From Tabrizicola sp. (lineage in GTDB: Bacteria > Pseudomonadota > Alphaproteobacteria > Rhodobacterales > Rhodobacteraceae), in contig JAEULQ010000114.1 of NCBI GenBank assembly GCA_016792685.1, positions 37,293 to 101,292 of the forward strand: a DNA stretch of 64,000 bases, given 5' to 3'. The stretch's first letter is position 1; the number at the start of each line of letters is the position of its first letter. Below, in pieces: positions 1-64,000 of the stretch. Both the position numbers and the translations under genes were made by a program. The notes under the pieces were generated by a model. That model saw nothing but the letters and a program-made list of their open reading frames with translations, made no database searches and was not told where the DNA came from.

Positions 1-1139
1 ACAGTTTCTGGACCTGGCGCGCGCTGATGTACCGCTTCCTGGAACGCCTTTCGCCCGAGGATGTGCAGGCCATCGCCGCCCAGGCCATGGTAGAGATGGC
101 CGAGGCGGGGTTCTCTGCCGTCTGCGAGTTCCACTATCTGCATCACCCGGTCGGCGGCGGGACTTACCTTGACCCTGCCGAGATGTCTGGCCGGATCGCC
201 GCTGCTGCAGCCGACACGGGCTTTGGCCTTACCCTTCTGCCAGTGATCTATGAACAGGGCGGGGTGGATGGCCGGGCGCTGGCCGGAGGGCAGCTGCGCT
301 TTGGCTCTTCGCCCGAGGTCTATGCGCGGATTCTGGACGGGGCGGGCACGGCTCTTGGCGGGATGCCGGATGCGGTTCTGGGCGTGGCGCCACATTCCTT
401 GCGCGCCGTCAGCCTGCCGACATTGAACCGGGTGGCGGGAATGGCCCCTGATGGCCCGGTGCATATCCATATCGCCGAACAGGTCGCCGAAGTGACCGAG
501 GTTCAGTCCGCCTGGGGTGCGCGGCCGGTAGAATGGGCGGTGGCGAACCTGCCGCTTGATGCGCGCTGGTGCATGATCCATGCCACGCAGATGAAACCGG
601 ACGAGACCGCCGACCTGGCCCGGTCCGGCGCGGTGGCGGGGCTTTGTCCCATCACCGAAGCCAACCTCGGCGACGGAATCTTCGACGGGCCGGGCTGGCT
701 CGCGGCAGAGGGGGCTTTCGGGGTTGGTTCGGACAGCAACGTCCGGATTTCGCTGACCGAGGAACTGCGGCTTCTGGAATATTCGCAACGCCTGAACCTG
801 AAGGCCCGCGCTGTCATGGCCACCGGCGACCGTTCAACCGGACGGCGGCTCTGGGAGGGTGTCGCGCAGGGTGGGGCGCAAGCGGCCGGTCGCCCCTCGG
901 GCCAGATCGCGGTTGGGCAATGGGCCGATCTATTGGCCGTGGACGCGACCGATCTTCGCCTTGCGGGCCTTGAAGGCGACAGCCTGCTTGACGGTTTGAT
1001 CTTCGCGGGCCGCGACGGTCTTGTCACCGACCTCTGGTCGGCCGGTCGCCATGTCGTGCGCGACGGTCGCCATATCGCGCGGGAAGCCATCGCCAGTCGC
1101 TTCAGTGCCACGATGCGCCGTCTGCGCGAGGCGCTGTGA
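1..1139 (+). CDS. hutF: Formimidoylglutamate deiminase HutF (5' end outside the window)
   Basis: Converts N-formimidoyl-L-glutamate to N-formyl-L-glutamate and ammonia in histidine degradation. The open frame already runs at the left edge, reading SFWTWRALM before the first internal ATG at 27. HutF is normally about 450 residues, so roughly 70-80 N-terminal residues, including the first metal-binding HxH, lie outside. Amidohydrolase signatures remain: HIHIAEQ, the histidine in CMIHATQM, and the metal-binding aspartate in GVGSDSNVRIS. The stop overlaps the start of hutC. The sequence is family-typical and the call is secure. The missing N-terminus is due only to the window edge. Confidence 0.93.
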   Translation, partial: SFWTWRALMYRFLERLSPEDVQAIAAQAMVEMAEAGFSAVCEFHYLHHPVGGGTYLDPAEMSGRIAAAAADTGFGLTLLPVIYEQGGVDGRALAGGQLRFGSSPEVYARILDGAGTALGGMPDAVLGVAPHSLRAVSLPTLNRVAGMAPDGPVHIHIAEQVAEVTEVQSAWGARPVEWAVANLPLDARWCMIHATQMKPDETADLARSGAVAGLCPITEANLGDGIFDGPGWLAAEGAFGVGSDSNVRISLTEELRLLEYSQRLNLKARAVMATGDRSTGRRLWEGVAQGGAQAAGRPSGQIAVGQWADLLAVDATDLRLAGLEGDSLLDGLIFAGRDGLVTDLWSAGRHVVRDGRHIAREAIASRFSATMRRLREAL

Positions 1140-1822
1140 TGCAGGGTTGGGAAGATGTCCGTGCCGAGGTGCTTCGACGCATCCGTGCGCGCGATTGGCC
1201 GCCGGGCGCGCTCATCCCCGGTGAAGAGGCCCTTGCGACGGAATTCGGCGTGGCGCGCGCCACGGTAAACCGCGCTCTGACCGCCCTTGCCGAGGCGGGG
1301 GTGGTCGAACGCAAGAAACGTGCCGGAACACGGGTATCAGAGCTCCCGGTTCGCCGCGCACGGCTGGAGATCCCGGTGATCCGGCTGGATGTCCTCAGTC
1401 GTGGCCTGGCATATGGCTTCAAGCTTCTGGCTGACCGAATGGTTCCGGCCCCGGTTCCAGTGGCGGCAAGGCTTGGTCTGCCCGAACATGCGCCGATGCG
1501 GTATCTTGAGACGCTGCATCTGGCCGGAGGACGTCCCTTCGTGCTGGAAACCCGCTGGCTGAATCCCGCGGTCCTGGTCGGAGAGCAGCCGGATTTTTCG
1601 GCCGTCAGTGCGAATGAATGGCTGGTGACCCACGTCAGTCTGGTGTCCGGCGACATCGCCTTTACCGCCGAAGCGGCAGCCGCGCGCGAGGCCGAGGTGA
1701 TGGGGGTTGCTTCGGGCACCCCGCTTCTTGTTGCCGAACGCACGACCTATGGCACCTCAGGCCCCGTAACCCTGGTCAGGTTGGCCCATGCGCCGGGCCA
1801 TCGGGTGCAGATGACCTTCTGA
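1139..1822 (+). CDS. hutC: GntR/HutC-family repressor of histidine utilisation
   Basis: 227 residues. An N-terminal GntR winged helix (about residues 5-70, with EFGVARATVNRALTAL as recognition helix) is followed by a UTRA ligand domain that ends in the family-typical LVRLAHAPGHRVQMTF. HutC proteins repress hut genes and are released by urocanate or a related intermediate. ATG 1139 shares one base with the hutF stop (TGATG) and has GAGG upstream. A GTG at 1136 is also possible. Translational coupling to hutF fits an autoregulated hut operon. The assignment rests on the family pattern plus the hutF neighbour. Confidence 0.88.
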   Translation: MQGWEDVRAEVLRRIRARDWPPGALIPGEEALATEFGVARATVNRALTALAEAGVVERKKRAGTRVSELPVRRARLEIPVIRLDVLSRGLAYGFKLLADRMVPAPVPVAARLGLPEHAPMRYLETLHLAGGRPFVLETRWLNPAVLVGEQPDFSAVSANEWLVTHVSLVSGDIAFTAEAAAAREAEVMGVASGTPLLVAERTTYGTSGPVTLVRLAHAPGHRVQMTF

Positions 1823-1847
1823 GCGGCCGACCAATCCGGCCTGCGCC

Positions 1848-2696
1848 TCAACCGGGGAAATGACGCCCGACCAGCTGCGTCAGCTTGCGGTGAAGTGCCT
1901 GGGTGCGGTGGCGGATATGGATCGCGGCATAGACCGGCTGGCGCAGCGGCGCCGCATCTTCAACCAGTTGGAACCGCCCACCCGACACCAGCTCGTTTGC
2001 CGTCTTTTCCAGCACATAGCCCGAGCCTCCCATCGCCAACAGCAGCGACACGACTGAACCGGACTGGCCGACCGACACCGGCGAGGCGGCAAGCTCGGGC
2101 GTCGTCTGGCGGTGCATTTCCTCAAAGGCTGGCGAAAAATGCGCAAAGACGAAGCGGTCGGCAGCGACTTCCGCGATCCGCCCCGCTTCGGTCGAGATCA
2201 TGCGATCGGTCACGTCGCCCACGCTTTCGAAATGTAGGTCCGGATGCGGATTGGGCGAGAACATCACGGCGAAATCGAGAATGCCTGTCAGAAGGTCGGC
2301 GCACATCTGGTTGGAATAGTCGGGCTCGATGTAAAAGCTCATCTCGGGCAGGGCCTGGCGGAACTCGGCCACCCAGTCGCCCAGGTAGACGGCGGCCAGG
2401 TCATTCTGGATGCCAAGCCGCAAGAGATGCGCAGCCCCAAGCGGGATCTGGATCCGCCTCCGCGCCTCGTTCCATTCGTGCCGAAGCGCCCGCGCATGCG
2501 GTTCGAACCGCTTGCCTTCGGGGGTAAGGTCAGTGCCCGCGCGAGAGCGGTCAAAGAGCCGGCTGCCGACCGCCTGCTCCAGCGCCGTGACGCGGGCCGA
2601 GACGGTCGATTGCGTGATCCGCAGCCTCTCGGCCGTGCGGTGGAAGCTGCGTGTCTCGACCAGGTCGAGGAATGTGTCGAGAAGTTCGATCTGCAT
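1848..2696 (-). CDS. LysR-family transcriptional regulator
   Basis: 282 residues. The N-terminal helix-turn-helix is typical (LLDTFLDLVETRSFHRTAERLRITQSTVSARVTALE), followed by a periplasmic-binding-like effector domain. ATG 2696 has AGGA six bases upstream. It is divergent from the methylated-amine operon starting at 2801, with a dyad containing a T-N11-A LysR box at 2706-2724 between them. It is therefore the likely regulator of that operon. It converges on hutC, 25 bases away. The inducer is unknown, probably the operon's substrate or an intermediate. Confidence 0.85.
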   Translation of the reverse strand: MQIELLDTFLDLVETRSFHRTAERLRITQSTVSARVTALEQAVGSRLFDRSRAGTDLTPEGKRFEPHARALRHEWNEARRRIQIPLGAAHLLRLGIQNDLAAVYLGDWVAEFRQALPEMSFYIEPDYSNQMCADLLTGILDFAVMFSPNPHPDLHFESVGDVTDRMISTEAGRIAEVAADRFVFAHFSPAFEEMHRQTTPELAASPVSVGQSGSVVSLLLAMGGSGYVLEKTANELVSGGRFQLVEDAAPLRQPVYAAIHIRHRTQALHRKLTQLVGRHFPG

Positions 2697-2705
2697 GGCG
2701 TGTCC

Positions 2706-2724
2706 TGATCGGCTTTTTCGATCA
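2706..2724. promoter_or_regulatory. Candidate LysR operator
   Basis: Perfect inverted repeat TGATCG-N7-CGATCA, which contains the T-N11-A spacing of LysR boxes (T at 2709, A at 2721). It lies 10 bases upstream of the lysR start and about 77 bases before the first gene of the divergent operon. That position suits autorepression and activation by one protein. Confidence 0.5.
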
Positions 2725-2800
2725 ATACCCCGGGCGTGGCCAAATTGAAAGCGCAGGCCTTTCGGCCGATAGTGCCTGACAATTGATGGAGGAGGCGCAG

Positions 2801-5245
2801 ATGTCGGCAGTTCCAGGCCAGGCGAGAATTGTGATAATTGGCGGAGGAGCGGTCGGTGCCTCGTGCCTCTATCACCTGGCCAAGGCGGGCTGGACGGACG
2901 CGCTGCTTCTGGAAAAGAACGAGCTGACCGCCGGGTCCACCTGGCATGCGGCAGGGAACGTGCCGACCTTTTCCTCCAGCTGGTCGATCATGAACATGCA
3001 GCGCTACTCGGCCGAACTTTACCGCGGCCTCGGTGCGGCGGTCGACTATCCGATGAACTATCATGTGACCGGCTCGGTCCGGCTTGGACATTCCGAGGAA
3101 CGCCTCCTGGAATTCAAGAAGGTTGTCGGCATGGGCCGCTACCAGGGGATGAATCTGGACATCCTTTCGCCCGAGGATATCCGCAGTCGCTATCCCTTTG
3201 TCGAAACGCATGACCTGACCGGTGCGCTTTATGACCCCTATGACGGCGACATCGACCCTGCTCAGCTGACGCAGGCGCTGGCAGCCGGGGCCCGCCAGAT
3301 GGGCGCGCGGATCGAACGGTTCTGCCCGGTGACGGCCGCACGCTGGACCGGCACGGAATGGGTTCTGACCACGCCCAAGGGTGAAGTGCGGGCCGAATAT
3401 GTCGTGAACGCTGGCGGCTATTACGCCGCGCAGGTGGGCGCTTTGTTCGGGCGCCGCGTGCCGATGATGGTCATGAGCCACCAGTATCTTCTGTTCGACA
3501 CGATCCCCGAGCTTGAAGCCTGGACCAAGGAGGTCGGCCACAAGCTGCCGCTCCTGCGTGACGTCGACAGCTCATACTACCTTCGTCAGGAGAAGATGGG
3601 CTTCAACCTCGGCCCCTATGAAAACCCCTGCCGCGCGCATTGGGCGACGCCGGACGACCCGTTCCCGGAAGACTTCAGCTTCCAGCTGTTCCCGGACGAT
3701 CTGGAGCGTCTTGAGTGGCATATCGCCGACGCGATGGCCCGGGTTCCTCTTCTGGAAAAGGCGAACCTGACCAAGGTGATCAACGGACCCATTCCCTATG
3801 CGCCGGATGGCAACCCGCTGATCGGTCCGATGCCGGGCGTGCCCAATGCCTTCGAGGCCTGTGTCTTCACCTTCGGCATCTGCCAGGCCGGCGGTGCCGG
3901 GAAGGTGCTGGCCGAGTGGGTGACTGAGGGCGCGACCGAATGGGACATGTGGTCCTGCGACCCTCGCCGCTTTACCGGCTGGGAGGATCAGGATTACTGC
4001 GTGAAGAAGGGGATGGAGGTCTATGGCCACGAATACGCCATGCATTTCCCGCATCACGCCTGGCCCGAAGGCCGGATGAAGCGTCTGTCCGCGGTCCATG
4101 ACCGGACCGCGGCCCTGGGAGCCCAGTTCGGGCCCTACAACGGTTATGAGCGCGCCTTGTGGTATGCGCGGCCCGGCGACGACACCTCGGAAGAGGCGCA
4201 GCGCACCTGGCGGCGCGAGGGTCCCTGGTTCGGCGCGGTCAAGGATGAATGCGCAGCCGTGCGGGATGCCTGTGGTATTCTCGACCTGCCGGGCTTCTCG
4301 CGCTTCCGGTTGACCGGGGCAGGGGCGGCTGACTGGCTTGCCCGCCAGATCACGGGCAAGCTGCCCTCGGTCGGTCGTCTGGGCCTGGCCTATTTCGCCG
4401 ACGACAAGGGCCGGATTGTCACCGAAATGTCGGTGGCCCGGATCGCGGAAGATGAGCTTCTGCTCATTACTGCGGCGACGGCCCAGCTGCATGACAAGGG
4501 CTGGCTGGAACGGCATCTTGCCGCCGGGCTTTCCTTGACGGACGAAAGCGCGGACTGGTCCTGCCATATCCTTACCGGCCCGAAGGCGCGTGAAGTGCTT
4601 CAGGCTGCCGGAGCCGAGGCCGACCTGGCCAAGGGCTGGCTGACCCACCAGAAGGCCCGGATCGCGGGGCGCGATCTGGTCCTGATGCGGGTCTCGTTTG
4701 CCGGGGAACTTGGCTGGGAGCTGCACAGCCGGGTGGCCGACACGCCCGCAATCTGGGACGCCGTGATGGCGGCGGGCAAACCCCTTGGATTGCGGCCGTT
4801 CGGCATGTTCGCGCTGAACAGCCTGCGCGTCGAGAAGGGCTATCGCGCCTGGAAGGGTGACCTTTCGACCGATTACACCGTGCTGCAGGGCGGGCTGGAC
4901 CGGTTCGTCGACTGGGCGAAGCCCGAGTTCCGCGGCAAGGCGGCGCTTGAAGCCGAGAAGCAGCGCGGGGTCACCAAGCGTTTTGCCACCCTCGTCATCG
5001 AGGCCGACACCCATGACCCGCCCTATATGGCGACGATCTGGCATGACGGACAGGTCGTGGGCGAGCTGACCTCGGGCTATTGGGGCCACCGGGTCGGGGC
5101 CTGCATCGGACTGGGCATGCTGAAGACCGAGCTCAACCAGCCCGGCCAGGCGGTCGAAGTGGAAATCTTCGGGCGCCGCTTCCCGGCAACGGTAAAGGCG
5201 GACGAGCCGCTCTGGGATCCGGCCAACGCCCGTATCCGCGCATGA
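2801..5245 (+). CDS. FAD-dependent oxidoreductase with GcvT domain (dimethylglycine/sarcosine dehydrogenase-like), first copy
   Basis: 814 residues. N-terminal FAD domain with the dinucleotide motif IGGGAVGAS (13-21), a ribose-binding glutamate at 38, and STWHAAG. The histidine near 49 corresponds to the one that covalently binds FAD in dimethylglycine dehydrogenase. From about residue 430 on there is a folate-binding GcvT domain, so the removed methyl group is expected to leave as methylene-tetrahydrofolate. The start at 2801 is chosen for GGAGGAGG at 2788-2795; upstream TTG 2783 and ATG 2786 would place that site inside the gene. First gene of the operon, overlapping the next by ATGA. The substrate cannot be read from the sequence: a tertiary or secondary N-methyl amine is likely. 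Confidence 0.85.
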   Translation: MSAVPGQARIVIIGGGAVGASCLYHLAKAGWTDALLLEKNELTAGSTWHAAGNVPTFSSSWSIMNMQRYSAELYRGLGAAVDYPMNYHVTGSVRLGHSEERLLEFKKVVGMGRYQGMNLDILSPEDIRSRYPFVETHDLTGALYDPYDGDIDPAQLTQALAAGARQMGARIERFCPVTAARWTGTEWVLTTPKGEVRAEYVVNAGGYYAAQVGALFGRRVPMMVMSHQYLLFDTIPELEAWTKEVGHKLPLLRDVDSSYYLRQEKMGFNLGPYENPCRAHWATPDDPFPEDFSFQLFPDDLERLEWHIADAMARVPLLEKANLTKVINGPIPYAPDGNPLIGPMPGVPNAFEACVFTFGICQAGGAGKVLAEWVTEGATEWDMWSCDPRRFTGWEDQDYCVKKGMEVYGHEYAMHFPHHAWPEGRMKRLSAVHDRTAALGAQFGPYNGYERALWYARPGDDTSEEAQRTWRREGPWFGAVKDECAAVRDACGILDLPGFSRFRLTGAGAADWLARQITGKLPSVGRLGLAYFADDKGRIVTEMSVARIAEDELLLITAATAQLHDKGWLERHLAAGLSLTDESADWSCHILTGPKAREVLQAAGAEADLAKGWLTHQKARIAGRDLVLMRVSFAGELGWELHSRVADTPAIWDAVMAAGKPLGLRPFGMFALNSLRVEKGYRAWKGDLSTDYTVLQGGLDRFVDWAKPEFRGKAALEAEKQRGVTKRFATLVIEADTHDPPYMATIWHDGQVVGELTSGYWGHRVGACIGLGMLKTELNQPGQAVEVEIFGRRFPATVKADEPLWDPANARIRA

Positions 5246-6279
5246 CCGGCCTGCCCACCACGATGTCTGGGGTCCAGCTTGTCGGCCATGGCGGGCCGGA
5301 AATGCTGGTCTGGCGCGACGATCTTCCGGTGCCTCGTCCCGCTGCGGGCGAGGTTCTGGTCAAGGTCCTTGCGGCGGGCGTGAACATGACCGACATCAAC
5401 ACCCGCAGGGGTTGGTACGGTGGCGAGGGTCGGGCGGCCGGCTGGGCCGGTGAAATGGCCTTCCCGCGCATCCAGGGCTCGGATCTCTGTGGCCGTGTCG
5501 TGGCCTTCGGGACGGATGTCCCCGGCCTTCCGCTTGGGGCGCGGGTGATTTGCCCGACGAACCAGCACGAGCCCGAATCGGCAAACCCGATCCGCTTTGT
5601 GTCGATTGGTTCCGAATTCGACGGCGCCTTCGCGCAGTATTGTCTGGTGAAGGCCCGGCATCTGCATGATGTCAGTGCCTCACCCCTCACCGATATCGAA
5701 ATCGGCGCCATGCCTTGCGCCTATGGCACGGCACACAATCTCTTGACGCGAGCCGCCGTGGCAGTGGGTGAGCGGGTTCTGGTCACCGGAGCTTCGGGCG
5801 GTGTCGGGCTGGCGGCGGTGCAGCTGGCACTCTTGCGCGGGGCAGAGGTCACCGCCCAGTGCAGCCTTGGCAAATCCGCGCCGCTGCGGGCCATGGGGGC
5901 GACGATCCTGTCGCGGGAGGCACAGCCGCGACCGCACAGCTTTGATGTTGTGATCGACGTGGTGGGTGGCGAAGGCTTCCAGGACCGGCTGGATGCGCTG
6001 TCGCCGGGTGGGCGCTATGCCACCTCGGGTGCAGTCGGCGGACCGATGGTCAAGGGCGACCTGCGCCGCGTCTATCTGAACGATCTGACGATTTTCGGCG
6101 CCACCCATCAGCCGCGCGAGGTCTTTGCGGGGCTTGTCACGATCATCAACACCGCCCGTATCCGGCCGGTCGTGTCGAAGACCTACCCCCTGCGCGATAT
6201 CGCCCTTGCCCAGGCCGATCTGGCCGCCGGGCGCTATCCCGGCAAACTTGTCCTTGTTCCTCCGGAGTCCTATCCATGA
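5242..6279 (+). CDS. Medium-chain alcohol dehydrogenase/quinone oxidoreductase-like protein
   Basis: 345 residues. Zinc-independent MDR layout: GroES-like N-terminus (GEVLVKVLAAGVNMTDINTR), then a Rossmann domain with VLVTGASGGVGLAAVQLALLRGAEV. The C-terminal part resembles quinone oxidoreductases. The cysteines of the structural zinc site of alcohol dehydrogenases are not evident. The start ATG 5242 overlaps the previous stop (ATGA), and the end overlaps the next start in the same way. It probably reduces an unsaturated or keto intermediate using NADPH. The exact reaction is unknown. Confidence 0.8.
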   Translation: MTGLPTTMSGVQLVGHGGPEMLVWRDDLPVPRPAAGEVLVKVLAAGVNMTDINTRRGWYGGEGRAAGWAGEMAFPRIQGSDLCGRVVAFGTDVPGLPLGARVICPTNQHEPESANPIRFVSIGSEFDGAFAQYCLVKARHLHDVSASPLTDIEIGAMPCAYGTAHNLLTRAAVAVGERVLVTGASGGVGLAAVQLALLRGAEVTAQCSLGKSAPLRAMGATILSREAQPRPHSFDVVIDVVGGEGFQDRLDALSPGGRYATSGAVGGPMVKGDLRRVYLNDLTIFGATHQPREVFAGLVTIINTARIRPVVSKTYPLRDIALAQADLAAGRYPGKLVLVPPESYP

Positions 6280-8714
6280 CGATCCCCGCAAAAGCCCGTG
6301 CCGTAGTCATCGGCGGCGGCGTCTCTGGCTGTTCGGTGGCCTATCACCTGGCCAAAGCGGGCTGGACCGATGTTGTCCTGCTGGAACGTCGCAAGCTTAC
6401 GTCCGGCACGACCTGGCACGCTGCTGGCCTGATCGGTCAGCTGCGGGGCAGCGCGAACATGACCCGGCTCGCCAAGTATTCCGCCGACCTTTACCGGGGA
6501 CTTGAGGCCGAAACTGGCGTCGCCACCGGGATGAAGCAGGTTGGCTCGATCTCGGTCGCGCTGACGAAAGAACGGCATGAAGAACTGCTCAGGCAAGCCA
6601 CGGTCGCCCGTATCTTCGATGTCGAAGTGCATGAGATTTCGCCGCAAGAGGTGAAGGCACGCTATCCGCACCTGAATGTCAGCGACGTCGTGGGCGCGGT
6701 CGCCCTGCCGCTGGATGGGCAGTGTGACCCGGCAAATATCGCCATGGCGCTGGCCAAGGGCGCCCGGATGCGGGGCGCCAGGATCTTCGAGATGACGAAG
6801 GTGACGAAAGTCACCACCGCCAACGGCCGCGTGACCGGCGTTGATTATGAGACCGCCGAAGGGCCCGGCCATATCGAGGCCGACATCATCGTCAACTGCG
6901 GCGGCATGTGGGGCAGGGACCTTGCGGCCCAGAACGGCGTCACCTTGCCCCTGCACGCCTGCGAGCATTTCTACCTGATCACCGAACCCGTTGCCGGGAT
7001 CGACCTGAACCTGCCGGTGCTGCGCGTTCCCGACGAATGCGCCTATTACAAGCAGGACGCCGGCAAGATGATGCTTGGTGCCTTTGAACCAAAGGCCAAG
7101 CCCTGGGGCATGGGCGGCATTCGCCCCGACTTTGAGTTCGACACCCTGCCCGAAGACTGGGATCACTTCATGCCCATCCTCGAGATGGCCACGAACCGCA
7201 TGCCGCTGTTCGAGACCGCAGGTATCCACACTTTCTTCAACGGCCCGGAAAGCTTTACCCCCGACGACCGCTACTACTTGGGCGAGGCGCCTGAGGTGAA
7301 GGGCTACTGGATCGCGGCCGGGTACAACTCGATCGGCATCGTGTCCTCGGGCGGCGCGGGCCAGGCACTGGCGCATTGGATCACCGAGGGCGAGGCGCCC
7401 TTTGACCTCTGGGAAGTCGACATCCGCCGTGCCCAGCCTTTCCAGAAGAACCGGGCCTACCTGAAGGAACGGGTGACCGAGACGCTTGGCCTTCTTTACG
7501 CCGACCACTTCCCCTATCGCCAGGTCGTGACCTCGCGCGGGGTGCGGCGATCGCCGCTTCACGAACATCTGAAAGCACGCGGGGCCGTCTTCGGCGAGGT
7601 CGCAGGCTGGGAACGCGCCAACTGGTTCGCGAACGAGGGGCAGGAACGGGAATACCGCTACTCCTGGAAGCGGCAGAACTGGTTCGAGAACCAGAAGGCC
7701 GAACACATGGCCATCCGCACCGGCGCTGGTCTCTTCGACATGACGAGCTTCGGCAAGATCCGGATCGAGGGCCGCGATGCCTGCGCTTTCCTCAACCGCA
7801 TCTCCTCGGCCCAGATGGATGTTCCGGTGGGGCGCATCGTCTATACGATGTTCCTTAACGATCGCGGTGGGATAGAGGCCGACCTTACAGTGACGCGCCT
7901 GTCCGAGACCGCCTATCTCGCCGTGGTCCCGGGGGCGACATTGCAGCGCAACCTCGCCTGGATGCGCGCGCATGTGGGCGACGACTTTGCTGTCATTACC
8001 GATGTGACCGCCGCAGAATCGGTCCTTTGCCTTATGGGTCCGCAGTCGCGCGACGTCTTGGCCCGCGTGTCGCCGAACGACTTCAGCAATGATGCTCATC
8101 CCTTTGGAACCATGCGGGAAATCGAGATTGGTATGGGCCTCGCCCGTGCCCATCGCGTGACCTATGTCGGCGAGCTTGGCTGGGAGCTGTATATACCGAC
8201 CGACCAGACCGCGCATGTTTTCGAGGCGTTGATGGAGGCGGCCCCGGATCTCAAGCTCTGCGGCCTTCACACGCTGGACAGCTGCCGGATCGAAAAGGCC
8301 TATCGCCACTGGGGCCACGATATCACGGATGAGGATCACGTGCTGGAAGCCGGGCTTGGCTTTACGGTCTCGCGCAAGAAGCCGGGCTTCATCGGTCGGG
8401 ACGCTGTCCTGAAAGCCGAGGAAACCGGTCTTGCCCGCAAGATGCTCCAGTTCCGGCTGAAGGACCCCGAGCCGCTGCTCTTCCACAATGAGGCAGTGGT
8501 TCGGGATGGCAAGATCGTGGGGCCGGTCACCAGCGGCAACTATGGCCATTTCCTGGGCGGAGCCATCGGCATGGGCTATGTTCCAGCCAAGGGGCAGACG
8601 GACGACGACATCCTCAGCTCGAAATACGAAATCGAGGTTGCCGGGCAGCGGCATGAAGCGATTGCAAGCCTTGTCCCGATGCATGACCCGAAGTCTGAGA
8701 GGATCAGGGCATGA
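6276..8714 (+). CDS. FAD-dependent oxidoreductase with GcvT domain (dimethylglycine dehydrogenase-like), second copy
   Basis: 812 residues. Same architecture as the protein at 2801-5245: FAD motif IGGGVSGCS (12-20), glutamate 37 and TTWHAAGL with a histidine near 48 at the covalent-flavin position, then a GcvT half from about residue 430 ending in MHDPKSERIRA, which resembles the end of dimethylglycine dehydrogenases. The two copies are clearly diverged from one another, so they probably act on different methylation states or substrates rather than being a recent duplication. ATGA overlaps on both sides place it in the operon. Confidence 0.86.
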   Translation: MTIPAKARAVVIGGGVSGCSVAYHLAKAGWTDVVLLERRKLTSGTTWHAAGLIGQLRGSANMTRLAKYSADLYRGLEAETGVATGMKQVGSISVALTKERHEELLRQATVARIFDVEVHEISPQEVKARYPHLNVSDVVGAVALPLDGQCDPANIAMALAKGARMRGARIFEMTKVTKVTTANGRVTGVDYETAEGPGHIEADIIVNCGGMWGRDLAAQNGVTLPLHACEHFYLITEPVAGIDLNLPVLRVPDECAYYKQDAGKMMLGAFEPKAKPWGMGGIRPDFEFDTLPEDWDHFMPILEMATNRMPLFETAGIHTFFNGPESFTPDDRYYLGEAPEVKGYWIAAGYNSIGIVSSGGAGQALAHWITEGEAPFDLWEVDIRRAQPFQKNRAYLKERVTETLGLLYADHFPYRQVVTSRGVRRSPLHEHLKARGAVFGEVAGWERANWFANEGQEREYRYSWKRQNWFENQKAEHMAIRTGAGLFDMTSFGKIRIEGRDACAFLNRISSAQMDVPVGRIVYTMFLNDRGGIEADLTVTRLSETAYLAVVPGATLQRNLAWMRAHVGDDFAVITDVTAAESVLCLMGPQSRDVLARVSPNDFSNDAHPFGTMREIEIGMGLARAHRVTYVGELGWELYIPTDQTAHVFEALMEAAPDLKLCGLHTLDSCRIEKAYRHWGHDITDEDHVLEAGLGFTVSRKKPGFIGRDAVLKAEETGLARKMLQFRLKDPEPLLFHNEAVVRDGKIVGPVTSGNYGHFLGGAIGMGYVPAKGQTDDDILSSKYEIEVAGQRHEAIASLVPMHDPKSERIRA

Positions 8715-9556
8715 CGCTTGCCGCGCGGCATCAGGCTTTCCATGACTTGCACCAGTCCGGCTGCTTCGTGATCCCGAACCCCTGGGACCGGGGTTCCGCA
8801 CGGATGATGGCTGCGCTTGGGGCCAAGGCTCTGGCCACGTCTTCGGCGGCGCACGCCTTTACCCTTGGACGCCCGGACCTTGGCGGCGTGTCTCGGGACG
8901 AGGCGCTGGCCCATGCGGCCGACCTGATCGCCGCGACGGATCTGCCGGTCTCGGGCGATTTCGAGAACGGTTTCGGGGAGGCCCCGGAAGATGTCGCCGA
9001 AACCGTCCGCCTGTCTGGCGAGGTGGGTCTGTCCGGCATCAGTGTCGAGGATACCCAGATGATCCCCGGCAACGCGCCCTATGCTTTCGACCTGGCTGTC
9101 GAGCGCATCCGCGCCGGGGTTGCCGCCAGCCGCGCGCTTGGCCGCCCCTTTGTTTTTTGCGCCCGCGCCGATGGCGTGATGCACGGCACTTATGACCTCG
9201 CCGAAGGTATTCGCCGCCTGCAGGCCTTCGAGGCCGCAGGCGCGGACCTGCTGTATCTGCCGGTGCCCCCGGGCAAGGCGGAACTTGCCCAGGTGCTGGC
9301 GGCGGTGAGAAAGCCGGTGAATGCGCTGGCCGCCGGGCCGCTAAAGTCCATGAGCGTCGCCGAACTGGCCGGGATGGGCGTCCGTCGCATTTCGACCGGA
9401 AGCCAGATCGCCCGCCTGACCCATGCGGCGATCCGCGACAGTGTGACGGCAATGCTTTCCAAAGGGTCGTTTCAGCCGCTGATGGCAACGGCTTCGGGTG
9501 ATGAAATCGACGCGCTCCTTGCTTTGGGCGCGGGCAAGGAAGGACTGACCAAATGA
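8711..9556 (+). CDS. Isocitrate lyase/PEP mutase superfamily protein
   Basis: 281 residues. A (beta/alpha)8 phosphoenolpyruvate mutase-type fold: FVIPNPWDRGSARMMAALGAKALATSSAA near the N-terminus, SGDFENGFGE and GISVEDTQMI for the Mg/substrate loop, and FCARADGVMHG. Members are lyases or hydrolases of 2-hydroxy or 2-oxo acids (methylisocitrate lyase, oxaloacetate hydrolase) and phosphonate mutases. The cysteine-containing KKCGH-type loop of true isocitrate lyase is not seen, so general C-C lyase or acyl-hydrolase activity is more likely. Overlaps both neighbours by ATGA. It presumably acts on the carbon skeleton after demethylation. Confidence 0.82.
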   Translation: MTLAARHQAFHDLHQSGCFVIPNPWDRGSARMMAALGAKALATSSAAHAFTLGRPDLGGVSRDEALAHAADLIAATDLPVSGDFENGFGEAPEDVAETVRLSGEVGLSGISVEDTQMIPGNAPYAFDLAVERIRAGVAASRALGRPFVFCARADGVMHGTYDLAEGIRRLQAFEAAGADLLYLPVPPGKAELAQVLAAVRKPVNALAAGPLKSMSVAELAGMGVRRISTGSQIARLTHAAIRDSVTAMLSKGSFQPLMATASGDEIDALLALGAGKEGLTK

Positions 9557-11106
9557 CCGATATCGGCGAAATCTGCGAACCCGCCCGTTCAAGACGTTCC
9601 GGTGGCCGTCAGGCCCGCGTGGCGATGCGCGCGGCCCCACTGGCCGATGATGTCCGCCCGGTTCGCCCCGGCATGCCAGGCGGGCAGTACAAGCCCCTGA
9701 CCGAAGCCGGGGTGCAACAGATCCACGCCGCCGCGCTGGACGCGCTGGAACAGATCGGTCTCTCCCAGGCTCCGCCCTCTGGCGTGAAGCTTCTGACCGA
9801 AGCAGGGGCGCAGCTGGGCGATGATGGTCGCATCCGCTTTCCCCGGGCGCTGGTCGAGGACATGCTGGCCGTCGCCGCCCGCAACATCACGCTCCACGCC
9901 CGCGACCCGAAATACGACTTGCACCTGAGCGGGACCAACGTCCACTACGGCACCGCAGGCGCCGCTGTGCATATCGTCGATCCGATCACGCTGGACTATC
10001 GCGAATCCACCGCGCAGGACCTGTATGACGCGGCGCGGCTGGTCGACAACCTGGACAACATCCACTTCTACCAGCGGACCATGGTCTGCCGGGATGTCAA
10101 GGATAACAAGGAGATGGACCTCAACACGCTTTACGGCTGCCTTGCGGGCACCGTGAAGCATGTCGGCACCTCCTTCTCAGACCCCTCCCACGTCGCCGAC
10201 TGTTTCGAGATGCTCTACACAGTCGCAGGCGGAGAGGAGAAATGGCTGGAGCGGCCCTTCGTCTCGAACTCCAACTGCTTCGTCGTGCCTCCGATGAAAT
10301 TTGCCGAGGAAAGCTGCATCACCATGGAGGATTGCATCCGCCGTGGCATGCCGATGCTCCTCCTCTCTGCCGGTCAGGCGGGCGCCACCGCCCCGGCCCC
10401 GATCGCACTGACCATCGTGCAGGCCGTGGCCGAATGCCTGGCGGGGGTGGTCTATGTCAACGCGATCAAGAAGGGCGCCCCGGCGATCTTCGGCACCTGG
10501 CCCTTCGTCAGCGACCTGCGCACCGGTGCCATGTCCGGCGGCAGCGCCGAGCAGGCGCTTCTGACGGCTGGCTGCGCCCAGATGCACCGGTTCTACGACC
10601 TGCCGGGCGGGGCGGCCTCGGGCATCTCGGACTCCAAGCTTCCCGACATGCAGGCGGGATGGGAGCAGGGGATTACCAATTCGCTCGCCGGACTTGCGGG
10701 CCTCAACATGTGCTATGAAGCCGTGGGCATGCATGCCTCGCTCCTCGGTTTCTGCCTGGAAAGCCTGGTCCTGGGCGATGACCTGCTGGGGCAGGCCATG
10801 CGTCTGGTGCGCGGCATCGACGTGACGCCGGACAGCACTTCGATCGACGCGATGAAGGATGTCTGCCTGGGCGGCCCCGGCCATTACCTGGGCAGCGACC
10901 AGACGCTCAAGCTGATGCAGACCGAATACATCTACCCCAAGGTCGGCAACCGCATGTCGCCCAAGGAGTGGAACGAGGCCGGCAAGCCGCTGCTCCTTGA
11001 CACGGCCATCGCGCGCAAGAACGATATCCTCTCCAAGGCCGGGTGCCGCGTCGATCCCGAGATCGATGCCGCGATCCGCAAGCGTTTCAACATCTACTTC
11101 AAGTGA
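9553..11106 (+). CDS. Trimethylamine methyltransferase (MttB)-family protein without pyrrolysine
   Basis: 517 residues. MttB superfamily barrel, with segments such as NVHYGTAGAAVHIVDPITLDYRESTAQDL and a glycine-rich C-terminal half. The frame runs without an in-frame TAG, so this is a non-pyrrolysine member of the kind that includes glycine betaine and carnitine methyltransferases. Known non-pyrrolysine members move a methyl group from a quaternary amine to a corrinoid protein. No corrinoid protein or MtbA/MtqA-like gene is in the window. ATGA overlap with the preceding gene. The substrate is inferred to be a quaternary ammonium compound, but this is unproven. Confidence 0.87.
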   Translation: MTDIGEICEPARSRRSGGRQARVAMRAAPLADDVRPVRPGMPGGQYKPLTEAGVQQIHAAALDALEQIGLSQAPPSGVKLLTEAGAQLGDDGRIRFPRALVEDMLAVAARNITLHARDPKYDLHLSGTNVHYGTAGAAVHIVDPITLDYRESTAQDLYDAARLVDNLDNIHFYQRTMVCRDVKDNKEMDLNTLYGCLAGTVKHVGTSFSDPSHVADCFEMLYTVAGGEEKWLERPFVSNSNCFVVPPMKFAEESCITMEDCIRRGMPMLLLSAGQAGATAPAPIALTIVQAVAECLAGVVYVNAIKKGAPAIFGTWPFVSDLRTGAMSGGSAEQALLTAGCAQMHRFYDLPGGAASGISDSKLPDMQAGWEQGITNSLAGLAGLNMCYEAVGMHASLLGFCLESLVLGDDLLGQAMRLVRGIDVTPDSTSIDAMKDVCLGGPGHYLGSDQTLKLMQTEYIYPKVGNRMSPKEWNEAGKPLLLDTAIARKNDILSKAGCRVDPEIDAAIRKRFNIYFK

Positions 11107-11113
11107 GGTCGCC

Positions 11114-12547
11114 ATGATCCCCGCCAACATGCTGAAATTCTACATCAATGGGCAATGGGTCGACCCCATATCCAAGAACCGCATGGGCGTGGAAAACCCC
11201 GCGACCGAAGAGATCGTCGCGGAAGTGGCCATGGGCAATGCCGAGGACGCCGACCGTGCGATTCTTGCCGCCCGCGCAGCCTTTGACAGTTGGACCTACC
11301 GCCCCGTGGCCGAGCGCATCGCCGTCGTGAAGCGTATTCTCGAGGTCTACAACGAGCGTTACGAAGACTTCGCGCAAGTGATGTCGACCGAAATGGGGGC
11401 GCCGATCACCTGGGCGCGCAACGCTCAGGCCTGGGCAGGCCAGGTCCATATCGAAGCCACCATTAAGGCCGCCGAAGAGATGGTCTGGGAATACAACCGC
11501 GGCACCACGCGGATCATCTACGAGGGGATCGGCGTCTGCTCGCTGATCACGCCGTGGAACTGGCCGATGAACCAGATCGCCTGCAAAGTCGCTCCGGCAC
11601 TGGTCGCGGGCTGCACGATGGTGCTTAAGCCTTCGGAAATCGCGCCGCTCTCGGGCGTCCTTTTCGCACAGGTCTGCCATGATGCGGGCGTGCCTGCGGG
11701 TGTCTTCAACCTGGTGAACGGCGCCGGGCCTGAGGTAGGGGCCCGGATGTCGACGCATCCCGAAGTCGACATGGTGTCCTTCACCGGCTCGACCCGGGCC
11801 GGGACGCAGATCGCCGCCGTTGCCGCGGCTACGGCTAAGCGTGTGGCCCAGGAAATGGGCGGAAAGAGCCCGAACATCATCCTTCCGACCGCCAACATCG
11901 CCGAGGCCGTGGCTGCAGGCGTCAACGCCGTCATGTCGAACACCGGCCAGTCCTGCGATGCGCCGACCCGGATGCTAGTGCCCCGCAACCGGCAGGCCGA
12001 AGCCCTTGCCGTCGCCAAAGAGGTTGCCGAGGCGATCAAGGTCGGCGATCCGCGTGACGAGGATACCGTCATGGGGCCGCTGGTGTCCAAGATGCAGTTC
12101 GACAAGGTGCAAAAGCTGATCCAGGCCGGGATCGACGAGGGCGCGACCCTGGTGACCGGTGGGGTGGGGCGCCCGGCTGACCTCAACCGCGGCTGGTTCG
12201 TTCGCCCGACTGTCTTCGGCGATGTCGTGAATGCGATGACCATCTCGAAAGAGGAAATCTTCGGGCCGGTGCTGGCGATCCAGCCCTACGACAGCATCGA
12301 GGATGCCATCGCCCAGGGCAACGACACGATCTACGGCCTTGCGGCCTATGTCGCTGGCCCGGTCGAGGACGCAATCCCCGTTGCGCGCAAGCTGCGCGCC
12401 GGGACTGTGAACCTGAACTATCCGGATTGGGACACTTCCGCCCCGTTCGGCGGCTACAAGCAGTCGGGCAACGGCCGGGAGTATGCCGATTGGGGCATCC
12501 ATGACTTCTGCGAGGTCAAGGGCATCGTCGGTTACGGCAAGGCCTAA
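11114..12547 (+). CDS. NAD-dependent aldehyde dehydrogenase
   Basis: 477 residues, the normal family length. Key motifs: TPWNWPMNQIACKVAPAL (NAD site), KPSEIAP, FTGSTRAG, the general-base glutamate in QEMGGKSPN, the catalytic cysteine in NTGQSCDAPTRM, and EEIFGPVL. The start at ATG 11114 follows the mttB stop by 7 bases with GAGG upstream. A longer frame to 10997 would overlap mttB and is not supported. It oxidises an aldehyde, plausibly a semialdehyde or betaine aldehyde from the operon's substrate. Confidence 0.9.
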   Translation: MIPANMLKFYINGQWVDPISKNRMGVENPATEEIVAEVAMGNAEDADRAILAARAAFDSWTYRPVAERIAVVKRILEVYNERYEDFAQVMSTEMGAPITWARNAQAWAGQVHIEATIKAAEEMVWEYNRGTTRIIYEGIGVCSLITPWNWPMNQIACKVAPALVAGCTMVLKPSEIAPLSGVLFAQVCHDAGVPAGVFNLVNGAGPEVGARMSTHPEVDMVSFTGSTRAGTQIAAVAAATAKRVAQEMGGKSPNIILPTANIAEAVAAGVNAVMSNTGQSCDAPTRMLVPRNRQAEALAVAKEVAEAIKVGDPRDEDTVMGPLVSKMQFDKVQKLIQAGIDEGATLVTGGVGRPADLNRGWFVRPTVFGDVVNAMTISKEEIFGPVLAIQPYDSIEDAIAQGNDTIYGLAAYVAGPVEDAIPVARKLRAGTVNLNYPDWDTSAPFGGYKQSGNGREYADWGIHDFCEVKGIVGYGKA

Positions 12548-12566
12548 GCCTGCGGTTCAACACCAA

Positions 12567-12588
12567 GGGGCAGGGCGGAACCTGCCCC
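12567..12588 (+). terminator. Intercistronic hairpin without T-tract
   Basis: GGGGCAGG pairs with CCTGCCCC around a six-base loop, between the aldehyde dehydrogenase and the next gene. There is no T-run, so it is more likely an mRNA-stability or partial termination element within the operon than a full terminator. Confidence 0.35.
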
Positions 12589-12606
12589 TCATCCAACGGG
12601 GATATC

Positions 12607-13506
12607 ATGCATTACGGTTACATCGGCCTGGGCAATCTCGGGGCGGCCTGTGCGGGCTGCCTGGTCAAGGACGGCTTCAAGGTCACGGTCTACGACCTGA
12701 ACGCGAAACTTGCCGATCCGCTGATCGCGCAAGGCGCGACTCTCGCAAAAAGCGCCGAGGAACTGGCGGCTTCGGTCGATCACGTCATCACCTGCCTGCC
12801 GTCCCCGGCCGTGTCCGAGCGCGTCCTGCGGAATATCCTGCCACATATGAAGAAGGGCGCGAGCTGGGTCGAGATGTCGACTCTCGGCCGTGACGAAGTG
12901 CTGAAACTTGCAGCCATCGCCGCCGAATCCGGTGTGCGCATGATGGAACTGCCGGTCACCGGTGGTGTGCATCTGGCCTATCAAGGCAAGATCACCATGC
13001 TCGCGGGCGGGGACAAGGACCTTTACGACACCCATTACAAGGCCATGCAGGCCATGGGAGACCGGATCTTCCACATGGGCCCCTTGGGGTCATCCTGCAT
13101 CATCAAGGTCATCACCAACATGCTGGCCTTCATCCACCTCAAGGCCACCTCCGAGGCGCTGATGCTGGCCAAGCGTGGCGGGCTCGATCTGGCCCAGGCC
13201 TGGCATGCGATTGCCGCCTCGTCGGGCAACTCCTTCGTCCACGAAACCGAAGGGGCGCTGATCCTGAACGGGTCCTACGACATCGCCTTCAACATCGATC
13301 TGGCGCTGAAGGATCTTGGCTTCGCTCTTGGCTTCGGCAAGGAATTCGGCGTACCGCTGGATTTGGCGTCGATGACCAACCAGACCTACATCGCCGCCAA
13401 GGCCGCCTATGGTGGCGAGGCGCAGTCGCCAATGATCGCCAAGCTTCTGGAGGACCTTCTCGGCACCGACCTCCGCGCGCCGGGCTTCCCCGCCCGGCTG
13501 GAGTGA
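12607..13506 (+). CDS. 3-Hydroxyisobutyrate dehydrogenase-family NAD(P)-dependent oxidoreductase
   Basis: 299 residues. N-terminal Rossmann motif GYIGLGNLGAACAGCL, substrate-binding ELPVTGGVHLAYQGKITMLAGG, and the catalytic lysine region GSSCIIKVITNMLAF. Beta-hydroxyacid dehydrogenases of this type oxidise 2- or 3-hydroxy acids. The ATG at 12607 follows GGGGAT. It lies 59 bases after the aldehyde dehydrogenase and most likely belongs to the same transcript. Together with the aldehyde dehydrogenase it suggests the substrate carbon chain passes through a hydroxy acid and a semialdehyde. Confidence 0.87.
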   Translation: MHYGYIGLGNLGAACAGCLVKDGFKVTVYDLNAKLADPLIAQGATLAKSAEELAASVDHVITCLPSPAVSERVLRNILPHMKKGASWVEMSTLGRDEVLKLAAIAAESGVRMMELPVTGGVHLAYQGKITMLAGGDKDLYDTHYKAMQAMGDRIFHMGPLGSSCIIKVITNMLAFIHLKATSEALMLAKRGGLDLAQAWHAIAASSGNSFVHETEGALILNGSYDIAFNIDLALKDLGFALGFGKEFGVPLDLASMTNQTYIAAKAAYGGEAQSPMIAKLLEDLLGTDLRAPGFPARLE

Positions 13507-13614
13507 CTTGAGAGGGTTGCGCCAGCCGGTTAAGCTTGGGTAAACGCCCACGCGCAAGCCGCTGATTTCGCTGAGGTCACAGCCTTGTCCCGCGTGGACA
13601 CTAAAGGAGCCCAC

Positions 13615-14730
13615 ATGACCGCCGAGACCGACGCCCGCATCGCCCGCCTTCTGCATCACCGGAAGGCGGGGCTCTCTCTGGGCGAGCCGGTGGTGCCCCC
13701 GATCTCGGTCGCGACCACCTTCCACCTGCCGCAGGCGCAGGGGGCTGCCCACTACTATGGCCGCTCAGGCCAGCCGACCTGGGACGCCGTCGAAGCCCAG
13801 CTCTCGATCCTCGAAGCTGCCGAGACCGTCACTTTCCCCTCGGGTATGGCAGCCATCACCGCCGCCCTTGTCTGCAGCCTGAAGGCCGGGGCGAAAGTCA
13901 TGATCCCGTCCGACGGCTATTATGTGACCCGTCTGCTTGGCCGCGACCTGTTGCAGGTCTACGGGGTGGACGTCGTGCAGGTCCCCACGCTTGAGATGGA
14001 GACCGCCGACTTCACCGGCTTTCAGGTGATCTATATCGAGACCCCTTCGAACCCCGGCCTCGACACGGTCGATATCGCCGTGCTGGCCCGTCGCGCCCAT
14101 GCTGCCGGGGCGCTTCTTATCGCGGACAACACGACGATGACGCCGTTTCTGCAGCGGCCGCTGGACCTTGGGGCCGACCTCGTTGTCGCCGCAGATACCA
14201 AGGCCCCTGCAGGTCATTCCGACGCACTCTTCGGCCATGTGGCGGGCCGCGACGCGAACCTGATGGCCCGAATCCGGGAATGGCGGCGACAGTCCGGCTC
14301 GGTCCCGGGGCCGTTCGAGGCTTACCTCGTTCATCGCGGTCTCGAAACGCTGGAGGTCCGGCTTGAGCGTATGTGTGCCTCGGCCGCCGTGATCGCCGCC
14401 CGCCTTGCCGCGCATCCGGCGGTGAAGAACCTGCGCTACCCGGGACTACCGGGCGATGCCTCCTATGGTGCGGTCGGGGGGCAGATGGCCAATGGCGGTT
14501 TCCTGATCGGTCTCACCCTGGCAGATGCCGAGGTGGCCGAGGCCTTCCTGGCCCGCTGCCCGATGATCGAGCAGGCCACCAGTTTTGGCGGTACCCATTC
14601 CGCGGGTGAGCGCCGCGCCCGCTGGGGGGATTCGGTGCCGGAAGGGTTCATCCGCCTGTCGGTCGGCATCGAACCTGTCGAGGTGCTCTGGTCTTCCATC
14701 GCCGCGGCTTTGGCTGACCTTCAGGCCTGA
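13615..14730 (+). CDS. Cys/Met metabolism PLP-dependent enzyme (cystathionine beta-lyase/gamma-synthase-like)
   Basis: 371 residues. Fold-type I PLP enzyme of the cystathionine family: YGRSGQPTWDAVEAQLSILE, FPSGMAAITAAL, IYIETPSNPGL, the PLP lysine in AADTKAPAGHSD (normally SATKYINGHSD), and the C-terminal FGGTHSAGERRARWG. AAAGGAG at 13603-13609 sets ATG 13615. It is 108 bases downstream of the previous gene on the same strand, so it may belong to the operon or be independent. Methionine biosynthesis and beta/gamma-elimination from a substrate-derived compound are both possible. Lyase versus synthase cannot be decided. Confidence 0.82.
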   Translation: MTAETDARIARLLHHRKAGLSLGEPVVPPISVATTFHLPQAQGAAHYYGRSGQPTWDAVEAQLSILEAAETVTFPSGMAAITAALVCSLKAGAKVMIPSDGYYVTRLLGRDLLQVYGVDVVQVPTLEMETADFTGFQVIYIETPSNPGLDTVDIAVLARRAHAAGALLIADNTTMTPFLQRPLDLGADLVVAADTKAPAGHSDALFGHVAGRDANLMARIREWRRQSGSVPGPFEAYLVHRGLETLEVRLERMCASAAVIAARLAAHPAVKNLRYPGLPGDASYGAVGGQMANGGFLIGLTLADAEVAEAFLARCPMIEQATSFGGTHSAGERRARWGDSVPEGFIRLSVGIEPVEVLWSSIAAALADLQA

Positions 14731-14731
14731 C

Positions 14732-15307
14732 CTACTGCCGCAGGATCATCCTTCCGCCGGTGACCTCGATCTGGAACTGGCCAAGATAATCCATGCCTAG
14801 AAGCGAGCCTTCCATCTCTCCTTGCGTGACATAGGCGCGGAAATTCTCGTTCCGATACGGGCCAAGCTCGACCAGGGGCAGTGTCACCTGCGCTGTCCGC
14901 ACGACGCCGTTGGCGGTATTGGCTTCGCCAAAGAACTGCAGACTGTCCTCTGCAATCCCCAGGCGGGCCGCGTCTTCAAGGCTGAGGACAAGGCCCGAGG
15001 CGCCGGTGTCCACCATGAAGGGGAGCTCGACATCATTGATCCGCAGCGTGAGGTAGTAGTGCCCGTCCTCGGCCCGCGGCACCTCGATCGAGGCATCTGG
15101 TCCAAGCGTCTGTATTGGCATGATATCCCGGCGGACGTCCGTCCAAAGACCGTAGCCCGCCATCATCCCCAGAAAGATGAGCCCCCAGGCCAGCGCCATC
15201 CGCAGGGCCTGTCCCATGCGCTGGCGAAACTCGACCATGACCCAGCCGCCGAGGGCGGCCAGAATGATCGCAAGATAGGCCAAGCGCGCAAGGGTTTCGC
15301 CGTCCAT
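14732..15307 (-). CDS. Retropepsin-like membrane-anchored aspartic protease
   Basis: 191 residues. Two N-terminal hydrophobic segments (about 8-26 and 36-53) precede a single retropepsin domain with the catalytic motif FMVDTGASGLVLS and the flap-side motif GSLLGMDYLGQFQIEV. It belongs to the TIGR02281-type family of alphaproteobacterial clan AA proteases, with the catalytic domain expected outside the cytoplasmic membrane. ATG 15307 is chosen because GGAGG sits five bases upstream; a GTG at 15313 is less likely. It converges on the PLP enzyme, one base apart. The biological role is unknown. Confidence 0.82.
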   Translation of the reverse strand: MDGETLARLAYLAIILAALGGWVMVEFRQRMGQALRMALAWGLIFLGMMAGYGLWTDVRRDIMPIQTLGPDASIEVPRAEDGHYYLTLRINDVELPFMVDTGASGLVLSLEDAARLGIAEDSLQFFGEANTANGVVRTAQVTLPLVELGPYRNENFRAYVTQGEMEGSLLGMDYLGQFQIEVTGGRMILRQ

Positions 15308-15357
15308 CTTCACCTCCGGTTCCGAGACATATGGGGCAGGGCGCGCGGATTGGAAGG

Positions 15358-15978
15358 TCAGCCGATCAGGCCCGTGCCTTTGACGCCATCGATCACGAAC
15401 TGAACCGACAACGCGGCCAGAAGCATGCCAAGAAGGCGGGTGATCACGATTGTGCCGGTGCGGCCAAGCATGCGCTCCAACGGGGGCGATGCAAGCAGGA
15501 AGGCATAGGTCACAACCATCATCAGGACCATCAGCCCCAGAACCCAGAAGGTTGCTGCCCAGTCACTGCCCGCCTGGCCGACGAGCAGGATCATCGTCGC
15601 GATGGCGCCAGGTCCGGCGATCAGGGGTGTGGCCAGGGGGAAGACCGAAGGGTCATGGTCCGGCTCGGCCTGCTGACCTTCGCGGCGTTGGGTGCGGCGT
15701 TCGAAAAGCATGTCGAGCGCGGTCAGGAACAAGAGGATCCCGCCGGCGATACGGAAAGCAGGCATCGAGATGCCGATGAAGGTCAGGATCGCCTCACCGG
15801 CAACCCCGAACAGAAGCAGAAGCGACGCCGCTATGATGCAGGCGCGTTTGGCCATGGCGCGACGTTTTTCGGGACCCATTCCGCGTGTGAGCGCGATGAA
15901 CAGGGGGACAAGTCCCGGAGGATCGATCACCACAAAGAGTGTGGCAAAGGCCGTGATCAGGAAGGCGGTTTCGGGCAT
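15358..15978 (-). CDS. MarC family integral membrane protein
   Basis: 206 residues with about six hydrophobic segments. Family signatures include FATLFVVIDPPGLVPLFIALT near the N-terminus, FRIAGGILLFLTALDMLF and PLATPLIAGPGAIATMILL. Despite the name, MarC proteins (UPF0056) have no proven role in antibiotic resistance. Likely an inner membrane protein of unknown transport or regulatory role. It lies upstream of the protease gene on the same strand with a 50-base gap. Confidence 0.88.
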   Translation of the reverse strand: MPETAFLITAFATLFVVIDPPGLVPLFIALTRGMGPEKRRAMAKRACIIAASLLLLFGVAGEAILTFIGISMPAFRIAGGILLFLTALDMLFERRTQRREGQQAEPDHDPSVFPLATPLIAGPGAIATMILLVGQAGSDWAATFWVLGLMVLMMVVTYAFLLASPPLERMLGRTGTIVITRLLGMLLAALSVQFVIDGVKGTGLIG

Positions 15979-16068
15979 GGGTTCCTCGGGCTTTCGGCAA
16001 GGCTAGGCCGTGTCCCTGATTTTGGGAAGGGCAACCTTGCAAGGAGCGACCCTTACCCGAGGCAGCAG

Positions 16069-16527
16069 TCAGACAATTCCGGGGCCAAGCGTCGCCGGGT
16101 CGATGCCAGGCGTGGACCAGAAGTCAGTGGCAAAAGGCGGCAGGGTGGCAAGCACGCGATACAGGTCTTCGCGCAGGACGGCTTTCCGCAAAGCGAGCGC
16201 TGTGGCTTCGACGCAGTTCGGCGGCGTAAGGTTGTGGTGCGGCCGCAGGGCCATGGCCTCGGCGGTCCAGTCAGAACGGCTGCCCGGGGGCAGGGGCCCT
16301 TCGTCGAGCTTCCAGTCCGCAACGAAGAGCGCGCGAAGCACCGACGGCAGGACTTGCGCGAAGTCGATGGCCTGCTGCGGTGTCAGACGTCGACGGAACG
16401 CGCGCAGTACACCCTCAACCGCCGTATACGTTGCATTGTCCGATTCCAGGTTCATCGCTGACCGGGCTTCGGTCAGAAATGCACTCCATTCGCGGCTTGC
16501 CTGACGGTAGGTCCATGGCATGGGCAT
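16069..16527 (-). CDS. DUF2267 domain protein
   Basis: 152 residues from ATG 16527 (MPMPWTYRQASREWSAFLTEARSAM). The body carries the DUF2267 pattern: AVEGVLRAFRRRLTPQQAIDFAQVLPSVLRALFVADWKL. An upstream extension to 16629 would run through AT-rich dyad sequence and into the end of the ABC-F gene, so it is rejected. No function is established for this domain; members are often found near stress genes. The protein appears soluble. Confidence 0.75.
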   Translation of the reverse strand: MPMPWTYRQASREWSAFLTEARSAMNLESDNATYTAVEGVLRAFRRRLTPQQAIDFAQVLPSVLRALFVADWKLDEGPLPPGSRSDWTAEAMALRPHHNLTPPNCVEATALALRKAVLREDLYRVLATLPPFATDFWSTPGIDPATLGPGIV

Positions 16528-16543
16528 TGTAGATACATACCCC

Positions 16544-16570
16544 ACAATTGTAAATACGTTTGTATATACA
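16544..16570. promoter_or_regulatory. AT-rich dyad region upstream of the DUF2267 gene
   Basis: The palindromes ACAATTGT (16544-16551) and TGTATATACA (16561-16570) sit in an AT-rich island, in sharp contrast to the GC-rich surroundings, 17-43 bases before the DUF2267 start. It is probably the promoter/operator of that gene. No clear -35/-10 pair could be fixed. Confidence 0.3.
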
Positions 16571-16586
16571 GCCAATAGTTCGAAGT

Positions 16587-18437
16587 TTAAGCCATTGCTT
16601 CTTCTAGCTTTTCCTGGGCCGTAAGCCAAAGGGCCTCGGCCTTGTCCAGGGCGTCCATGACTTCGGCGTATTTTGCATTCCAGGTCGCAAGCTCTCCCTT
16701 CCTGCTGTCCTCATAAAGGGAGGGATCCGCAAGCTTCGTCGCCAGCTTGTCTCGCATGTCGTTCAGTTTGCCGACACGGTCTTCGCATTTGCGGACCTCG
16801 GCCTTGAGCGCCAGCAACTCGTCGCGACTTGCTTTCGGTTTCTTTTCAGGCGCTTTCGCTGCGGCCTTGACGACATCATCTCCGGCAAGCAACTGCCGAC
16901 GATAGGCTTCGAGATCCTCGGTGTAGGGGGTGACCGCACCACCCTTGACCAGCCACAACCGGTCCGCCACCAGCCCAAGAAGGTGCATGTCGTGCGACAC
17001 CAGGATCACCGCGCCGGGGTATTCGGTTAGCGCTTCGACCAGCGCCTCGCGGCTTTCGATATCCAGGTGGTTGGTTGGTTCGTCCAGGATCAGAAGGTGC
17101 GGCGCGTCGATTGTTGCCAGAAGCAGCGACAGTCGCGCCTTTTGGCCCCCCGAAAGGCGTGCCACGACCGTATCCGCCTGATCGGCCATCAGGCCGAACC
17201 CGGCCAGCCTTGCGCGGAGTTTGGCCTGCATTTCTTCGGGTCGTAGCCGCTGGATATGCTGCAGGGGCGTCTCGTCCAGGTGAAGTTCGTCGACCTGGTG
17301 CTGGGCGAAATACCCGATACGCAGCTTTGATGATCGTGCGAGTTTGCCTTCGACAGGTTGAAGTTTGCCTGCCAAGAGCTTGGAAAGGGTGGATTTTCCC
17401 TCGCCGTTCTTGCCCAGAAGCGCGATCCGGTCGTCCTGGTCGATCCGCAGGTTCAGCTTCCGCAGCACCGGCGGGCCGCCATAGCCCACGGCAGCGCCGT
17501 CAAGATTGATGATCGGAGGCGCCAGTTCCTCAGGCTTGGGGAAGGTGAAGACAACCTTCTTCGCCTCTTCCGGGGCGGTGATGGGCGTCAGCTTTTCAAG
17601 CATCTTCACGCGCGACTGGGCCTGCACGGCCTTTGAGGCCTTGGCCTTGAACCGGTCTACAAAGCTTTGCAGATGCGCGCGGCGGGCCTCGACCTTCTTT
17701 GCTTCGGCTTGCAGGACTGCGCGGCGTTCCGACATCTGGCGGGCAAACTGGTCATAGCCGCCTTGCCAGTAGGTGAGTTTGCGGTTGTCGAGATGCAGGA
17801 TGCCCTGGACCGCCCGGTTCAAGAGGCCGCGGTCGTGGCTGATGATCAGGACAGTGTGGGGATATTTCTGCAGGTAGCTTTCCAGCCAGAGCGCCCCTTC
17901 GAGGTCGAGGTAGTTGGTCGGTTCGTCGAGAAGCAGGTAGTCGGGCTGGGCGAAAAGCACGCCCGCCAAGGCCACGCGCATCCGCCAGCCGCCTGAAAAC
18001 GCCGAGCAGGGCATCAGCTGCTCCTCGGCATCGAAGCCCAGGCCCTTGAGAATGCTTGAGGCCCGGCCCTCGGCCGACCAGGCATCGATATCGGCCAGCC
18101 GCGCCTGGATTTCGGCAATGCGGTGGGGATCATGCGCGTGTTCGGCTTCGGCCATGAGCGCAGCGCGTTCGGTATCGGCCTGCAGGACCGTGTCCAGAAG
18201 CGAGGTTTCCGAAGACGGGACTTCCTGCGCGACACCGCCGATGCGCGCGCGCTGGGGCAGGGTGATGGTTCCGCCTTCAAGCGCCAGTTCCCCTCGGATC
18301 AGCCGGAAGAGGGTAGTCTTGCCGGCGCCATTGCGGCCGACCAGGCCAACCTTGTGGCCTGTAGGAATGGTGGCCGAGGCGCTTTCGAAAAGCGGGCGGC
18401 CTTCAACGGAATAGGTGATGTCCTCGATCTTCAGCAT
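16587..18437 (-). CDS. ABC-F family ATP-binding protein
   Basis: 616 residues, soluble, with two ABC ATPase domains. Walker [13 protein letters not shown] and [12 protein letters not shown]. Signatures: [11 protein letters not shown] and [11 protein letters not shown]. Walker [15 protein letters not shown] and [14 protein letters not shown]. The lysine/arginine-rich linker between the domains and a C-terminal coiled coil (about 545-616) are typical of Uup/EttA-type ABC-F proteins, which act on ribosomes rather than in transport. ATG 18437 ([14 protein letters not shown]) is preferred over TTG 18473. No Shine-Dalgarno sequence is evident, so it may be leaderless. Divergent from ndk. Confidence 0.9.
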
Positions 18438-18564
18438 GGGGCGGGAAGTGCCTGATCCGGGAAGGGAGGTCAATGCCGCAAGACCTTTTCAATGCGGCCT
18501 GAGCGTGGTAGCAGCCCGGCGTCCCATTCCGGCGCAAGACGCCCAGAAACACATGGAGAGCCCG

Positions 18565-18987
18565 ATGGCTGTTGAACGTACCCTGTCGATCATCAAACCC
18601 GATGCGACCAAGCGCAACCTGACCGGCAAGATCGTTGCCAAGTTCGAAGAGGCCGGCCTGCGGGTCGTCGCTTCGAAGCGTATCCACCTGACGCCCGCCC
18701 AGGCCGGCGCCTTCTATGCCGAGCACAAGGAGCGTGGCTTCTATGGCGAGCTTTGCGCGTTCATGGCGTCCGAGCCGGTTGTCGTGCAGGTGCTGGAAGG
18801 TGAAGGCGCGATCGCCAAGAACCGTGAAGTGATGGGCGCGACCGATCCGGCCGCTGCGGCCGCTGGCACGATCCGCAAGGAATTCGCGCTGTCGAAAGGC
18901 GAAAACTCGGTCCACGGTTCGGACAGCGAAGCTTCGGCTGCGCGCGAGATCGCCTTCTTCTTCTCGGGTCTCGAACTCGTCGGCTGA
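18565..18987 (+). CDS. ndk: Nucleoside diphosphate kinase
   Basis: 140 residues, the standard length. [15 protein letters not shown] at the N-terminus and the active-site histidine in [10 protein letters not shown] are diagnostic. It transfers the gamma-phosphate between nucleoside tri- and diphosphates. GGAGAG just upstream fixes ATG 18565; a more upstream ATG at 18553 would put that site inside the frame. Single-gene unit followed by a strong hairpin. Confidence 0.97.
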
Positions 18988-19007
18988 TTGATCGCAGATC
19001 ACTGAAG

Positions 19008-19037
19008 CGGCCCGGTCCATGTGACCGGGCCGTATTC
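19008..19037 (+). terminator. Rho-independent terminator after ndk
   Basis: Ten-base-pair stem CGGCCCGGTC/GACCGGGCCG with a five-base loop, followed by TATTC. It begins 20 bases after the ndk stop. The T-tract is short. Confidence 0.7.
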
Positions 19038-19163
19038 GTTGCGGGGTGGGGTTGGCGATTGGTCGATCCAAATATCGTGTAATCAGTATTATGTAATATA
19101 TTAGTGGCTGGAAAGGCTGGAAACACCGGGATATGACGCCTTCACGCCATTGGAGCCTGCCCC

Positions 19164-19853
19164 ATGTTCAGCCGTTCGATCAAGATCGCCCCATCCATCC
19201 TGGCCGCAGACTTCGCGAATTTTGGCGCCGAATGCCGAGCGATTGAAGCACAAGGCGCGGACTGGGTTCATGTCGACGTGATGGACGGACATTTCGTGCC
19301 GAACCTTACCTTCGGCCCGGCAATGTGTGCCGCGATCCGTCCGCACATCAAAGGCATCATGGATGTGCATCTGATGATTTCTCCGGTCGACGTCTACCTG
19401 GAGGCCTATGCCTCTGCCGGAGCAGATGTCATTACCGCGCATGTCGAGGCTGGCCCGCACATTCACCGGACACTGCAAGCCATTCGCGCGCTTGGAAAAA
19501 AAGCCGGACTGGCGATCAACCCGGGAACGCCGGTCGAGGCCGCGGCCGAGCTGCTGGACATGGTCGATCTGGTCTGCGTCATGACGGTCAACCCTGGCTT
19601 TGGCGGCCAGAGTTTCATCGAAGGCCAGGTCCCGAAGATCGCACGTCTTCGGCAGATGATTGGCGACCGTCCTGTGCATATCGAGATTGATGGCGGGATT
19701 ACCGCGACGACAGCCCCTGTCGTGGCGCGCGCCGGCGCCGATGTTCTGGTGGCAGGCTCGGCGGTCTTCAAGGGCGGTTCGGTGGATGCGGCGGACGTTT
19801 ATGGCAAGAACATCCGGGCGATACGGGCGGCAGCCGAGGCCGCCGTTGGCTAA
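19164..19853 (+). CDS. rpe: Ribulose-phosphate 3-epimerase
   Basis: 229 residues. IAPSILAADFANF, HVDVMDGHFVPNLTFGP, DVHLMI, MTVNPGFGGQSF and EIDGGI are the metal and phosphate-binding motifs of Rpe. It interconverts ribulose 5-phosphate and xylulose 5-phosphate. The upstream 19071-19103 stretch is AT-rich with the palindrome TAATATATTA and probably holds its promoter. The 3' end overlaps gph by eight bases, suggesting coupling. Confidence 0.96.
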   Translation: MFSRSIKIAPSILAADFANFGAECRAIEAQGADWVHVDVMDGHFVPNLTFGPAMCAAIRPHIKGIMDVHLMISPVDVYLEAYASAGADVITAHVEAGPHIHRTLQAIRALGKKAGLAINPGTPVEAAAELLDMVDLVCVMTVNPGFGGQSFIEGQVPKIARLRQMIGDRPVHIEIDGGITATTAPVVARAGADVLVAGSAVFKGGSVDAADVYGKNIRAIRAAAEAAVG

Positions 19854-20514
19854 GACCCTGAACCTGGTCTTCGATCTGGATGGCACGCTGATCGACAGCG
19901 CGGCAGACATCCATGCTGCAGCAAATAATGTGTTCCAGAACAATGGCTTGAAGCCGTCTTCGTATCAGACGGTGCGTGGGTTCATCGGAAACGGTGTTGG
20001 CGTTCTGGTCAGCCGCCTTCTGGTGCATCAGGGAATGTCGGGCGATGGTGACCTGCACCAAGAGCTGGTGGCACAATTTGTGAAAAATTACGAAGAAGCG
20101 TTTGATCTAACAACACTTTATCCGGAAACTCTTGCAGCTCTTGAGTCACTGGCCGCCAATGGTCATCAGCTTGCGATTTGCACGAACAAGCCGGAAGTTC
20201 CGACCCGCGCGGCCTTGCGGCACTTCGGGCTTGACCGGTTCTTCCGAGTGATTGTTGGCGGCGACAGCCTGGCAGAGCGAAAGCCACACCCTGCCCCACT
20301 TCTGGCGGCGGTCGCAGAACTAGGGCCTGCGAAGTCGTTGTTCGTGGGGGACAGCGAAGTGGACGCCGAGACGGCTCGTGCTGCCGGAATCCCGTTTGCC
20401 CTGTTCACCGGTGGCTATCGCAAGGCCACAGTCGAGCAGCTGGGCGCGAAGGTCATCTTCGATCATCATTCCGCCCTGCCCGGCCTTGTAGCTCATCTGT
20501 CTGAACGGCTTTAG
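19846..20514 (+). CDS. gph: Phosphoglycolate phosphatase (HAD family)
   Basis: 222 residues. HAD motif I LVFDLDGTLIDSAADI, motif II in CTNKPEVP, and motif III/IV ERKPHPAPLL...FVGDSEVDAETARAAG. It removes phosphate from 2-phosphoglycolate arising from DNA repair or Rubisco oxygenation. No ATG exists near the conserved N-terminus. TTG 19846 gives MAKTLNLVFDLDGT, has GAGG six bases upstream, and overlaps the rpe stop, so it is the likely start. Pairing rpe with gph is common in proteobacteria. Confidence 0.88.
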   Translation: MAKTLNLVFDLDGTLIDSAADIHAAANNVFQNNGLKPSSYQTVRGFIGNGVGVLVSRLLVHQGMSGDGDLHQELVAQFVKNYEEAFDLTTLYPETLAALESLAANGHQLAICTNKPEVPTRAALRHFGLDRFFRVIVGGDSLAERKPHPAPLLAAVAELGPAKSLFVGDSEVDAETARAAGIPFALFTGGYRKATVEQLGAKVIFDHHSALPGLVAHLSERL

Positions 20515-20545
20515 GGGACTGCTGTCTTTGGTTGCACATTTTTCG

Positions 20546-20560
20546 TGACAACTTCCGTCA
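20546..20560. promoter_or_regulatory. Inverted repeat upstream of luxR-type gene
   Basis: TGAC-N7-GTCA, 136 bases before the LuxR-family start, in the only intergenic space that can hold its promoter. It could be an operator. It is short enough to be chance. Confidence 0.2.
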
Positions 20561-20695
20561 TATGCTCGCCCGGACCCTACAATCAGGAGCAAAGGCTCGA
20601 CATTCCAAGGAAAGCAGATTTATCTCCGTCCAAGTCGAGTGTGCCGGGCCGCAAGCATGGTGGACAAGGCACTTCGGGCTACAGGGAAGAGAACC

Positions 20696-21481
20696 ATGAG
20701 CGAGACAACGCTTCTTGTACTTTTGAACCGGATCGCAGCCTCTGCGAGTATTGACGAGGCCTGGGACCTGGCGACCACGCATTTTGCCAAGCTGGGTTTC
20801 AAGCGGGCGAACTATGGGTTTACGCGCTTCAAGCACTTGAAGACTATCGGAGACCCGGACGACGCGCTGTTCCTGACGACCTGCGACGCGGATTTCGTGA
20901 AGCGCTACTTTCAGGGCGGGTTCTTTGCCAAGACCCCGGTTTTCCGCTGGGCCGAGCGCAACTCTGGCATTTGCACCTGGACCTGGGTCAAGGAAGCCTT
21001 TGAAGCCGGCCGGTTGTCGACAGAAGAAGCCGAAGCCGTCCGGCAAAACGCGGCGAACGGGATCACGGCCGGACTGTCGGTCAGCTTCCCGGAAGTATCG
21101 TCGCGGTCAAAAGGCGCACTGGGGCTGATTGCCGACCCGGGCATGACTCATGCCGATGTCGATGCGATCCTTGCGGCCCGGCGGGAAGAGATCCTGGCCG
21201 TTGCGAACGTGATGCATCTGACGATCGTTCATCTGCCCCAGTTGAGCCGCCATCGGGCATTGTCCCCGCGCCAGCGAGAGGCCCTGGAATGGGTGGCGGA
21301 CGGAAAGACCACGCAGGATGTTGCCCTGCTGATGGGGGTCAGTCCGGCAATGGTGGAAAAACACCTGCGGCTTGCGCGAGAGGCGCTTGCGGTGGAGACG
21401 ACGGCTCAGGCTGTGGCCAAGGGCGCGCTGCTGAACATGATCTTCCAGCGCTTGCCCGAAGTCGCCCAGGCCGCGCGTTAG
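20696..21481 (+). CDS. LuxR-family regulator with autoinducer-binding domain (solo)
   Basis: 261 residues. An N-terminal autoinducer-binding-like domain (about 10-165) is followed by the helix-turn-helix SPRQREALEWVADGKTTQDVALLMGVSPAMVEKHLRLAREAL. No luxI-type synthase is in the window. Aligning by eye with TraR, the positions of W57, Y61, D70 and W85 read F, Y, T and W: the aspartate that contacts the acyl-homoserine-lactone amide is replaced (FFAKTPVFRWAE). The ligand may therefore differ or be absent. AGGGAAG upstream fixes ATG 20696. Confidence 0.83.
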   Translation: MSETTLLVLLNRIAASASIDEAWDLATTHFAKLGFKRANYGFTRFKHLKTIGDPDDALFLTTCDADFVKRYFQGGFFAKTPVFRWAERNSGICTWTWVKEAFEAGRLSTEEAEAVRQNAANGITAGLSVSFPEVSSRSKGALGLIADPGMTHADVDAILAARREEILAVANVMHLTIVHLPQLSRHRALSPRQREALEWVADGKTTQDVALLMGVSPAMVEKHLRLAREALAVETTAQAVAKGALLNMIFQRLPEVAQAAR

Positions 21482-21538
21482 GTCGCGGGTAGGGTTTTCC
21501 CCACTCGCCTTACCTTGGGTCACATGCGAAGTCAGTCA

Positions 21539-21731
21539 GGTGGTTAACAAGGGCGGCGGCCTTTGGAGACCACCCGGACCTGTGTGTATTGGCTTGATCC
21601 GGAGATTTGTTCCTATGGCCAGGTTTTCATTGGCCGACTTCTCGTCTTGCCCCTCAATGCCCTCATCCCCAGGGGTCTAGGCAGGACTTGGCGGCGCGGT
21701 CCTTCCCCGGGACTGCGCCGCTTTCATTTGG
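21539..21731 (+). ncRNA. Structured non-coding region with its own terminator (candidate small RNA or luxR 3' UTR)
   Basis: The 328-base gap between luxR and tsf has no convincing gene. From 21539 there is a series of pairings: GGTGGT/ACCACC (21539-21574), CCGGA/TCCGG (21574-21602), GGCCA/TGGCC, then a strong stem at 21691-21721 followed by TTTCATTT. That is more structure than a plain 3' end needs. No clear promoter was found, so it could be a processed luxR tail. Short frames here (for example 21607-21813) look unlike proteins. Confidence 0.3.
21691..21730 (+). terminator. Rho-independent terminator on the plus strand
   Basis: GCGGCGC...GCGCCGC stem of about 12 pairs (one G-T) with a C-rich loop, followed by TTTCATTT. 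It terminates the luxR transcript or the candidate RNA at 21539. Confidence 0.65.
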
Positions 21732-21753
21732 GCCTTCACAGTCTGACTCGCCC

Positions 21754-21787
21754 AAAGAAAAGGGCCGACGCAGTGATGCATCGGCCC
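21754..21787 (-). terminator. Rho-independent terminator of rpsB-tsf
   Basis: On the minus strand a stem GGGCCGA.GC with one mismatch and a four-base loop is followed by TTTTCTTT. It starts 22 bases after the tsf stop. Confidence 0.8.
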
Positions 21788-21809
21788 CCTGCCCCAATTC
21801 TGGGAACGC

Positions 21810-22718
21810 TTAGCCCTGAAGCGCCTTGGCGACTTCGGCTGCGAAGTCTTCCTGCTTCTTCTCGATGCCTTCGCCGACCGCGACGCGGGCGTAACCGGTG
21901 ATCTCGACACCCGCTTCCTTGGCCGCGGCTTCCACGGTCAGGTCGGGGTTGATCACGAAGGCCTGACCCAGAAGCGTGTTCTCGGCGAGGAACTTCTTCA
22001 TACGACCCGGGATGATGTTGTTGTGGATCACCTGCTCGGGCTTCGGCTTGGCCGAGGACGCGTTTTCTTCCAGAGCCTTGGCGGTCTGGACGGCGAGCTC
22101 ACGCTCGACCACGGCCGGGTCGAGGGTCGCTTCCGACAGAGAAAGCGGCGAGGTCGCGGCGATATGCATCGCGAACTGTTTGCCGATCTCTTCAGCCTTG
22201 GCCTTGTCACCCTTCAGCGCCACGAGAACGCCGATCTTGCCCATGCCCGCAGTCGCTGCGTTGTGGACGTAAGAGACGACCGTGTCGCCTTCCAGAACGT
22301 GCAGGCGACGGAAGGTCATGTTCTCGCCGATGCGTGCGATGGCTTCCTGGATGACGGTGTCGACCGTCTTGCCGTTGAGATGTGCGGCTTTCACGACCTC
22401 GACCGAGTCTCCGGTGGTCAGCGCGACATTGGCCACGTCACGGACGAGGGCCTGGAAATCCTCGTTCTTGGCAACGAAGTCGGTTTCCGAGTTGATCTCG
22501 ACGGCAACGCCTTTGCCATTGGTCACGGCCACGCCGATCAGACCTTCGGCGGCGACGCGGTCTGCCTTCTTGGCGGCTTTTGCCAGGCCTTTGGTGCGCA
22601 GCCAATCGACGGCGGCTTCCATGTCACCGTTTACTTCGGTGAGTGCCTTCTTGGCGTCCATCATGCCTGCGCCGGTCGATTCGCGCAGTTCCTTCACCAT
22701 CTGGGCGGTGATCGTCAT
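21810..22718 (-). CDS. tsf: Translation elongation factor Ts
   Basis: 302 residues. N-terminal UBA-like part [26 protein letters not shown], the signature [16 protein letters not shown], and the C-terminal [14 protein letters not shown] region. It exchanges GDP on EF-Tu. ATG 22718 follows GGAG. It lies downstream of rpsB with a 76-base spacer holding a stable hairpin, the usual rpsB-tsf arrangement. Confidence 0.97.
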
Positions 22719-22744
22719 TGGTCCCACTCCTTGGAAATGCTGGT

Positions 22745-22767
22745 CCCGGCGGGCTAGACCCGCCGGG
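22745..22767 (-). promoter_or_regulatory. rpsB-tsf intercistronic hairpin
   Basis: Nine-base-pair GC stem CCCGGCGGG/CCCGCCGGG with a five-base loop, between rpsB and tsf and without a T-tract. It could set the S2:EF-Ts ratio through partial termination or RNA processing. Confidence 0.55.
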
Positions 22768-22794
22768 TGACAGTGTTGTGACGCTTGGGGCCGA

Positions 22795-23559
22795 TCAGGC
22801 CTCGGCTTCGGCGACCGCTTCTTCTTCGGGAGCCGCTTCCAGAGCGCCGAGATCGACACCCGCCGCGCCCATCTGGGCCGACATGCCGTCCAGCGCTGCA
22901 CGGCTGACGAGGTCGCAATACAGCTGGATCGCGCGGGCCGCGTCGTCGTTGCCCGGGATCACGTGGGTCACGCCCTTGGGCGAGCAGTTGGTGTCGACAA
23001 CGCCGACGACCGGGATGCCCAGCTTCTGCGCTTCGAGGATGGCGAGGTCTTCCTTACCAACGTCGATGATGAAGATCAGGTCCGGGGTGCCGCCCATTTC
23101 GCGGATCCCGCCGAGCGAGGCCTGCAGCTTGGCCTGGTCGCGTTCCATGCCCAGACGCTCTTTCTTGGTCAGGCCTTCGCCGCCAGCGCCAAGGATCTCG
23201 TCCAGCTGCTTCAGGCGCTGGATCGACTGGGAGACGGTCTTCCAGTTGGTCAGCGTGCCGCCGAGCCAGCGGTGGTTCATGTAATATTGCGCGCACTTTT
23301 CAGCGGCTTCGGCGATCGGCTTCTGGGCCTGACGCTTGGTGCCGACAAAGAGGATGCGGCCGCCCTTGGCGACGGTGTCGCGCACGACCTTGAGCGCCGC
23401 GTCGAGCATCGGCACGGTCTGGGTCAGGTCGATGATATGGATGCCGTTGCGGTCACCGTAGATGTACTCGCCCATGCGGGGATTCCAGCGGGCGGTCTGG
23501 TGGCCGTAGTGAACGCCAGCTTCCAAGAGCTGACGCATGGAGAACTCGGGAAGAGCCAT
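22795..23559 (-). CDS. rpsB: 30S ribosomal protein S2
   Basis: 254 residues. S2 signatures: [49 protein letters not shown] and [14 protein letters not shown]. The acidic alanine-rich C-terminal tail ([12 protein letters not shown]) is common in alphaproteobacteria. First gene of the rpsB-tsf operon, with a well-placed promoter at 23679-23707 and a leader of about 110 bases. Confidence 0.98.
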
Positions 23560-23678
23560 GCCTTATCCTTTTCCGGTTTGATCCTCGGTGCAGCCGTCTT
23601 CAGGACTTTCGCCCCAACCGGTGGACCGCACGGGATTTCTCCCCGCATCAGCCCCAGCAACACCTGTGAAGTGGCGCG

Positions 23679-23707
23679 CCTATAGGCCAGCTGGCGCGAG
23701 AGTGCAA
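23679..23707 (-). promoter_or_regulatory. Sigma-70 type promoter of rpsB-tsf
   Basis: On the minus strand TTGCAC (23707-23702), a 17-base spacer and TATAGG (23684-23679). Transcription would begin near 23672, giving a leader of about 112 bases before rpsB. The leader contains GC-rich inverted segments and may hold the S2 autoregulatory site. Confidence 0.7.
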
Positions 23708-23723
23708 GTCCCGTCGTGCTGTG

Positions 23724-23740
23724 GACGCAGGCCCTGCGTC
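23724..23740 (-). terminator. Hairpin between the homocysteine methyltransferase-like gene and the rpsB promoter
   Basis: GACGCAG/CTGCGTC stem with a three-base loop, 14 bases after the methyltransferase-like stop. No T-run follows, so termination would be weak. Confidence 0.35.
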
Positions 23741-23753
23741 AAACAACGGAGGG

Positions 23754-24692
23754 TCAAGCGATGGAAAGATGGAGATGTTCACAGGCCGCCGCAACGTGGC
23801 GGTGATCAGACCCGCAGCACCCGCCAATGATCCGCAGGTTCGGCAACTGGTCCCTGAACGCGCCGTAGAGCGCGCCAAATTCAGCCGGATCGCCATCATC
23901 GAGAATGGTCGCCTCGTCAAGTTCGGCGTGGCTTTGGCGTGAGGCATTCGCCCTGATCCCGCCGATCCGCCCGCGCATCGGGCCATCGAGCGCCGCGTTG
24001 AAATGGGTCGGGTGAGCGCAGTTCACCATGTAGAAGAGCGCGCTTCCCCCGGTTTCCTCCTCGACCTCGGCAAGGGCGTCCTGTAGGGACTGGCCTGTCG
24101 CGAGCCGCCCGTCAGTCTCGACAGTGAAGGATATGACATGCGGCAGACCGGTCCGGGCCGCGGCACGGGCGACCCCGATCGCCTCGGCAGGATAGGTCAT
24201 GGTCATCACGGTCAGGAGATCGACCCCAGCCTCAGCCAGCGCTGCGATCTGCGGCAGGTGCATCGCCTCGGCGGCTACAGCATCCAGCATGGTCTCGATC
24301 CGGTAACCATCACCAGCCGGGCCGACGATCCCGTTGATCAGGACCGGCATCGCTGCGGTTTCGACGCGTGCGCGCATTGCTTGGGCGAAGTCCACCGCCT
24401 TCCGGTTTGCCGCGCGAATGTCGGCTTCGCCAAGGCCCATCGCCTGGGCCCAGCCCATATTGGCCCGCCACGTTGCGGTATCCAGCACAAATCCCGTGCC
24501 CCCGGCGCGGGCAAGATCGGCGAACTGGTCGAACCAGCGCGCAAGCGCCGCGCGGCCCGCATCGCTGTCGAGAAGCGGGAACGAGGCGAAATAGGGCAAG
24601 TCCAACCCTTCATGAAAGATCATCGCGGTCTCAAGCCCGGCATCGGCAATCCATGGATGAGGCGAGGTCATCAGGCGGTCGACGCGGCGCAT
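23754..24692 (-). CDS. Homocysteine S-methyltransferase family protein
   Basis: 312 residues. A zinc-dependent methyltransferase barrel: WIADAGLETAMIF at the N-terminus, and the zinc cysteines in MVNCAHP and IIGGCCGSDHRHV. Relatives transfer methyl groups from S-methylmethionine, betaine or similar donors to homocysteine. Its real donor is not known. GAGGAG nine bases upstream supports ATG 24692; TTG 24731 is an alternative. Divergent from a TetR regulator that may control it. The distance from the methylated-amine operon means no direct link is shown. Confidence 0.84.
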   Translation of the reverse strand: MRRVDRLMTSPHPWIADAGLETAMIFHEGLDLPYFASFPLLDSDAGRAALARWFDQFADLARAGGTGFVLDTATWRANMGWAQAMGLGEADIRAANRKAVDFAQAMRARVETAAMPVLINGIVGPAGDGYRIETMLDAVAAEAMHLPQIAALAEAGVDLLTVMTMTYPAEAIGVARAAARTGLPHVISFTVETDGRLATGQSLQDALAEVEEETGGSALFYMVNCAHPTHFNAALDGPMRGRIGGIRANASRQSHAELDEATILDDGDPAEFGALYGAFRDQLPNLRIIGGCCGSDHRHVAAACEHLHLSIA

Positions 24693-24761
24693 GGCGAAAG
24701 GCTCCTCTGGCGGCTTCAGGTTGCCCGACAATAGATCGCAAGTCGTTTGGTGCGACAGCCG

Positions 24762-24782
24762 ACCTGTGGTATACCGCGCGAC
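24762..24782. promoter_or_regulatory. Possible TetR operator
   Basis: An imperfect dyad around GGTATACC flanked by CTGT and ACAG, in the 182-base gap between the divergent methyltransferase-like and tetR genes. A -10-like TATACT also occurs at 24856-24861. Evidence is by pattern only. Confidence 0.25.
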
Positions 24783-24874
24783 AGTAGGAATGTGGTTTCC
24801 GTTCAGATGGATACACGGACTCTTTCAATTGCGGCGACGGGCCGCGAGGGTCCACTATACTCTGAGTCAAGCAA

Positions 24875-25507
24875 ATGACCCTGATACACCGCGAACGGCC
24901 AGCCCGAACCGACACCCGCGAGCGCATACTTGCGGTTGCGCACGATGCCATCGTCGCCAAAGGATTCGATGCCACATCAGTCGAGGAGATTGCAGCCGGG
25001 GCCGAGATCAGCCGGGCGGGGTTCTTTTACCACTTCCCGGACAAGAACGCTCTGGCCCGCGCGCTGATCGAGCGGCAAATCATCGAGGAGGCCGCGATGT
25101 TGGGCGGCTTCATCGCGCGGGCGTCGGAACTGTCAGACGATCCGCTGCAGCAAATGCTGATCATCATGCGCTTCATGGCTGAGGGCTATGCCGAGGTGCC
25201 CGGCGGCTATGTCGGCTGCATCCTGGCCAGCGCCACCTATCAGGACAGGCTCTTCGACTCCGAGGTCAAGGCCGCGAACCGCCGCGCGCATCTGGCCTGG
25301 CGCGAGCGGTTTCGCGGGCATTTCGAACGCATTGCCCTGGCCTATCCGCCGCGCGAACCCGTCGACGCCGGTGATATGGCCGACATGCTCAGCGCGGTGA
25401 TCGAAGGAGGAATGATCCTTGCCCGCGGCATGGGCGACCCGCAGGTGCTGGTGCGGCAAGTCTTGCAGGCCCGCCAAATGGTCAAGGCGGTCTATCAGCG
25501 GGCCTAG
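24875..25507 (+). CDS. TetR/AcrR family regulator
   Basis: 210 residues. The N-terminal helix-turn-helix is standard: TRERILAVAHDAIVAKGFDATSVEEIAAGAEISRAGFFYHFPDKNALARALIE. The C-terminal ligand domain is divergent. It is divergently placed to the homocysteine methyltransferase-like gene and is its most likely regulator. Converges on the DUF2461 gene with a three-base gap. Ligand unknown. Confidence 0.85.
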   Translation: MTLIHRERPARTDTRERILAVAHDAIVAKGFDATSVEEIAAGAEISRAGFFYHFPDKNALARALIERQIIEEAAMLGGFIARASELSDDPLQQMLIIMRFMAEGYAEVPGGYVGCILASATYQDRLFDSEVKAANRRAHLAWRERFRGHFERIALAYPPREPVDAGDMADMLSAVIEGGMILARGMGDPQVLVRQVLQARQMVKAVYQRA

Positions 25508-25510
25508 CCT

Positions 25511-26188
25511 TCACTGCGCCAGAAGCCATGCAAGGAGTGGCAGATGCGCCCGGGCAATGGCCGCAAGCTGCTCGGGTGCTTGCGCAGTGAACAGCCAGTC
25601 GGGTGGCGGCAGATTGGTCTGGGTCCGCACGATGAGGCTTTTTCGGCGGAGGAGATGGTCCCATTCCGGGTCCGCCTCATAACCCTTGGGCACCCGGGCC
25701 AATTCGGTCGGGTCGAGCGTACTTTGGACCGCCTCTGCCGCGTCCAATGCCTTGAGAAGCCGCGCCCGGTCCTTCGGATCGCAGATCCGCTGCCGGAGCA
25801 GGCCCAGTGCTGAGGGTTCCAATCCATACTGCCCTGCCCCGTAGCCAAGCCCCTCGGGCGTCAGCACGATATGCAGCCCCGGCACTTTGTTGAACTCCGG
25901 CCCCGTCGAAAGGATCACATGCAGCCAGGGCTGGTAGGGCGTCTTGTCTTTGGAAAACCGCGTGTCGCGGTGAATGCGGCGGAGCGACTGGTTGAGCTTT
26001 GGCACTGCCAAGGGCCGGGGCGTCATGGCGGAGCAGAACGGCCCGAGCGCCGCGATCAGGTCTAGCCCGGCTTGCAGCCAGTAAGCCTCATACTCGGCCC
26101 GGTGCGCCTCGAACCAGTCGCGGTCGTTGTGGGCCGCCAGGTCGCGCAGAAAGGCGAAGGCTTCACTTGGCAGGCCGTTGTAACCCAT
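25511..26188 (-). CDS. DUF2461 family protein
   Basis: 225 residues from ATG 26188 (MGYNGLPSEAFAFLRDLAAHNDRDWFEAHRAEYE), with AGAGG upstream. The DUF2461 pattern is clear: NQSLRRIHRDTRFSKDKTPYQPWLHVILS and a late KGYEADPEWDHLLRRKSLIV. No enzymatic role is established. The longer frame to 26311 runs into the end of the next gene and is rejected. Confidence 0.85.
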   Translation of the reverse strand: MGYNGLPSEAFAFLRDLAAHNDRDWFEAHRAEYEAYWLQAGLDLIAALGPFCSAMTPRPLAVPKLNQSLRRIHRDTRFSKDKTPYQPWLHVILSTGPEFNKVPGLHIVLTPEGLGYGAGQYGLEPSALGLLRQRICDPKDRARLLKALDAAEAVQSTLDPTELARVPKGYEADPEWDHLLRRKSLIVRTQTNLPPPDWLFTAQAPEQLAAIARAHLPLLAWLLAQ

Positions 26189-26246
26189 GGCTGACCTCTG
26201 CTTTCTCCAATCACTGAATGTAAGGCTCTTGCCGCGGTCTGAGCTT

Positions 26247-27821
26247 TCAGTCGGGGATGCCAAGCGCATGCAGCGCATTGCGCACCACGGACCTCGTGTC
26301 GGCATTCGCAAAATTCATCGACAGAAAGTACGGTTCCACTGTCGCGTCCGGGCGCAGATTGCGCAGATGCGTCGCCCACCGCTTCGCTTCCTCCGTCTTG
26401 CCCGCTGCGTGGTTTACCACTGCGGGAGATGTCAGGATCAGGTAGTGCACCTGATTGCAGCGCACCGCTATCTGAATCCAATGTTGCGCTTGGTCGAGCT
26501 TGCCATCCACGAAAAAGGACATCGCCTTGAAGGTAAGCATCAGGCCCAGCAGCGGGTCCATCGGGCTCAGGTGTATGGAGGTGTCAAGCCCGGCGTGGGC
26601 CAGGCTCGTGCGACCGGCCAGCATGTCGGTCATTCCGCGCGCATAGTGCCCTTTGACGAAGTTCGGGCTGACTTCGACGGCCCGGTCGTACCAGAAAAGC
26701 CCGTCATCGGGTTTGCCGGAAATCTGATGCACCCGGCCCATGACCATATTGGCAAATGGGTCAAACGGATCGAGCTCGACCGCCCGCTCGGCCATCTTTC
26801 GCATTTCCGCTATGACAGGCGCGGTGTTGCTCGTGAACGCCTGCGACGCCTCTTGTTGCAGGGCAAAGGCCCGACCTGCGAAGGCGGTCGCAAAGTTGGG
26901 GTCCATAAGGGTAGCGCGTTCGAATAGGCCCTCGGCAATCGTGTTGTCGCGCGCGTTGAAGCGCAGAAGGTGGCTCATCCCCAGATGATAGGCGCCCCAG
27001 GCGTCCAGCATCTCGGTCGACTTGGTCCGCGCCGTCGCGGCTTCGGCCTGTGAAATCTGCAGGTCCAATGCGCCGATCACGGCGGTAGTGATCTCTTGTC
27101 GGGCCAGATGAAGGTCGTCGAGCCTAGGGCTGATCCGGTCGGCCCAAATCACCGAGCCGGATTGTGTCTCGATGAGCGTTACGGTGACGTTCAGCCTTCC
27201 TGCGACGAGTTCCACCCGACCGTTGAGCGCATAGCCCGCGCCAAGCACCCGGCGCAGACCGACAAGGTCAATTCCGTCCTGACGGAAGCGAAAGGTGGAG
27301 TCCCGCGCGACGACGCGCAACCAGCGCATGCGGGCAAGCGAGGTGATGATCTCATCGGCAAGCCCATCTCCGACCTGCATGGCGTCGCTGGCGGCTTGCG
27401 CAAAGGGCAGCACGGCGATTGTAGGTCGCCGGTCGGTCTGTTCGGGCGCAGGCTCAACGGCGCGCACTAGGGTCGTAGCGTCCACCCGGCGGTCCACAGA
27501 GGCCACGAAACGGTGGCCAAGCCCGTGGATGGTGCGGATCATCGTTTGGCGTTCTCCGTCATCGCCGACGGCCTTGCGGGCAAATTTCAACGCTGTCGAA
27601 ACGGCGGCGTCCGAGATGAAGCGCCCGCCCCAAATAACCTCGATCATCTCTTCGCGCGAAACCACGCGGTCGTGGTTTTCGACCAGAAGGCGCAAGATGG
27701 CGAAAGCCTTCGGTTCGAGCCGAACCGTGCCGTCCGGCCCGGTCAGTTCTGCCCGGTCTGGGTAAAGGGAATAGGCGCCGAAGACGTAGTGCATTCCGAC
27801 AACCCCGCCTTTCGATGGCAT
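26247..27821 (-). CDS. Winged-helix DNA-binding protein with FlgO-like and TPR domains (CadC-type regulator)
   Basis: 524 residues. An OmpR/PhoB-type winged helix (about 12-105: FGAYSLYPDRAELTGPDGTVRLEPKAFAILRLLVENHDRVVSREEMIEVIWGG region), then a segment IAVLPFA...DGLADEIITSLARMRWLRVVARDSTF as in adenylate-cyclase-associated regulators, then TPR-like repeats (about 270-500). No membrane segment separates them, unlike CadC. There is no receiver domain, so control must come through the C-terminal domains. Start uncertain: ATG 27821 or ATG 27794. Target genes unknown. Confidence 0.75.
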   Translation of the reverse strand: MPSKGGVVGMHYVFGAYSLYPDRAELTGPDGTVRLEPKAFAILRLLVENHDRVVSREEMIEVIWGGRFISDAAVSTALKFARKAVGDDGERQTMIRTIHGLGHRFVASVDRRVDATTLVRAVEPAPEQTDRRPTIAVLPFAQAASDAMQVGDGLADEIITSLARMRWLRVVARDSTFRFRQDGIDLVGLRRVLGAGYALNGRVELVAGRLNVTVTLIETQSGSVIWADRISPRLDDLHLARQEITTAVIGALDLQISQAEAATARTKSTEMLDAWGAYHLGMSHLLRFNARDNTIAEGLFERATLMDPNFATAFAGRAFALQQEASQAFTSNTAPVIAEMRKMAERAVELDPFDPFANMVMGRVHQISGKPDDGLFWYDRAVEVSPNFVKGHYARGMTDMLAGRTSLAHAGLDTSIHLSPMDPLLGLMLTFKAMSFFVDGKLDQAQHWIQIAVRCNQVHYLILTSPAVVNHAAGKTEEAKRWATHLRNLRPDATVEPYFLSMNFANADTRSVVRNALHALGIPD

Positions 27822-27970
27822 CAGGATTACTCTGCACGTCGGAACATATCAAACGCCAACCGCAGTCTCCGGAGAACCACCAGGTATTCCCCACAAAGCC
27901 CCCAGGCGGCCCTCAAGCACTATCTGACAGTTCCGGCATCCTGAGGTCATAGCAACCGAAGGAGAGCCCG

Positions 27971-28222
27971 ATGAACGACCTTGCCTCAGCCGTGATGCAC
28001 GCCACCCCGTTGCCCTCGTCTGGCGAAGGGTTCATTGAACGCCTCCGCCGCCGCTTTGCCCGGGTCGAGGCCGCGATGGCAGGCCAGTCCCGCCTCGCTG
28101 CGATCCGGCCCGAAACGGAAAGCGATACCGGGCTTTCGGCAGAAGAACTGACAGGTGCCACTTCCTATGACCCTGCCCTGCCCTTCTTCCTGCAATCCGG
28201 GTTCGGTCGTCGCGACGCTTGA
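27971..28222 (+). CDS. Small hypothetical protein
   Basis: 83 residues. Not recognised. AAGGAGAG at 27958-27965 sits an ideal distance before ATG 27971, which is the main support. The middle is basic and helical (FIERLRRRFARVEAAMAGQSRLAAI), and the rest is polar and acidic. No signal peptide or membrane segment. It lies 82 bases upstream of the enolase-family gene on the same strand and may share its transcript. Confidence 0.55.
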   Translation: MNDLASAVMHATPLPSSGEGFIERLRRRFARVEAAMAGQSRLAAIRPETESDTGLSAEELTGATSYDPALPFFLQSGFGRRDA

Positions 28223-28304
28223 CCTGCAATCGCACAATCCTTGTCGCAGGCAGGCAAGACGCCCCGCTTCCCGCATGCGACGTGCAGGGAAAAGTGAGGG
28301 ACAG

Positions 28305-29471
28305 ATGCACATCCGCCAGATCCGCGCCACGCCTGTGAACATCCCGTTCCGCGCGCCTTACAGGTTCTCCTACGGCGCAATCGCCTCGCTGACGAAGACG
28401 GTGATCGAAGTCGAGACCGAAGACGGCGTCATCGGCCTTGGCGAATGCGCAGACGGGGACCGGGCGGCAGACGTCATGGCGATGGGAGCAAAACTGATCG
28501 GCCATGATATCCGAGAGGTCGGCACCGCCGAGGCCAAGGTGGTTCCCGGCATGCGGTATACGCCGTGGGGCAACGTGCTGGCCGCTCGGCGGGTCTTCGG
28601 TGGGATCGAAATGGCAATGTGGGATGCCCGGGGGAAAACCGAAGGCGTGTCCCTTGCCACTCTTCTTGGCGGCGCACGGCGTGACCGGATCGAGTTGACC
28701 GAATATTTCAGCTACCGCTGGCCGGGAATTGACCCTGGCGAGTCCTCTCCCACCGAAGTCGCCCGTTACTGCGCAACAATGATCGAACGCCACGGTTCTA
28801 CCCGGTTCGAAGGCAAGATGGGCACGGTCGACCTTGCCGAAGAGGTCCGGATGGTGGCCGAGGTCCGCGCTGCGATCGGCGAACGGCCCCTGCAACTGGA
28901 CGCCAACGGGGTCTGGACCGTGCCGACCGCCCGCGACGCGCTGCGCCGGGTTGCCGCCTATGACATCGCCTGGTTCGAGGAACCCTGCGAGACCTACGAA
29001 GAGATGGCCCAGCTCCGCCGCTTCTCTGACATTCCGTTTTCGGCCCACAGCATCGATCTGCCCAAGGCCCATGCGCTTGGCTGCCCGGAAGCGATCGTGA
29101 CCAACATCAATGAACATGGCGGCATCGCGCGCACCGTCGCCTTCGTCCGCGCCTGCGAGCTGCTTGGGGTGGGTTTCCGCTTCCACTCGGGTGAAACGGG
29201 TATTGCCTCGGCGGCCTACCTGCAGCTGACTGCCGCACTCGACCATGTCCGCGACCCCAGCCAGACCCTTTTCCACTGGTACGCCGATGATGTCATCGAA
29301 GGTGGTCCGCACCGGCACGAGGGCGGCCACGTCGCTTTGCCCCAGGGCCCAGGTCTTGGCGTCACACTCGACCGAACGGCACTTGAGCGGTGCCACAAGC
29401 GCTATCTCGACGAAGGCCCCTTCCCCGATGGCCGCAAGGGCGGCTATGGCGGGCAGTTCCGCAAGCGTTGA
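28305..29471 (+). CDS. Enolase-superfamily (mandelate racemase/glucarate dehydratase-like) enzyme
   Basis: 388 residues. Capping domain, then a barrel with the enolase-superfamily metal ligands: D in LQLDANGVW, E in WFEEPC and probably N in IVTNINEHGG. A basic lysine is in RFEGKMG and a histidine in FRFHSGETGI. This set fits the glucarate-dehydratase subgroup of acid-sugar dehydratases, but the protein is shorter than classical glucarate dehydratase (about 445). ATG 28305 follows GAGGGAC. psuK starts right after its stop. Substrate unknown. Confidence 0.8.
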   Translation: MHIRQIRATPVNIPFRAPYRFSYGAIASLTKTVIEVETEDGVIGLGECADGDRAADVMAMGAKLIGHDIREVGTAEAKVVPGMRYTPWGNVLAARRVFGGIEMAMWDARGKTEGVSLATLLGGARRDRIELTEYFSYRWPGIDPGESSPTEVARYCATMIERHGSTRFEGKMGTVDLAEEVRMVAEVRAAIGERPLQLDANGVWTVPTARDALRRVAAYDIAWFEEPCETYEEMAQLRRFSDIPFSAHSIDLPKAHALGCPEAIVTNINEHGGIARTVAFVRACELLGVGFRFHSGETGIASAAYLQLTAALDHVRDPSQTLFHWYADDVIEGGPHRHEGGHVALPQGPGLGVTLDRTALERCHKRYLDEGPFPDGRKGGYGGQFRKR

Positions 29472-29510
29472 ATGGTTGACCCTGCGCTGCGGAAATCAGA
29501 TGAAGGCGGC

Positions 29511-30401
29511 ATGACGCCAGACATCCTTTGCATCGGCTCGGTCCTGTGGGACATCATCGGCCGCTCGCCCACCTCCATGCGACTTGGCTCGGACGTGCCG
29601 GGTCGGATCACCCGCCTGCCTGGCGGCGTGGCGATGAACATCGCCATGACGCTTCGTCGCTTCGGGATGACCCCTGCCATCCTCACGGCCATTGGGCGGG
29701 ACCCAGAAGGCGATGAGCTTGTCGCGGCCTGTGACCGGCTGGGTCTGGTGACAAGCACCGTTTACCGGTCTGACGACCTGCCGACTGACCGCTACATGGC
29801 TGTCGAAGGCGCAAACGGGCTGATCGCCGCCATTGCCGACGCGCATTCGCTCGAGGCGGCGGGTGACAAGATCCTGCGGCCGCTCGCAGACGGCCGGATG
29901 GGGACGGTCGAAACCCCTTGGGCTGGCCCGATCGCGCTGGACGGAAACCTCACCGAAGGGCTTTTGGCGGAAATCGCCACCTCCCCGCTCTTTGCCGCCG
30001 CCGACCTGCGCGTGGCGCCTGCGTCGCCCGGCAAGGCGGGGCGGCTGCTCCCCCTGCTTTCGCATCCCTCGGCCACGCTTTACGTCAACCTCGAAGAGGC
30101 CAATATCCTCGCCCGGTCCGAATGCAGGACCGCAGGAACGGCGGCCGAGGCATTGCTGGCGCGGGGTGCGGGCCAGGTTCTGGTCACGAACGGTGGCAAG
30201 CCCGCTGCCGAGGGGCGTCGCGATCGGGGTGTCATCGAAGGCCAGCCGCCCCAGGTCCTGGTGACCCGTGTCACCGGAGCAGGCGATACATTCATGGCAG
30301 CGCATCTTGTGGCCGAACGCCGTGGCGCCAATCGGCAAGAGGCGCTGGACGAGGCCCTCCGTGCGGCCGCAACCTATGTTTCCGGAGATATCGGCTCATG
30401 A
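29511..30401 (+). CDS. psuK: Pseudouridine kinase (PfkB family)
   Basis: 296 residues. PfkB carbohydrate kinase: ILCIGSVLWDIIGRS at the N-terminus, LPGGVAMNIAMTLRRFG, and the anion-hole motif VTRVTGAGDTFMAAHL with the catalytic aspartate. The kinase call as psuK rests on the direct overlap with psuG. It phosphorylates pseudouridine to the 5'-phosphate. ATG 29511 is chosen from the family start and an AAGG site; an in-frame ATG at 29472, touching the previous stop, would add 13 residues. ATGA overlap with psuG. Confidence 0.85.
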   Translation: MTPDILCIGSVLWDIIGRSPTSMRLGSDVPGRITRLPGGVAMNIAMTLRRFGMTPAILTAIGRDPEGDELVAACDRLGLVTSTVYRSDDLPTDRYMAVEGANGLIAAIADAHSLEAAGDKILRPLADGRMGTVETPWAGPIALDGNLTEGLLAEIATSPLFAAADLRVAPASPGKAGRLLPLLSHPSATLYVNLEEANILARSECRTAGTAAEALLARGAGQVLVTNGGKPAAEGRRDRGVIEGQPPQVLVTRVTGAGDTFMAAHLVAERRGANRQEALDEALRAAATYVSGDIGS

Positions 30402-31321
30402 CTTTGCCCCTGGTCCTTTCGCCCGAAGTGGCGACCGCGCGTTCCAACGGCACTCCAATCGTTGCGCTAGAAAGCACAATCATTACCCATGGCATGCCAT
30501 TCCCGCAGAATGTGGAAACAGCAAAGCGGGTGGAGGCCGAGATCAGGGCCCATGGCGCAGTGCCAGCAACCATCGCCATCATGGACCACCACATCCACGT
30601 CGGCCTGACCGAAGCCGAGCTTGACCGGCTGGGCCAGGCGAAGGGCGTGGCAAAGCTTTCACGCGCCGACCTTGCGGCCTGCCTGGCCACCGGGGGAATG
30701 GGGGCCACGACAGTTGCTGCGACGATGATCTGCGCGAAACTCGCCGGCATCGAAGTCTTTGCCACTGGCGGCATTGGCGGCGTTCATCGCGGGGCCGAGA
30801 CGAGCTTTGACATCTCGGCCGACCTGCCGGAACTGGCACAGACCGCCGTGACCGTGATTGCGGCAGGGGCAAAGGCGATCCTCGATCTGCCGAAGACGCT
30901 GGAATACCTGGAAACCCAGGGCGTTCCGGTCATCGCCTATGGACAGGACGATTTCCCGGCCTTCTGGTCGCGCTCCTCGGGGTTGAAGGCGCCCATTCGC
31001 ATGGATGCAGCAGGCGACATCGCCGCCGCCCATATCTTGCGGGGCCAGCTGGGGCTGCCCGGCGGGCAGTTGGTCGCGAACCCGATCCCCGTCGCCGACG
31101 AGATCCCACGGGACGAGATCATGCCGCATGTCGAGGCAGCGCTGGCTGAAGTTGCCTCGGGTCGGGTCGCGGCCAAGGCGGTCACGCCTTTCCTGCTCCA
31201 GCGCATCTTCGAGTTGACGTCAGGCCGGTCGCTGCAGTCAAACATCGCCCTGGTTCTCAACAATGCGCGACTCGGCGCGGAAATCGCCCGGGAAATCGCC
31301 TCCCGGCGCAAGGAATCCTGA
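30398..31321 (+). CDS. psuG: Pseudouridine-5'-phosphate glycosidase
   Basis: 307 residues. Highly typical PsuG: VALESTIITHGMPFPQNVETA, GVAKLSRADLAACLATGGMGATTVAATMICAKLAGIEVFATGGIGGVHRGA and PIRMDAAGDIAAAH. It cleaves pseudouridine 5'-phosphate to uracil and ribose 5-phosphate. ATG 30398 overlaps the psuK stop by ATGA. A hairpin with CCTT/AAGG and a CCCC/GGGG base follows at 31325-31344, without a T-tract. No nucleoside transporter gene is adjacent. Confidence 0.95.
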   Translation: MTLPLVLSPEVATARSNGTPIVALESTIITHGMPFPQNVETAKRVEAEIRAHGAVPATIAIMDHHIHVGLTEAELDRLGQAKGVAKLSRADLAACLATGGMGATTVAATMICAKLAGIEVFATGGIGGVHRGAETSFDISADLPELAQTAVTVIAAGAKAILDLPKTLEYLETQGVPVIAYGQDDFPAFWSRSSGLKAPIRMDAAGDIAAAHILRGQLGLPGGQLVANPIPVADEIPRDEIMPHVEAALAEVASGRVAAKAVTPFLLQRIFELTSGRSLQSNIALVLNNARLGAEIAREIASRRKES

Positions 31322-31393
31322 CAGCCCCCCTTTGCAAGGAGGGGGTCGACCCATAGATTGCGCGCAAGCCAAACCGTGCTTGCCGGAGCCTGA

Positions 31394-32074
31394 ATGACCG
31401 ATCCCAACCTGCCCCGCCGCCGCGGTATCCTGGCAAGCCTGCGCGCAAGTTTCCTTACTGGCCTCGTCGTCGTCCTGCCCGTCGGGCTGACCGCCTACTT
31501 CGCCTGGACGCTGGTAGGATGGATCGACGCCTGGATCCTGCCCCTGATCCCCTCGGCCTATCAGCCTGAGGCGCTGGTCGAACACTTCTTCGGGCAAGAC
31601 GCCAATTTCCCGGTGAGGGGGGTGGGCGTTCTGGTCTTCCTCATCTTCACGATCATGATCGGCTGGCTTGCCAAGGGCCTCTTTGGCCGTTCTCTGATCC
31701 GGATGGGTGAAGAGATGGTCGACCGTATGCCGATCATCCGGTCGATCTATGGCGGCATCAAGCAGGTGGCCGAGACCTTCTTCAACAAGACCGAGAAGAG
31801 CTTTGACCAGGTCTGCCTTTTGGAGTTTCCGCGCCCGGGCACCTGGGCACTTGGCTTCATCTCGACGCGACCCAAGGGCGAGCTGGCGCAGCGGCTTGCG
31901 GCGCTGGGGCCGGATTATTCGGCCGTCTTCGTTGGCCTGACGCCATTCACCTCGGGCATGCTTCTGTTTGTGCCGACCAAGGATCTCGTGATCATGGACA
32001 TGAAGATCGACGATGCGGCCAAGCTTATCGTGTCAGGCGGTCTGGTCTATCCGCTGCCGAAAGAGCAGCTCTAA
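31394..32074 (+). CDS. DUF502 family membrane protein
   Basis: 226 residues. Two hydrophobic segments (about 15-42 and 75-95) flank a periplasmic-side loop, then a soluble C-terminal domain with MPIIRSIYGGIKQVAETFFN and FVGLTPFTSGMLLFVPTKDLVIMDM, the DUF502 hallmarks. Function not established. The stop codon overlaps the convergent bdhA stop within CTAA. Confidence 0.88.
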   Translation: MTDPNLPRRRGILASLRASFLTGLVVVLPVGLTAYFAWTLVGWIDAWILPLIPSAYQPEALVEHFFGQDANFPVRGVGVLVFLIFTIMIGWLAKGLFGRSLIRMGEEMVDRMPIIRSIYGGIKQVAETFFNKTEKSFDQVCLLEFPRPGTWALGFISTRPKGELAQRLAALGPDYSAVFVGLTPFTSGMLLFVPTKDLVIMDMKIDDAAKLIVSGGLVYPLPKEQL

Positions 32075-32844
32075 AGCGCCGTCCATCCACCATCGACCGA
32101 GATCGTCGTGCCCGTCACCTGATCCGCGGCAGCACTGCACAGATAGACCGCCGTGCCGCCGATCTGTTCGACGGTCGCGAACTGGCGCGAGGGTTGGCGG
32201 AGCAGCATGACGTCACGGATGACCGTCTCGCGGTCCATCTTGTGCACGGCCATCTGTTCGGGGATCTGGGCCTCGACCAATGGTGTGAGGACATAGCCCG
32301 GGCAGATGGCATTGCAGGTGATCCCCTGCCCTGCGGTCTCCAGCGCGACGGTCTTCGACAGACCGACGATTCCGTGCTTTGCGGCGATGTAGGCGCTCTT
32401 GTAAGGGCTGGCCGTAAGGCCGTGGGCCGAAGCGATGTTGACCACCCTGCCCCAACCCTTCGCTCTCATGCCGGGCAACGCAGCAGCGGTCGTGTGGAAG
32501 GCCGAGGTCAGGTTGATCGCCAGAATCGCATCCCATTTCTCGACCGGGAATTCATCAATCGGCGCGACGAACTGGATTCCCGCGTTGTTCACCAGGATGT
32601 CGCATCCGCCTGCCTTCTCGATCAGGGCACGGCATTCGCTGCCCTTCGACATGTCGGCCGGGATGTAGCGCGCGGCAACCTTGTGGCGGGCGCCAAGGTC
32701 GCTTGCAAGGGCATGGTCTTCGGGCCGGTCGGTGAAGCTGTTCAGAATCACCTCGGCCCCCGCTGCGGCCAGGGCCTCGGCGACGCCCAGACCTATTCCG
32801 GAATTCGATCCCGTGATGACGGCACGTTTGCCTGCAAGTGTCAT
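32071..32844 (-). CDS. bdhA: 3-Hydroxybutyrate dehydrogenase (SDR family)
   Basis: 257 residues. Short-chain dehydrogenase with ITGSNSGIGLGVAEAL, NNAGIQFVAPIDEFPVEKWDAILAINLTSAFH, the catalytic S-Y-K set (IASAHGLTASPYKSAYIAAKHG) and the C-terminal QVTGTTISVDGGWTAL. The sequence QIPEQMA and the length match D-beta-hydroxybutyrate dehydrogenases of polyhydroxybutyrate turnover. ATG 32844 with GGGGA upstream is preferred over 32895. Confidence 0.87.
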   Translation of the reverse strand: MTLAGKRAVITGSNSGIGLGVAEALAAAGAEVILNSFTDRPEDHALASDLGARHKVAARYIPADMSKGSECRALIEKAGGCDILVNNAGIQFVAPIDEFPVEKWDAILAINLTSAFHTTAAALPGMRAKGWGRVVNIASAHGLTASPYKSAYIAAKHGIVGLSKTVALETAGQGITCNAICPGYVLTPLVEAQIPEQMAVHKMDRETVIRDVMLLRQPSRQFATVEQIGGTAVYLCSAAADQVTGTTISVDGGWTAL

Positions 32845-32912
32845 GGCCCATCCCCAATGCTGCAACCGCGAAAGAATGCCACGCGAAGCGGCCAAGGGGA
32901 AGCGCTGGACAG

Positions 32913-32992
32913 CAAAGAAAAAAACGCCGGCGCAAGGCCGGCGTTAAGTCTTTGAGGCAGGTTTCATACAGGCAAGAAACCTATCGAGCAGT
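32913..32992 (-). ncRNA. Predicted small RNA of about 80 nucleotides
   Basis: On the minus strand a TTGGCC-N17-TATACA promoter (33027-32999) precedes a short transcript with two hairpins. The first has stem AGGTTTC/GAAACCT (32982-32959) and a ten-base loop, and is followed by a single-stranded stretch. The second is a nine-pair GC stem (32945-32923) with a run of T residues after it, a textbook terminator. No minus-strand gene lies upstream that would need this terminator, and no open frame of note exists. The geometry is that of an independent trans-acting RNA. I do not recognise its family. Confidence 0.6.
32914..32945 (-). terminator. Rho-independent terminator of the predicted small RNA
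   Basis: AACGCCGGC/GCCGGCGTT stem with a five-base loop and T5-C-T3 downstream on the minus strand. It points leftward toward the 5' end of bdhA, so it also insulates bdhA from upstream transcription. Confidence 0.8.
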
Positions 32993-32998
32993 AAGCTC

Positions 32999-33027
32999 TG
33001 TATAATCTTCTCTCCGCCGATGGCCAA
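32999..33027 (-). promoter_or_regulatory. Promoter of the predicted small RNA
   Basis: TTGGCC (33027-33022), a 17-base spacer and TATACA (33004-32999) on the minus strand. The predicted start is near 32992. Only 9 bases separate it from the divergent -35 element at 33037. Confidence 0.6.
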
Positions 33028-33036
33028 GCTAAAAGT

Positions 33037-33065
33037 TTGAATTGCCACGATGACCGCCGTAGTCT
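33037..33065 (+). promoter_or_regulatory. Promoter of the peptide-binding protein gene
   Basis: TTGAAT (33037-33042), a 17-base spacer and TAGTCT (33060-33065). A start near 33072 would give a leader of about 33 bases. Back to back with the small RNA promoter. Confidence 0.5.
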
Positions 33066-33104
33066 GGCGCCAACACAACCATAGAGGATGGGGGGCGAAG
33101 GCCG

Positions 33105-34925
33105 ATGAACACGGAACGCTACAGGTACCTGCGCGGCTTGGGGATGGCGGTCGTCATTTCCCTTGGGGCCACTTGGGCGCATGCTGAACCGCAGCATGGC
33201 ATAGCTATGTATGGCGAGCCTGCCCTCCCCCCGGATTTTGTGTCTCTTCCCCAAGCCAATCCGGATGCACCCAAGGGAGGAAGCTTTCGCTGGGGCGAGT
33301 CGGGCAGCTTTGACAGTCTGAACCCCTATGTCACCAAAGGCCGCAGTGCGACGGGCATCTCTACCCTGACGGTCGAGACCCTGATGGGCCGGAATTATGA
33401 TGAAGCCTTCTCGCTTTACGGCCTTCTTGCCGAATCAATCGATACTGATGACGCCCGCACCTACGTCGAGTTCACCCTTCGCGCCGAGGCCCGATTCTCG
33501 GACGGCAGCCCGGTCACGGTCGAGGATGTCATGTGGTCGATGGAGACCCTCGGCACAGTCGGCAACCCGCGCTACCATGCGGCCTGGAAGAAGATCGCCA
33601 CGATGGAGAAGACCGGCGAACGCTCGGTCCGCTTCACCTTCAATGTCGAGGATCGCGAACTGCCGCTGATCCTTGGCCTGCGCCCGATCCTCAAGAAGGC
33701 ACAATGGGAGGGCAAGGATTTTGCCGAGGCCACGCTGGAGGCGCCAATCGGTTCGGGGCCCTATGTGCTGGACAAGTCCGAGACCGGCGTCTTTGTCAGC
33801 TTCAAGCGCAATCCGGACTGGTGGGGAAAGGACCTGCCCTTCAACCGCGGCCAGTGGAACTTTGACGAGATCCGCTACGACTATTACGCCAATCCGCAAG
33901 CGATCTTCGAGGCATTCAAGGCCGGCAATGTCTCGGCCTACCGCGAGGCAAACGTGTCGAAGTGGCTGTCGTCCTATGACTTCCCGTCGGTTCAGTCGGG
34001 CGACGTGATCAAGGCCGAAATCCCGCATGGCCGCCCCTCGGGCATCGAGGGCCTTGTGTTCAACACCCGCAAGCCGATCTTTGCCGACTGGCGCGTCCGC
34101 GAGGCACTGATCCTGGCCTTCAACTTCGAATTCATCAACCAGACCCTGAATGGCGGGCTTCTGCCCCGGATCCCGTCCTATTTCGGCAATTCCTTCCTGG
34201 GGATGGAACCGGGAAAGCCGGCGGAGGGTCGCGAACTCGCGCTGCTGGATCCGTTCAAGGCAGAGCTTCCGCCCGGCGCAATCGAGGGCTATGCCCTGCC
34301 CGTCTCGGAAGGCGACCAGGCAAACCGCAAGAACATCCGCGCGGCCGCCGGTTTGTTGGAAGAAGCCGGGTGGACGGTCGGGGACGACGGCGTCCTGAAG
34401 AATGCCAAGGGTGAGGCGTTCACCTTCGAGATCCTTCTGGTCACCGGCCAGGACGAGATGGCCTCGGTCGCCGAGGTCTATATCGAGGCGCTGAAGGCCC
34501 TGGGCATCACGGCGACTTTGAACAAGATCGATGACGCCCAGTACAAGGAGCGGACCACGGCCTACGACTTCGACATGACCCACTACATCCGGTCCCTGTC
34601 GCTGTCGCCCGGCAACGAACAGCTTCTCTACTGGGGGGCGGCTGGGGTGACGGAACCCGGAACGCGGAACTGGATGGGGGTAAACTCGCCCGCGATCGAG
34701 GCGATGATCGCCGCCATGCTGAAAGCTCCCGACACGACCGAATTCACGGCAGCCACCCGCGCGCTTGACCGGGTCCTGACCTCGGGTCGCTATGTGATCC
34801 CGATCTGGTATTCGGATCTTTCACGCTTGGCATATTCGGCCGATCTGAAGTATCCCGAGAAACTGCCGCTATATGGGGACTGGACGGGTTTCCTTCCGGA
34901 TACCTGGTGGTACGAGGCAAAATAG
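33105..34925 (+). CDS. Periplasmic peptide/oligopeptide-binding protein (family 5, YejA-like)
   Basis: 606 residues. Signal peptide with a basic N-terminus and cleavage after WAHA (about residue 27), then an SBP family 5 fold: LYGLLAESIDT, ARFSDGSPVTVEDVMWSM, GSGPYVLDKSETGVFVSFKRNPDWWGKDLPFNRGQWN region, and a C-terminal WYSDLSRLAYS. The GQWNFDEIRYDYY stretch resembles YejA, which binds peptides for an ABC importer. No permease or ATPase gene is adjacent, so the partners must be elsewhere. GAAGG lies before ATG 33105. Confidence 0.88.
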   Translation: MNTERYRYLRGLGMAVVISLGATWAHAEPQHGIAMYGEPALPPDFVSLPQANPDAPKGGSFRWGESGSFDSLNPYVTKGRSATGISTLTVETLMGRNYDEAFSLYGLLAESIDTDDARTYVEFTLRAEARFSDGSPVTVEDVMWSMETLGTVGNPRYHAAWKKIATMEKTGERSVRFTFNVEDRELPLILGLRPILKKAQWEGKDFAEATLEAPIGSGPYVLDKSETGVFVSFKRNPDWWGKDLPFNRGQWNFDEIRYDYYANPQAIFEAFKAGNVSAYREANVSKWLSSYDFPSVQSGDVIKAEIPHGRPSGIEGLVFNTRKPIFADWRVREALILAFNFEFINQTLNGGLLPRIPSYFGNSFLGMEPGKPAEGRELALLDPFKAELPPGAIEGYALPVSEGDQANRKNIRAAAGLLEEAGWTVGDDGVLKNAKGEAFTFEILLVTGQDEMASVAEVYIEALKALGITATLNKIDDAQYKERTTAYDFDMTHYIRSLSLSPGNEQLLYWGAAGVTEPGTRNWMGVNSPAIEAMIAAMLKAPDTTEFTAATRALDRVLTSGRYVIPIWYSDLSRLAYSADLKYPEKLPLYGDWTGFLPDTWWYEAK

Positions 34926-34941
34926 AAACGAGGCGAAGAGC

Positions 34942-35058
34942 ATGAAGAAGATCATCCTTCTGGCCGCTGCGCTGGCGGTCCTTGCCGGTTGCAACACCAT
35001 TGCCGGCGTCGGTGAAGATGTCTCCGGCGGTGCCCGCACCGTGCAGGAGATGTTCTGA
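34942..35058 (+). CDS. Entericidin A/B family lipoprotein
   Basis: 38 residues. Signal peptide MKKIILLAAALAVLAGC with lipobox LAGC and cysteine 17, followed by NTIAGVGEDVSGG, the entericidin signature. These small lipoproteins are found in the envelope and linked to stress or toxin-antidote behaviour in enteric bacteria; their role here is unknown. GAGGCGAAGAG precedes ATG 34942. It lies 16 bases after the peptide-binding protein and is probably co-transcribed. Confidence 0.9.
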   Translation: MKKIILLAAALAVLAGCNTIAGVGEDVSGGARTVQEMF

Positions 35059-35073
35059 GGCGAATGGTAGCGC

Positions 35074-36501
35074 TCAGGCTGGAAGCGTCTCCGGCCTGGG
35101 CTCTCCGCCTTCGGGCAACCGGATCACCGTGACCGAGCAATGCGCCTCGGCCACAACCTGCGCTGAAACCGATCCCAGATAGCGCCGCGTGGTCGAATGG
35201 CCGCGTGCGCCCATCATGATATGGTCAACCTGATTTGCGGTCGCATAGTCGATGATCGCCTGGCCAGGGTCCGGACCTTCCAGCACAGTATAGGTCAGCC
35301 GGTGGTCGGGAAGTTCAATCTCATTGGCCCAGGCTTTCAACTGCACCAGCCGCGCAACGTGCAAGTTGTTGCCCTTTTCATCCGTGCCCTGATCGATCCC
35401 GATGCGCGCGGTCTTGATGACATTGACACAGGCAATCCGTGCTTCCGGTTCGATCAGCAGCATGCGTTTGACGGCCCTGCGCAAGACCTCGGCCAGACGT
35501 TCACCCTCGGGCGTCAGGTCGACGGCAACGACGATGATCGGAATGGATGCGACCTGTGCGGCGACCGAAGCAGGCGCGGTGAAGCGCCTAAGCTTCCGCA
35601 TGACCCGCCAGCGATCGAAGACCTGCAGCCAGCCATCACGCTTCAGCTTGTGCGCCCGGGCGGTCAAGGTCACCTGCTGCGGATGTGTGAGATCAAAGGC
35701 CATCTGCGCCGCAGTCTGGTAGCGTCGCATCGGATCGACCGCCAGGGCGCGAAGGATGATCTCTTGCAGCCATTCCGGAATTTCCGGGCGGATCGCACGC
35801 GGTGGCACGGGATCGCGCCAAAGACGTTTGCGAACCCCCCGCAAGCTTTGCGGCGTGCCACAGGGGTTCCGGCCGGTCGCCAAGGCATAAAGCATCGCGC
35901 CAAGGGCAAAGAGATCAGACCGCGGGTCGTCGCGACAGCGCAAGTACTGCTCGGGGGCGATATAGGGATAGGTTCCCATCGGAATGGTGAATTCCTCGGC
36001 CAGCAGGTCCGGCAGCTGGTCGTGGCGTGACAGCCCGAAATCGACCATGACCATCTCGCCGGTTTCGCGCTGAAGGAAGTTCTCGGGCTTGAGGTCCAGG
36101 TGGATCACATGCTGGCGATGCAGGTCCGAGACGGCATGCACCATCCTGGCCGCGATCTCGATCACGTCTGACAAGGGAAGTGGCGCCTTGAGGAAGATCG
36201 GAAGAAAGCTGCCACCTTCGATCTTCTCGGTCACGATATAGGGCATGACGTCAAAGCCGCCTGACCCGATCACCTTGGGGACATGCGGCCCGGAAAGCCG
36301 CGGCATGATCATCTGCTCGACTTCGAAGCCGACAATGGTCGGCCCGTCATAGCCATCCAGGATCGTTGGCACCTTCATCACCATCGGTCCCTGGTGATCG
36401 GGATGCGTCACCTCCCAGATGGTGGCAAAGCCACCGGTGTGCAGCTTTTCGCCCAAGGTGAAGCCGTCGATCGTCAGACCGGAATGCGGACGCAATTGCA
36501 T
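35074..36501 (-). CDS. Serine/threonine protein kinase fused to a universal stress protein domain
   Basis: 475 residues. Kinase domain about 10-275: glycine-rich loop EKLHTGGFATIWEV, ATP lysine near 43 (MVMKVP), catalytic loop HLDLKPENF (non-RD, leucine in place of arginine), metal motif VDFGLS, and APEQYLR. A basic linker leads to a UspA domain (about 318-465) with the ATP-binding pattern GARGHSTTRRYLGSVSAQV. No membrane segment is seen. The gene upstream, three bases away on the same strand, is a metallophosphoesterase. This kinase-USP layout suggests a nucleotide- or stress-sensing kinase. Substrates are unknown. Confidence 0.88.
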   Translation of the reverse strand: MQLRPHSGLTIDGFTLGEKLHTGGFATIWEVTHPDHQGPMVMKVPTILDGYDGPTIVGFEVEQMIMPRLSGPHVPKVIGSGGFDVMPYIVTEKIEGGSFLPIFLKAPLPLSDVIEIAARMVHAVSDLHRQHVIHLDLKPENFLQRETGEMVMVDFGLSRHDQLPDLLAEEFTIPMGTYPYIAPEQYLRCRDDPRSDLFALGAMLYALATGRNPCGTPQSLRGVRKRLWRDPVPPRAIRPEIPEWLQEIILRALAVDPMRRYQTAAQMAFDLTHPQQVTLTARAHKLKRDGWLQVFDRWRVMRKLRRFTAPASVAAQVASIPIIVVAVDLTPEGERLAEVLRRAVKRMLLIEPEARIACVNVIKTARIGIDQGTDEKGNNLHVARLVQLKAWANEIELPDHRLTYTVLEGPDPGQAIIDYATANQVDHIMMGARGHSTTRRYLGSVSAQVVAEAHCSVTVIRLPEGGEPRPETLPA

Positions 36502-36504
36502 GGA

Positions 36505-37245
36505 TCATTTCCCCTGAAGGAGCCGAAGCGCGAGTTCTTCGGGCAAGCCGGCGGCACGCAGCTTGGCCGCAGTGCCGGCGCTGTCATAGGGCGTTCGCCG
36601 AAAGGTAAGTTCGGCCCGCCCGGTGTCGAGCAAGGCCCAACCCGCCTGCGGAACACCGTCACGCGGCTGCCCGACCGAACCCACAACCGCAAGCCAACGG
36701 CGGCTCGGCAGCAGCGGTATCGGCAGGCCATGGCGAAAGACCTGTTCGCGGACAACGCCACCGATATCGCAGCTGGCCAGCAGCGGCACATGCACATGCC
36801 CACACAGGATCAGACGTGCGCTTGAGGCCCGGAATGATGGCGCCGCGCGGGTGTCGGAGGTGACATAGGTCCAGTCCTCTGGTCGGTTCGCCGATGCATG
36901 GACGAAAAGCACGCCTTCCGCCTCTGCCGTCATGGGCAATCCGGCCAGAAAGTCCACCTGCGCCCGCGCAAGCTGCGCCTGGGTCCAGGTTATGGCTTTC
37001 CGCGCAAGGGTCGACATCGACTCCGGCGCTCCGATCGCCGCATTGTCGTGATTGCCGCGCACGCAGACCGCCCCGGTCTGAACCAGCGCCGCCACGGTGT
37101 CGCAGCACCAGGCCGGTTCTGGACCGTAGCCCACAATGTCGCCGAGGATCGCAATCTGATCTACAGCATGCGCAGCCACGTCGGTCAGGACCGCTTCAAA
37201 AGCCTCGCGATTGGCATGGATGTCCGTCAGGACAGCAATCCGCAT
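36505..37245 (-). CDS. Metallophosphoesterase (YfcE/serine-threonine phosphatase-like)
   Basis: 246 residues. Calcineurin-like motifs in order: AVLTDIHANREAF (D, H), ILGDIVGYGPEP (GD), CVRGNHDNAA (GNHD), and LCGHVHVPLL (GHxH). Soluble. It ends three bases before the kinase-USP start and is its likely operon partner. It could oppose the kinase as a protein phosphatase, but many such enzymes hydrolyse nucleotides or phosphodiesters, so the partner role is inference. Confidence 0.87.
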   Translation of the reverse strand: MRIAVLTDIHANREAFEAVLTDVAAHAVDQIAILGDIVGYGPEPAWCCDTVAALVQTGAVCVRGNHDNAAIGAPESMSTLARKAITWTQAQLARAQVDFLAGLPMTAEAEGVLFVHASANRPEDWTYVTSDTRAAPSFRASSARLILCGHVHVPLLASCDIGGVVREQVFRHGLPIPLLPSRRWLAVVGSVGQPRDGVPQAGWALLDTGRAELTFRRTPYDSAGTAAKLRAAGLPEELALRLLQGK

Positions 37246-37323
37246 CCAGCCCCTCCCGCAGGCATTGACTCGGGCGCTGTCTACAGGATGTCGCCCCCGC
37301 CAACCATGAGCCAGATCAAAGGC

Positions 37324-37947
37324 TCAGGCCAGAGAAGTCACCCAAAGGATGGTCGCATCTTCGTCCGACAGGCTGATCACATTGTGCCCCATCGCTGCGT
37401 CGTAATAGGCACTGTCGCCGCGGCGCAGTTCGATCGGCTCGTAGAATTCGGTGTAAAGACGGATCACGCCGGTCAGGACGTAAAGAAACTCCTCACCGTC
37501 ATGGCGGACCCAGCCGTCGAATTCGTCCATGCTGCGGGACCGGATCGTCGCGCGGTAGGGCAGCATCTGCTTTCGTGTCAGATTGGCCGCCAGAAGCTGG
37601 TGTTCGTAAGTGGTCGTCGCCTGGGGTACGCCCGCGCCCGACTTTGTCACGGTCATCCGACCGTTGGCCTGAGCCTTCGATGGCGGGGTGAATAGCTGCG
37701 GAACGGTGATGGACAGGCCGAGCGCCAGCTTCTTCAGCGCGTCATAGGTCGGGCTCATCTGCCCGTTCTCGATCTTGGACAGGGTGGACCGTGCAAGGCC
37801 AGCACGGCTGGCCGCCTGCTCGAGCGTCCAACCGCGGCTTCGGCGCAATTCGCGAACCCGTTCGCCCAGGTTCAGCGCTTCGATCGGGGCCTCGGTCCCG
37901 GCTTCCCGCGCCACGCGGATCATGCTTTTGGGGTCGGTCACCTTCAT
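37324..37947 (-). CDS. XRE-family regulator with C-terminal cupin domain
   Basis: 207 residues. Helix-turn-helix about 30-85 (LGERVRELRRSRGWTLEQAASRAGLARSTLSKIENGQMSPTYDALKKLALGL region) and a cupin about 125-205 (HDGEEFLYVLTGVIRLY, LRRGDSAYYDAAMGHNVISL). Such proteins sense small ligands in amino acid, amine or phosphonate metabolism. ATG 37947 with GGGAAG upstream is preferred over GTG 37971. Divergent from the acyl-CoA synthetase operon at 38011 and its likely regulator. Confidence 0.86.
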   Translation of the reverse strand: MKVTDPKSMIRVAREAGTEAPIEALNLGERVRELRRSRGWTLEQAASRAGLARSTLSKIENGQMSPTYDALKKLALGLSITVPQLFTPPSKAQANGRMTVTKSGAGVPQATTTYEHQLLAANLTRKQMLPYRATIRSRSMDEFDGWVRHDGEEFLYVLTGVIRLYTEFYEPIELRRGDSAYYDAAMGHNVISLSDEDATILWVTSLA

Positions 37948-38010
37948 GGCTTCCCGATAGTGCAGCCACACTAAGCTTGCAACAACGACGCGGGCTTTCT
38001 ACGCAGGCAC

Positions 38011-39513
38011 ATGCTATCCGAAATCGACACCCGCCCGTTTCCGGCCGTGCCCGCCGCCTTCAACCTCGCCTCCCATGTACTGGCGGCGGGGGCTCGGCAA
38101 GGTTTCAAGCCCGCCTTGATCGTGTTGCACCCGGACCAGGACGAAACCATCGGATATGCCGAGCTTTTGTCCCTGACACGCGGCTGCGCCTCTGCCCTTC
38201 TGGCCGCGGGTCTTGCCCCAGGTGATCGCATCCTGATGCGCATCGGCAACGGGATTGCCTTTCCGATCGTCTTTCTGGGTGCGCTCTGGGCCGGTCTGGT
38301 GCCGGTGGTCAGCTCACCCGCGCTGACCGAGGCCGAGATCACCCGCCTGGCGGCGCTTGTGGCGCCGCGCTTGGTGATTGGCGAGGCTGGGGTTCCCCTT
38401 CCGGTCGGCTTTCCCCGGGTCAAGGCGCCCGATCTTGCTTCCTGGATCACCCGTGATACGACCGAGCCGCACCTGGGTGATGCGGAACGGGAGGGCTATG
38501 TGGTCTTCACCTCGGGCTCTTCCGGTATGCCGATGGGTGTCTCGCATGCCCACCGCGCCATTTTGGCACGGAGCGCGATGCATCAGGCATGGGAGAGTAT
38601 CGGTCCCAGTGACAGACTGCTTCACGCCGGGGCACTGAACTGGACCTTTACCCTGGGCACCGGGCTTCTTGATCCTTGGATTGTCGGGGCAACGGCCATG
38701 ATCCCGGCCCCGGGAACCCGGCCGGCGGACCTGCCTGCCCTGCTTTCGCGCAGCGAGGCCACGATCTTTGCCTCTGCCCCCGGGGTCATCCGGCAGATGC
38801 TGCGCGCGCCCTTTCCAGCACTGCCAAAGCTTCGACACGGACTTTGCGCTGGCGAAGCGCTTGCCGGTGCGCTTCGAGCCGACTGGCAACAGAAGACCGG
38901 AACGGACCTGCACGAAGCCTTGGGATTGTCCGAGATTTCAACCTTTGTCTCTGGTTCAAGGGACCGCCCGGCACCAAACGGCTCGGCGGGGTTTGTTCAG
39001 CCGGGTCGGCATGTTGCAGTCCTTGGCAGTGACGGAAAGCCAGTCCCGCGCGGCGAGATCGGGGAATTGGCCGTATCGGTTCGCGATCCGGGACTGATGC
39101 GCGGCTACATCGGTCAGCCTGCACCCAAAGGGCCATGGTTCCGGACCGGAGATGCCGCATCAATGGACCGCGATGGCGCGATCACCCACCATGGCCGGTT
39201 GGACGACCTGATGAATCCGGGTGGCTTCCGGGTCGGCCCCGCCGAGGTCGAGACCGCCTTCGAGGGTCTTGAAGGGCTGACAGCCTGCGCCGCGACCGAA
39301 GTCGAGCCGCGACCCGGCACAAGGATCATCGCGCTGTTCTATGAAGCGCCCTGCGAAATCGACGTCACCCGTCTGCGCCAGCGCGCGGAAAAGGCCCTTG
39401 CCCGCTGGAAGCAACCACGGCACTACCAGCGTCTTGATGCCCTGCCCCGGACCGGCAACGGCAAGATCATCCGGCGCGCGCTTGCCGCGGCCTACAGGAA
39501 GGACGAAACATGA
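38011..39513 (+). CDS. AMP-dependent acyl-CoA synthetase/ligase
   Basis: 500 residues. Adenylate-forming enzyme with benzoate-CoA-ligase-like layout: P-loop VFTSGSSGMPMGVSHAHRA, GEALAG, GDAASMDRDG, GRLDDLMNPGGFRVGPAEVE and the C-terminal catalytic lysine in GNGKIIRRAL. The P-loop lysine that usually follows proline (PKG) is methionine here. This may lower activity or reflect an unusual substrate. First gene of a three-gene operon (4-base overlap with the next). Substrate unknown, possibly an aromatic or short acid. Confidence 0.83.
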   Translation: MLSEIDTRPFPAVPAAFNLASHVLAAGARQGFKPALIVLHPDQDETIGYAELLSLTRGCASALLAAGLAPGDRILMRIGNGIAFPIVFLGALWAGLVPVVSSPALTEAEITRLAALVAPRLVIGEAGVPLPVGFPRVKAPDLASWITRDTTEPHLGDAEREGYVVFTSGSSGMPMGVSHAHRAILARSAMHQAWESIGPSDRLLHAGALNWTFTLGTGLLDPWIVGATAMIPAPGTRPADLPALLSRSEATIFASAPGVIRQMLRAPFPALPKLRHGLCAGEALAGALRADWQQKTGTDLHEALGLSEISTFVSGSRDRPAPNGSAGFVQPGRHVAVLGSDGKPVPRGEIGELAVSVRDPGLMRGYIGQPAPKGPWFRTGDAASMDRDGAITHHGRLDDLMNPGGFRVGPAEVETAFEGLEGLTACAATEVEPRPGTRIIALFYEAPCEIDVTRLRQRAEKALARWKQPRHYQRLDALPRTGNGKIIRRALAAAYRKDET

Positions 39514-40154
39514 TCCGCCTCGACATTTTCTCCGACCCGGTATGCCCGTGGTGCTATGTCGGCAAGTCGAACCTGGACCGGGCACTGGCGGCCCAACCCT
39601 CCCACCCGTTCGCCATCCAGTGGCATCCGTTTCAGTTGAACCCTGACATGCCTGCATCCGGCATTCCGAGACGCGCCTATCTTGAGGCGAAGTTTGGCGG
39701 CAAGGAACGGGTCGATGCGATACAGGACAGATTGCGCGACGCAGCGCGGAATGCAGGTGTGAATCTGGACCCGGAAAAACCCAACATGATGCCGAACACG
39801 TTGAACGCCCATCGGCTGATCCACTGGGCCGGTATCGAGGGGATTCAGTCCTTGGTCGTCACGGCCTTGATGGAGGCCTACTGGGGAGAAGGTCGGGACA
39901 TCGGCGATCTGGCAACGCTGGCCGACATTGCCGCAAGCCAGGGCATGAACCGGGCCGAAGTTCTGCGGCTTCTCGCTTCGGATGCCGATGCCGATGACAT
40001 CCAGGCCCGGGATGAAGACGCCCGCCGCAAGGGTGTGAGCGCGGTGCCGACGTTTCTGATTGCTCAACAATACGTCGTCTCGGGCGCACAACCGACCGAG
40101 GTTTGGGAGAAGGTCATCGCCGAGATCGCGGGCCTGAAGGCTGACCAGAATTGA
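39510..40154 (+). CDS. DsbA-family oxidoreductase (FrnE-like)
   Basis: 214 residues. Thioredoxin fold with FSDPVCPWCYVGKSNLDRAL (CPWC active site near 12-15) and GVSAVPTFLIAQQYVVSGAQP (cis-proline). FrnE-type proteins are cytoplasmic and linked to redox stress or polyketide chemistry; no signal peptide is present. ATG 39510 overlaps the previous stop (ATGA), and the following gene starts at TTG within its own stop. Confidence 0.9.
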   Translation: MIRLDIFSDPVCPWCYVGKSNLDRALAAQPSHPFAIQWHPFQLNPDMPASGIPRRAYLEAKFGGKERVDAIQDRLRDAARNAGVNLDPEKPNMMPNTLNAHRLIHWAGIEGIQSLVVTALMEAYWGEGRDIGDLATLADIAASQGMNRAEVLRLLASDADADDIQARDEDARRKGVSAVPTFLIAQQYVVSGAQPTEVWEKVIAEIAGLKADQN

Positions 40155-41359
40155 CCACCTCTCGCCCCTCGCAGACCGAGTTCGTCGCCATAGTGGCGAT
40201 GCTCTTTGCCACCATTGCGATTTCCATCGACGGGATGCTTCCTGCGCTGCCTGAAATTGCCGAGACGCTTTCGCCTGCCGCCCCAAATGCCGCGCAGCTT
40301 GTCGTGACGAGCTTCGTTCTGGGCATGGGGCTTGGCACACTGTTTGCCGGCCCCTTGTCGGATGCGTTCGGCCGCAAGCGGGTGATCCTTGTCGGCTCGG
40401 GGCTTTATTGCCTGGCTGCCCTCGCCTGCTACTTCGCGCCTTCGCTTGAGATCCTGCTCGCCGCCCGCGTCCTGCAGGGTCTTGCCGCCGCCGCGCCGCG
40501 TACGGTTTCCATCGCCATGGTGCGCGACCTGTTCTCGGGCCGCGAAATGGCGCGGATCATGAGTTTCGCGATGATGATCTTCACCATCGTCCCCGCAATC
40601 GCGCCCTTGATGGGGGCAGGCATCATGTCGCTTGGCGGCTGGCATTCGATCTTCCTGGCCTATATCGCCTTTTCCGGCCTGACGATGCTCTGGCTCGGCC
40701 TTCGCCAGCCTGAGACCCTGCCCGCCGAACGCCGCCGTCCACTGATGGTCGCCAGCCTTCTGTCCGCCACGCGGGAGCTTCTTGGCCATCGGGTCATCCT
40801 TGTCGGAACCGTCCTGCAGACGCTGACCCTTGCAGCACTTTTCGCCACCCTGTCCTCGATCCAGGGCATCTTCGAACAGCAGTTCGGCCGTGGTGAAAGC
40901 TTTCCGGTCTGGTTCGGCGTCATTGCCATCATCTCGATGACGGGAAGCCTGCTGAACAGCCGCATCGTGATGACGCTTGGCATGCGTCGTGTTGTAAGCG
41001 GAACCTATGCGGGGGTGCTGGCACTTACCCTGATCTCTTTGGTGCTGATCGGGTCAGGCGTTCTGTCGAACGACTTGAGCTTTGCCTTGCAAGTCGTTTG
41101 GTGCGTAGGTCTTTTCGCGATGATGGGGTTGACGATGGGCAATCTGAACGCGCTGGCAATGGAGCCGGTCGGCCATATTGCCGGGCTCGCGGCGTCGGTC
41201 ATCTCTTCTGTCGCGACAATCGGGTCGGTCGCTTTGGCCATTCCGGTTGGGCTTGCTTTCAACGGGACCTCGACCCCGCTACTTGCCGGGGTTGCCTGTC
41301 TTACCGGCCTCGCTCTTTTCCTGTGCCACTTCGTTCTCGGGCCTCGCAGTCCGGCTTAA
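40151..41359 (+). CDS. Bcr/CflA family MFS drug efflux transporter
   Basis: 402 residues with about 12 hydrophobic segments. Drug:H+ antiporter signatures: IDGMLPALPEIAE near the N-terminus, GLGTLFAGPLSDAFGRKRVI (motif A) and RVLQGLAAAAPRTVSIAMVRDLF. TTG 40151 overlaps the previous stop as TTGA and is the natural coupled start; no other start fits the first helix. Last gene of the operon, so the pump may export a product or toxin made or modified by the two enzymes. Its stop interlocks with mfd (TTAA). Confidence 0.88.
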   Translation: MTTSRPSQTEFVAIVAMLFATIAISIDGMLPALPEIAETLSPAAPNAAQLVVTSFVLGMGLGTLFAGPLSDAFGRKRVILVGSGLYCLAALACYFAPSLEILLAARVLQGLAAAAPRTVSIAMVRDLFSGREMARIMSFAMMIFTIVPAIAPLMGAGIMSLGGWHSIFLAYIAFSGLTMLWLGLRQPETLPAERRRPLMVASLLSATRELLGHRVILVGTVLQTLTLAALFATLSSIQGIFEQQFGRGESFPVWFGVIAIISMTGSLLNSRIVMTLGMRRVVSGTYAGVLALTLISLVLIGSGVLSNDLSFALQVVWCVGLFAMMGLTMGNLNALAMEPVGHIAGLAASVISSVATIGSVALAIPVGLAFNGTSTPLLAGVACLTGLALFLCHFVLGPRSPA

Positions 41360-44300
41360 GCCTTCCGCGCGGCCTTCACTATTTCGGCGAGATCGCGGGC
41401 GATGTTGAACGCACCTTTGATCCGGTCGCCTTCCGTCTTCATCTCGCCCTGCAGCACGATCTTGGTGCCCTGCACTTTCGCCGCTCCGCCTTGGGCCTTC
41501 AGGAAATCCACCAGGCCGGCAGGATTGGCGAACTTGTCGTTGCGGAAGCTGATCGTCGCCCCTTTCGGTCCGGCATCGAGCTTTGATATCCCCGCACGCT
41601 TCGCCATCGCCTTGATCCTGACGATCAGCATCAGCGTGTTGACCTCCTTCGGCAGGGGACCAAAACGGTCGATCATTTCCGCCGCGAAGCCTTCCAGCTC
41701 GACCTTGGTGGCAAGCGAGGAAAGCCGCCGGTAAAGCCCAAGCCGGATATCGAGGTCCGGGATGTAGCTTTCCGGGATCATCACCGGAACGCCCAGGTTC
41801 AGTTGCGGCGACCAATCGTCGTCCAGAGCGGACAGGCCCTGCAATTCGCCGGATTTGATCTTAGCGATCGTCTCTTCCAACATCTGCTGGTAAAGCTCGT
41901 AGCCCACTTCCTTGATGTGGCCCGATTGTTCCTCGCCCAGAAGATTGCCCGCGCCGCGGAGGTCCAGGTCGTGGCTGGCAAGGTTGAACCCCGCACCCAG
42001 GCTGTCAAGGCTGCCCAGAAGGCGCAACCGCTTCGTCGCCTGGGGCGTCAGCGGCGCGCGGGGCTTCGTCGTCAGGTAGCAATAGGCCCGCGTTTTCGAC
42101 CGGCCGACCCTGCCCCGGATCTGGTACAGCTGAGCGAGGCCAAACATATCCGCCCGGTGGACAATCATGGTGTTGGCGGTAGGAATATCCAGGCCACTTT
42201 CAACAATCGAGGTCGCCACCAGCACGTCGTACTTGCCGTCGTAGAACTGGTTCATCCGGTCATCCAAGTCACCGGCCGCCAGTTGCCCATGGGCGATGAC
42301 ATAGCTCGCTTCCGGCACATGGGTTTTCAGGAAGTCCTCGATGTCCGGCAGATCGGCGATGCGGGGTACCACATAGAATGACTGCCCACCGCGATAGCGT
42401 TCGCGAAGGATCGCTTCTCGGATCGTTATTGTATCGAATTCCGAAACGTAGGTCCGGATCGCCAAGCGGTCGACCGGGGGCGTTGCGATGATCGACAGGT
42501 CGCGCACCCCGGTAAGGGACAGCTGCAGCGTCCGGGGTATCGGGGTCGCGGTCAGGGTCAGCACATGAACTTCAGAGCGCATCTCCTTCAGCCGTTCCTT
42601 GTGACCGACGCCGAAATGCTGTTCCTCGTCGATGATCAACAGGCCAAGCTTCTTGAAGCTGACGCCTTTGGCCAAAAGCGCATGGGTGCCGACAACGATG
42701 TCGACACTGCCATCAGCCATTGCGGCCCGGGTCGCATTGGCATCCTTCACTGAAACAAAGCGCGACAAGGGTCTGACGGATATGGGAAATCCGCGGAAAC
42801 GTTCCGCAAAGCTGCGATAGTGCTGGCGGGCCAGAAGCGTTGTCGGGCAGATCACAGCGACCTGCATCCCCGAAAGCGCCGCCACAAAGGCCGCGCGCAT
42901 CGCGACCTCGGTCTTGCCGAAGCCCACATCGCCGACAATCAGCCGGTCCATCGGGCTTCCCTTTTCGAGGTCCGCCACCACATCCGCAATGGCTGCCAGC
43001 TGATCGTCCGTCTCCTGATAGGGGAAACGGGCGGCAAAGGCCTCCCAGATCGAATGCGGGGCTTCCAGCACTGGTGCGTGGCGCAGGGCCCGCTCGGCCG
43101 CGACCCGCATCAGCCGGTCGGCGATCTCCTTGATGCGCTCCTTGAGCCTGGCCTTCTTCGCTTGCCAGGCCCCTCCGCCAAGGCGGTCGAGCAGCCCTTC
43201 TTCGTGGCCATAGCGGCTGAGGAGTTCGATATTCTCGACCGGCAGGTAAAGCTTTGCATTGTCAGCATATTCCAGCATGACGCAGGCATGCGGCGCGCCA
43301 AGCGCGGTGATCGTCTCGATCCCCAGGTATCGCCCGACCCCATGTTCGACATGCACGACCAGATCGCCGGGAGAGAGCGTATCGACTTCACGCAGGAAAT
43401 TTTCGGCCTTGCGTTTCCGGCGGGGTTTGGCGGTCAGCCGTTCGCCCAGGACGTCCTGCTCTGAGATCACTGCAAGCCCCGGCGTCACGAACCCGGCTTC
43501 TAGCGGCCAGACCACAAGGAAGAGGCCACCCTTGCCTTCCGGGATATCGCGGAAGTCGGCAATCTCCCGGGCTGCAGATACTCCGTTGTCGGCGAGGAGA
43601 CCCTTCAGTCGCTCTCGTGCGCCCTCGGACCAGCTGGCAATCACCACCTGACTTGACTTGGCCAGTTCCTTAACATGGTCCGCCAAGGCTTCGAAAAGAT
43701 TAACCTTTTCCTGCTGACGTTCGGGTGCGAAGTTTCGTCCGGTACGGGCACCGGCGTCGAGGACACCGGGCCCCGGGCTTTGCGGCAAGGGTGAAAGCTG
43801 CACGACCCGATGCGCGGCAGTGGCGGCCTCCCAATCGGTGTCGTTCAGGTAAAGGTCCTGTGCCGGCACCGGCTTGTAGACCGTGTCCATACGGCCTTTT
43901 GCCCCCATCGCCTCAGCGCGGGCGTCATAGCTGTCCTCGATCCCTTCCCAGCGCGACAGGCGCGCAGCCGTGATCTGGTCGTCCAGCACGATGCTTGCCC
44001 CGGGCAGATAGTCGAACAGTGTTTCCAGCCGTTCATGGAAGAAGGGCAGCCAGTGCTCCATGCCCTGATGCTTTCGACCGGCGCTGACGGCTTCGTAAAG
44101 CGGGTCGTCGGTTCCCGCCGCGCCAAAGGCAATCCGGTAGTTCTGCCGGAACCGGGCGATCGCAGCCTCATCCAGGATCACTTCGGAAACTGCGGAAAAC
44201 TCCACCCGTTTCAGCTTTTCGATGGTCCTTTGCGTTTCCGGATCGAACCGGCGGGCGCCGTCCAGGACATCGCCAAAGAAATCCAGCCGGATCGGCCCTC

Positions 44301-44802
44301 CGGGGCCAGGAGGGAATATGTCGACGATCCCGCCCCGCAGAGCATAGTCACCCGGTTCGGCAACCGTCGAGACAGGGGAAAAGCCCATTCGCGACAGAAA
44401 GGTCTTGAGCCGGGTTTCGTCGACCCGCTCGCCGACCGTGGCACGGAACGAGGCTGCGCGCAGGATGTCCCGCGCGGGCAGACGTTGGGTTGCAGCATTG
44501 AGCGTGGTGATGATGACCGCGGGCCCCGAAAGACCATCGGCGAGAAGGGACAGCGTCGCCATGCGCCGAGCCGAGATTTCCGGGTTCGGACTGACCCGGT
44601 CATACGGCAGGCAGTCCCAAGCCGGAAAGTCGAGCACAGCCGTCTGAGGAGCCTGCACCGCAAGGGCCGCCCGCATGGCCTCGGCCCGCTTGTCGTCCCG
44701 CGCGACGTGCAGCACCGATTGGCCACGCGCAAGCTCACGCAGGACGATACGGGCATCAAAGCCTTCGGGCGCGCCGCCCATCAAGATGCGTTCTGCAGAC
44801 AT
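41356..44802 (-). CDS. mfd: Transcription-repair coupling factor
   Basis: 1148 residues. UvrB-like N-terminal region, CarD-like RNA polymerase interaction domain ([19 protein letters not shown]), RecG-like translocase with [16 protein letters not shown] (Walker A), [17 protein letters not shown] (DEEQ box), [20 protein letters not shown] and [13 protein letters not shown], then the C-terminal autoinhibitory TRCF domain. It removes stalled RNA polymerase and recruits UvrA. The start is ATG 44802 ([18 protein letters not shown]), since the upstream 16 residues would overlap the preceding gene's stop. Confidence 0.97.
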
Positions 44803-44816
44803 GTCTCGTTTATTGC

Positions 44817-45341
44817 CTAGTGCAGAATCGAAATGCTGACATTCTGCCAAGTGCCGTAAAAGGCGGTGATGGCAATCGACACAATTCCGATGACCTGAAC
44901 AATACGTCGGTGGATGACCAGCCTATGGTACAGCGCATCCCCGGTGTTTTCGCCACCCAGGATCCGTCGTCCGGTCCGGATGCTGGCCCAGACCACAAAA
45001 ACCATAGGTCCGATCAGAAGAAACACAGCCTGGGCGAACTCGACGTCATACCAGAACGCAAGGATCGCCAGGACGGAAAGCCAGAAGGCCGCAAGCCCGC
45101 TCATGACGAGCGAACCGGTATCCACCATATGGAGGAACCGCGTGACGTTGATCCGGACCAGATCCTCGACGTCCTGTTGGACCTGACCACCCTCGCGCCG
45201 TCCGCGCTGGATCATCTCGTACGGTACACCCAGGACCCAGTAGCTGGTCGAGGACCAAAGCACCGCCAGGGCGATCCAGAACCACAGGTTCGAAAAGGAC
45301 CGCATGTCGATGACTTCGAAAGCCGTTTCAAGGATATCCAC
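44817..45341 (-). CDS. Membrane protein of the Rhodobacterales 'component of SufBCD complex' type
   Basis: 174 residues with about four hydrophobic segments (20-40, 78-95, 98-120, 148-165). GTG 45341 has AGGGAAG upstream and gives MDILETAFEVIDMRSFSNLWFWIAL..., the start I recall for Rhodobacterales proteins carrying that name. I know of no experimental basis for a SufBCD link, and none is visible here. Not recognised beyond that. It is upstream of mfd on the same strand, 14 bases away. ATG 45305 would cut the conserved N-terminus. Confidence 0.7.
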   Translation of the reverse strand: MDILETAFEVIDMRSFSNLWFWIALAVLWSSTSYWVLGVPYEMIQRGRREGGQVQQDVEDLVRINVTRFLHMVDTGSLVMSGLAAFWLSVLAILAFWYDVEFAQAVFLLIGPMVFVVWASIRTGRRILGGENTGDALYHRLVIHRRIVQVIGIVSIAITAFYGTWQNVSISILH

Positions 45342-45360
45342 CGGCTTGCTTCCCTTTCCC

Positions 45361-48507
<3,147 letters not shown>

Positions 48508-48530
48508 AGCGGCCCTCCGCGCAACTCCGA

Positions 48531-48550
48531 CAAACCCTTCCCCGGGTTTG
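48531..48550 (-). promoter_or_regulatory. Hairpin in the cckA leader
   Basis: CAAACCC/GGGTTTG stem with a six-base loop, 24 bases upstream of the TTG start and just before the GGAGGG site. No T-tract follows. It could affect mRNA stability or access to the weak start. Confidence 0.35.
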
Positions 48551-48573
48551 CGAAGACAATCGCCGGAAAGAAG

Positions 48574-48589
48574 TTAACTGAAGCTTAAC
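48574..48589. promoter_or_regulatory. CtrA-binding box upstream of cckA
   Basis: TTAA-N7-TTAAC, an exact match to the CtrA consensus, readable in both orientations because the half sites are TTAA. It lies 67-82 bases before the cckA start in a 122-base gap to rsmB. Confidence 0.6.
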
Positions 48590-48629
48590 CTTGTCCGGCT
48601 TTCCCGTCGAGGTTGTGCGTTTTTGCGCG

Positions 48630-49790
48630 TTATCGCTGCAGGATGGAAAGAAAGAAGCCGTCCCCGCCGGAAATCGGTGTCAGAACCAGCTCACGCGACT
48701 GGTGCCAGTCGGGGTGGCGTTTGAGGAACCGGCCGACCTGCCCCTGGTTTTCCTGTCGCAAGAGCGAGCAGGTCGCGTAAGCCAAAACACCGCCCTTCGC
48801 GACCATAGGTGCCACGCCATCCAGGATCTCAGCCTGAATCACGGTCAGTTCCGCCAGACGCTCTCGGGTCAGCCGCCATTTTCCTTCCGGATCGCGCCGC
48901 CAACTGCCCGACCCCGAACAGGGCGCGTCCACCAGGACGAGGTCAAACGGGCCCTGCGAGGACGGTCTGTCGACCAGCGTCACCTTCGCCCCCGCCCGGT
49001 CGGCGCGGCGTGGAAGGTCGGCCATGCGCTGGCGTGCCACATCGTGGGCATAAAGCCTCAGCCGGGCCCGCGCTGCCATGGCCAGTGTCTTGCCACCACC
49101 GCCAGCGCAGTAATCGAGGACTTTCATCCCATCGCTCAGCGGCAGGGCCTCGACCACAGCTTGCGACGAGGCGTCCTGCAGTTCGACCAGACCCTCCACA
49201 TAGGCCGCGGCATTCTGCACCTTACGCGCGTTTCCGGTCACTTCAAGCGCGGTCCCGGCGAGGGGGTGGGGTTGCGCGTCGATCCCCTCGGCAGCCAGAG
49301 CGGCAATGGCCCCGGCAACCGTTGTCTTCGCCAGATTGACCCGAAGGAACACTGGCGCCCGCGACCGCATCGTTTCGGCCACGGTCTCGAAATCCGCACC
49401 GAGGCTTTCGCGCAAGTCAGGGATCAGCCATGCCGGAAGATCAAGCCGTGCTGCGTCCGAGGGCTCGGCCGGCGCCTCCGCCGCTTCGGGCGGCTTTGGC
49501 GCGTGTCCTTCGCCCGAAAACAAGGCCTCTTCCCCGCGTTCGCGGCAAAGCCCAAGCACCAGCCCGCGGCCGGTCATCCCACCGCCGCGTGACGCTGCCG
49601 AAAGCTTGCGGCGCAGCGCGTCGAAGACCAGATCGCGGACAGCCGCCCGGTCACCCGAGCCGGCAAACCGGCTGGCGCGACCCCAGTTGGTCAGGGCGCG
49701 TTCGGCCGGTTCACCTGCCAGCACGCGGTCAAGAATGGCGATCGCCGCAGAGGCGCGGGCAGAAGGGGTCAAGATGGATGGCCTCTGCAC
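48630..49790 (-). CDS. rsmB: 16S rRNA (cytosine-5) methyltransferase, RsmB/NOP family
   Basis: 386 residues. N-terminal NusB-like helical segment with RALTNWGRASRFAGSGDRAAVRDLVFDALRRK, then an AdoMet domain: VLDYCAGGGGKTLAMAA, the catalytic cysteine motifs LVDAPCSGSGSWRRDPEGKW and AYATCSLLRQENQGQV. It methylates a cytosine of 16S rRNA, by homology C967. Start GTG 49790 is the first in frame and has no clear ribosome site. It follows guaB by 21 bases and is probably in its operon. Confidence 0.87.
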   Translation of the reverse strand: MQRPSILTPSARASAAIAILDRVLAGEPAERALTNWGRASRFAGSGDRAAVRDLVFDALRRKLSAASRGGGMTGRGLVLGLCRERGEEALFSGEGHAPKPPEAAEAPAEPSDAARLDLPAWLIPDLRESLGADFETVAETMRSRAPVFLRVNLAKTTVAGAIAALAAEGIDAQPHPLAGTALEVTGNARKVQNAAAYVEGLVELQDASSQAVVEALPLSDGMKVLDYCAGGGGKTLAMAARARLRLYAHDVARQRMADLPRRADRAGAKVTLVDRPSSQGPFDLVLVDAPCSGSGSWRRDPEGKWRLTRERLAELTVIQAEILDGVAPMVAKGGVLAYATCSLLRQENQGQVGRFLKRHPDWHQSRELVLTPISGGDGFFLSILQR

Positions 49791-49811
49791 ATGTCACGGC
49801 CACCAATCCGG

Positions 49812-52091
<2,280 letters not shown>

Positions 52092-52094
52092 CGG

Positions 52095-53090
52095 TCAGGC
52101 CTCGGCGGCGTTTGTCACGGTGGCAAGCCTACCGCCCGGCCAACGCTTCAGCACCCAGAACAGGATCAGCGGATTGGCGATCAGCGCCACTGCGGCCAGC
52201 CCAAGCCCGGGCAACTGCCATCCGTTGGCGTTTACCAGCATGGCTGTCGTAATTGCCGCGAGCGGAAAGGTGAAGGCGCTCCACAAGGGGGTGATGCCAG
52301 CCTCGCAAATCCAGCGGATATAGACCGCCAGGATCAATGTGCAGAGCGTCCCGAACATCAGAAGAATCTGGGCGATCTCGTCCTTGTCCAACAGCGTTGC
52401 GACCGTCGCAAGCAGACCCGCCGGGGCGACATGGGTCGCCAAGAGCGGGCGCAGTACGGCCGGTGGCATCACACGCAGCACCTGCATCGCACTGGCGCCC
52501 CAAATGCCGATTGCTACGGGGAGTGTGGCACAGAACAGGGTCTGGGCGAGCGGAACCCACCCAAGCGCCATTGCAGCCGGGGCTCCGACGATGAAGCCGA
52601 CGAAGCTCAGATGCATGGTCGGGTTGACGGCACGCGATGCGGGCGGCAGTGACAGAAGCAGACGGGCAAGCAGGAAAGCAAGCAGCAGATGGGCCAGCAG
52701 CGCGGCGACGAGCAGGCCCATCGCCAGCTCGGGCTGATGCGGCGCAACCAAGGCCGAAGCCGCCATGCCCCCCATGGACGATGCAGCAAGGCCCGAACGT
52801 CCGGGCAAGACCCGCAAATCGTCGACCACGACACCGGGCCGGCGGGCAATCTTTGCCAAATAGGCAAGGACCGCGAATGCCCACAGGGCCACCGCAACTC
52901 CGGCAACCAAATCGGCCGCATCTGTTGGCTGGCCAATCCATTCAAGGGCCAGACGCAGCGCGACAGCCAGTCCCAAGAGCCCAAGAATTGGCGGAAAGAC
53001 CGCTGGCGGTACCTTGGCAAAAAGGGCCGGACGGTGGGGAGGGAACTCCGGCGGCGGGAAGGATTTAGGGCGGCGGTCAGGTTGGGTCAT
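52095..53090 (-). CDS. TDT/SLAC1 family transporter (TehA-like)
   Basis: 331 residues with ten predicted hydrophobic segments. The pattern VVVDDLRVLPGRSGLAASSMGGMAASALV, HLLLAFLLARLLL, HLSFVGFIVGAPAAMALG and SAFTFPLAAITTAML matches tellurite-resistance/dicarboxylate transporters and SLAC1 anion channels. Start ATG 53090 with GGAGAT upstream; the basic, proline-rich N-terminus is cytoplasmic. The substrate is unknown, and tellurite resistance is not implied. Confidence 0.84.
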   Translation of the reverse strand: MTQPDRRPKSFPPPEFPPHRPALFAKVPPAVFPPILGLLGLAVALRLALEWIGQPTDAADLVAGVAVALWAFAVLAYLAKIARRPGVVVDDLRVLPGRSGLAASSMGGMAASALVAPHQPELAMGLLVAALLAHLLLAFLLARLLLSLPPASRAVNPTMHLSFVGFIVGAPAAMALGWVPLAQTLFCATLPVAIGIWGASAMQVLRVMPPAVLRPLLATHVAPAGLLATVATLLDKDEIAQILLMFGTLCTLILAVYIRWICEAGITPLWSAFTFPLAAITTAMLVNANGWQLPGLGLAAVALIANPLILFWVLKRWPGGRLATVTNAAEA

Positions 53091-53247
53091 TGGTATCTCC
53101 AGACCCTCTCTTAGCGCCGGGTACAGACATGGCAACAGCAACGCCGGGGCATTTTTGCGGCAGGAAACCTGCGCTATTCCTTACGGGCAACCCGTCTGGT
53201 CCCGGTCCTACTGTCCAAGACCATCCAAGGCCTTGATTTTCAAACCG

Positions 53248-54063
53248 CTACCCTGCGGTCGCGTTGGTCGTTTCAGCTGATCCCCACAAGACCGGAAACC
53301 AGTCTTCGCGCAGCTTTTCCCCCGGTTTCATCCCATGTCCAGGGAAAGGCGGCGAGGTCGGTCCTGGCCTCTCGATATAGCGCGCATCATCACCAATCAA
53401 CCTTAGGGAGAATGCCCGACGCCTTGTGGTGGCATGATTCCCTCTGGCACCATGGAGGGTGCGGAAGTTGAAGGCCACGGCATCGCCCGGCTCCATCTGC
53501 CATTCCAGGATCTGCATCCCCTCTGCCTCGGGATCCGGGACCGGGATATAGTCATGATCGCCCGGGTAGAAGTTCGTCTCGGCCATCCAGCGCGTGGGCA
53601 GCACGTCCTTTTCCCAACGGTGACTTCCGGCCACGCACCGCAGGGCCGCCTCCTTCACCGGATCAAGCGGCGACCAGAAGCTGACTGTCTGCCGACCCTC
53701 GACAAAGTAATAGGGGCCGTCGGTATGCCAGGGCGTTGGTTTCGTCGTGCCGGGTTCCTTTACCAGCACATGGTCGTGAAACATCTGCACCGTCTGCGAC
53801 TGCATAAGCTGGGCCGCAACTTCCGCTGCAGGGGATTGCCGGATGACGGCTGCAAACTCGGGGATCCGGGTCCAGTTGCAGTAGTCGTCGAAGAAATACC
53901 CCGGTTCACCCGGCTTGAGCGTCGGCATCTGATGCGAGGGCGATGCCGTGTTTCGGGCGACACCGGCCCGCAGCACGTCGACCCAATCCGCCCAAAGCCC
54001 CTTGATCAGCACAACCCCGTCGCGCTGGTACGCCTCGACCATATCCTCGGTGATAGTGACCAT
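53248..54063 (-). CDS. Phytanoyl-CoA dioxygenase (PhyH) family protein
   Basis: 271 residues. Fe(II)/2-oxoglutarate dioxygenase: TPWHTDGPYYFVEGRQTVSFWSPLDPV carries the HxD iron ligands, and FNFRTLHGARGNHATTRRRAFSLRLIGDD carries the distal histidine and the 2-oxoglutarate arginine. Members hydroxylate lipid, amino acid or betaine-like substrates. ATG 54063 follows AAGGGGGG. Same direction as the GNAT-like gene, 39 bases downstream of it. Substrate unknown. Confidence 0.87.
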   Translation of the reverse strand: MVTITEDMVEAYQRDGVVLIKGLWADWVDVLRAGVARNTASPSHQMPTLKPGEPGYFFDDYCNWTRIPEFAAVIRQSPAAEVAAQLMQSQTVQMFHDHVLVKEPGTTKPTPWHTDGPYYFVEGRQTVSFWSPLDPVKEAALRCVAGSHRWEKDVLPTRWMAETNFYPGDHDYIPVPDPEAEGMQILEWQMEPGDAVAFNFRTLHGARGNHATTRRRAFSLRLIGDDARYIERPGPTSPPFPGHGMKPGEKLREDWFPVLWGSAETTNATAG

Positions 54064-54102
54064 CTGCCCCCCCTTTTCGGCCACCCTGCCCCGCCGCGCT
54101 CG

Positions 54103-54909
54103 TCAGGGCAAGACCAGCATCGTCGCCCCCAGTCGATGCAACGCCGCCCCGGTCCCGAGTTTGAACCGCGCCAGACCTGGCGCACTTTCGCTGTCCACGG
54201 CGCCAAGGTCGAGCCAGCGAATACCTTCCGCCCAAAGGCTTTGTGCGGCCTGCTCCATCATGACGGCATGGACACCCGCCGACCGCGCAAGATCAGAGCC
54301 CCAACCCAGAAGATAGGAGGCAGAGTTGCCGTGGACGACAAAGGCCATGGCGGCCTGCATGGCGCCGTTGGCCTGCCATTGCCAAAGCCGCAGGGCCGAA
54401 GGCGGCAGTCCGCGCGCGAAATCTTCGGGCAGCGCACGATAGCGGCGGGCTTTCCTTTGCCGGCGTTCCGCTTCGATCAAGACCTCAAGCGTCTTGCGAT
54501 TGCCTGTGGTGACACGGACGCCGGACCTTTCGCTGGCCAGAAGACGGTTGCGCCACTTGCCCGCCATGCCTGCCCGCAAGTTCGCTCCAAGACCCCAGAT
54601 TGCGTGATGCATCGGTGTGACCAGGGGGATTAGCCCAAAGCCTCCGATCTCTTCCTCGGCCGTCACAATGGTCAACCCCGGCCAGCGCGCCAACCGACGC
54701 AGGGCGCGCCGCTTCTCGGGCGCTGACACGGCCTCACTCCAGATCGGCCCGCGAGAGATCAACCGCATCCTGCCACGTTCGATTGCCAACGCCTGACCGC
54801 AGCCGAGGTCGTGCCAGGCAACCCTGGCGCCGCAGGCCACTGCCGCTTCGGCATAGGCTGCGCTTTGCTGCAGTGGCAGGAAGTCTGGATCGGAACTGAA
54901 GTCGAACAT
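54103..54909 (-). CDS. GNAT/FemAB-like acyltransferase
   Basis: 268 residues from ATG 54909 (MFDFSSDPDFLPLQQSAAYAEAAVACGARV). LPLQQSAAYAEA and the C-terminal AAMAFVVHGNSASYLLGWGSDLARSAGVHAVMMEQAAQSLW part with LDLGAVDSESAPGLARFKLGTGA resemble peptidoglycan-bridge-type (FemAB/GNAT_2) acyltransferases. The exact reaction is unknown. A further ATG at 54957 would overlap the start of a plus-strand small gene; neither start has a strong ribosome site. Family assignment moderate. Confidence 0.7.
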   Translation of the reverse strand: MFDFSSDPDFLPLQQSAAYAEAAVACGARVAWHDLGCGQALAIERGRMRLISRGPIWSEAVSAPEKRRALRRLARWPGLTIVTAEEEIGGFGLIPLVTPMHHAIWGLGANLRAGMAGKWRNRLLASERSGVRVTTGNRKTLEVLIEAERRQRKARRYRALPEDFARGLPPSALRLWQWQANGAMQAAMAFVVHGNSASYLLGWGSDLARSAGVHAVMMEQAAQSLWAEGIRWLDLGAVDSESAPGLARFKLGTGAALHRLGATMLVLP

Positions 54910-54955
54910 GGCCGGATTAACGACCACGAAAGCTTTCGATGGGATTAATGAGGCC

Positions 54956-55081
54956 ATGAAACGGATCTCGCTTCGCCGTAACTTTGCCCCGACACCCAGA
55001 TTGACGCTCTGGGTCCCGGTGGCGCTGGCCGGCTCACTATGCTTTTTCTGGCTTGGGCTGGTCGCTTTGATGCGCCTTTGA
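54956..55081 (+). CDS. Small single-pass membrane protein
   Basis: 41 residues, unrecognised. A basic N-terminus (MKRISLRRNF) is followed by one hydrophobic helix (LTLWVPVALAGSLCFFWLGL) and a short tail ending in RL: a type II membrane topology is expected. AATGAGG lies just before ATG 54956. It fills a gap of over 200 bases between the GNAT-like and LacI genes. Supported only by composition and a ribosome site. Confidence 0.5.
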   Translation: MKRISLRRNFAPTPRLTLWVPVALAGSLCFFWLGLVALMRL

Positions 55082-55105
55082 TCGATGCGCGCGACGCGAT
55101 AGGCT

Positions 55106-55134
55106 TTGACGCAAGAGTCTGCGGCAGTTAAGGT
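55106..55134 (+). promoter_or_regulatory. Promoter of the lacI-type gene
   Basis: TTGACG (55106-55111), a 17-base spacer and TAAGGT (55129-55134), 37 bases before the start codon. The -35 is strong, the -10 weak. Confidence 0.4.
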
Positions 55135-55170
55135 CTGGCCGCTCCAAACCGCATTGATTGCCGGGAAACC

Positions 55171-56199
55171 ATGAACCTGAAGGAACTCGCCACCCGGCTC
55201 GGGCTATCACCGACCACGGTTTCGCGCGCTCTCAACGGTTATCCCGAAGTGAACGAAGCAACGCGGCAGCGTGTCATGGCCGCCGCGAAAGAGCACAACT
55301 ACCATCCCAATACCCGCGCGATCCGCCTTGCCACCGGGCGCGCCATGGCCGTTGGCCATGTCATAGCCATCACCAACCAGCATGAGATCGTGAACCCGGT
55401 CTTCGCCGATTTCATCGCAGGCGCCGGTGAAACCTACAGCCGCAACGATTATGACATGCTGTTGTCGGTGGTTCCGGACGATGACGAGGCGCAGACCTAT
55501 CGGAATCTCAAGGTCAAGGGCAATGTCGATGGCGTCATCGTGCATGGCCCGCGCGAGAACGACCCCCGAATCGCGCTCCTGCGCGAGATCGGCCTGCCCT
55601 TTGTCGTCCACGGCCGGGCGACGGGCACCACCGAGCCCTATTCCTGGCTTGACGTGAACAACCGTCGCGCCTTTCAGCGGGCGACGGAATACCTGCTCGA
55701 CCTGGGTCACGTCCGCGTTGCCCTGGTCAACGGAATCGAGACGATGGATTTCGCCATCCGCCGTCGTCGGGGTTACCTTGATGCACTGGCGGCTCGCGGC
55801 GTGGCTGCGGACCCGTCCCTGATGGCCTCGGGCGAGATGACCGAAGTCGTTGGGTTCCGCGCGGCACAGGCGATGCTTGCCCTCCCTGCCCCGCCGACCG
55901 GATTTGTCGTGTCTTCTATGATCTCGGCGATGGGCGTGCGCCGCGCGATTGAAACGGCCGGGCTCAAACTTGGTCGCGACGCATCGATCATCATCTTTGA
56001 TGATGAACTCAGCTACATGCGCAATGGCGAGGACAGCCCGATCTTCACCGCGATGCGGTCCTCGGTCCGCGAAGCCGGGCGCATGGTGGCCGAGATGCTG
56101 CTTGACCGAATCGCAAACCCGGATTCCGGTCCGGTCGAGAAACTGCTTGAGGCCGAACTGGTCGAAGGGCAGTCGACTGGCCCTGCACCGGCGCACTGA
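55171..56199 (+). CDS. LacI-family regulator of sugar utilisation
   Basis: 342 residues. Helix-turn-helix and hinge NLKELATRLGLSPTTVSRALNGYPEVNEATRQRVMAAAKEHNYHPNTRA, then a periplasmic-binding-like core ending in SIIIFDDELSYMRNGEDSPIFTAMRSSVREAGRMVAEML. It resembles AglR-type regulators of alpha-glucoside genes in Rhodobacterales and rhizobia. Directly followed by glucokinase, with a GCGC-centred palindrome in between. Probably controls glk and remote sugar transport genes; the glucoside link is inference. Confidence 0.85.
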   Translation: MNLKELATRLGLSPTTVSRALNGYPEVNEATRQRVMAAAKEHNYHPNTRAIRLATGRAMAVGHVIAITNQHEIVNPVFADFIAGAGETYSRNDYDMLLSVVPDDDEAQTYRNLKVKGNVDGVIVHGPRENDPRIALLREIGLPFVVHGRATGTTEPYSWLDVNNRRAFQRATEYLLDLGHVRVALVNGIETMDFAIRRRRGYLDALAARGVAADPSLMASGEMTEVVGFRAAQAMLALPAPPTGFVVSSMISAMGVRRAIETAGLKLGRDASIIIFDDELSYMRNGEDSPIFTAMRSSVREAGRMVAEMLLDRIANPDSGPVEKLLEAELVEGQSTGPAPAH

Positions 56200-56257
56200 A
56201 GTCGGCCACGACGGAACGCGAATCCTTGCTGGAAGCCACTTGCCGACCCAACCATCC

Positions 56258-56268
56258 GAAGCGCTTTC
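56258..56268. promoter_or_regulatory. Candidate LacI-type operator upstream of glk
   Basis: GAAGCGCTTTC, a palindrome centred on GCGC like the core of LacI/AglR-family operators, 85-95 bases before the glk start. Confidence 0.45.
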
Positions 56269-56352
56269 AAATCGCTGGCGCCGAGCGGAAATTCACCTTA
56301 TCAGGCGTGTCAAAACCGGCCCTTTGAACCGAACCGACGGACCAGTCCCACC

Positions 56353-57327
56353 ATGACCCTTGCTCTCCTTGCTGATATCGGCGGTACGAACACGCGCGTG
56401 GCTCTGGCCGATGGCACCAAAGTCCGCCTCGATTCGATCCGGCGCTTCTCGAATGCCGAATACCAGGCCCGTGGCCAGGACATCGCCCATGTCCTAAGCG
56501 ATTACCTCGCCCAGACCGGGGCCTCGGTCTCCGGGGTCTGCGTGGCAGCGGCCGGGCCGGTGCAGGATGGGGTCGCGACGATGACCAACCTCGAATGGGT
56601 CATGGACGCGCCCAAGCTCTCTGCTGCGACCTCCGCCGGAAAAGTGGCGATCCTGAATGACCTGCAAGCCCAGGGCCAGGCACTTGGCCATATCCCGGCT
56701 GAGAACCTTCGGACCGTGATTGCCGGGCCGGTGAAGTCCGGGGCATCCATGGCTGTCGTCGGTCTTGGCACGGGCGTGAACGCTGCACCGGTGCATCCCG
56801 GCCCTCAGGGTCGCGTGGTGCCGCCGTCGGAGTGCGGCCACGTCAACATGCCGGTCCGCACGGAAGAGGACTTTCGTCTGGCCCGTTTCATCGAAGCCCG
56901 GCTCTCCTCCGAAGGCGAAGTTCCCCATGCGGGCGTTGAAGAAGTCCTCGCCGGACGCGGCCTTGCCAATCTTTATGCCTTTGCCGCAAGCGAGGCGGGC
57001 CAGAACGCAACGCTCAGCTCGGCCGAGGTTCTGAAGGCGCTTGATGCCGGCGACCCCTTGGCGATCCATGCGGCGCGGCTTTATGTGCACATCCTCGGCC
57101 AGATGCTTGCGGACCTCGCGCTTATCCATCTGCCCTATGGCGGCCTCTATCTCATCGGTGGCATGTCCCGGGCAATGCTTCCGCATTTCGGTCGATTCGG
57201 CCTGGAAACCTCCTTCCGTGAGGCGCGGCGGGTCGATCTGCTCCTCAAGGACTTCTCGGTCACCGTGGTCGAAGACGACTATGCTGCGCTCACGGGCTGC
57301 GCTGTCTACTTGAACAACGTGGCGTAA
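56353..57327 (+). CDS. glk: Glucokinase
   Basis: 324 residues. Glk-type hexokinase: LLADIGGTNTRVALAD (phosphate-1), ILNDLQAQGQAL with the catalytic aspartate, GLGTGVNAAPVHPGPQGRVVPPSECGHVNMPV, and LYLIGGMSRAML. It phosphorylates glucose at C6 for the Entner-Doudoroff or pentose phosphate route. It lies 153 bases downstream of the LacI-type gene. No clear Shine-Dalgarno before ATG 56353. Confidence 0.93.
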   Translation: MTLALLADIGGTNTRVALADGTKVRLDSIRRFSNAEYQARGQDIAHVLSDYLAQTGASVSGVCVAAAGPVQDGVATMTNLEWVMDAPKLSAATSAGKVAILNDLQAQGQALGHIPAENLRTVIAGPVKSGASMAVVGLGTGVNAAPVHPGPQGRVVPPSECGHVNMPVRTEEDFRLARFIEARLSSEGEVPHAGVEEVLAGRGLANLYAFAASEAGQNATLSSAEVLKALDAGDPLAIHAARLYVHILGQMLADLALIHLPYGGLYLIGGMSRAMLPHFGRFGLETSFREARRVDLLLKDFSVTVVEDDYAALTGCAVYLNNVA

Positions 57328-57338
57328 GACGCTGTCAT

Positions 57339-57348
57339 AAAGCGCTTT
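57339..57348. promoter_or_regulatory. Second GCGC-centred palindrome after glk
   Basis: AAAGCGCTTT, similar to the element at 56258, in the 40-base gap between glk and a convergent esterase. Operator-like, but its position after the gene makes a role uncertain. Confidence 0.3.
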
Positions 57349-57367
57349 TAGTGGATCTTTGATCCAT

Positions 57368-58024
57368 TCAGGTCAGGCGCTCTTTCAGGAACTGCAAGGT
57401 CACACCCAGCCCATCGGGAGCAATCCCGTGACCCGTGCCCTTCATGACATGACCATAGGTCGGGAAACCTGCCGCAACCAGGGCGTCGCCTGCCTTGCCC
57501 ATGTCGTCGAACGGCACGACCGGATCCTGATCGCCATGAACCAGGAGGACAGGCGGTTTCACCCGGGCTTCCGCTGCAAGGCTTTCCGGCCGCAACAGCC
57601 GACCAGAGATCGCCACGACCCCGGCAATGGCCCGATCCCGTCGCGGTGCGACCTCAAGGCTCATCATCGCGCCCTGGCTGAACCCGACCAGAGCCAGCCG
57701 CTCGGGCTCAAGGCCGTATTCGGCCAGCCGAGCATCGAGAAATCCGTTCAGATCCCTTGCCGCAGCCGTAAGACCGGCTTCGGCAGCCGCCTGGGGCGAT
57801 CCGTCCAGCCAGGGAATCGGAAACCACTGGTAGCCAAATCCACCACCCACACAGCGTTCCGGGGCGTCCGGGGCCAGAAAGGCAACTCCGGGCAAATGCG
57901 GTCCAATCACATCCGCCAGGCCCAGAAGATCGGCGCCATCGGCACCATAGCCGTGCAGGAACACCACCAGCGCCTTGGCCTGCCCCACCGCCGCGCCTGC
58001 CTGGCCATACCGCAAGTCCCGCAT
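57368..58024 (-). CDS. Alpha/beta hydrolase (phospholipase/carboxylesterase family)
   Basis: 218 residues. Serine hydrolase with the nucleophile in GFSQGAMMSL, aspartate in HGDQDPVVPF and histidine in GTGHGIAPDG; VVFLHGYGADGADLLGLADVI is the oxyanion region. Related to YpfH/carboxylesterase 2. ATG 58024 shares a base with the stop of the upstream glycosylase gene (TGATG), so the two form an operon. Substrate unknown. Confidence 0.88.
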   Translation of the reverse strand: MRDLRYGQAGAAVGQAKALVVFLHGYGADGADLLGLADVIGPHLPGVAFLAPDAPERCVGGGFGYQWFPIPWLDGSPQAAAEAGLTAAARDLNGFLDARLAEYGLEPERLALVGFSQGAMMSLEVAPRRDRAIAGVVAISGRLLRPESLAAEARVKPPVLLVHGDQDPVVPFDDMGKAGDALVAAGFPTYGHVMKGTGHGIAPDGLGVTLQFLKERLT

Positions 58025-58653
58025 CAGACGATCCCTTCCCGCTCTTTCGCCACCCGGTAATAAGCCCAAAGGATTCGCGCCGCCACCGATCGCCAGGGCG
58101 ACCAAGCCTCGGCCATGGCACGCAGACCCCTTTCGGTCGGGCGTGCTTCCAGATCGAACAGGATCCGCGCCGCTTCTTGCAGCGCAAGGTCGCCGGGCGC
58201 AAACACATCCGCCCGGCCAAGGGCAAACATCGCATAGATTTCGGCTGTCCAGACCCCAATGCCCGGCACTGCAACCAGCATGCCGATCACATCGGCATCC
58301 GGCAGACTGCGCAGGGCCGCAAAATCGATCCCGGCCTGGGCCAATGCCCGGCCATAGCGCGCTTTCTGGCGTGACAGACCCGCCTGCCTCAGATCATCAT
58401 CCGTCGCCGCCGCCATCGTCGCGGCGTCAGTCAACCCGGCCTCTTCCAGCCGCGCCCAGATCGCCCGGGCCGAAGCGACCGAGACCTGCTGCCCGACAAT
58501 TGCCCGCAAGAGCGCCGCAAACCCATCTGGCTCGCGTCGCAAGGGCAAAGGGCCGACCAGCGGCAGCGCACGGGCGAAGGCTGGCTCGCACGAGGCAAGC
58601 CACGCGGCGCCCTCCGCGACGCAATCCAGGGACAGGATGATCCGACCAACCAT
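58024..58653 (-). CDS. DNA-3-methyladenine glycosylase 2 family protein
   Basis: 209 residues. HhH-GPD fold: AIVGQQVSVASARAIWARL, the helix-hairpin-helix VAVPGIGVWTAEIYAMFALGRADVFAPGDLAL, where the aspartate after PG is the catalytic residue. It excises alkylated bases, as AlkA does. CAGGAAGG lies before ATG 58653. In one transcript with the esterase. Confidence 0.9.
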   Translation of the reverse strand: MVGRIILSLDCVAEGAAWLASCEPAFARALPLVGPLPLRREPDGFAALLRAIVGQQVSVASARAIWARLEEAGLTDAATMAAATDDDLRQAGLSRQKARYGRALAQAGIDFAALRSLPDADVIGMLVAVPGIGVWTAEIYAMFALGRADVFAPGDLALQEAARILFDLEARPTERGLRAMAEAWSPWRSVAARILWAYYRVAKEREGIV

Positions 58654-58732
58654 GGCCCTTCCTGCCAGCCCCCGTTGCCTTTCGCAACCGCTTCCCCTTG
58701 CCCCCGACCGCCCCCGGGTCTACGCCTTGCCC

Positions 58733-59938
58733 ATGAGCATCGACACCGCCGCCCGCCGCAATGTTCTTGTCCTCGTCGCCGCGCAGGCGATCCTCGGCGC
58801 ACAGCTGCCGATGATCTTCACCATCGCCGGCCTCGCAGGATCCTCCCTCGCTCCGAACAAGTGCTGGGCCACGCTGCCCATTACCATGATGGTGATCGGC
58901 TCGATGCTGACTGCCACACCGCTTTCCATGCTGATGCAGCGCTTTGGCCGCCGGGCCGGCTTCTTCTTCGGCGCGGCCGGAGGTGCGTCAGGAGCAGCCA
59001 TTGGGGCCTATGGCCTTTCGACCGGCAGTTTCCCGATCTTCTGCCTCGGCGCGATCTGTTCCGGCATCTACATGTCCGCAAACGGCTTTTATCGTTTCGC
59101 TGCCGTCGATACCGCATCCGAGGCCTTCCGCCCGAAAGCCATCAGCTGGGTCATGGCCGGAGGCCTGCTCTCGGCCGTCGTCGGCCCGCAACTGGTGAAG
59201 TTCACGGCCGACCAGATGGCTGTTCCGTTCCTTGGGTCCTATCTCGCCGTCATAGGTCTGAACCTTGCAGGCTCGTTCCTGTTCCTTGCTCTCGACATCC
59301 CCAAGCCGAAACCACCTGTGGCAGGGGCCTCCACCGGCCGCAGCCGGGCAGAGCTTCTGCGCACCCCGACGATCCTCGTGGCAATGATCTGCGCGACGGT
59401 CTCTTACGCACTGATGAACCTCGTCATGACCTCATCCCCCCTGGCGGTCGTCGGCTGCGGCTTCGACAAGGGCAATGCGGCGGATGTGGTGACGGCCCAT
59501 GTGCTGGCCATGTACGCGCCGTCGTTCTTCACCGGTCACCTGATTGCCCGTTTCGGGACCGAACGCATCATTGCCATCGGGCTCACGATCCTTGCTGCCG
59601 CGGGGGCCGTGGCCATGGCCGGGGTCGCGCTTGAGAATTTCTTCGTGGCCCTGGTCCTTCTGGGCCTTGGCTGGAACTTCGGCTTCATCGGCGCCACGAC
59701 AATGCTGACCTCGGCGCAGCGCCCTGAGGAGCGTGGCCGCCTTCAGGGGCTGAACGACCTTGTGGTCTTTGGCGGCGTGACGATGGCAAGCTTCTCCTCC
59801 GGCGGGCTGATGAACTGTGCGGGCGGCTCGCTCCAGGCCGGATGGCAGATGGTGAACCTTGCCATGCTGCCCTTCCTGATCCTGGCTGGAGGCGCACTGA
59901 TCTGGCTTTGGCTGCGCCCGCAAGAGAGCCGGACGTAA
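58733..59938 (+). CDS. MFS transporter
   Basis: 401 residues with about 12 hydrophobic segments. Motif-A-like LMQRFGRRAGFFFGAAGG, GFYRFAAVDTASEAFRPKAISWVMAGGLLSAVVGPQLV and a similar half later. No specific substrate signature. The frame is open back to 58637, but MSIDTAARRNVLVLVAAQ at ATG 58733 is the natural N-terminus. No Shine-Dalgarno sequence is evident. Divergent from the glycosylase gene. Confidence 0.85.
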   Translation: MSIDTAARRNVLVLVAAQAILGAQLPMIFTIAGLAGSSLAPNKCWATLPITMMVIGSMLTATPLSMLMQRFGRRAGFFFGAAGGASGAAIGAYGLSTGSFPIFCLGAICSGIYMSANGFYRFAAVDTASEAFRPKAISWVMAGGLLSAVVGPQLVKFTADQMAVPFLGSYLAVIGLNLAGSFLFLALDIPKPKPPVAGASTGRSRAELLRTPTILVAMICATVSYALMNLVMTSSPLAVVGCGFDKGNAADVVTAHVLAMYAPSFFTGHLIARFGTERIIAIGLTILAAAGAVAMAGVALENFFVALVLLGLGWNFGFIGATTMLTSAQRPEERGRLQGLNDLVVFGGVTMASFSSGGLMNCAGGSLQAGWQMVNLAMLPFLILAGGALIWLWLRPQESRT

Positions 59939-60005
59939 CGCACCAATCGTCGTCGCAACTTGGCGCCCGCAACGCTGAGACGCAGTGGAATGAGAGGCCG
60001 TTCGT

Positions 60006-60758
60006 TCACCAGCGCCCGGTGAAGGCCTGCCACAACAGCTTCCAGCGCTTCGCGGCTTCCGAAAGCTCAGGTGACCCTTGTCCGGCAACCACCTGACGCA
60101 AAAGGCCTTCCGTCTGCCAACCAGCTAGAAGTGCGGGTGCTACGTCCTTGGGAACGGTCTTCCTGGCCTTGCGCGCCTCGGTCAGCCGCGCGAGCCCAAG
60201 CTGTGCGAGATCAGCGGCGGACATTCCCTCAGGCAAGGGATGCCGTCCCCTCGATGCAAGCTCCGGCACCGCGCGCAGATAGCCCGCTGCCGCGGTCGCC
60301 CAGCCAAAGGCGCGAACGGCACCCTCCGCCCCATCCGGCGCTCCCAGGGCCCGCGCGGCCAGCCACATGAGCCCCGCGCCGGTGTCTTCCAGATACTGCG
60401 CCAGCCCCTCCGGCCCGGCATGAGCTTCGCGATCGATGTCCCAGCGTCGTGCGGCGATCAGACGGTCCATCACATCCAGTGGAAGCCCAAAGTCGCGGAT
60501 CAGCTCATGCAGGGGTTCTGCCACTTCATGCGCTCGCGCGGCCCCCGAGGAGGCATTCTCCACCACATCGCGCCACCACTGCAGCCGCATCTCGGCGATC
60601 AGTGGCTCCTGCGTGACCCATGGGGCGCGGGCGACCTCCAGGTTGAAGGCATAAAGCGGCATCAGTTGCGGGCGCGCGTGCGCAGGCGCTGCCATCACGG
60701 CGCGAAAACGATCCGGATCGCCGCGCCGGACCAGCTCGGCGCAGGCCGCGACGGTCAC
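60006..60758 (-). CDS. Squalene/phytoene synthase family protein
   Basis: 250 residues. Head-to-head prenyl synthase-like fold: RFRAVMAAPAHARPQLMPLYAFNLEVARAPWVTQEPLIAEMRLQWWRDVV and YLEDTGAGLMWLAARALG. The two aspartate-rich metal motifs of real synthases are poorly conserved, so it may be of the non-catalytic type related to NDUFAF6 (complex I assembly). Start GTG 60758 overlaps the cimA stop as GTGA; the longer frame would overlap cimA fully. No carotenoid genes adjacent. Confidence 0.78.
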   Translation of the reverse strand: MTVAACAELVRRGDPDRFRAVMAAPAHARPQLMPLYAFNLEVARAPWVTQEPLIAEMRLQWWRDVVENASSGAARAHEVAEPLHELIRDFGLPLDVMDRLIAARRWDIDREAHAGPEGLAQYLEDTGAGLMWLAARALGAPDGAEGAVRAFGWATAAAGYLRAVPELASRGRHPLPEGMSAADLAQLGLARLTEARKARKTVPKDVAPALLAGWQTEGLLRQVVAGQGSPELSEAAKRWKLLWQAFTGRW

Positions 60759-62377
60759 TTGGGGGCCCCGATGTCGCGGATCAGCTTCCACTGGATCGCA
60801 TCCAGCAGTGCCTCGAACGAGGCATCCACGATGTTGGCGCTGACCCCGACGGTCGACCAACGACGGCCCTGCCCGTCTTCGCTGTCGATGATGACCCGTG
60901 TCACAGCCTCGGTCCCGCCGTTGGTGATGCGGACCTTGAAGTCAACCAGACGCATGTCGTCGATGCAGGCCTGGTAGGGACCAAGATCCTTCGCCAGCGC
61001 CTTGGACAATGCGTTGACCGGTCCCCGGTCGCTGCCGGTCTCGTCCATGCTGTCCGAAACCGACATCATCTTCTGCTCGCCGATCTTCACGACGACCACG
61101 GCCTCGGAAAGGCTGATCATCCGGTCGTACTTGTTCTTCCGCCGCTCCACCGTCACCCGGTAGCGCTTGACCTCGAAGAACTCCGGGCAAAGCCCCAACT
61201 CGCGCCGTGCGACCAACTCGAACGAAGCCTGCGCCCCATCGTAGGCATAGCCCTGATCCTCGCGGTCCTTCACGACCTCGATGATCCGGCTCAGGCGGGG
61301 ATCCTTCGGGTCGATCACGATTCCCGCTGCTTCCAGCCGGGCCCGCAGGTTCGACTGTCCAGCCTGGTTGGACATCGGGATGACCCGCTCGTTCCCAACC
61401 AGCGCTGGGTCGATGTGCTCGTAGGTCGTCGGGTCCTTCAGGATCGCACTGGCATGCAGTCCCGCCTTGTGGGCGAAAGCCGAGGCGCCGACATAAGGGG
61501 CCGAGCGGAGGGGTACGCGGTTCAGGATGTCGTCCAGCATGCGGGAGGACTTCAGGAGACCCGCCAGCGCCTCGCGGGTGACGCCAGTTTCGAACCGGCT
61601 CGCATAGGGTTCCTTCAGCAGAAGCGTCGGGATCAGCGTGGTAAGATTGGCGTTCCCGCAGCGCTCGCCCAGCCCGTTGAGCGTCCCCTGGATCTGCCGC
61701 GCCCCGGCGTCTACCGCGGCCAGCGAGTTGGCGACGGCGTTCCCGGTGTCGTCGTGGCAATGGATGCCAAGCTTCTCCCCCGGGATGCCCGAGGCAACGA
61801 CCTCGGCAGTGACACGGCCGACCTCGGCAGGAAGCGTGCCGCCGTTGGTGTCGCAGAGGACGATCCAGCGGGCACCCGCTTCCAGTGCGGCGTGCAGGCA
61901 GGACAGGGCATAGCCGGGGTTGGCGCGGTAGCCGTCAAAGAAATGCTCGGCGTCAAACAGGGGCTCGCGGCGCTTGGCGACGAGATGGCGGATCGAGGAG
62001 GCGATCGCATCGCGGTTCTCGTCCAGCGTCACGCCAAGGGCGGTAGTGACGTGGAAATCGTGGGTCTTTCCGACCAGGCAGACGGCGGGCGTACCCGCGT
62101 TCAGGACGGCGGCGAGGACGTCGTCATTTTCAGCCGACCGGCCGACGCGGCGGGTCATGCCGAAGGCGGTGAGGGTGGCTTTCGTAGCGGGGGGGGCCGC
62201 GAAGAATTCGCTGTCGGTCGGGTTCGCGCCGGGCCAGCCGCCCTCGATATAGTCGACGCCGAGCCTGTCGAGAGCCCGGGCGATCTGGGCTTTCTCGGGG
62301 CCTGAGAACTGCACGCCCTGGGTCTGCTGGCCGTCCCGTAGGGTGGTGTCAAAGAGAAAGAGGCGGTCGCGGGTCAT
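60755..62377 (-). CDS. cimA: Citramalate synthase
   Basis: 540 residues. HMGL-like barrel (LFLFDTTLRDGQQTQGVQFS, the metal and substrate motifs IHCHDDTGNAVANSLAAVDAGARQIQGTLNGLGERCGN) plus the C-terminal LeuA dimer/regulatory domain. The length and the VQFSGPEKAQIARALDRLGVDYIEGG pattern fit CimA rather than 2-isopropylmalate synthase. It condenses pyruvate and acetyl-CoA to citramalate for isoleucine synthesis. Hairpin directly upstream of ATG 62377 and no clear Shine-Dalgarno. Confidence 0.9.
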   Translation of the reverse strand: MTRDRLFLFDTTLRDGQQTQGVQFSGPEKAQIARALDRLGVDYIEGGWPGANPTDSEFFAAPPATKATLTAFGMTRRVGRSAENDDVLAAVLNAGTPAVCLVGKTHDFHVTTALGVTLDENRDAIASSIRHLVAKRREPLFDAEHFFDGYRANPGYALSCLHAALEAGARWIVLCDTNGGTLPAEVGRVTAEVVASGIPGEKLGIHCHDDTGNAVANSLAAVDAGARQIQGTLNGLGERCGNANLTTLIPTLLLKEPYASRFETGVTREALAGLLKSSRMLDDILNRVPLRSAPYVGASAFAHKAGLHASAILKDPTTYEHIDPALVGNERVIPMSNQAGQSNLRARLEAAGIVIDPKDPRLSRIIEVVKDREDQGYAYDGAQASFELVARRELGLCPEFFEVKRYRVTVERRKNKYDRMISLSEAVVVVKIGEQKMMSVSDSMDETGSDRGPVNALSKALAKDLGPYQACIDDMRLVDFKVRITNGGTEAVTRVIIDSEDGQGRRWSTVGVSANIVDASFEALLDAIQWKLIRDIGAPK

Positions 62378-62381
62378 GGTG

Positions 62382-62396
62382 TGTCCACAGTGGACA
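62382..62396 (-). promoter_or_regulatory. Hairpin adjacent to the cimA start
   Basis: Odd palindrome TGTCCAC-A-GTGGACA, five bases before the ATG, where a ribosome site would be expected. It may block or shape initiation, or be an operator. Confidence 0.4.
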
Positions 62397-62467
62397 GGAT
62401 GGGATAGTCTTGCGTTTGCAAGGGGTTAAGTATTTCTGTTAGTGTGGTGTTAAGGATTCGGCGGGGA

Positions 62468-62511
62468 CAAAATCCTTCGAAGGATTTTGCAAATTTCTTC
62501 GAAGAAATTTG
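62468..62511. repeat. Two abutting 22-base perfect palindromes
   Basis: First palindrome 62468-62489: arms CAAAATCC/GGATTTTG. Second 62490-62511: arms CAAATTTC/GAAATTTG. Both have the core TTCGAA. They fill the gap between cysS and cimA, both on the minus strand, and could form two stem-loops. This looks like a dispersed extragenic palindrome and a bidirectional terminator after cysS. Confidence 0.75.
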
Positions 62512-62525
62512 GGTCGTACGGCAGA

Positions 62526-63920
62526 TCACTGGAGCGCCTCCAACTTCGCCGGGTCGAAGTCGGGGCCGGGGACAAGCTCGATTCCTGCCTTCGACATCCG
62601 CACTTCCACGCCTGCTGTGACCAGGGCCGCTTTCAGCGCGTCAACAGCAGAGAAGTCCTTCGAGGCCATGGCGGCCGCCCGCAGATCAATCAGCCGCTGC
62701 GTTTGAGCCGAGAGATCGACATCTGGCGCCGAAGACCAGGACCCCATTGCGGGCTCCAATAGCCCGAGTAGGACAGCCGATGCCTTCAGGCCAGCCCAAT
62801 CCCCCTCGCCCGCCGCAACGTGGAGCGCGGCAAGCGCCCCGGCTGTGTTCAAGTCGTCAGCAAGGGCTTCGATCACGGAGACAAGCGGGGCCGAGGCTGC
62901 AACCTCCGCCGTCGCCGCACGCCACTTCCTCAGCGTCGCTTCGGCCTGCCGCGCCTTTTCAGCCGTCCAGTCCATCGGACTGCGGTAATGCGTCATCAGG
63001 AACACGAAGCGGATCACCTCGCCCGGGATCCCCTGATCCAGAAGGTCGCGCACGGTGAAGAAGTTGCCCAGGCTCTTGGACATCTTCTTGCCCTCGACCT
63101 GCAGCATCTCGTTGTGGAGCCAGTAATGCGCGAAATCCCCATGGGGATGGGCGCAGGCGCTTTGCGCGATCTCGTTTTCATGGTGCGGGAATTGCAGGTC
63201 AAGCCCGCCGCCATGGATGTCGAAGCTTTCACCCAGAAGCTCATGGCTCATCGCCGAGCATTCGATGTGCCAGCCCGGGCGGCCTTTGCCCCAGGGGCTG
63301 TCCCATCCCGGTTCCTCGCCGCTGGAAGGCTTCCACAGGACGAAGTCCATCGGGTCTTCCTTGTAGGGCGCGACCTCGACCCGGGCGCCCGCGATCATGT
63401 CGTCGACCGAGCGACCGGAAAGCTTGCCGTAGTCCTTGTAGGAGCGGACGCGGAACAGGACGTGGCCTTCCACCGCATAGGCATGACCCGAGGCGATCAG
63501 ACCCTGGGTCATCGCCACCATCTGGCCGATGTATTCCGTGGCACGGGGTTCATGATCCGGGCGCAGCGCCCCAAGCGCATCCATGTCGGCGTGATACCAG
63601 GCGATGGTTTCTTCGGTCCGGCCGTGGATCAGCTCTTCCAGCGTCCCCGGAACACCTGCCTTCTGCCGCCGCAACGCCTCGGCGTTGATCTTGTCATCGA
63701 CGTCGGTGAAGTTGCGGACATAGGTGACATGCCCCTCGCCATAGACGTGGCGCAAAAGCCGGTTCAGCACGTCGAAGACCACCACGGGCCGGGCGTTCCC
63801 GAGATGCGCCCGGTCATAGACCGTGGGTCCGCAGACATACATCCGTACATTCGATGAGTCGATCGGCCGGAAATCCTCTTTCCGGCGCGTCTTCGAATTG
63901 GTCAGGCGAATGGTCACCAT
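62526..63920 (-). CDS. cysS: Cysteinyl-tRNA synthetase
   Basis: 464 residues. Class I synthetase: [18 protein letters not shown] (HIGH-type HLGN), zinc ligands including the cysteines in VCGPT and HIECSAM and HHENE, and [11 protein letters not shown] 63920 ([19 protein letters not shown]) matches the family start and has GGGACGAC upstream; an ATG at 63944 would add eight residues. Nothing callable in the last 80 bases of the window. Confidence 0.97.
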
Positions 63921-64000
63921 GTCAGTCGTCCCAAAACGCGGCATCCCGCGCGGGGTTCGGCTTTCTCATCCTGTGGGAATGACGAAGCGCCCGCGCGACC

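Follow-up and report, generated by a model that had tools for sequence, protein, structure and literature searches.

MttB proteins need a corrinoid partner. The closest aerobic precedent is MtgBCD(E) of Ruegeria pomeroyi DSS-3, published in 2025, which demethylates glycine betaine by a corrinoid route (PMC12478193). In aerobic marine bacteria, the B12 protein through which glycine betaine is demethylated also serves methionine synthesis, and as many as seven PF06253 genes occur per genome, suggesting other methylated compounds (PMC12478193). Glycine betaine is also the substrate of MtgB from the anaerobe Desulfitobacterium hafniense. Among FAD-dependent demethylating enzymes, human mitochondrial dimethylglycine dehydrogenase (DMGDH; 5l46) and dimethylglycine oxidase (1pj5) combine an FAD-histidine motif with a GcvT folate domain. 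Elements of both groups come together on the R. pomeroyi megaplasmid, where in the operon SPO_RS21400-21380 an MttB-family gene is accompanied by a pair of FAD-GcvT genes, with a LysR gene in divergent orientation.

The same elements are found in the DNA examined here, a stretch of 64,000 nucleotides (the window). Positions 2801-14730 are a Rhodobacteraceae gene cluster, from a relative of the purple bacterium Rhodobacter, with all genes of the run on the plus strand. It begins with FAD-GcvT protein 1 (DMG1, dimethylglycine-dehydrogenase-like; 2801..5245; PF01266, PF16350, PF01571, PF08669), followed by an optional MDR-superfamily oxidoreductase (5242..6279; PF08240, PF13602, PF00107), FAD-GcvT protein 2 (DMG2; 6276..8714; the same four Pfam domains as DMG1) and an optional protein of the PEP-mutase/isocitrate-lyase superfamily (PEPM; 8711..9556; PF13714; 206 bits to 4lsb). 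Next come an MttB/MtgB-superfamily methyltransferase (9553..11106; PF06253), an aldehyde dehydrogenase (ALDH; 11114..12547; PF00171) and a beta-hydroxyacid dehydrogenase of the HIBADH family (12607..13506; PF03446, PF14833). A LysR-type regulator gene (1848..2696, minus strand; PF00126, PF03466) is divergent from the operon. An earlier note, made from the letters alone, had named these gene families and the divergent LysR gene as well as ATGA overlaps at four junctions; searches of the open reading frames with NCBIfam and Pfam bear out all of the families, and the overlaps lie at 5242, 6276, 8711 and 9553. The remaining spacers are 7 bases between MttB and ALDH and 59 bases between ALDH and HIBADH. 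The same span also holds a gene that went unnamed in the note, encoding a cystathionine gamma-lyase-like PLP enzyme of Cys/Met metabolism (13615..14730, plus strand; PF01053); it is separated from HIBADH by 108 bases, and we are unsure whether it belongs to the pathway. No transporter gene is present in the operon.

Of the 390 Rhodobacterales genomes sampled, 241 contain a homologue of the window MttB (E<=1e-60). Relatives keep the order LysR (divergent), FAD-GcvT 1, FAD-GcvT 2, MttB, in some cases ALDH, and HIBADH; this order was read from 75 loci hand-picked from the 241 matching genomes, and since these are mostly best matches, the percentages lean toward close relatives. In all, 160 loci were counted, 149 of them distinct and 11 duplicates. 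With gene families defined by single linkage, which also groups distant paralogues together, both FAD-GcvT genes lie in a same-strand run with MttB in 87 of the 149 distinct loci, one of them in 18 and neither in 44 (six of which are at the end of a contig or stretch). For close loci, namely the 120 distinct ones whose MttB is at least 73% identical to that of the window, the corresponding figures are 81 with both and 23 with neither. Loci lacking the FAD-GcvT genes include a Loktanella-like group, with MttB-HIBADH and neither FAD-GcvT gene beside it, and a basal MttB group in which MttB stands alone. The gene caller had been trained on the window, which is high in GC; it gave three genes in one stretch (L254) and none in another (L264). 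The MttB tree was computed quickly and its outgroup branches are long; its deep forks carry none of the conclusions.

The cluster order is also found on pSymB of Sinorhizobium meliloti Ak57, where the second FAD-GcvT gene was read only in part, and in Shinella; HIBADH and an ALDH of the window type are absent from the cluster in both. An ABC transporter lies near the cluster in each of these two close relatives and was given no weight here.

In 79 of the 120 close distinct loci, a LysR gene of the window's family is no more than six genes away from MttB. In the window, the gap between this gene and the operon contains an exact copy of the palindrome TGATCG-N7-CGATCA (2706..2724), which includes a T-N11-A LysR-type box and, at one mismatch or fewer, has no other match in the window. 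With up to two mismatches, it is present in 86 of 89 lysR-operon gaps, a count that includes duplicate loci; mononucleotide shuffles give a mean of 0.52. This is a putative operator, and may be the shared regulator site of the module. Linkage within the cluster is beyond chance, because relatives keep the gene order, the palindrome recurs in the lysR gap, 42 of 50 HIBADH orthologues are no more than 2 kb from a window-type MttB, and flanking genes vary from genus to genus. No description of the operon or of its MttB branch was found in a literature search whose scope lay outside preprints and most subscription journals.

The window MttB matches PF06253 over residues 15-509 with 370 bits (cut-off 25), and carries the motif D-S/A-K-x-P-D-M-Q-A-G-W-E, which in its six commonest forms is found in at least 150 of 158 homologues. 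A pyrrolysine-containing trimethylamine methyltransferase was considered and rejected: in the alignment, Ile358 occupies the pyrrolysine site of 7xcl (position 334), Ile is found there in 68 of 76 aligned homologues, and the mttB frame contains no in-frame stop, hence no UAG. MtgB of D. hafniense belongs to the same superfamily (183 bits) and likewise does without pyrrolysine, but where it has Tyr388, the window protein has Leu in the alignment. We take its structures, 2qne and 9yce, to be those of the D. hafniense protein, an assignment also given in PMC12478193. The MttB of the R. pomeroyi megaplasmid operon is 47% identical to that of the window, and up to 91% identical to the MttB of a sampled genus (g22) that was taken for Ruegeria for this reason. 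The megaplasmid operon is a distant version, and its skeleton genes differ, coding for a class III aminotransferase and a TPP enzyme that resembles sulfoacetaldehyde acetyltransferase (below its cut-off).

The corrinoid partner of the window MttB would have to be encoded outside the operon, and candidates are found elsewhere in the genome (89% complete): one B12-binding_2 protein, read as MtgC (contig C22) and adjoined by a DUF1638 gene, one MtgD-like protein (C114) and one RamA-like protein (C106). The activation domain of MetH was not found in this 89% complete genome. The window genome resembles R. pomeroyi DSS-3 in having a PF06253 methyltransferase with MtgC, DUF1638, MtgD and RamA in trans, and in the link with a split methionine synthase (PMC12478193). 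The window MttB differs in that its operon also encodes both FAD-GcvT proteins and skeleton-oxidising enzymes, and in that it forms a far branch, only 24-28% identical to the five other MttB proteins of its genome; partnership with MtgC is therefore assumed.

The neighbourhoods of mtgC bear on the substrate. Of 20 stretches surrounding this gene, each no longer than 19 kb and taken from 20 of 38 MtgC-bearing genomes (one stretch without called genes), nine hold an MttB gene; eight of these genes are nearest to the type represented in the window genome by locus L112, one to that of its locus L115, and none to the window type. Because it is a far branch and not the type seen near mtgC, the window MttB is probably not the glycine-betaine enzyme, a comparison made among sequences other than SPO2108 and SPO2134, the published glycine-betaine MtgBs. 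An approach to these two by gene-number spacing in g22 genomes led to a 27-kb MttB pair in genome G160, with no mtgC among the genes called in the adjoining stretches; nor did mtgC turn up around the L112-type gene of genome G249, where two stretches of about 20 kb were covered per side.

DMG1 and DMG2 are 32% identical to each other. Each has DAO, FAO_M, GCV_T and GCV_T_C domains in one chain, an order shared with 5l46 and 1pj5, and an FAD-histidine motif (STWHAAG in 103 of 109 DMG1 family members, TTWHAAG in 105 of 108 for DMG2). Judged by domains and motif, both are of the DMGDH type, with predicted activity on N-methyl amines. Unlike the known enzymes, they occur as two diverged copies in one operon beside MttB.

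The cluster could also be a second glycine-betaine/choline operon, in which MttB would act on glycine betaine, DMG1 and DMG2 would be dimethylglycine and sarcosine dehydrogenases, and ALDH would be betaine-aldehyde dehydrogenase (BADH). This is unlikely, but several observations speak for it. Among solved proteins, DMG1 is closest to mitochondrial DMGDH (564 bits; DMG2, 443 bits), and the best NCBIfam model for ALDH is that for BADH (TIGR01804). In 6 of 149 distinct loci the run includes a choline-dehydrogenase-family gene. No ALDH in the genome scores above the BADH cut-off, and the canonical enzyme may therefore be missing, or have been lost because the assembly is incomplete. Against this, the operon's own ALDH also falls below that cut-off (409 bits versus 668.6), the genome carries, on contig C5, an MttB gene of the L112 type that prevails near mtgC, and five further FAD-GcvT genes (36-39% identical to DMG1, 31-45% to DMG2) are free to serve dimethylglycine and sarcosine. 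To our knowledge, HIBADH has no role in glycine-betaine breakdown either.

These findings modify two earlier suggestions. That no known pathway fits holds insofar as this is apparently not the glycine-betaine set, whereas a corrinoid route for glycine betaine had already been published (PMC12478193). That the usual partners are absent needs qualification in view of the BADH-like ALDH (below cut-off), the occasional choline-dehydrogenase-family gene, and a Rieske-type gene that, read by eye, lies near the cluster in some relatives.

HIBADH accompanies close MttB homologues more steadily than any other partner, in 101 of 120 distinct loci. Its Lys167 and Asn171, which align with 3cky and which we take to be the catalytic Lys and the following Asn, are present in 112 of 112 homologues, and ALDH has the Cys-containing GQSC in 72 of 72. 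Other genes are less regular companions: of the 120 close distinct loci, 43 have the Cys/Met PLP gene in the run, 21 the MDR gene and 18 the PEPM gene. The proposed C-C cleavage step is not supported for PEPM, and a role as an isocitrate-lyase-type enzyme was rejected, because such an enzyme would have the K-K/R-C-G-H loop (the catalytic cysteine loop of isocitrate and methylisocitrate lyases), and no CGH is present in any of 24 PEPM homologues.

Such irregularity would suit a loose cluster, with MttB and the FAD-GcvT proteins serving methylated-amine use, and HIBADH, ALDH, MDR, PEPM and the PLP gene an unrelated pathway. ALDH, MDR, PEPM and the PLP gene are each missing from many loci, and six HIBADH orthologues had no MttB gene in the inspected part of their stretches, which gave no functional clue either. 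The constancy of HIBADH points the other way, as does its position beside MttB even where the FAD-GcvT genes are absent, and this explanation appears slightly more doubtful than the glycine-betaine one. Much less probable than either is action on hercynine (histidine betaine) with histidine passed to the adjacent Hut pathway: a full hut set lies directly upstream (hutU, hutH and hutI, read by eye, then hutF and hutC) and in 23 of 93 loci, a number that counts duplicates, at most three genes separate the position of hutC from lysR, but this neighbour is absent in the other 70, hutC and lysR are convergent and therefore not one transcript, HIBADH and ALDH are left unexplained, and among the papers listed by a search on hercynine, none has a title or abstract opening on its breakdown by bacteria.

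The reading that we favour, with a little better than even confidence, is a catabolic operon under LysR control, whose products remove all three N-methyl groups from a small trimethylammonium compound and oxidise the carbon skeleton. Gene content, recurring linkage, the operator-like palindrome, genomic partner genes and conserved catalytic residues were directly observed; from these we infer the reactions, their order, the MtgC partnership and the chemical class. MttB would move the first methyl group to the shared corrinoid protein MtgC, from which MtgD would transfer it to tetrahydrofolate, unless it feeds methionine synthesis; the predicted role of RamA and the DUF1638 protein is to maintain the corrinoid in its reduced state. 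DMG1 and DMG2 would then oxidise the tertiary and the secondary N-methyl amine on FAD, passing the carbon to folate. Finally, HIBADH would oxidise a hydroxy-acid carbon to the aldehyde, and ALDH would take the aldehyde to the acid. Points that speak against this reading are the loci with neither FAD-GcvT gene in the run, the absence of HIBADH and a window-type ALDH from the S. meliloti and Shinella clusters, and the lack of a transporter gene in the operon. The earlier idea of one enzyme per methyl group is partly supported by the recurrence of a quaternary-amine-type and two DMGDH-type enzymes with a shared regulator site, but it had lacked the corrinoid partner.

A narrower version, which must be considered very unlikely as it stands, is an aerobic pathway devoted to a trimethylated 3-hydroxy acid that is not known to have been traced through bacteria, with one enzyme per methyl, the first coupled via MtgC to methionine synthesis, and HIBADH and ALDH oxidising the hydroxymethyl carbon. 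One compound that would fit comes from the algal betaine lipid DGTA, whose head group is 3-hydroxyisobutyrate carrying a trimethylammonium at the methyl position.

The operon links one branch of PF06253 with the predicted enzymes for the two methyl groups that follow, with a skeleton-oxidising pair and with a defined operator-like site. Which betaine is used thus becomes a question for growth and reporter assays. A form of the operon also occurs in strain Ak57 of S. meliloti, a convenient species for laboratory work, and as the operon is common to many related bacteria, its compound can now be sought directly.

The operon at positions 2801–14730 most likely serves to strip the N-methyl groups one after another from a trimethylammonium compound, one distinct from glycine betaine, and to oxidise that compound. 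Starting from a divergent lysR gene (1848–2696, minus strand), its plus-strand genes encode, in order, a first FAD-GcvT protein (DMG1; 2801–5245), an MDR protein, a second FAD-GcvT protein (DMG2; 6276–8714), a PEP-mutase/isocitrate-lyase-superfamily protein (PEPM; 8711–9556), an MttB-family protein (9553–11106), an aldehyde dehydrogenase (ALDH; 11114–12547), a HIBADH-family protein (12607–13506) and, 108 bases further on, a Cys/Met PLP enzyme (13615–14730). The gene set described in the earlier note is borne out: the families, the ATGA overlaps at four junctions and the divergent lysR are all present. No transporter gene lies within the operon, a point against the demethylation reading. A hut set (hutU, hutH and hutI, identified by eye, then hutF-hutC) adjoins lysR, spanning window positions 27–1822 and the contig upstream (L218); at 23 of 93 loci, hutC is found three genes or fewer from lysR.

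To assess conservation, the surroundings of an MttB homologue (up to 19.5 kb) were taken at 75 places in the order's other genomes and used alongside 80 named loci. By window MttB, the nearest named relatives are Tabrizicola, Rhodobacter and metagenome-assembled Rhodobacteraceae. Of the distinct loci, 120 have an MttB that matches the window's at 73% identity or higher; among these, the run of genes on one strand (allowing gaps of up to 300 bases) contains HIBADH in 101, DMG2 in 92, DMG1 in 86, both FAD-GcvT genes in 81 and ALDH in 65; the PLP gene (43), MDR (21) and PEPM (18) are less frequent. A lysR gene is found within six genes of MttB in 79 of these loci, and the neighbouring genes outside the operon vary from genus to genus. 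An independent HIBADH search of 390 genomes found 50 orthologues, all sharing at least 61% identity, with the next match dropping to 46%; an MttB gene lies less than 2 kb from 42 of them and 8 kb from one, with seven elsewhere or at a contig end.

The palindrome TGATCG-N7-CGATCA, which includes a LysR-type T-N11-A box, lies between lysR and the operon. With up to two mismatches it occurs in 86 of 89 lysR-to-DMG1 or lysR-to-MttB gaps, whereas shuffled gaps average 0.52; the 89 include duplicate loci, and the loci are related and hence not independent events. When 60 of 83 lysR-operon gaps are aligned, the palindrome stands out against most of the remaining gap. The operon is real and recurring, and apparently co-regulated.

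MttB proteins transfer a methyl group to a corrinoid protein. No corrinoid protein gene is present in the operon, and the first methyl would pass from MttB to a carrier encoded outside it. The host genome (3.58 Mb, 89% complete; window on contig C4) contains one corrinoid carrier with an adjoining DUF1638 gene, one MtgD-like methyl-THF:corrinoid methyltransferase and one RamA-like protein; at this completeness, no MetH activation domain was found in it. This partner set is the same as in the aerobic glycine-betaine system of Mausz and colleagues (PMC12478193). That the window MttB branch works with MtgC, a component of the corrinoid system, is an assumption drawn solely from genome content. 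The window genome has six PF06253 genes, and PMC12478193 gives up to seven per genome. Five presumed Ruegeria genomes have 6 to 13 each; in G249, G374 and G160, also presumed Ruegeria, the count of 12 to 13 exceeds the published figure. A homocysteine S-methyltransferase-family gene occurs in or near the FAD-GcvT/MttB cluster at L052, L067, L081, L086, L095, L100, L101 and L103 (PF02574 in one scanned copy), possibly as a dedicated MtgE-like acceptor; the window's own family member (PF02574, 119 bits; 23754–24731, minus strand) is unlinked to the operon.

A rival reading takes glycine betaine itself as the substrate. The window MttB keeps Tyr388 and Gly136, the tyrosine and glycine that PMC9842639 describes at the active site, and neither residue varies among the 76 homologues aligned; an alignment with solved relatives places isoleucine at the archaeal enzyme's pyrrolysine site. 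A search of 190 genomes of the class detected MtgC in 38, and 9 of 20 examined stretches around mtgC contain an MttB gene. Eight of these nine proteins are nearest the L112 type (52–65% identity) and one the L115 type, both types being represented in the window genome; none is nearest the window protein, which shares 24–28% identity with the other five in its own genome and 47% with one on an R. pomeroyi megaplasmid. On this comparison with the MttBs near mtgC and the genome's own paralogues, rather than with the two published glycine-betaine MtgBs SPO2108 and SPO2134, the window MttB is probably not the glycine-betaine enzyme.

On the demethylation reading, DMG1 and DMG2 would remove the following methyls and pass the carbon to folate. 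Both have the full DMGDH domain order plus the folate domain, and mitochondrial DMGDH is the closest solved relative of each; the FAD-histidine motif is STWHAAG in 103 of 109 DMG1 family members and TTWHAAG in 105 of 108 of the DMG2 family. Since the genome carries five further FAD-GcvT genes (36–39% identical to DMG1, 31–45% to DMG2), others can serve the usual dimethylglycine and sarcosine steps. Loci without either FAD-GcvT gene weigh against demethylation: the run lacks both in 44 of the 149 distinct loci, which include Loktanella-like genomes keeping MttB-HIBADH as well as a basal group whose MttB homologues stand alone, and in 23 of the 120 close loci (6 of the 23 at an end).

Among the carbon-skeleton enzymes, all 112 HIBADH homologues retain Lys167 and Asn171, and the ALDH cysteine is retained in 72 of 72. 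The C–C cleavage step that had been proposed is unsupported, because PEPM is optional and the isocitrate-lyase cysteine loop is absent from it in 24 of 24 homologues. At L087, L099, L103 and L107 a class I/II aminotransferase (family assigned on the L107 copy) adjoins PEPM, lies one gene off or is the first gene of a run that also holds DMG2 and PEPM; a possible role is transamination of the product left after demethylation.

Other clusters differ in their skeleton genes. S. meliloti Ak57 pSymB and Shinella have a LysR|DMG1-DMG2-(PEPM)-MttB arrangement and lack HIBADH and window-type ALDH; the second FAD-GcvT gene of Ak57, read in part, carries no annotation. The R. pomeroyi DSS-3 megaplasmid (NC_006569.1, about 340–349 kb; L120) likewise has an MttB-family gene and two FAD-GcvT genes, but with a class III aminotransferase and a TPP enzyme that scores best against the sulfoacetaldehyde acetyltransferase model (401 bits, under the 620 cut-off); N-methylated taurine, or a betaine resembling it, could be what this operon processes. 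At L083, a window-type MttB and a DMG1-family gene (truncated where the stretch ends) flank an apparent taurine cluster, with a sulfoacetaldehyde acetyltransferase at 1034 bits, well above the cut-off, and aminotransferase, Pta and TauR labels assigned by eye. The pattern in S. meliloti, Shinella and R. pomeroyi suggests a reusable three-methyl module coupled to differing skeleton genes. None of the papers listed by the literature searches describes the operon's gene combination, the window MttB branch or its substrate; the chemistry of each single part is already known, and the reading is directly testable.
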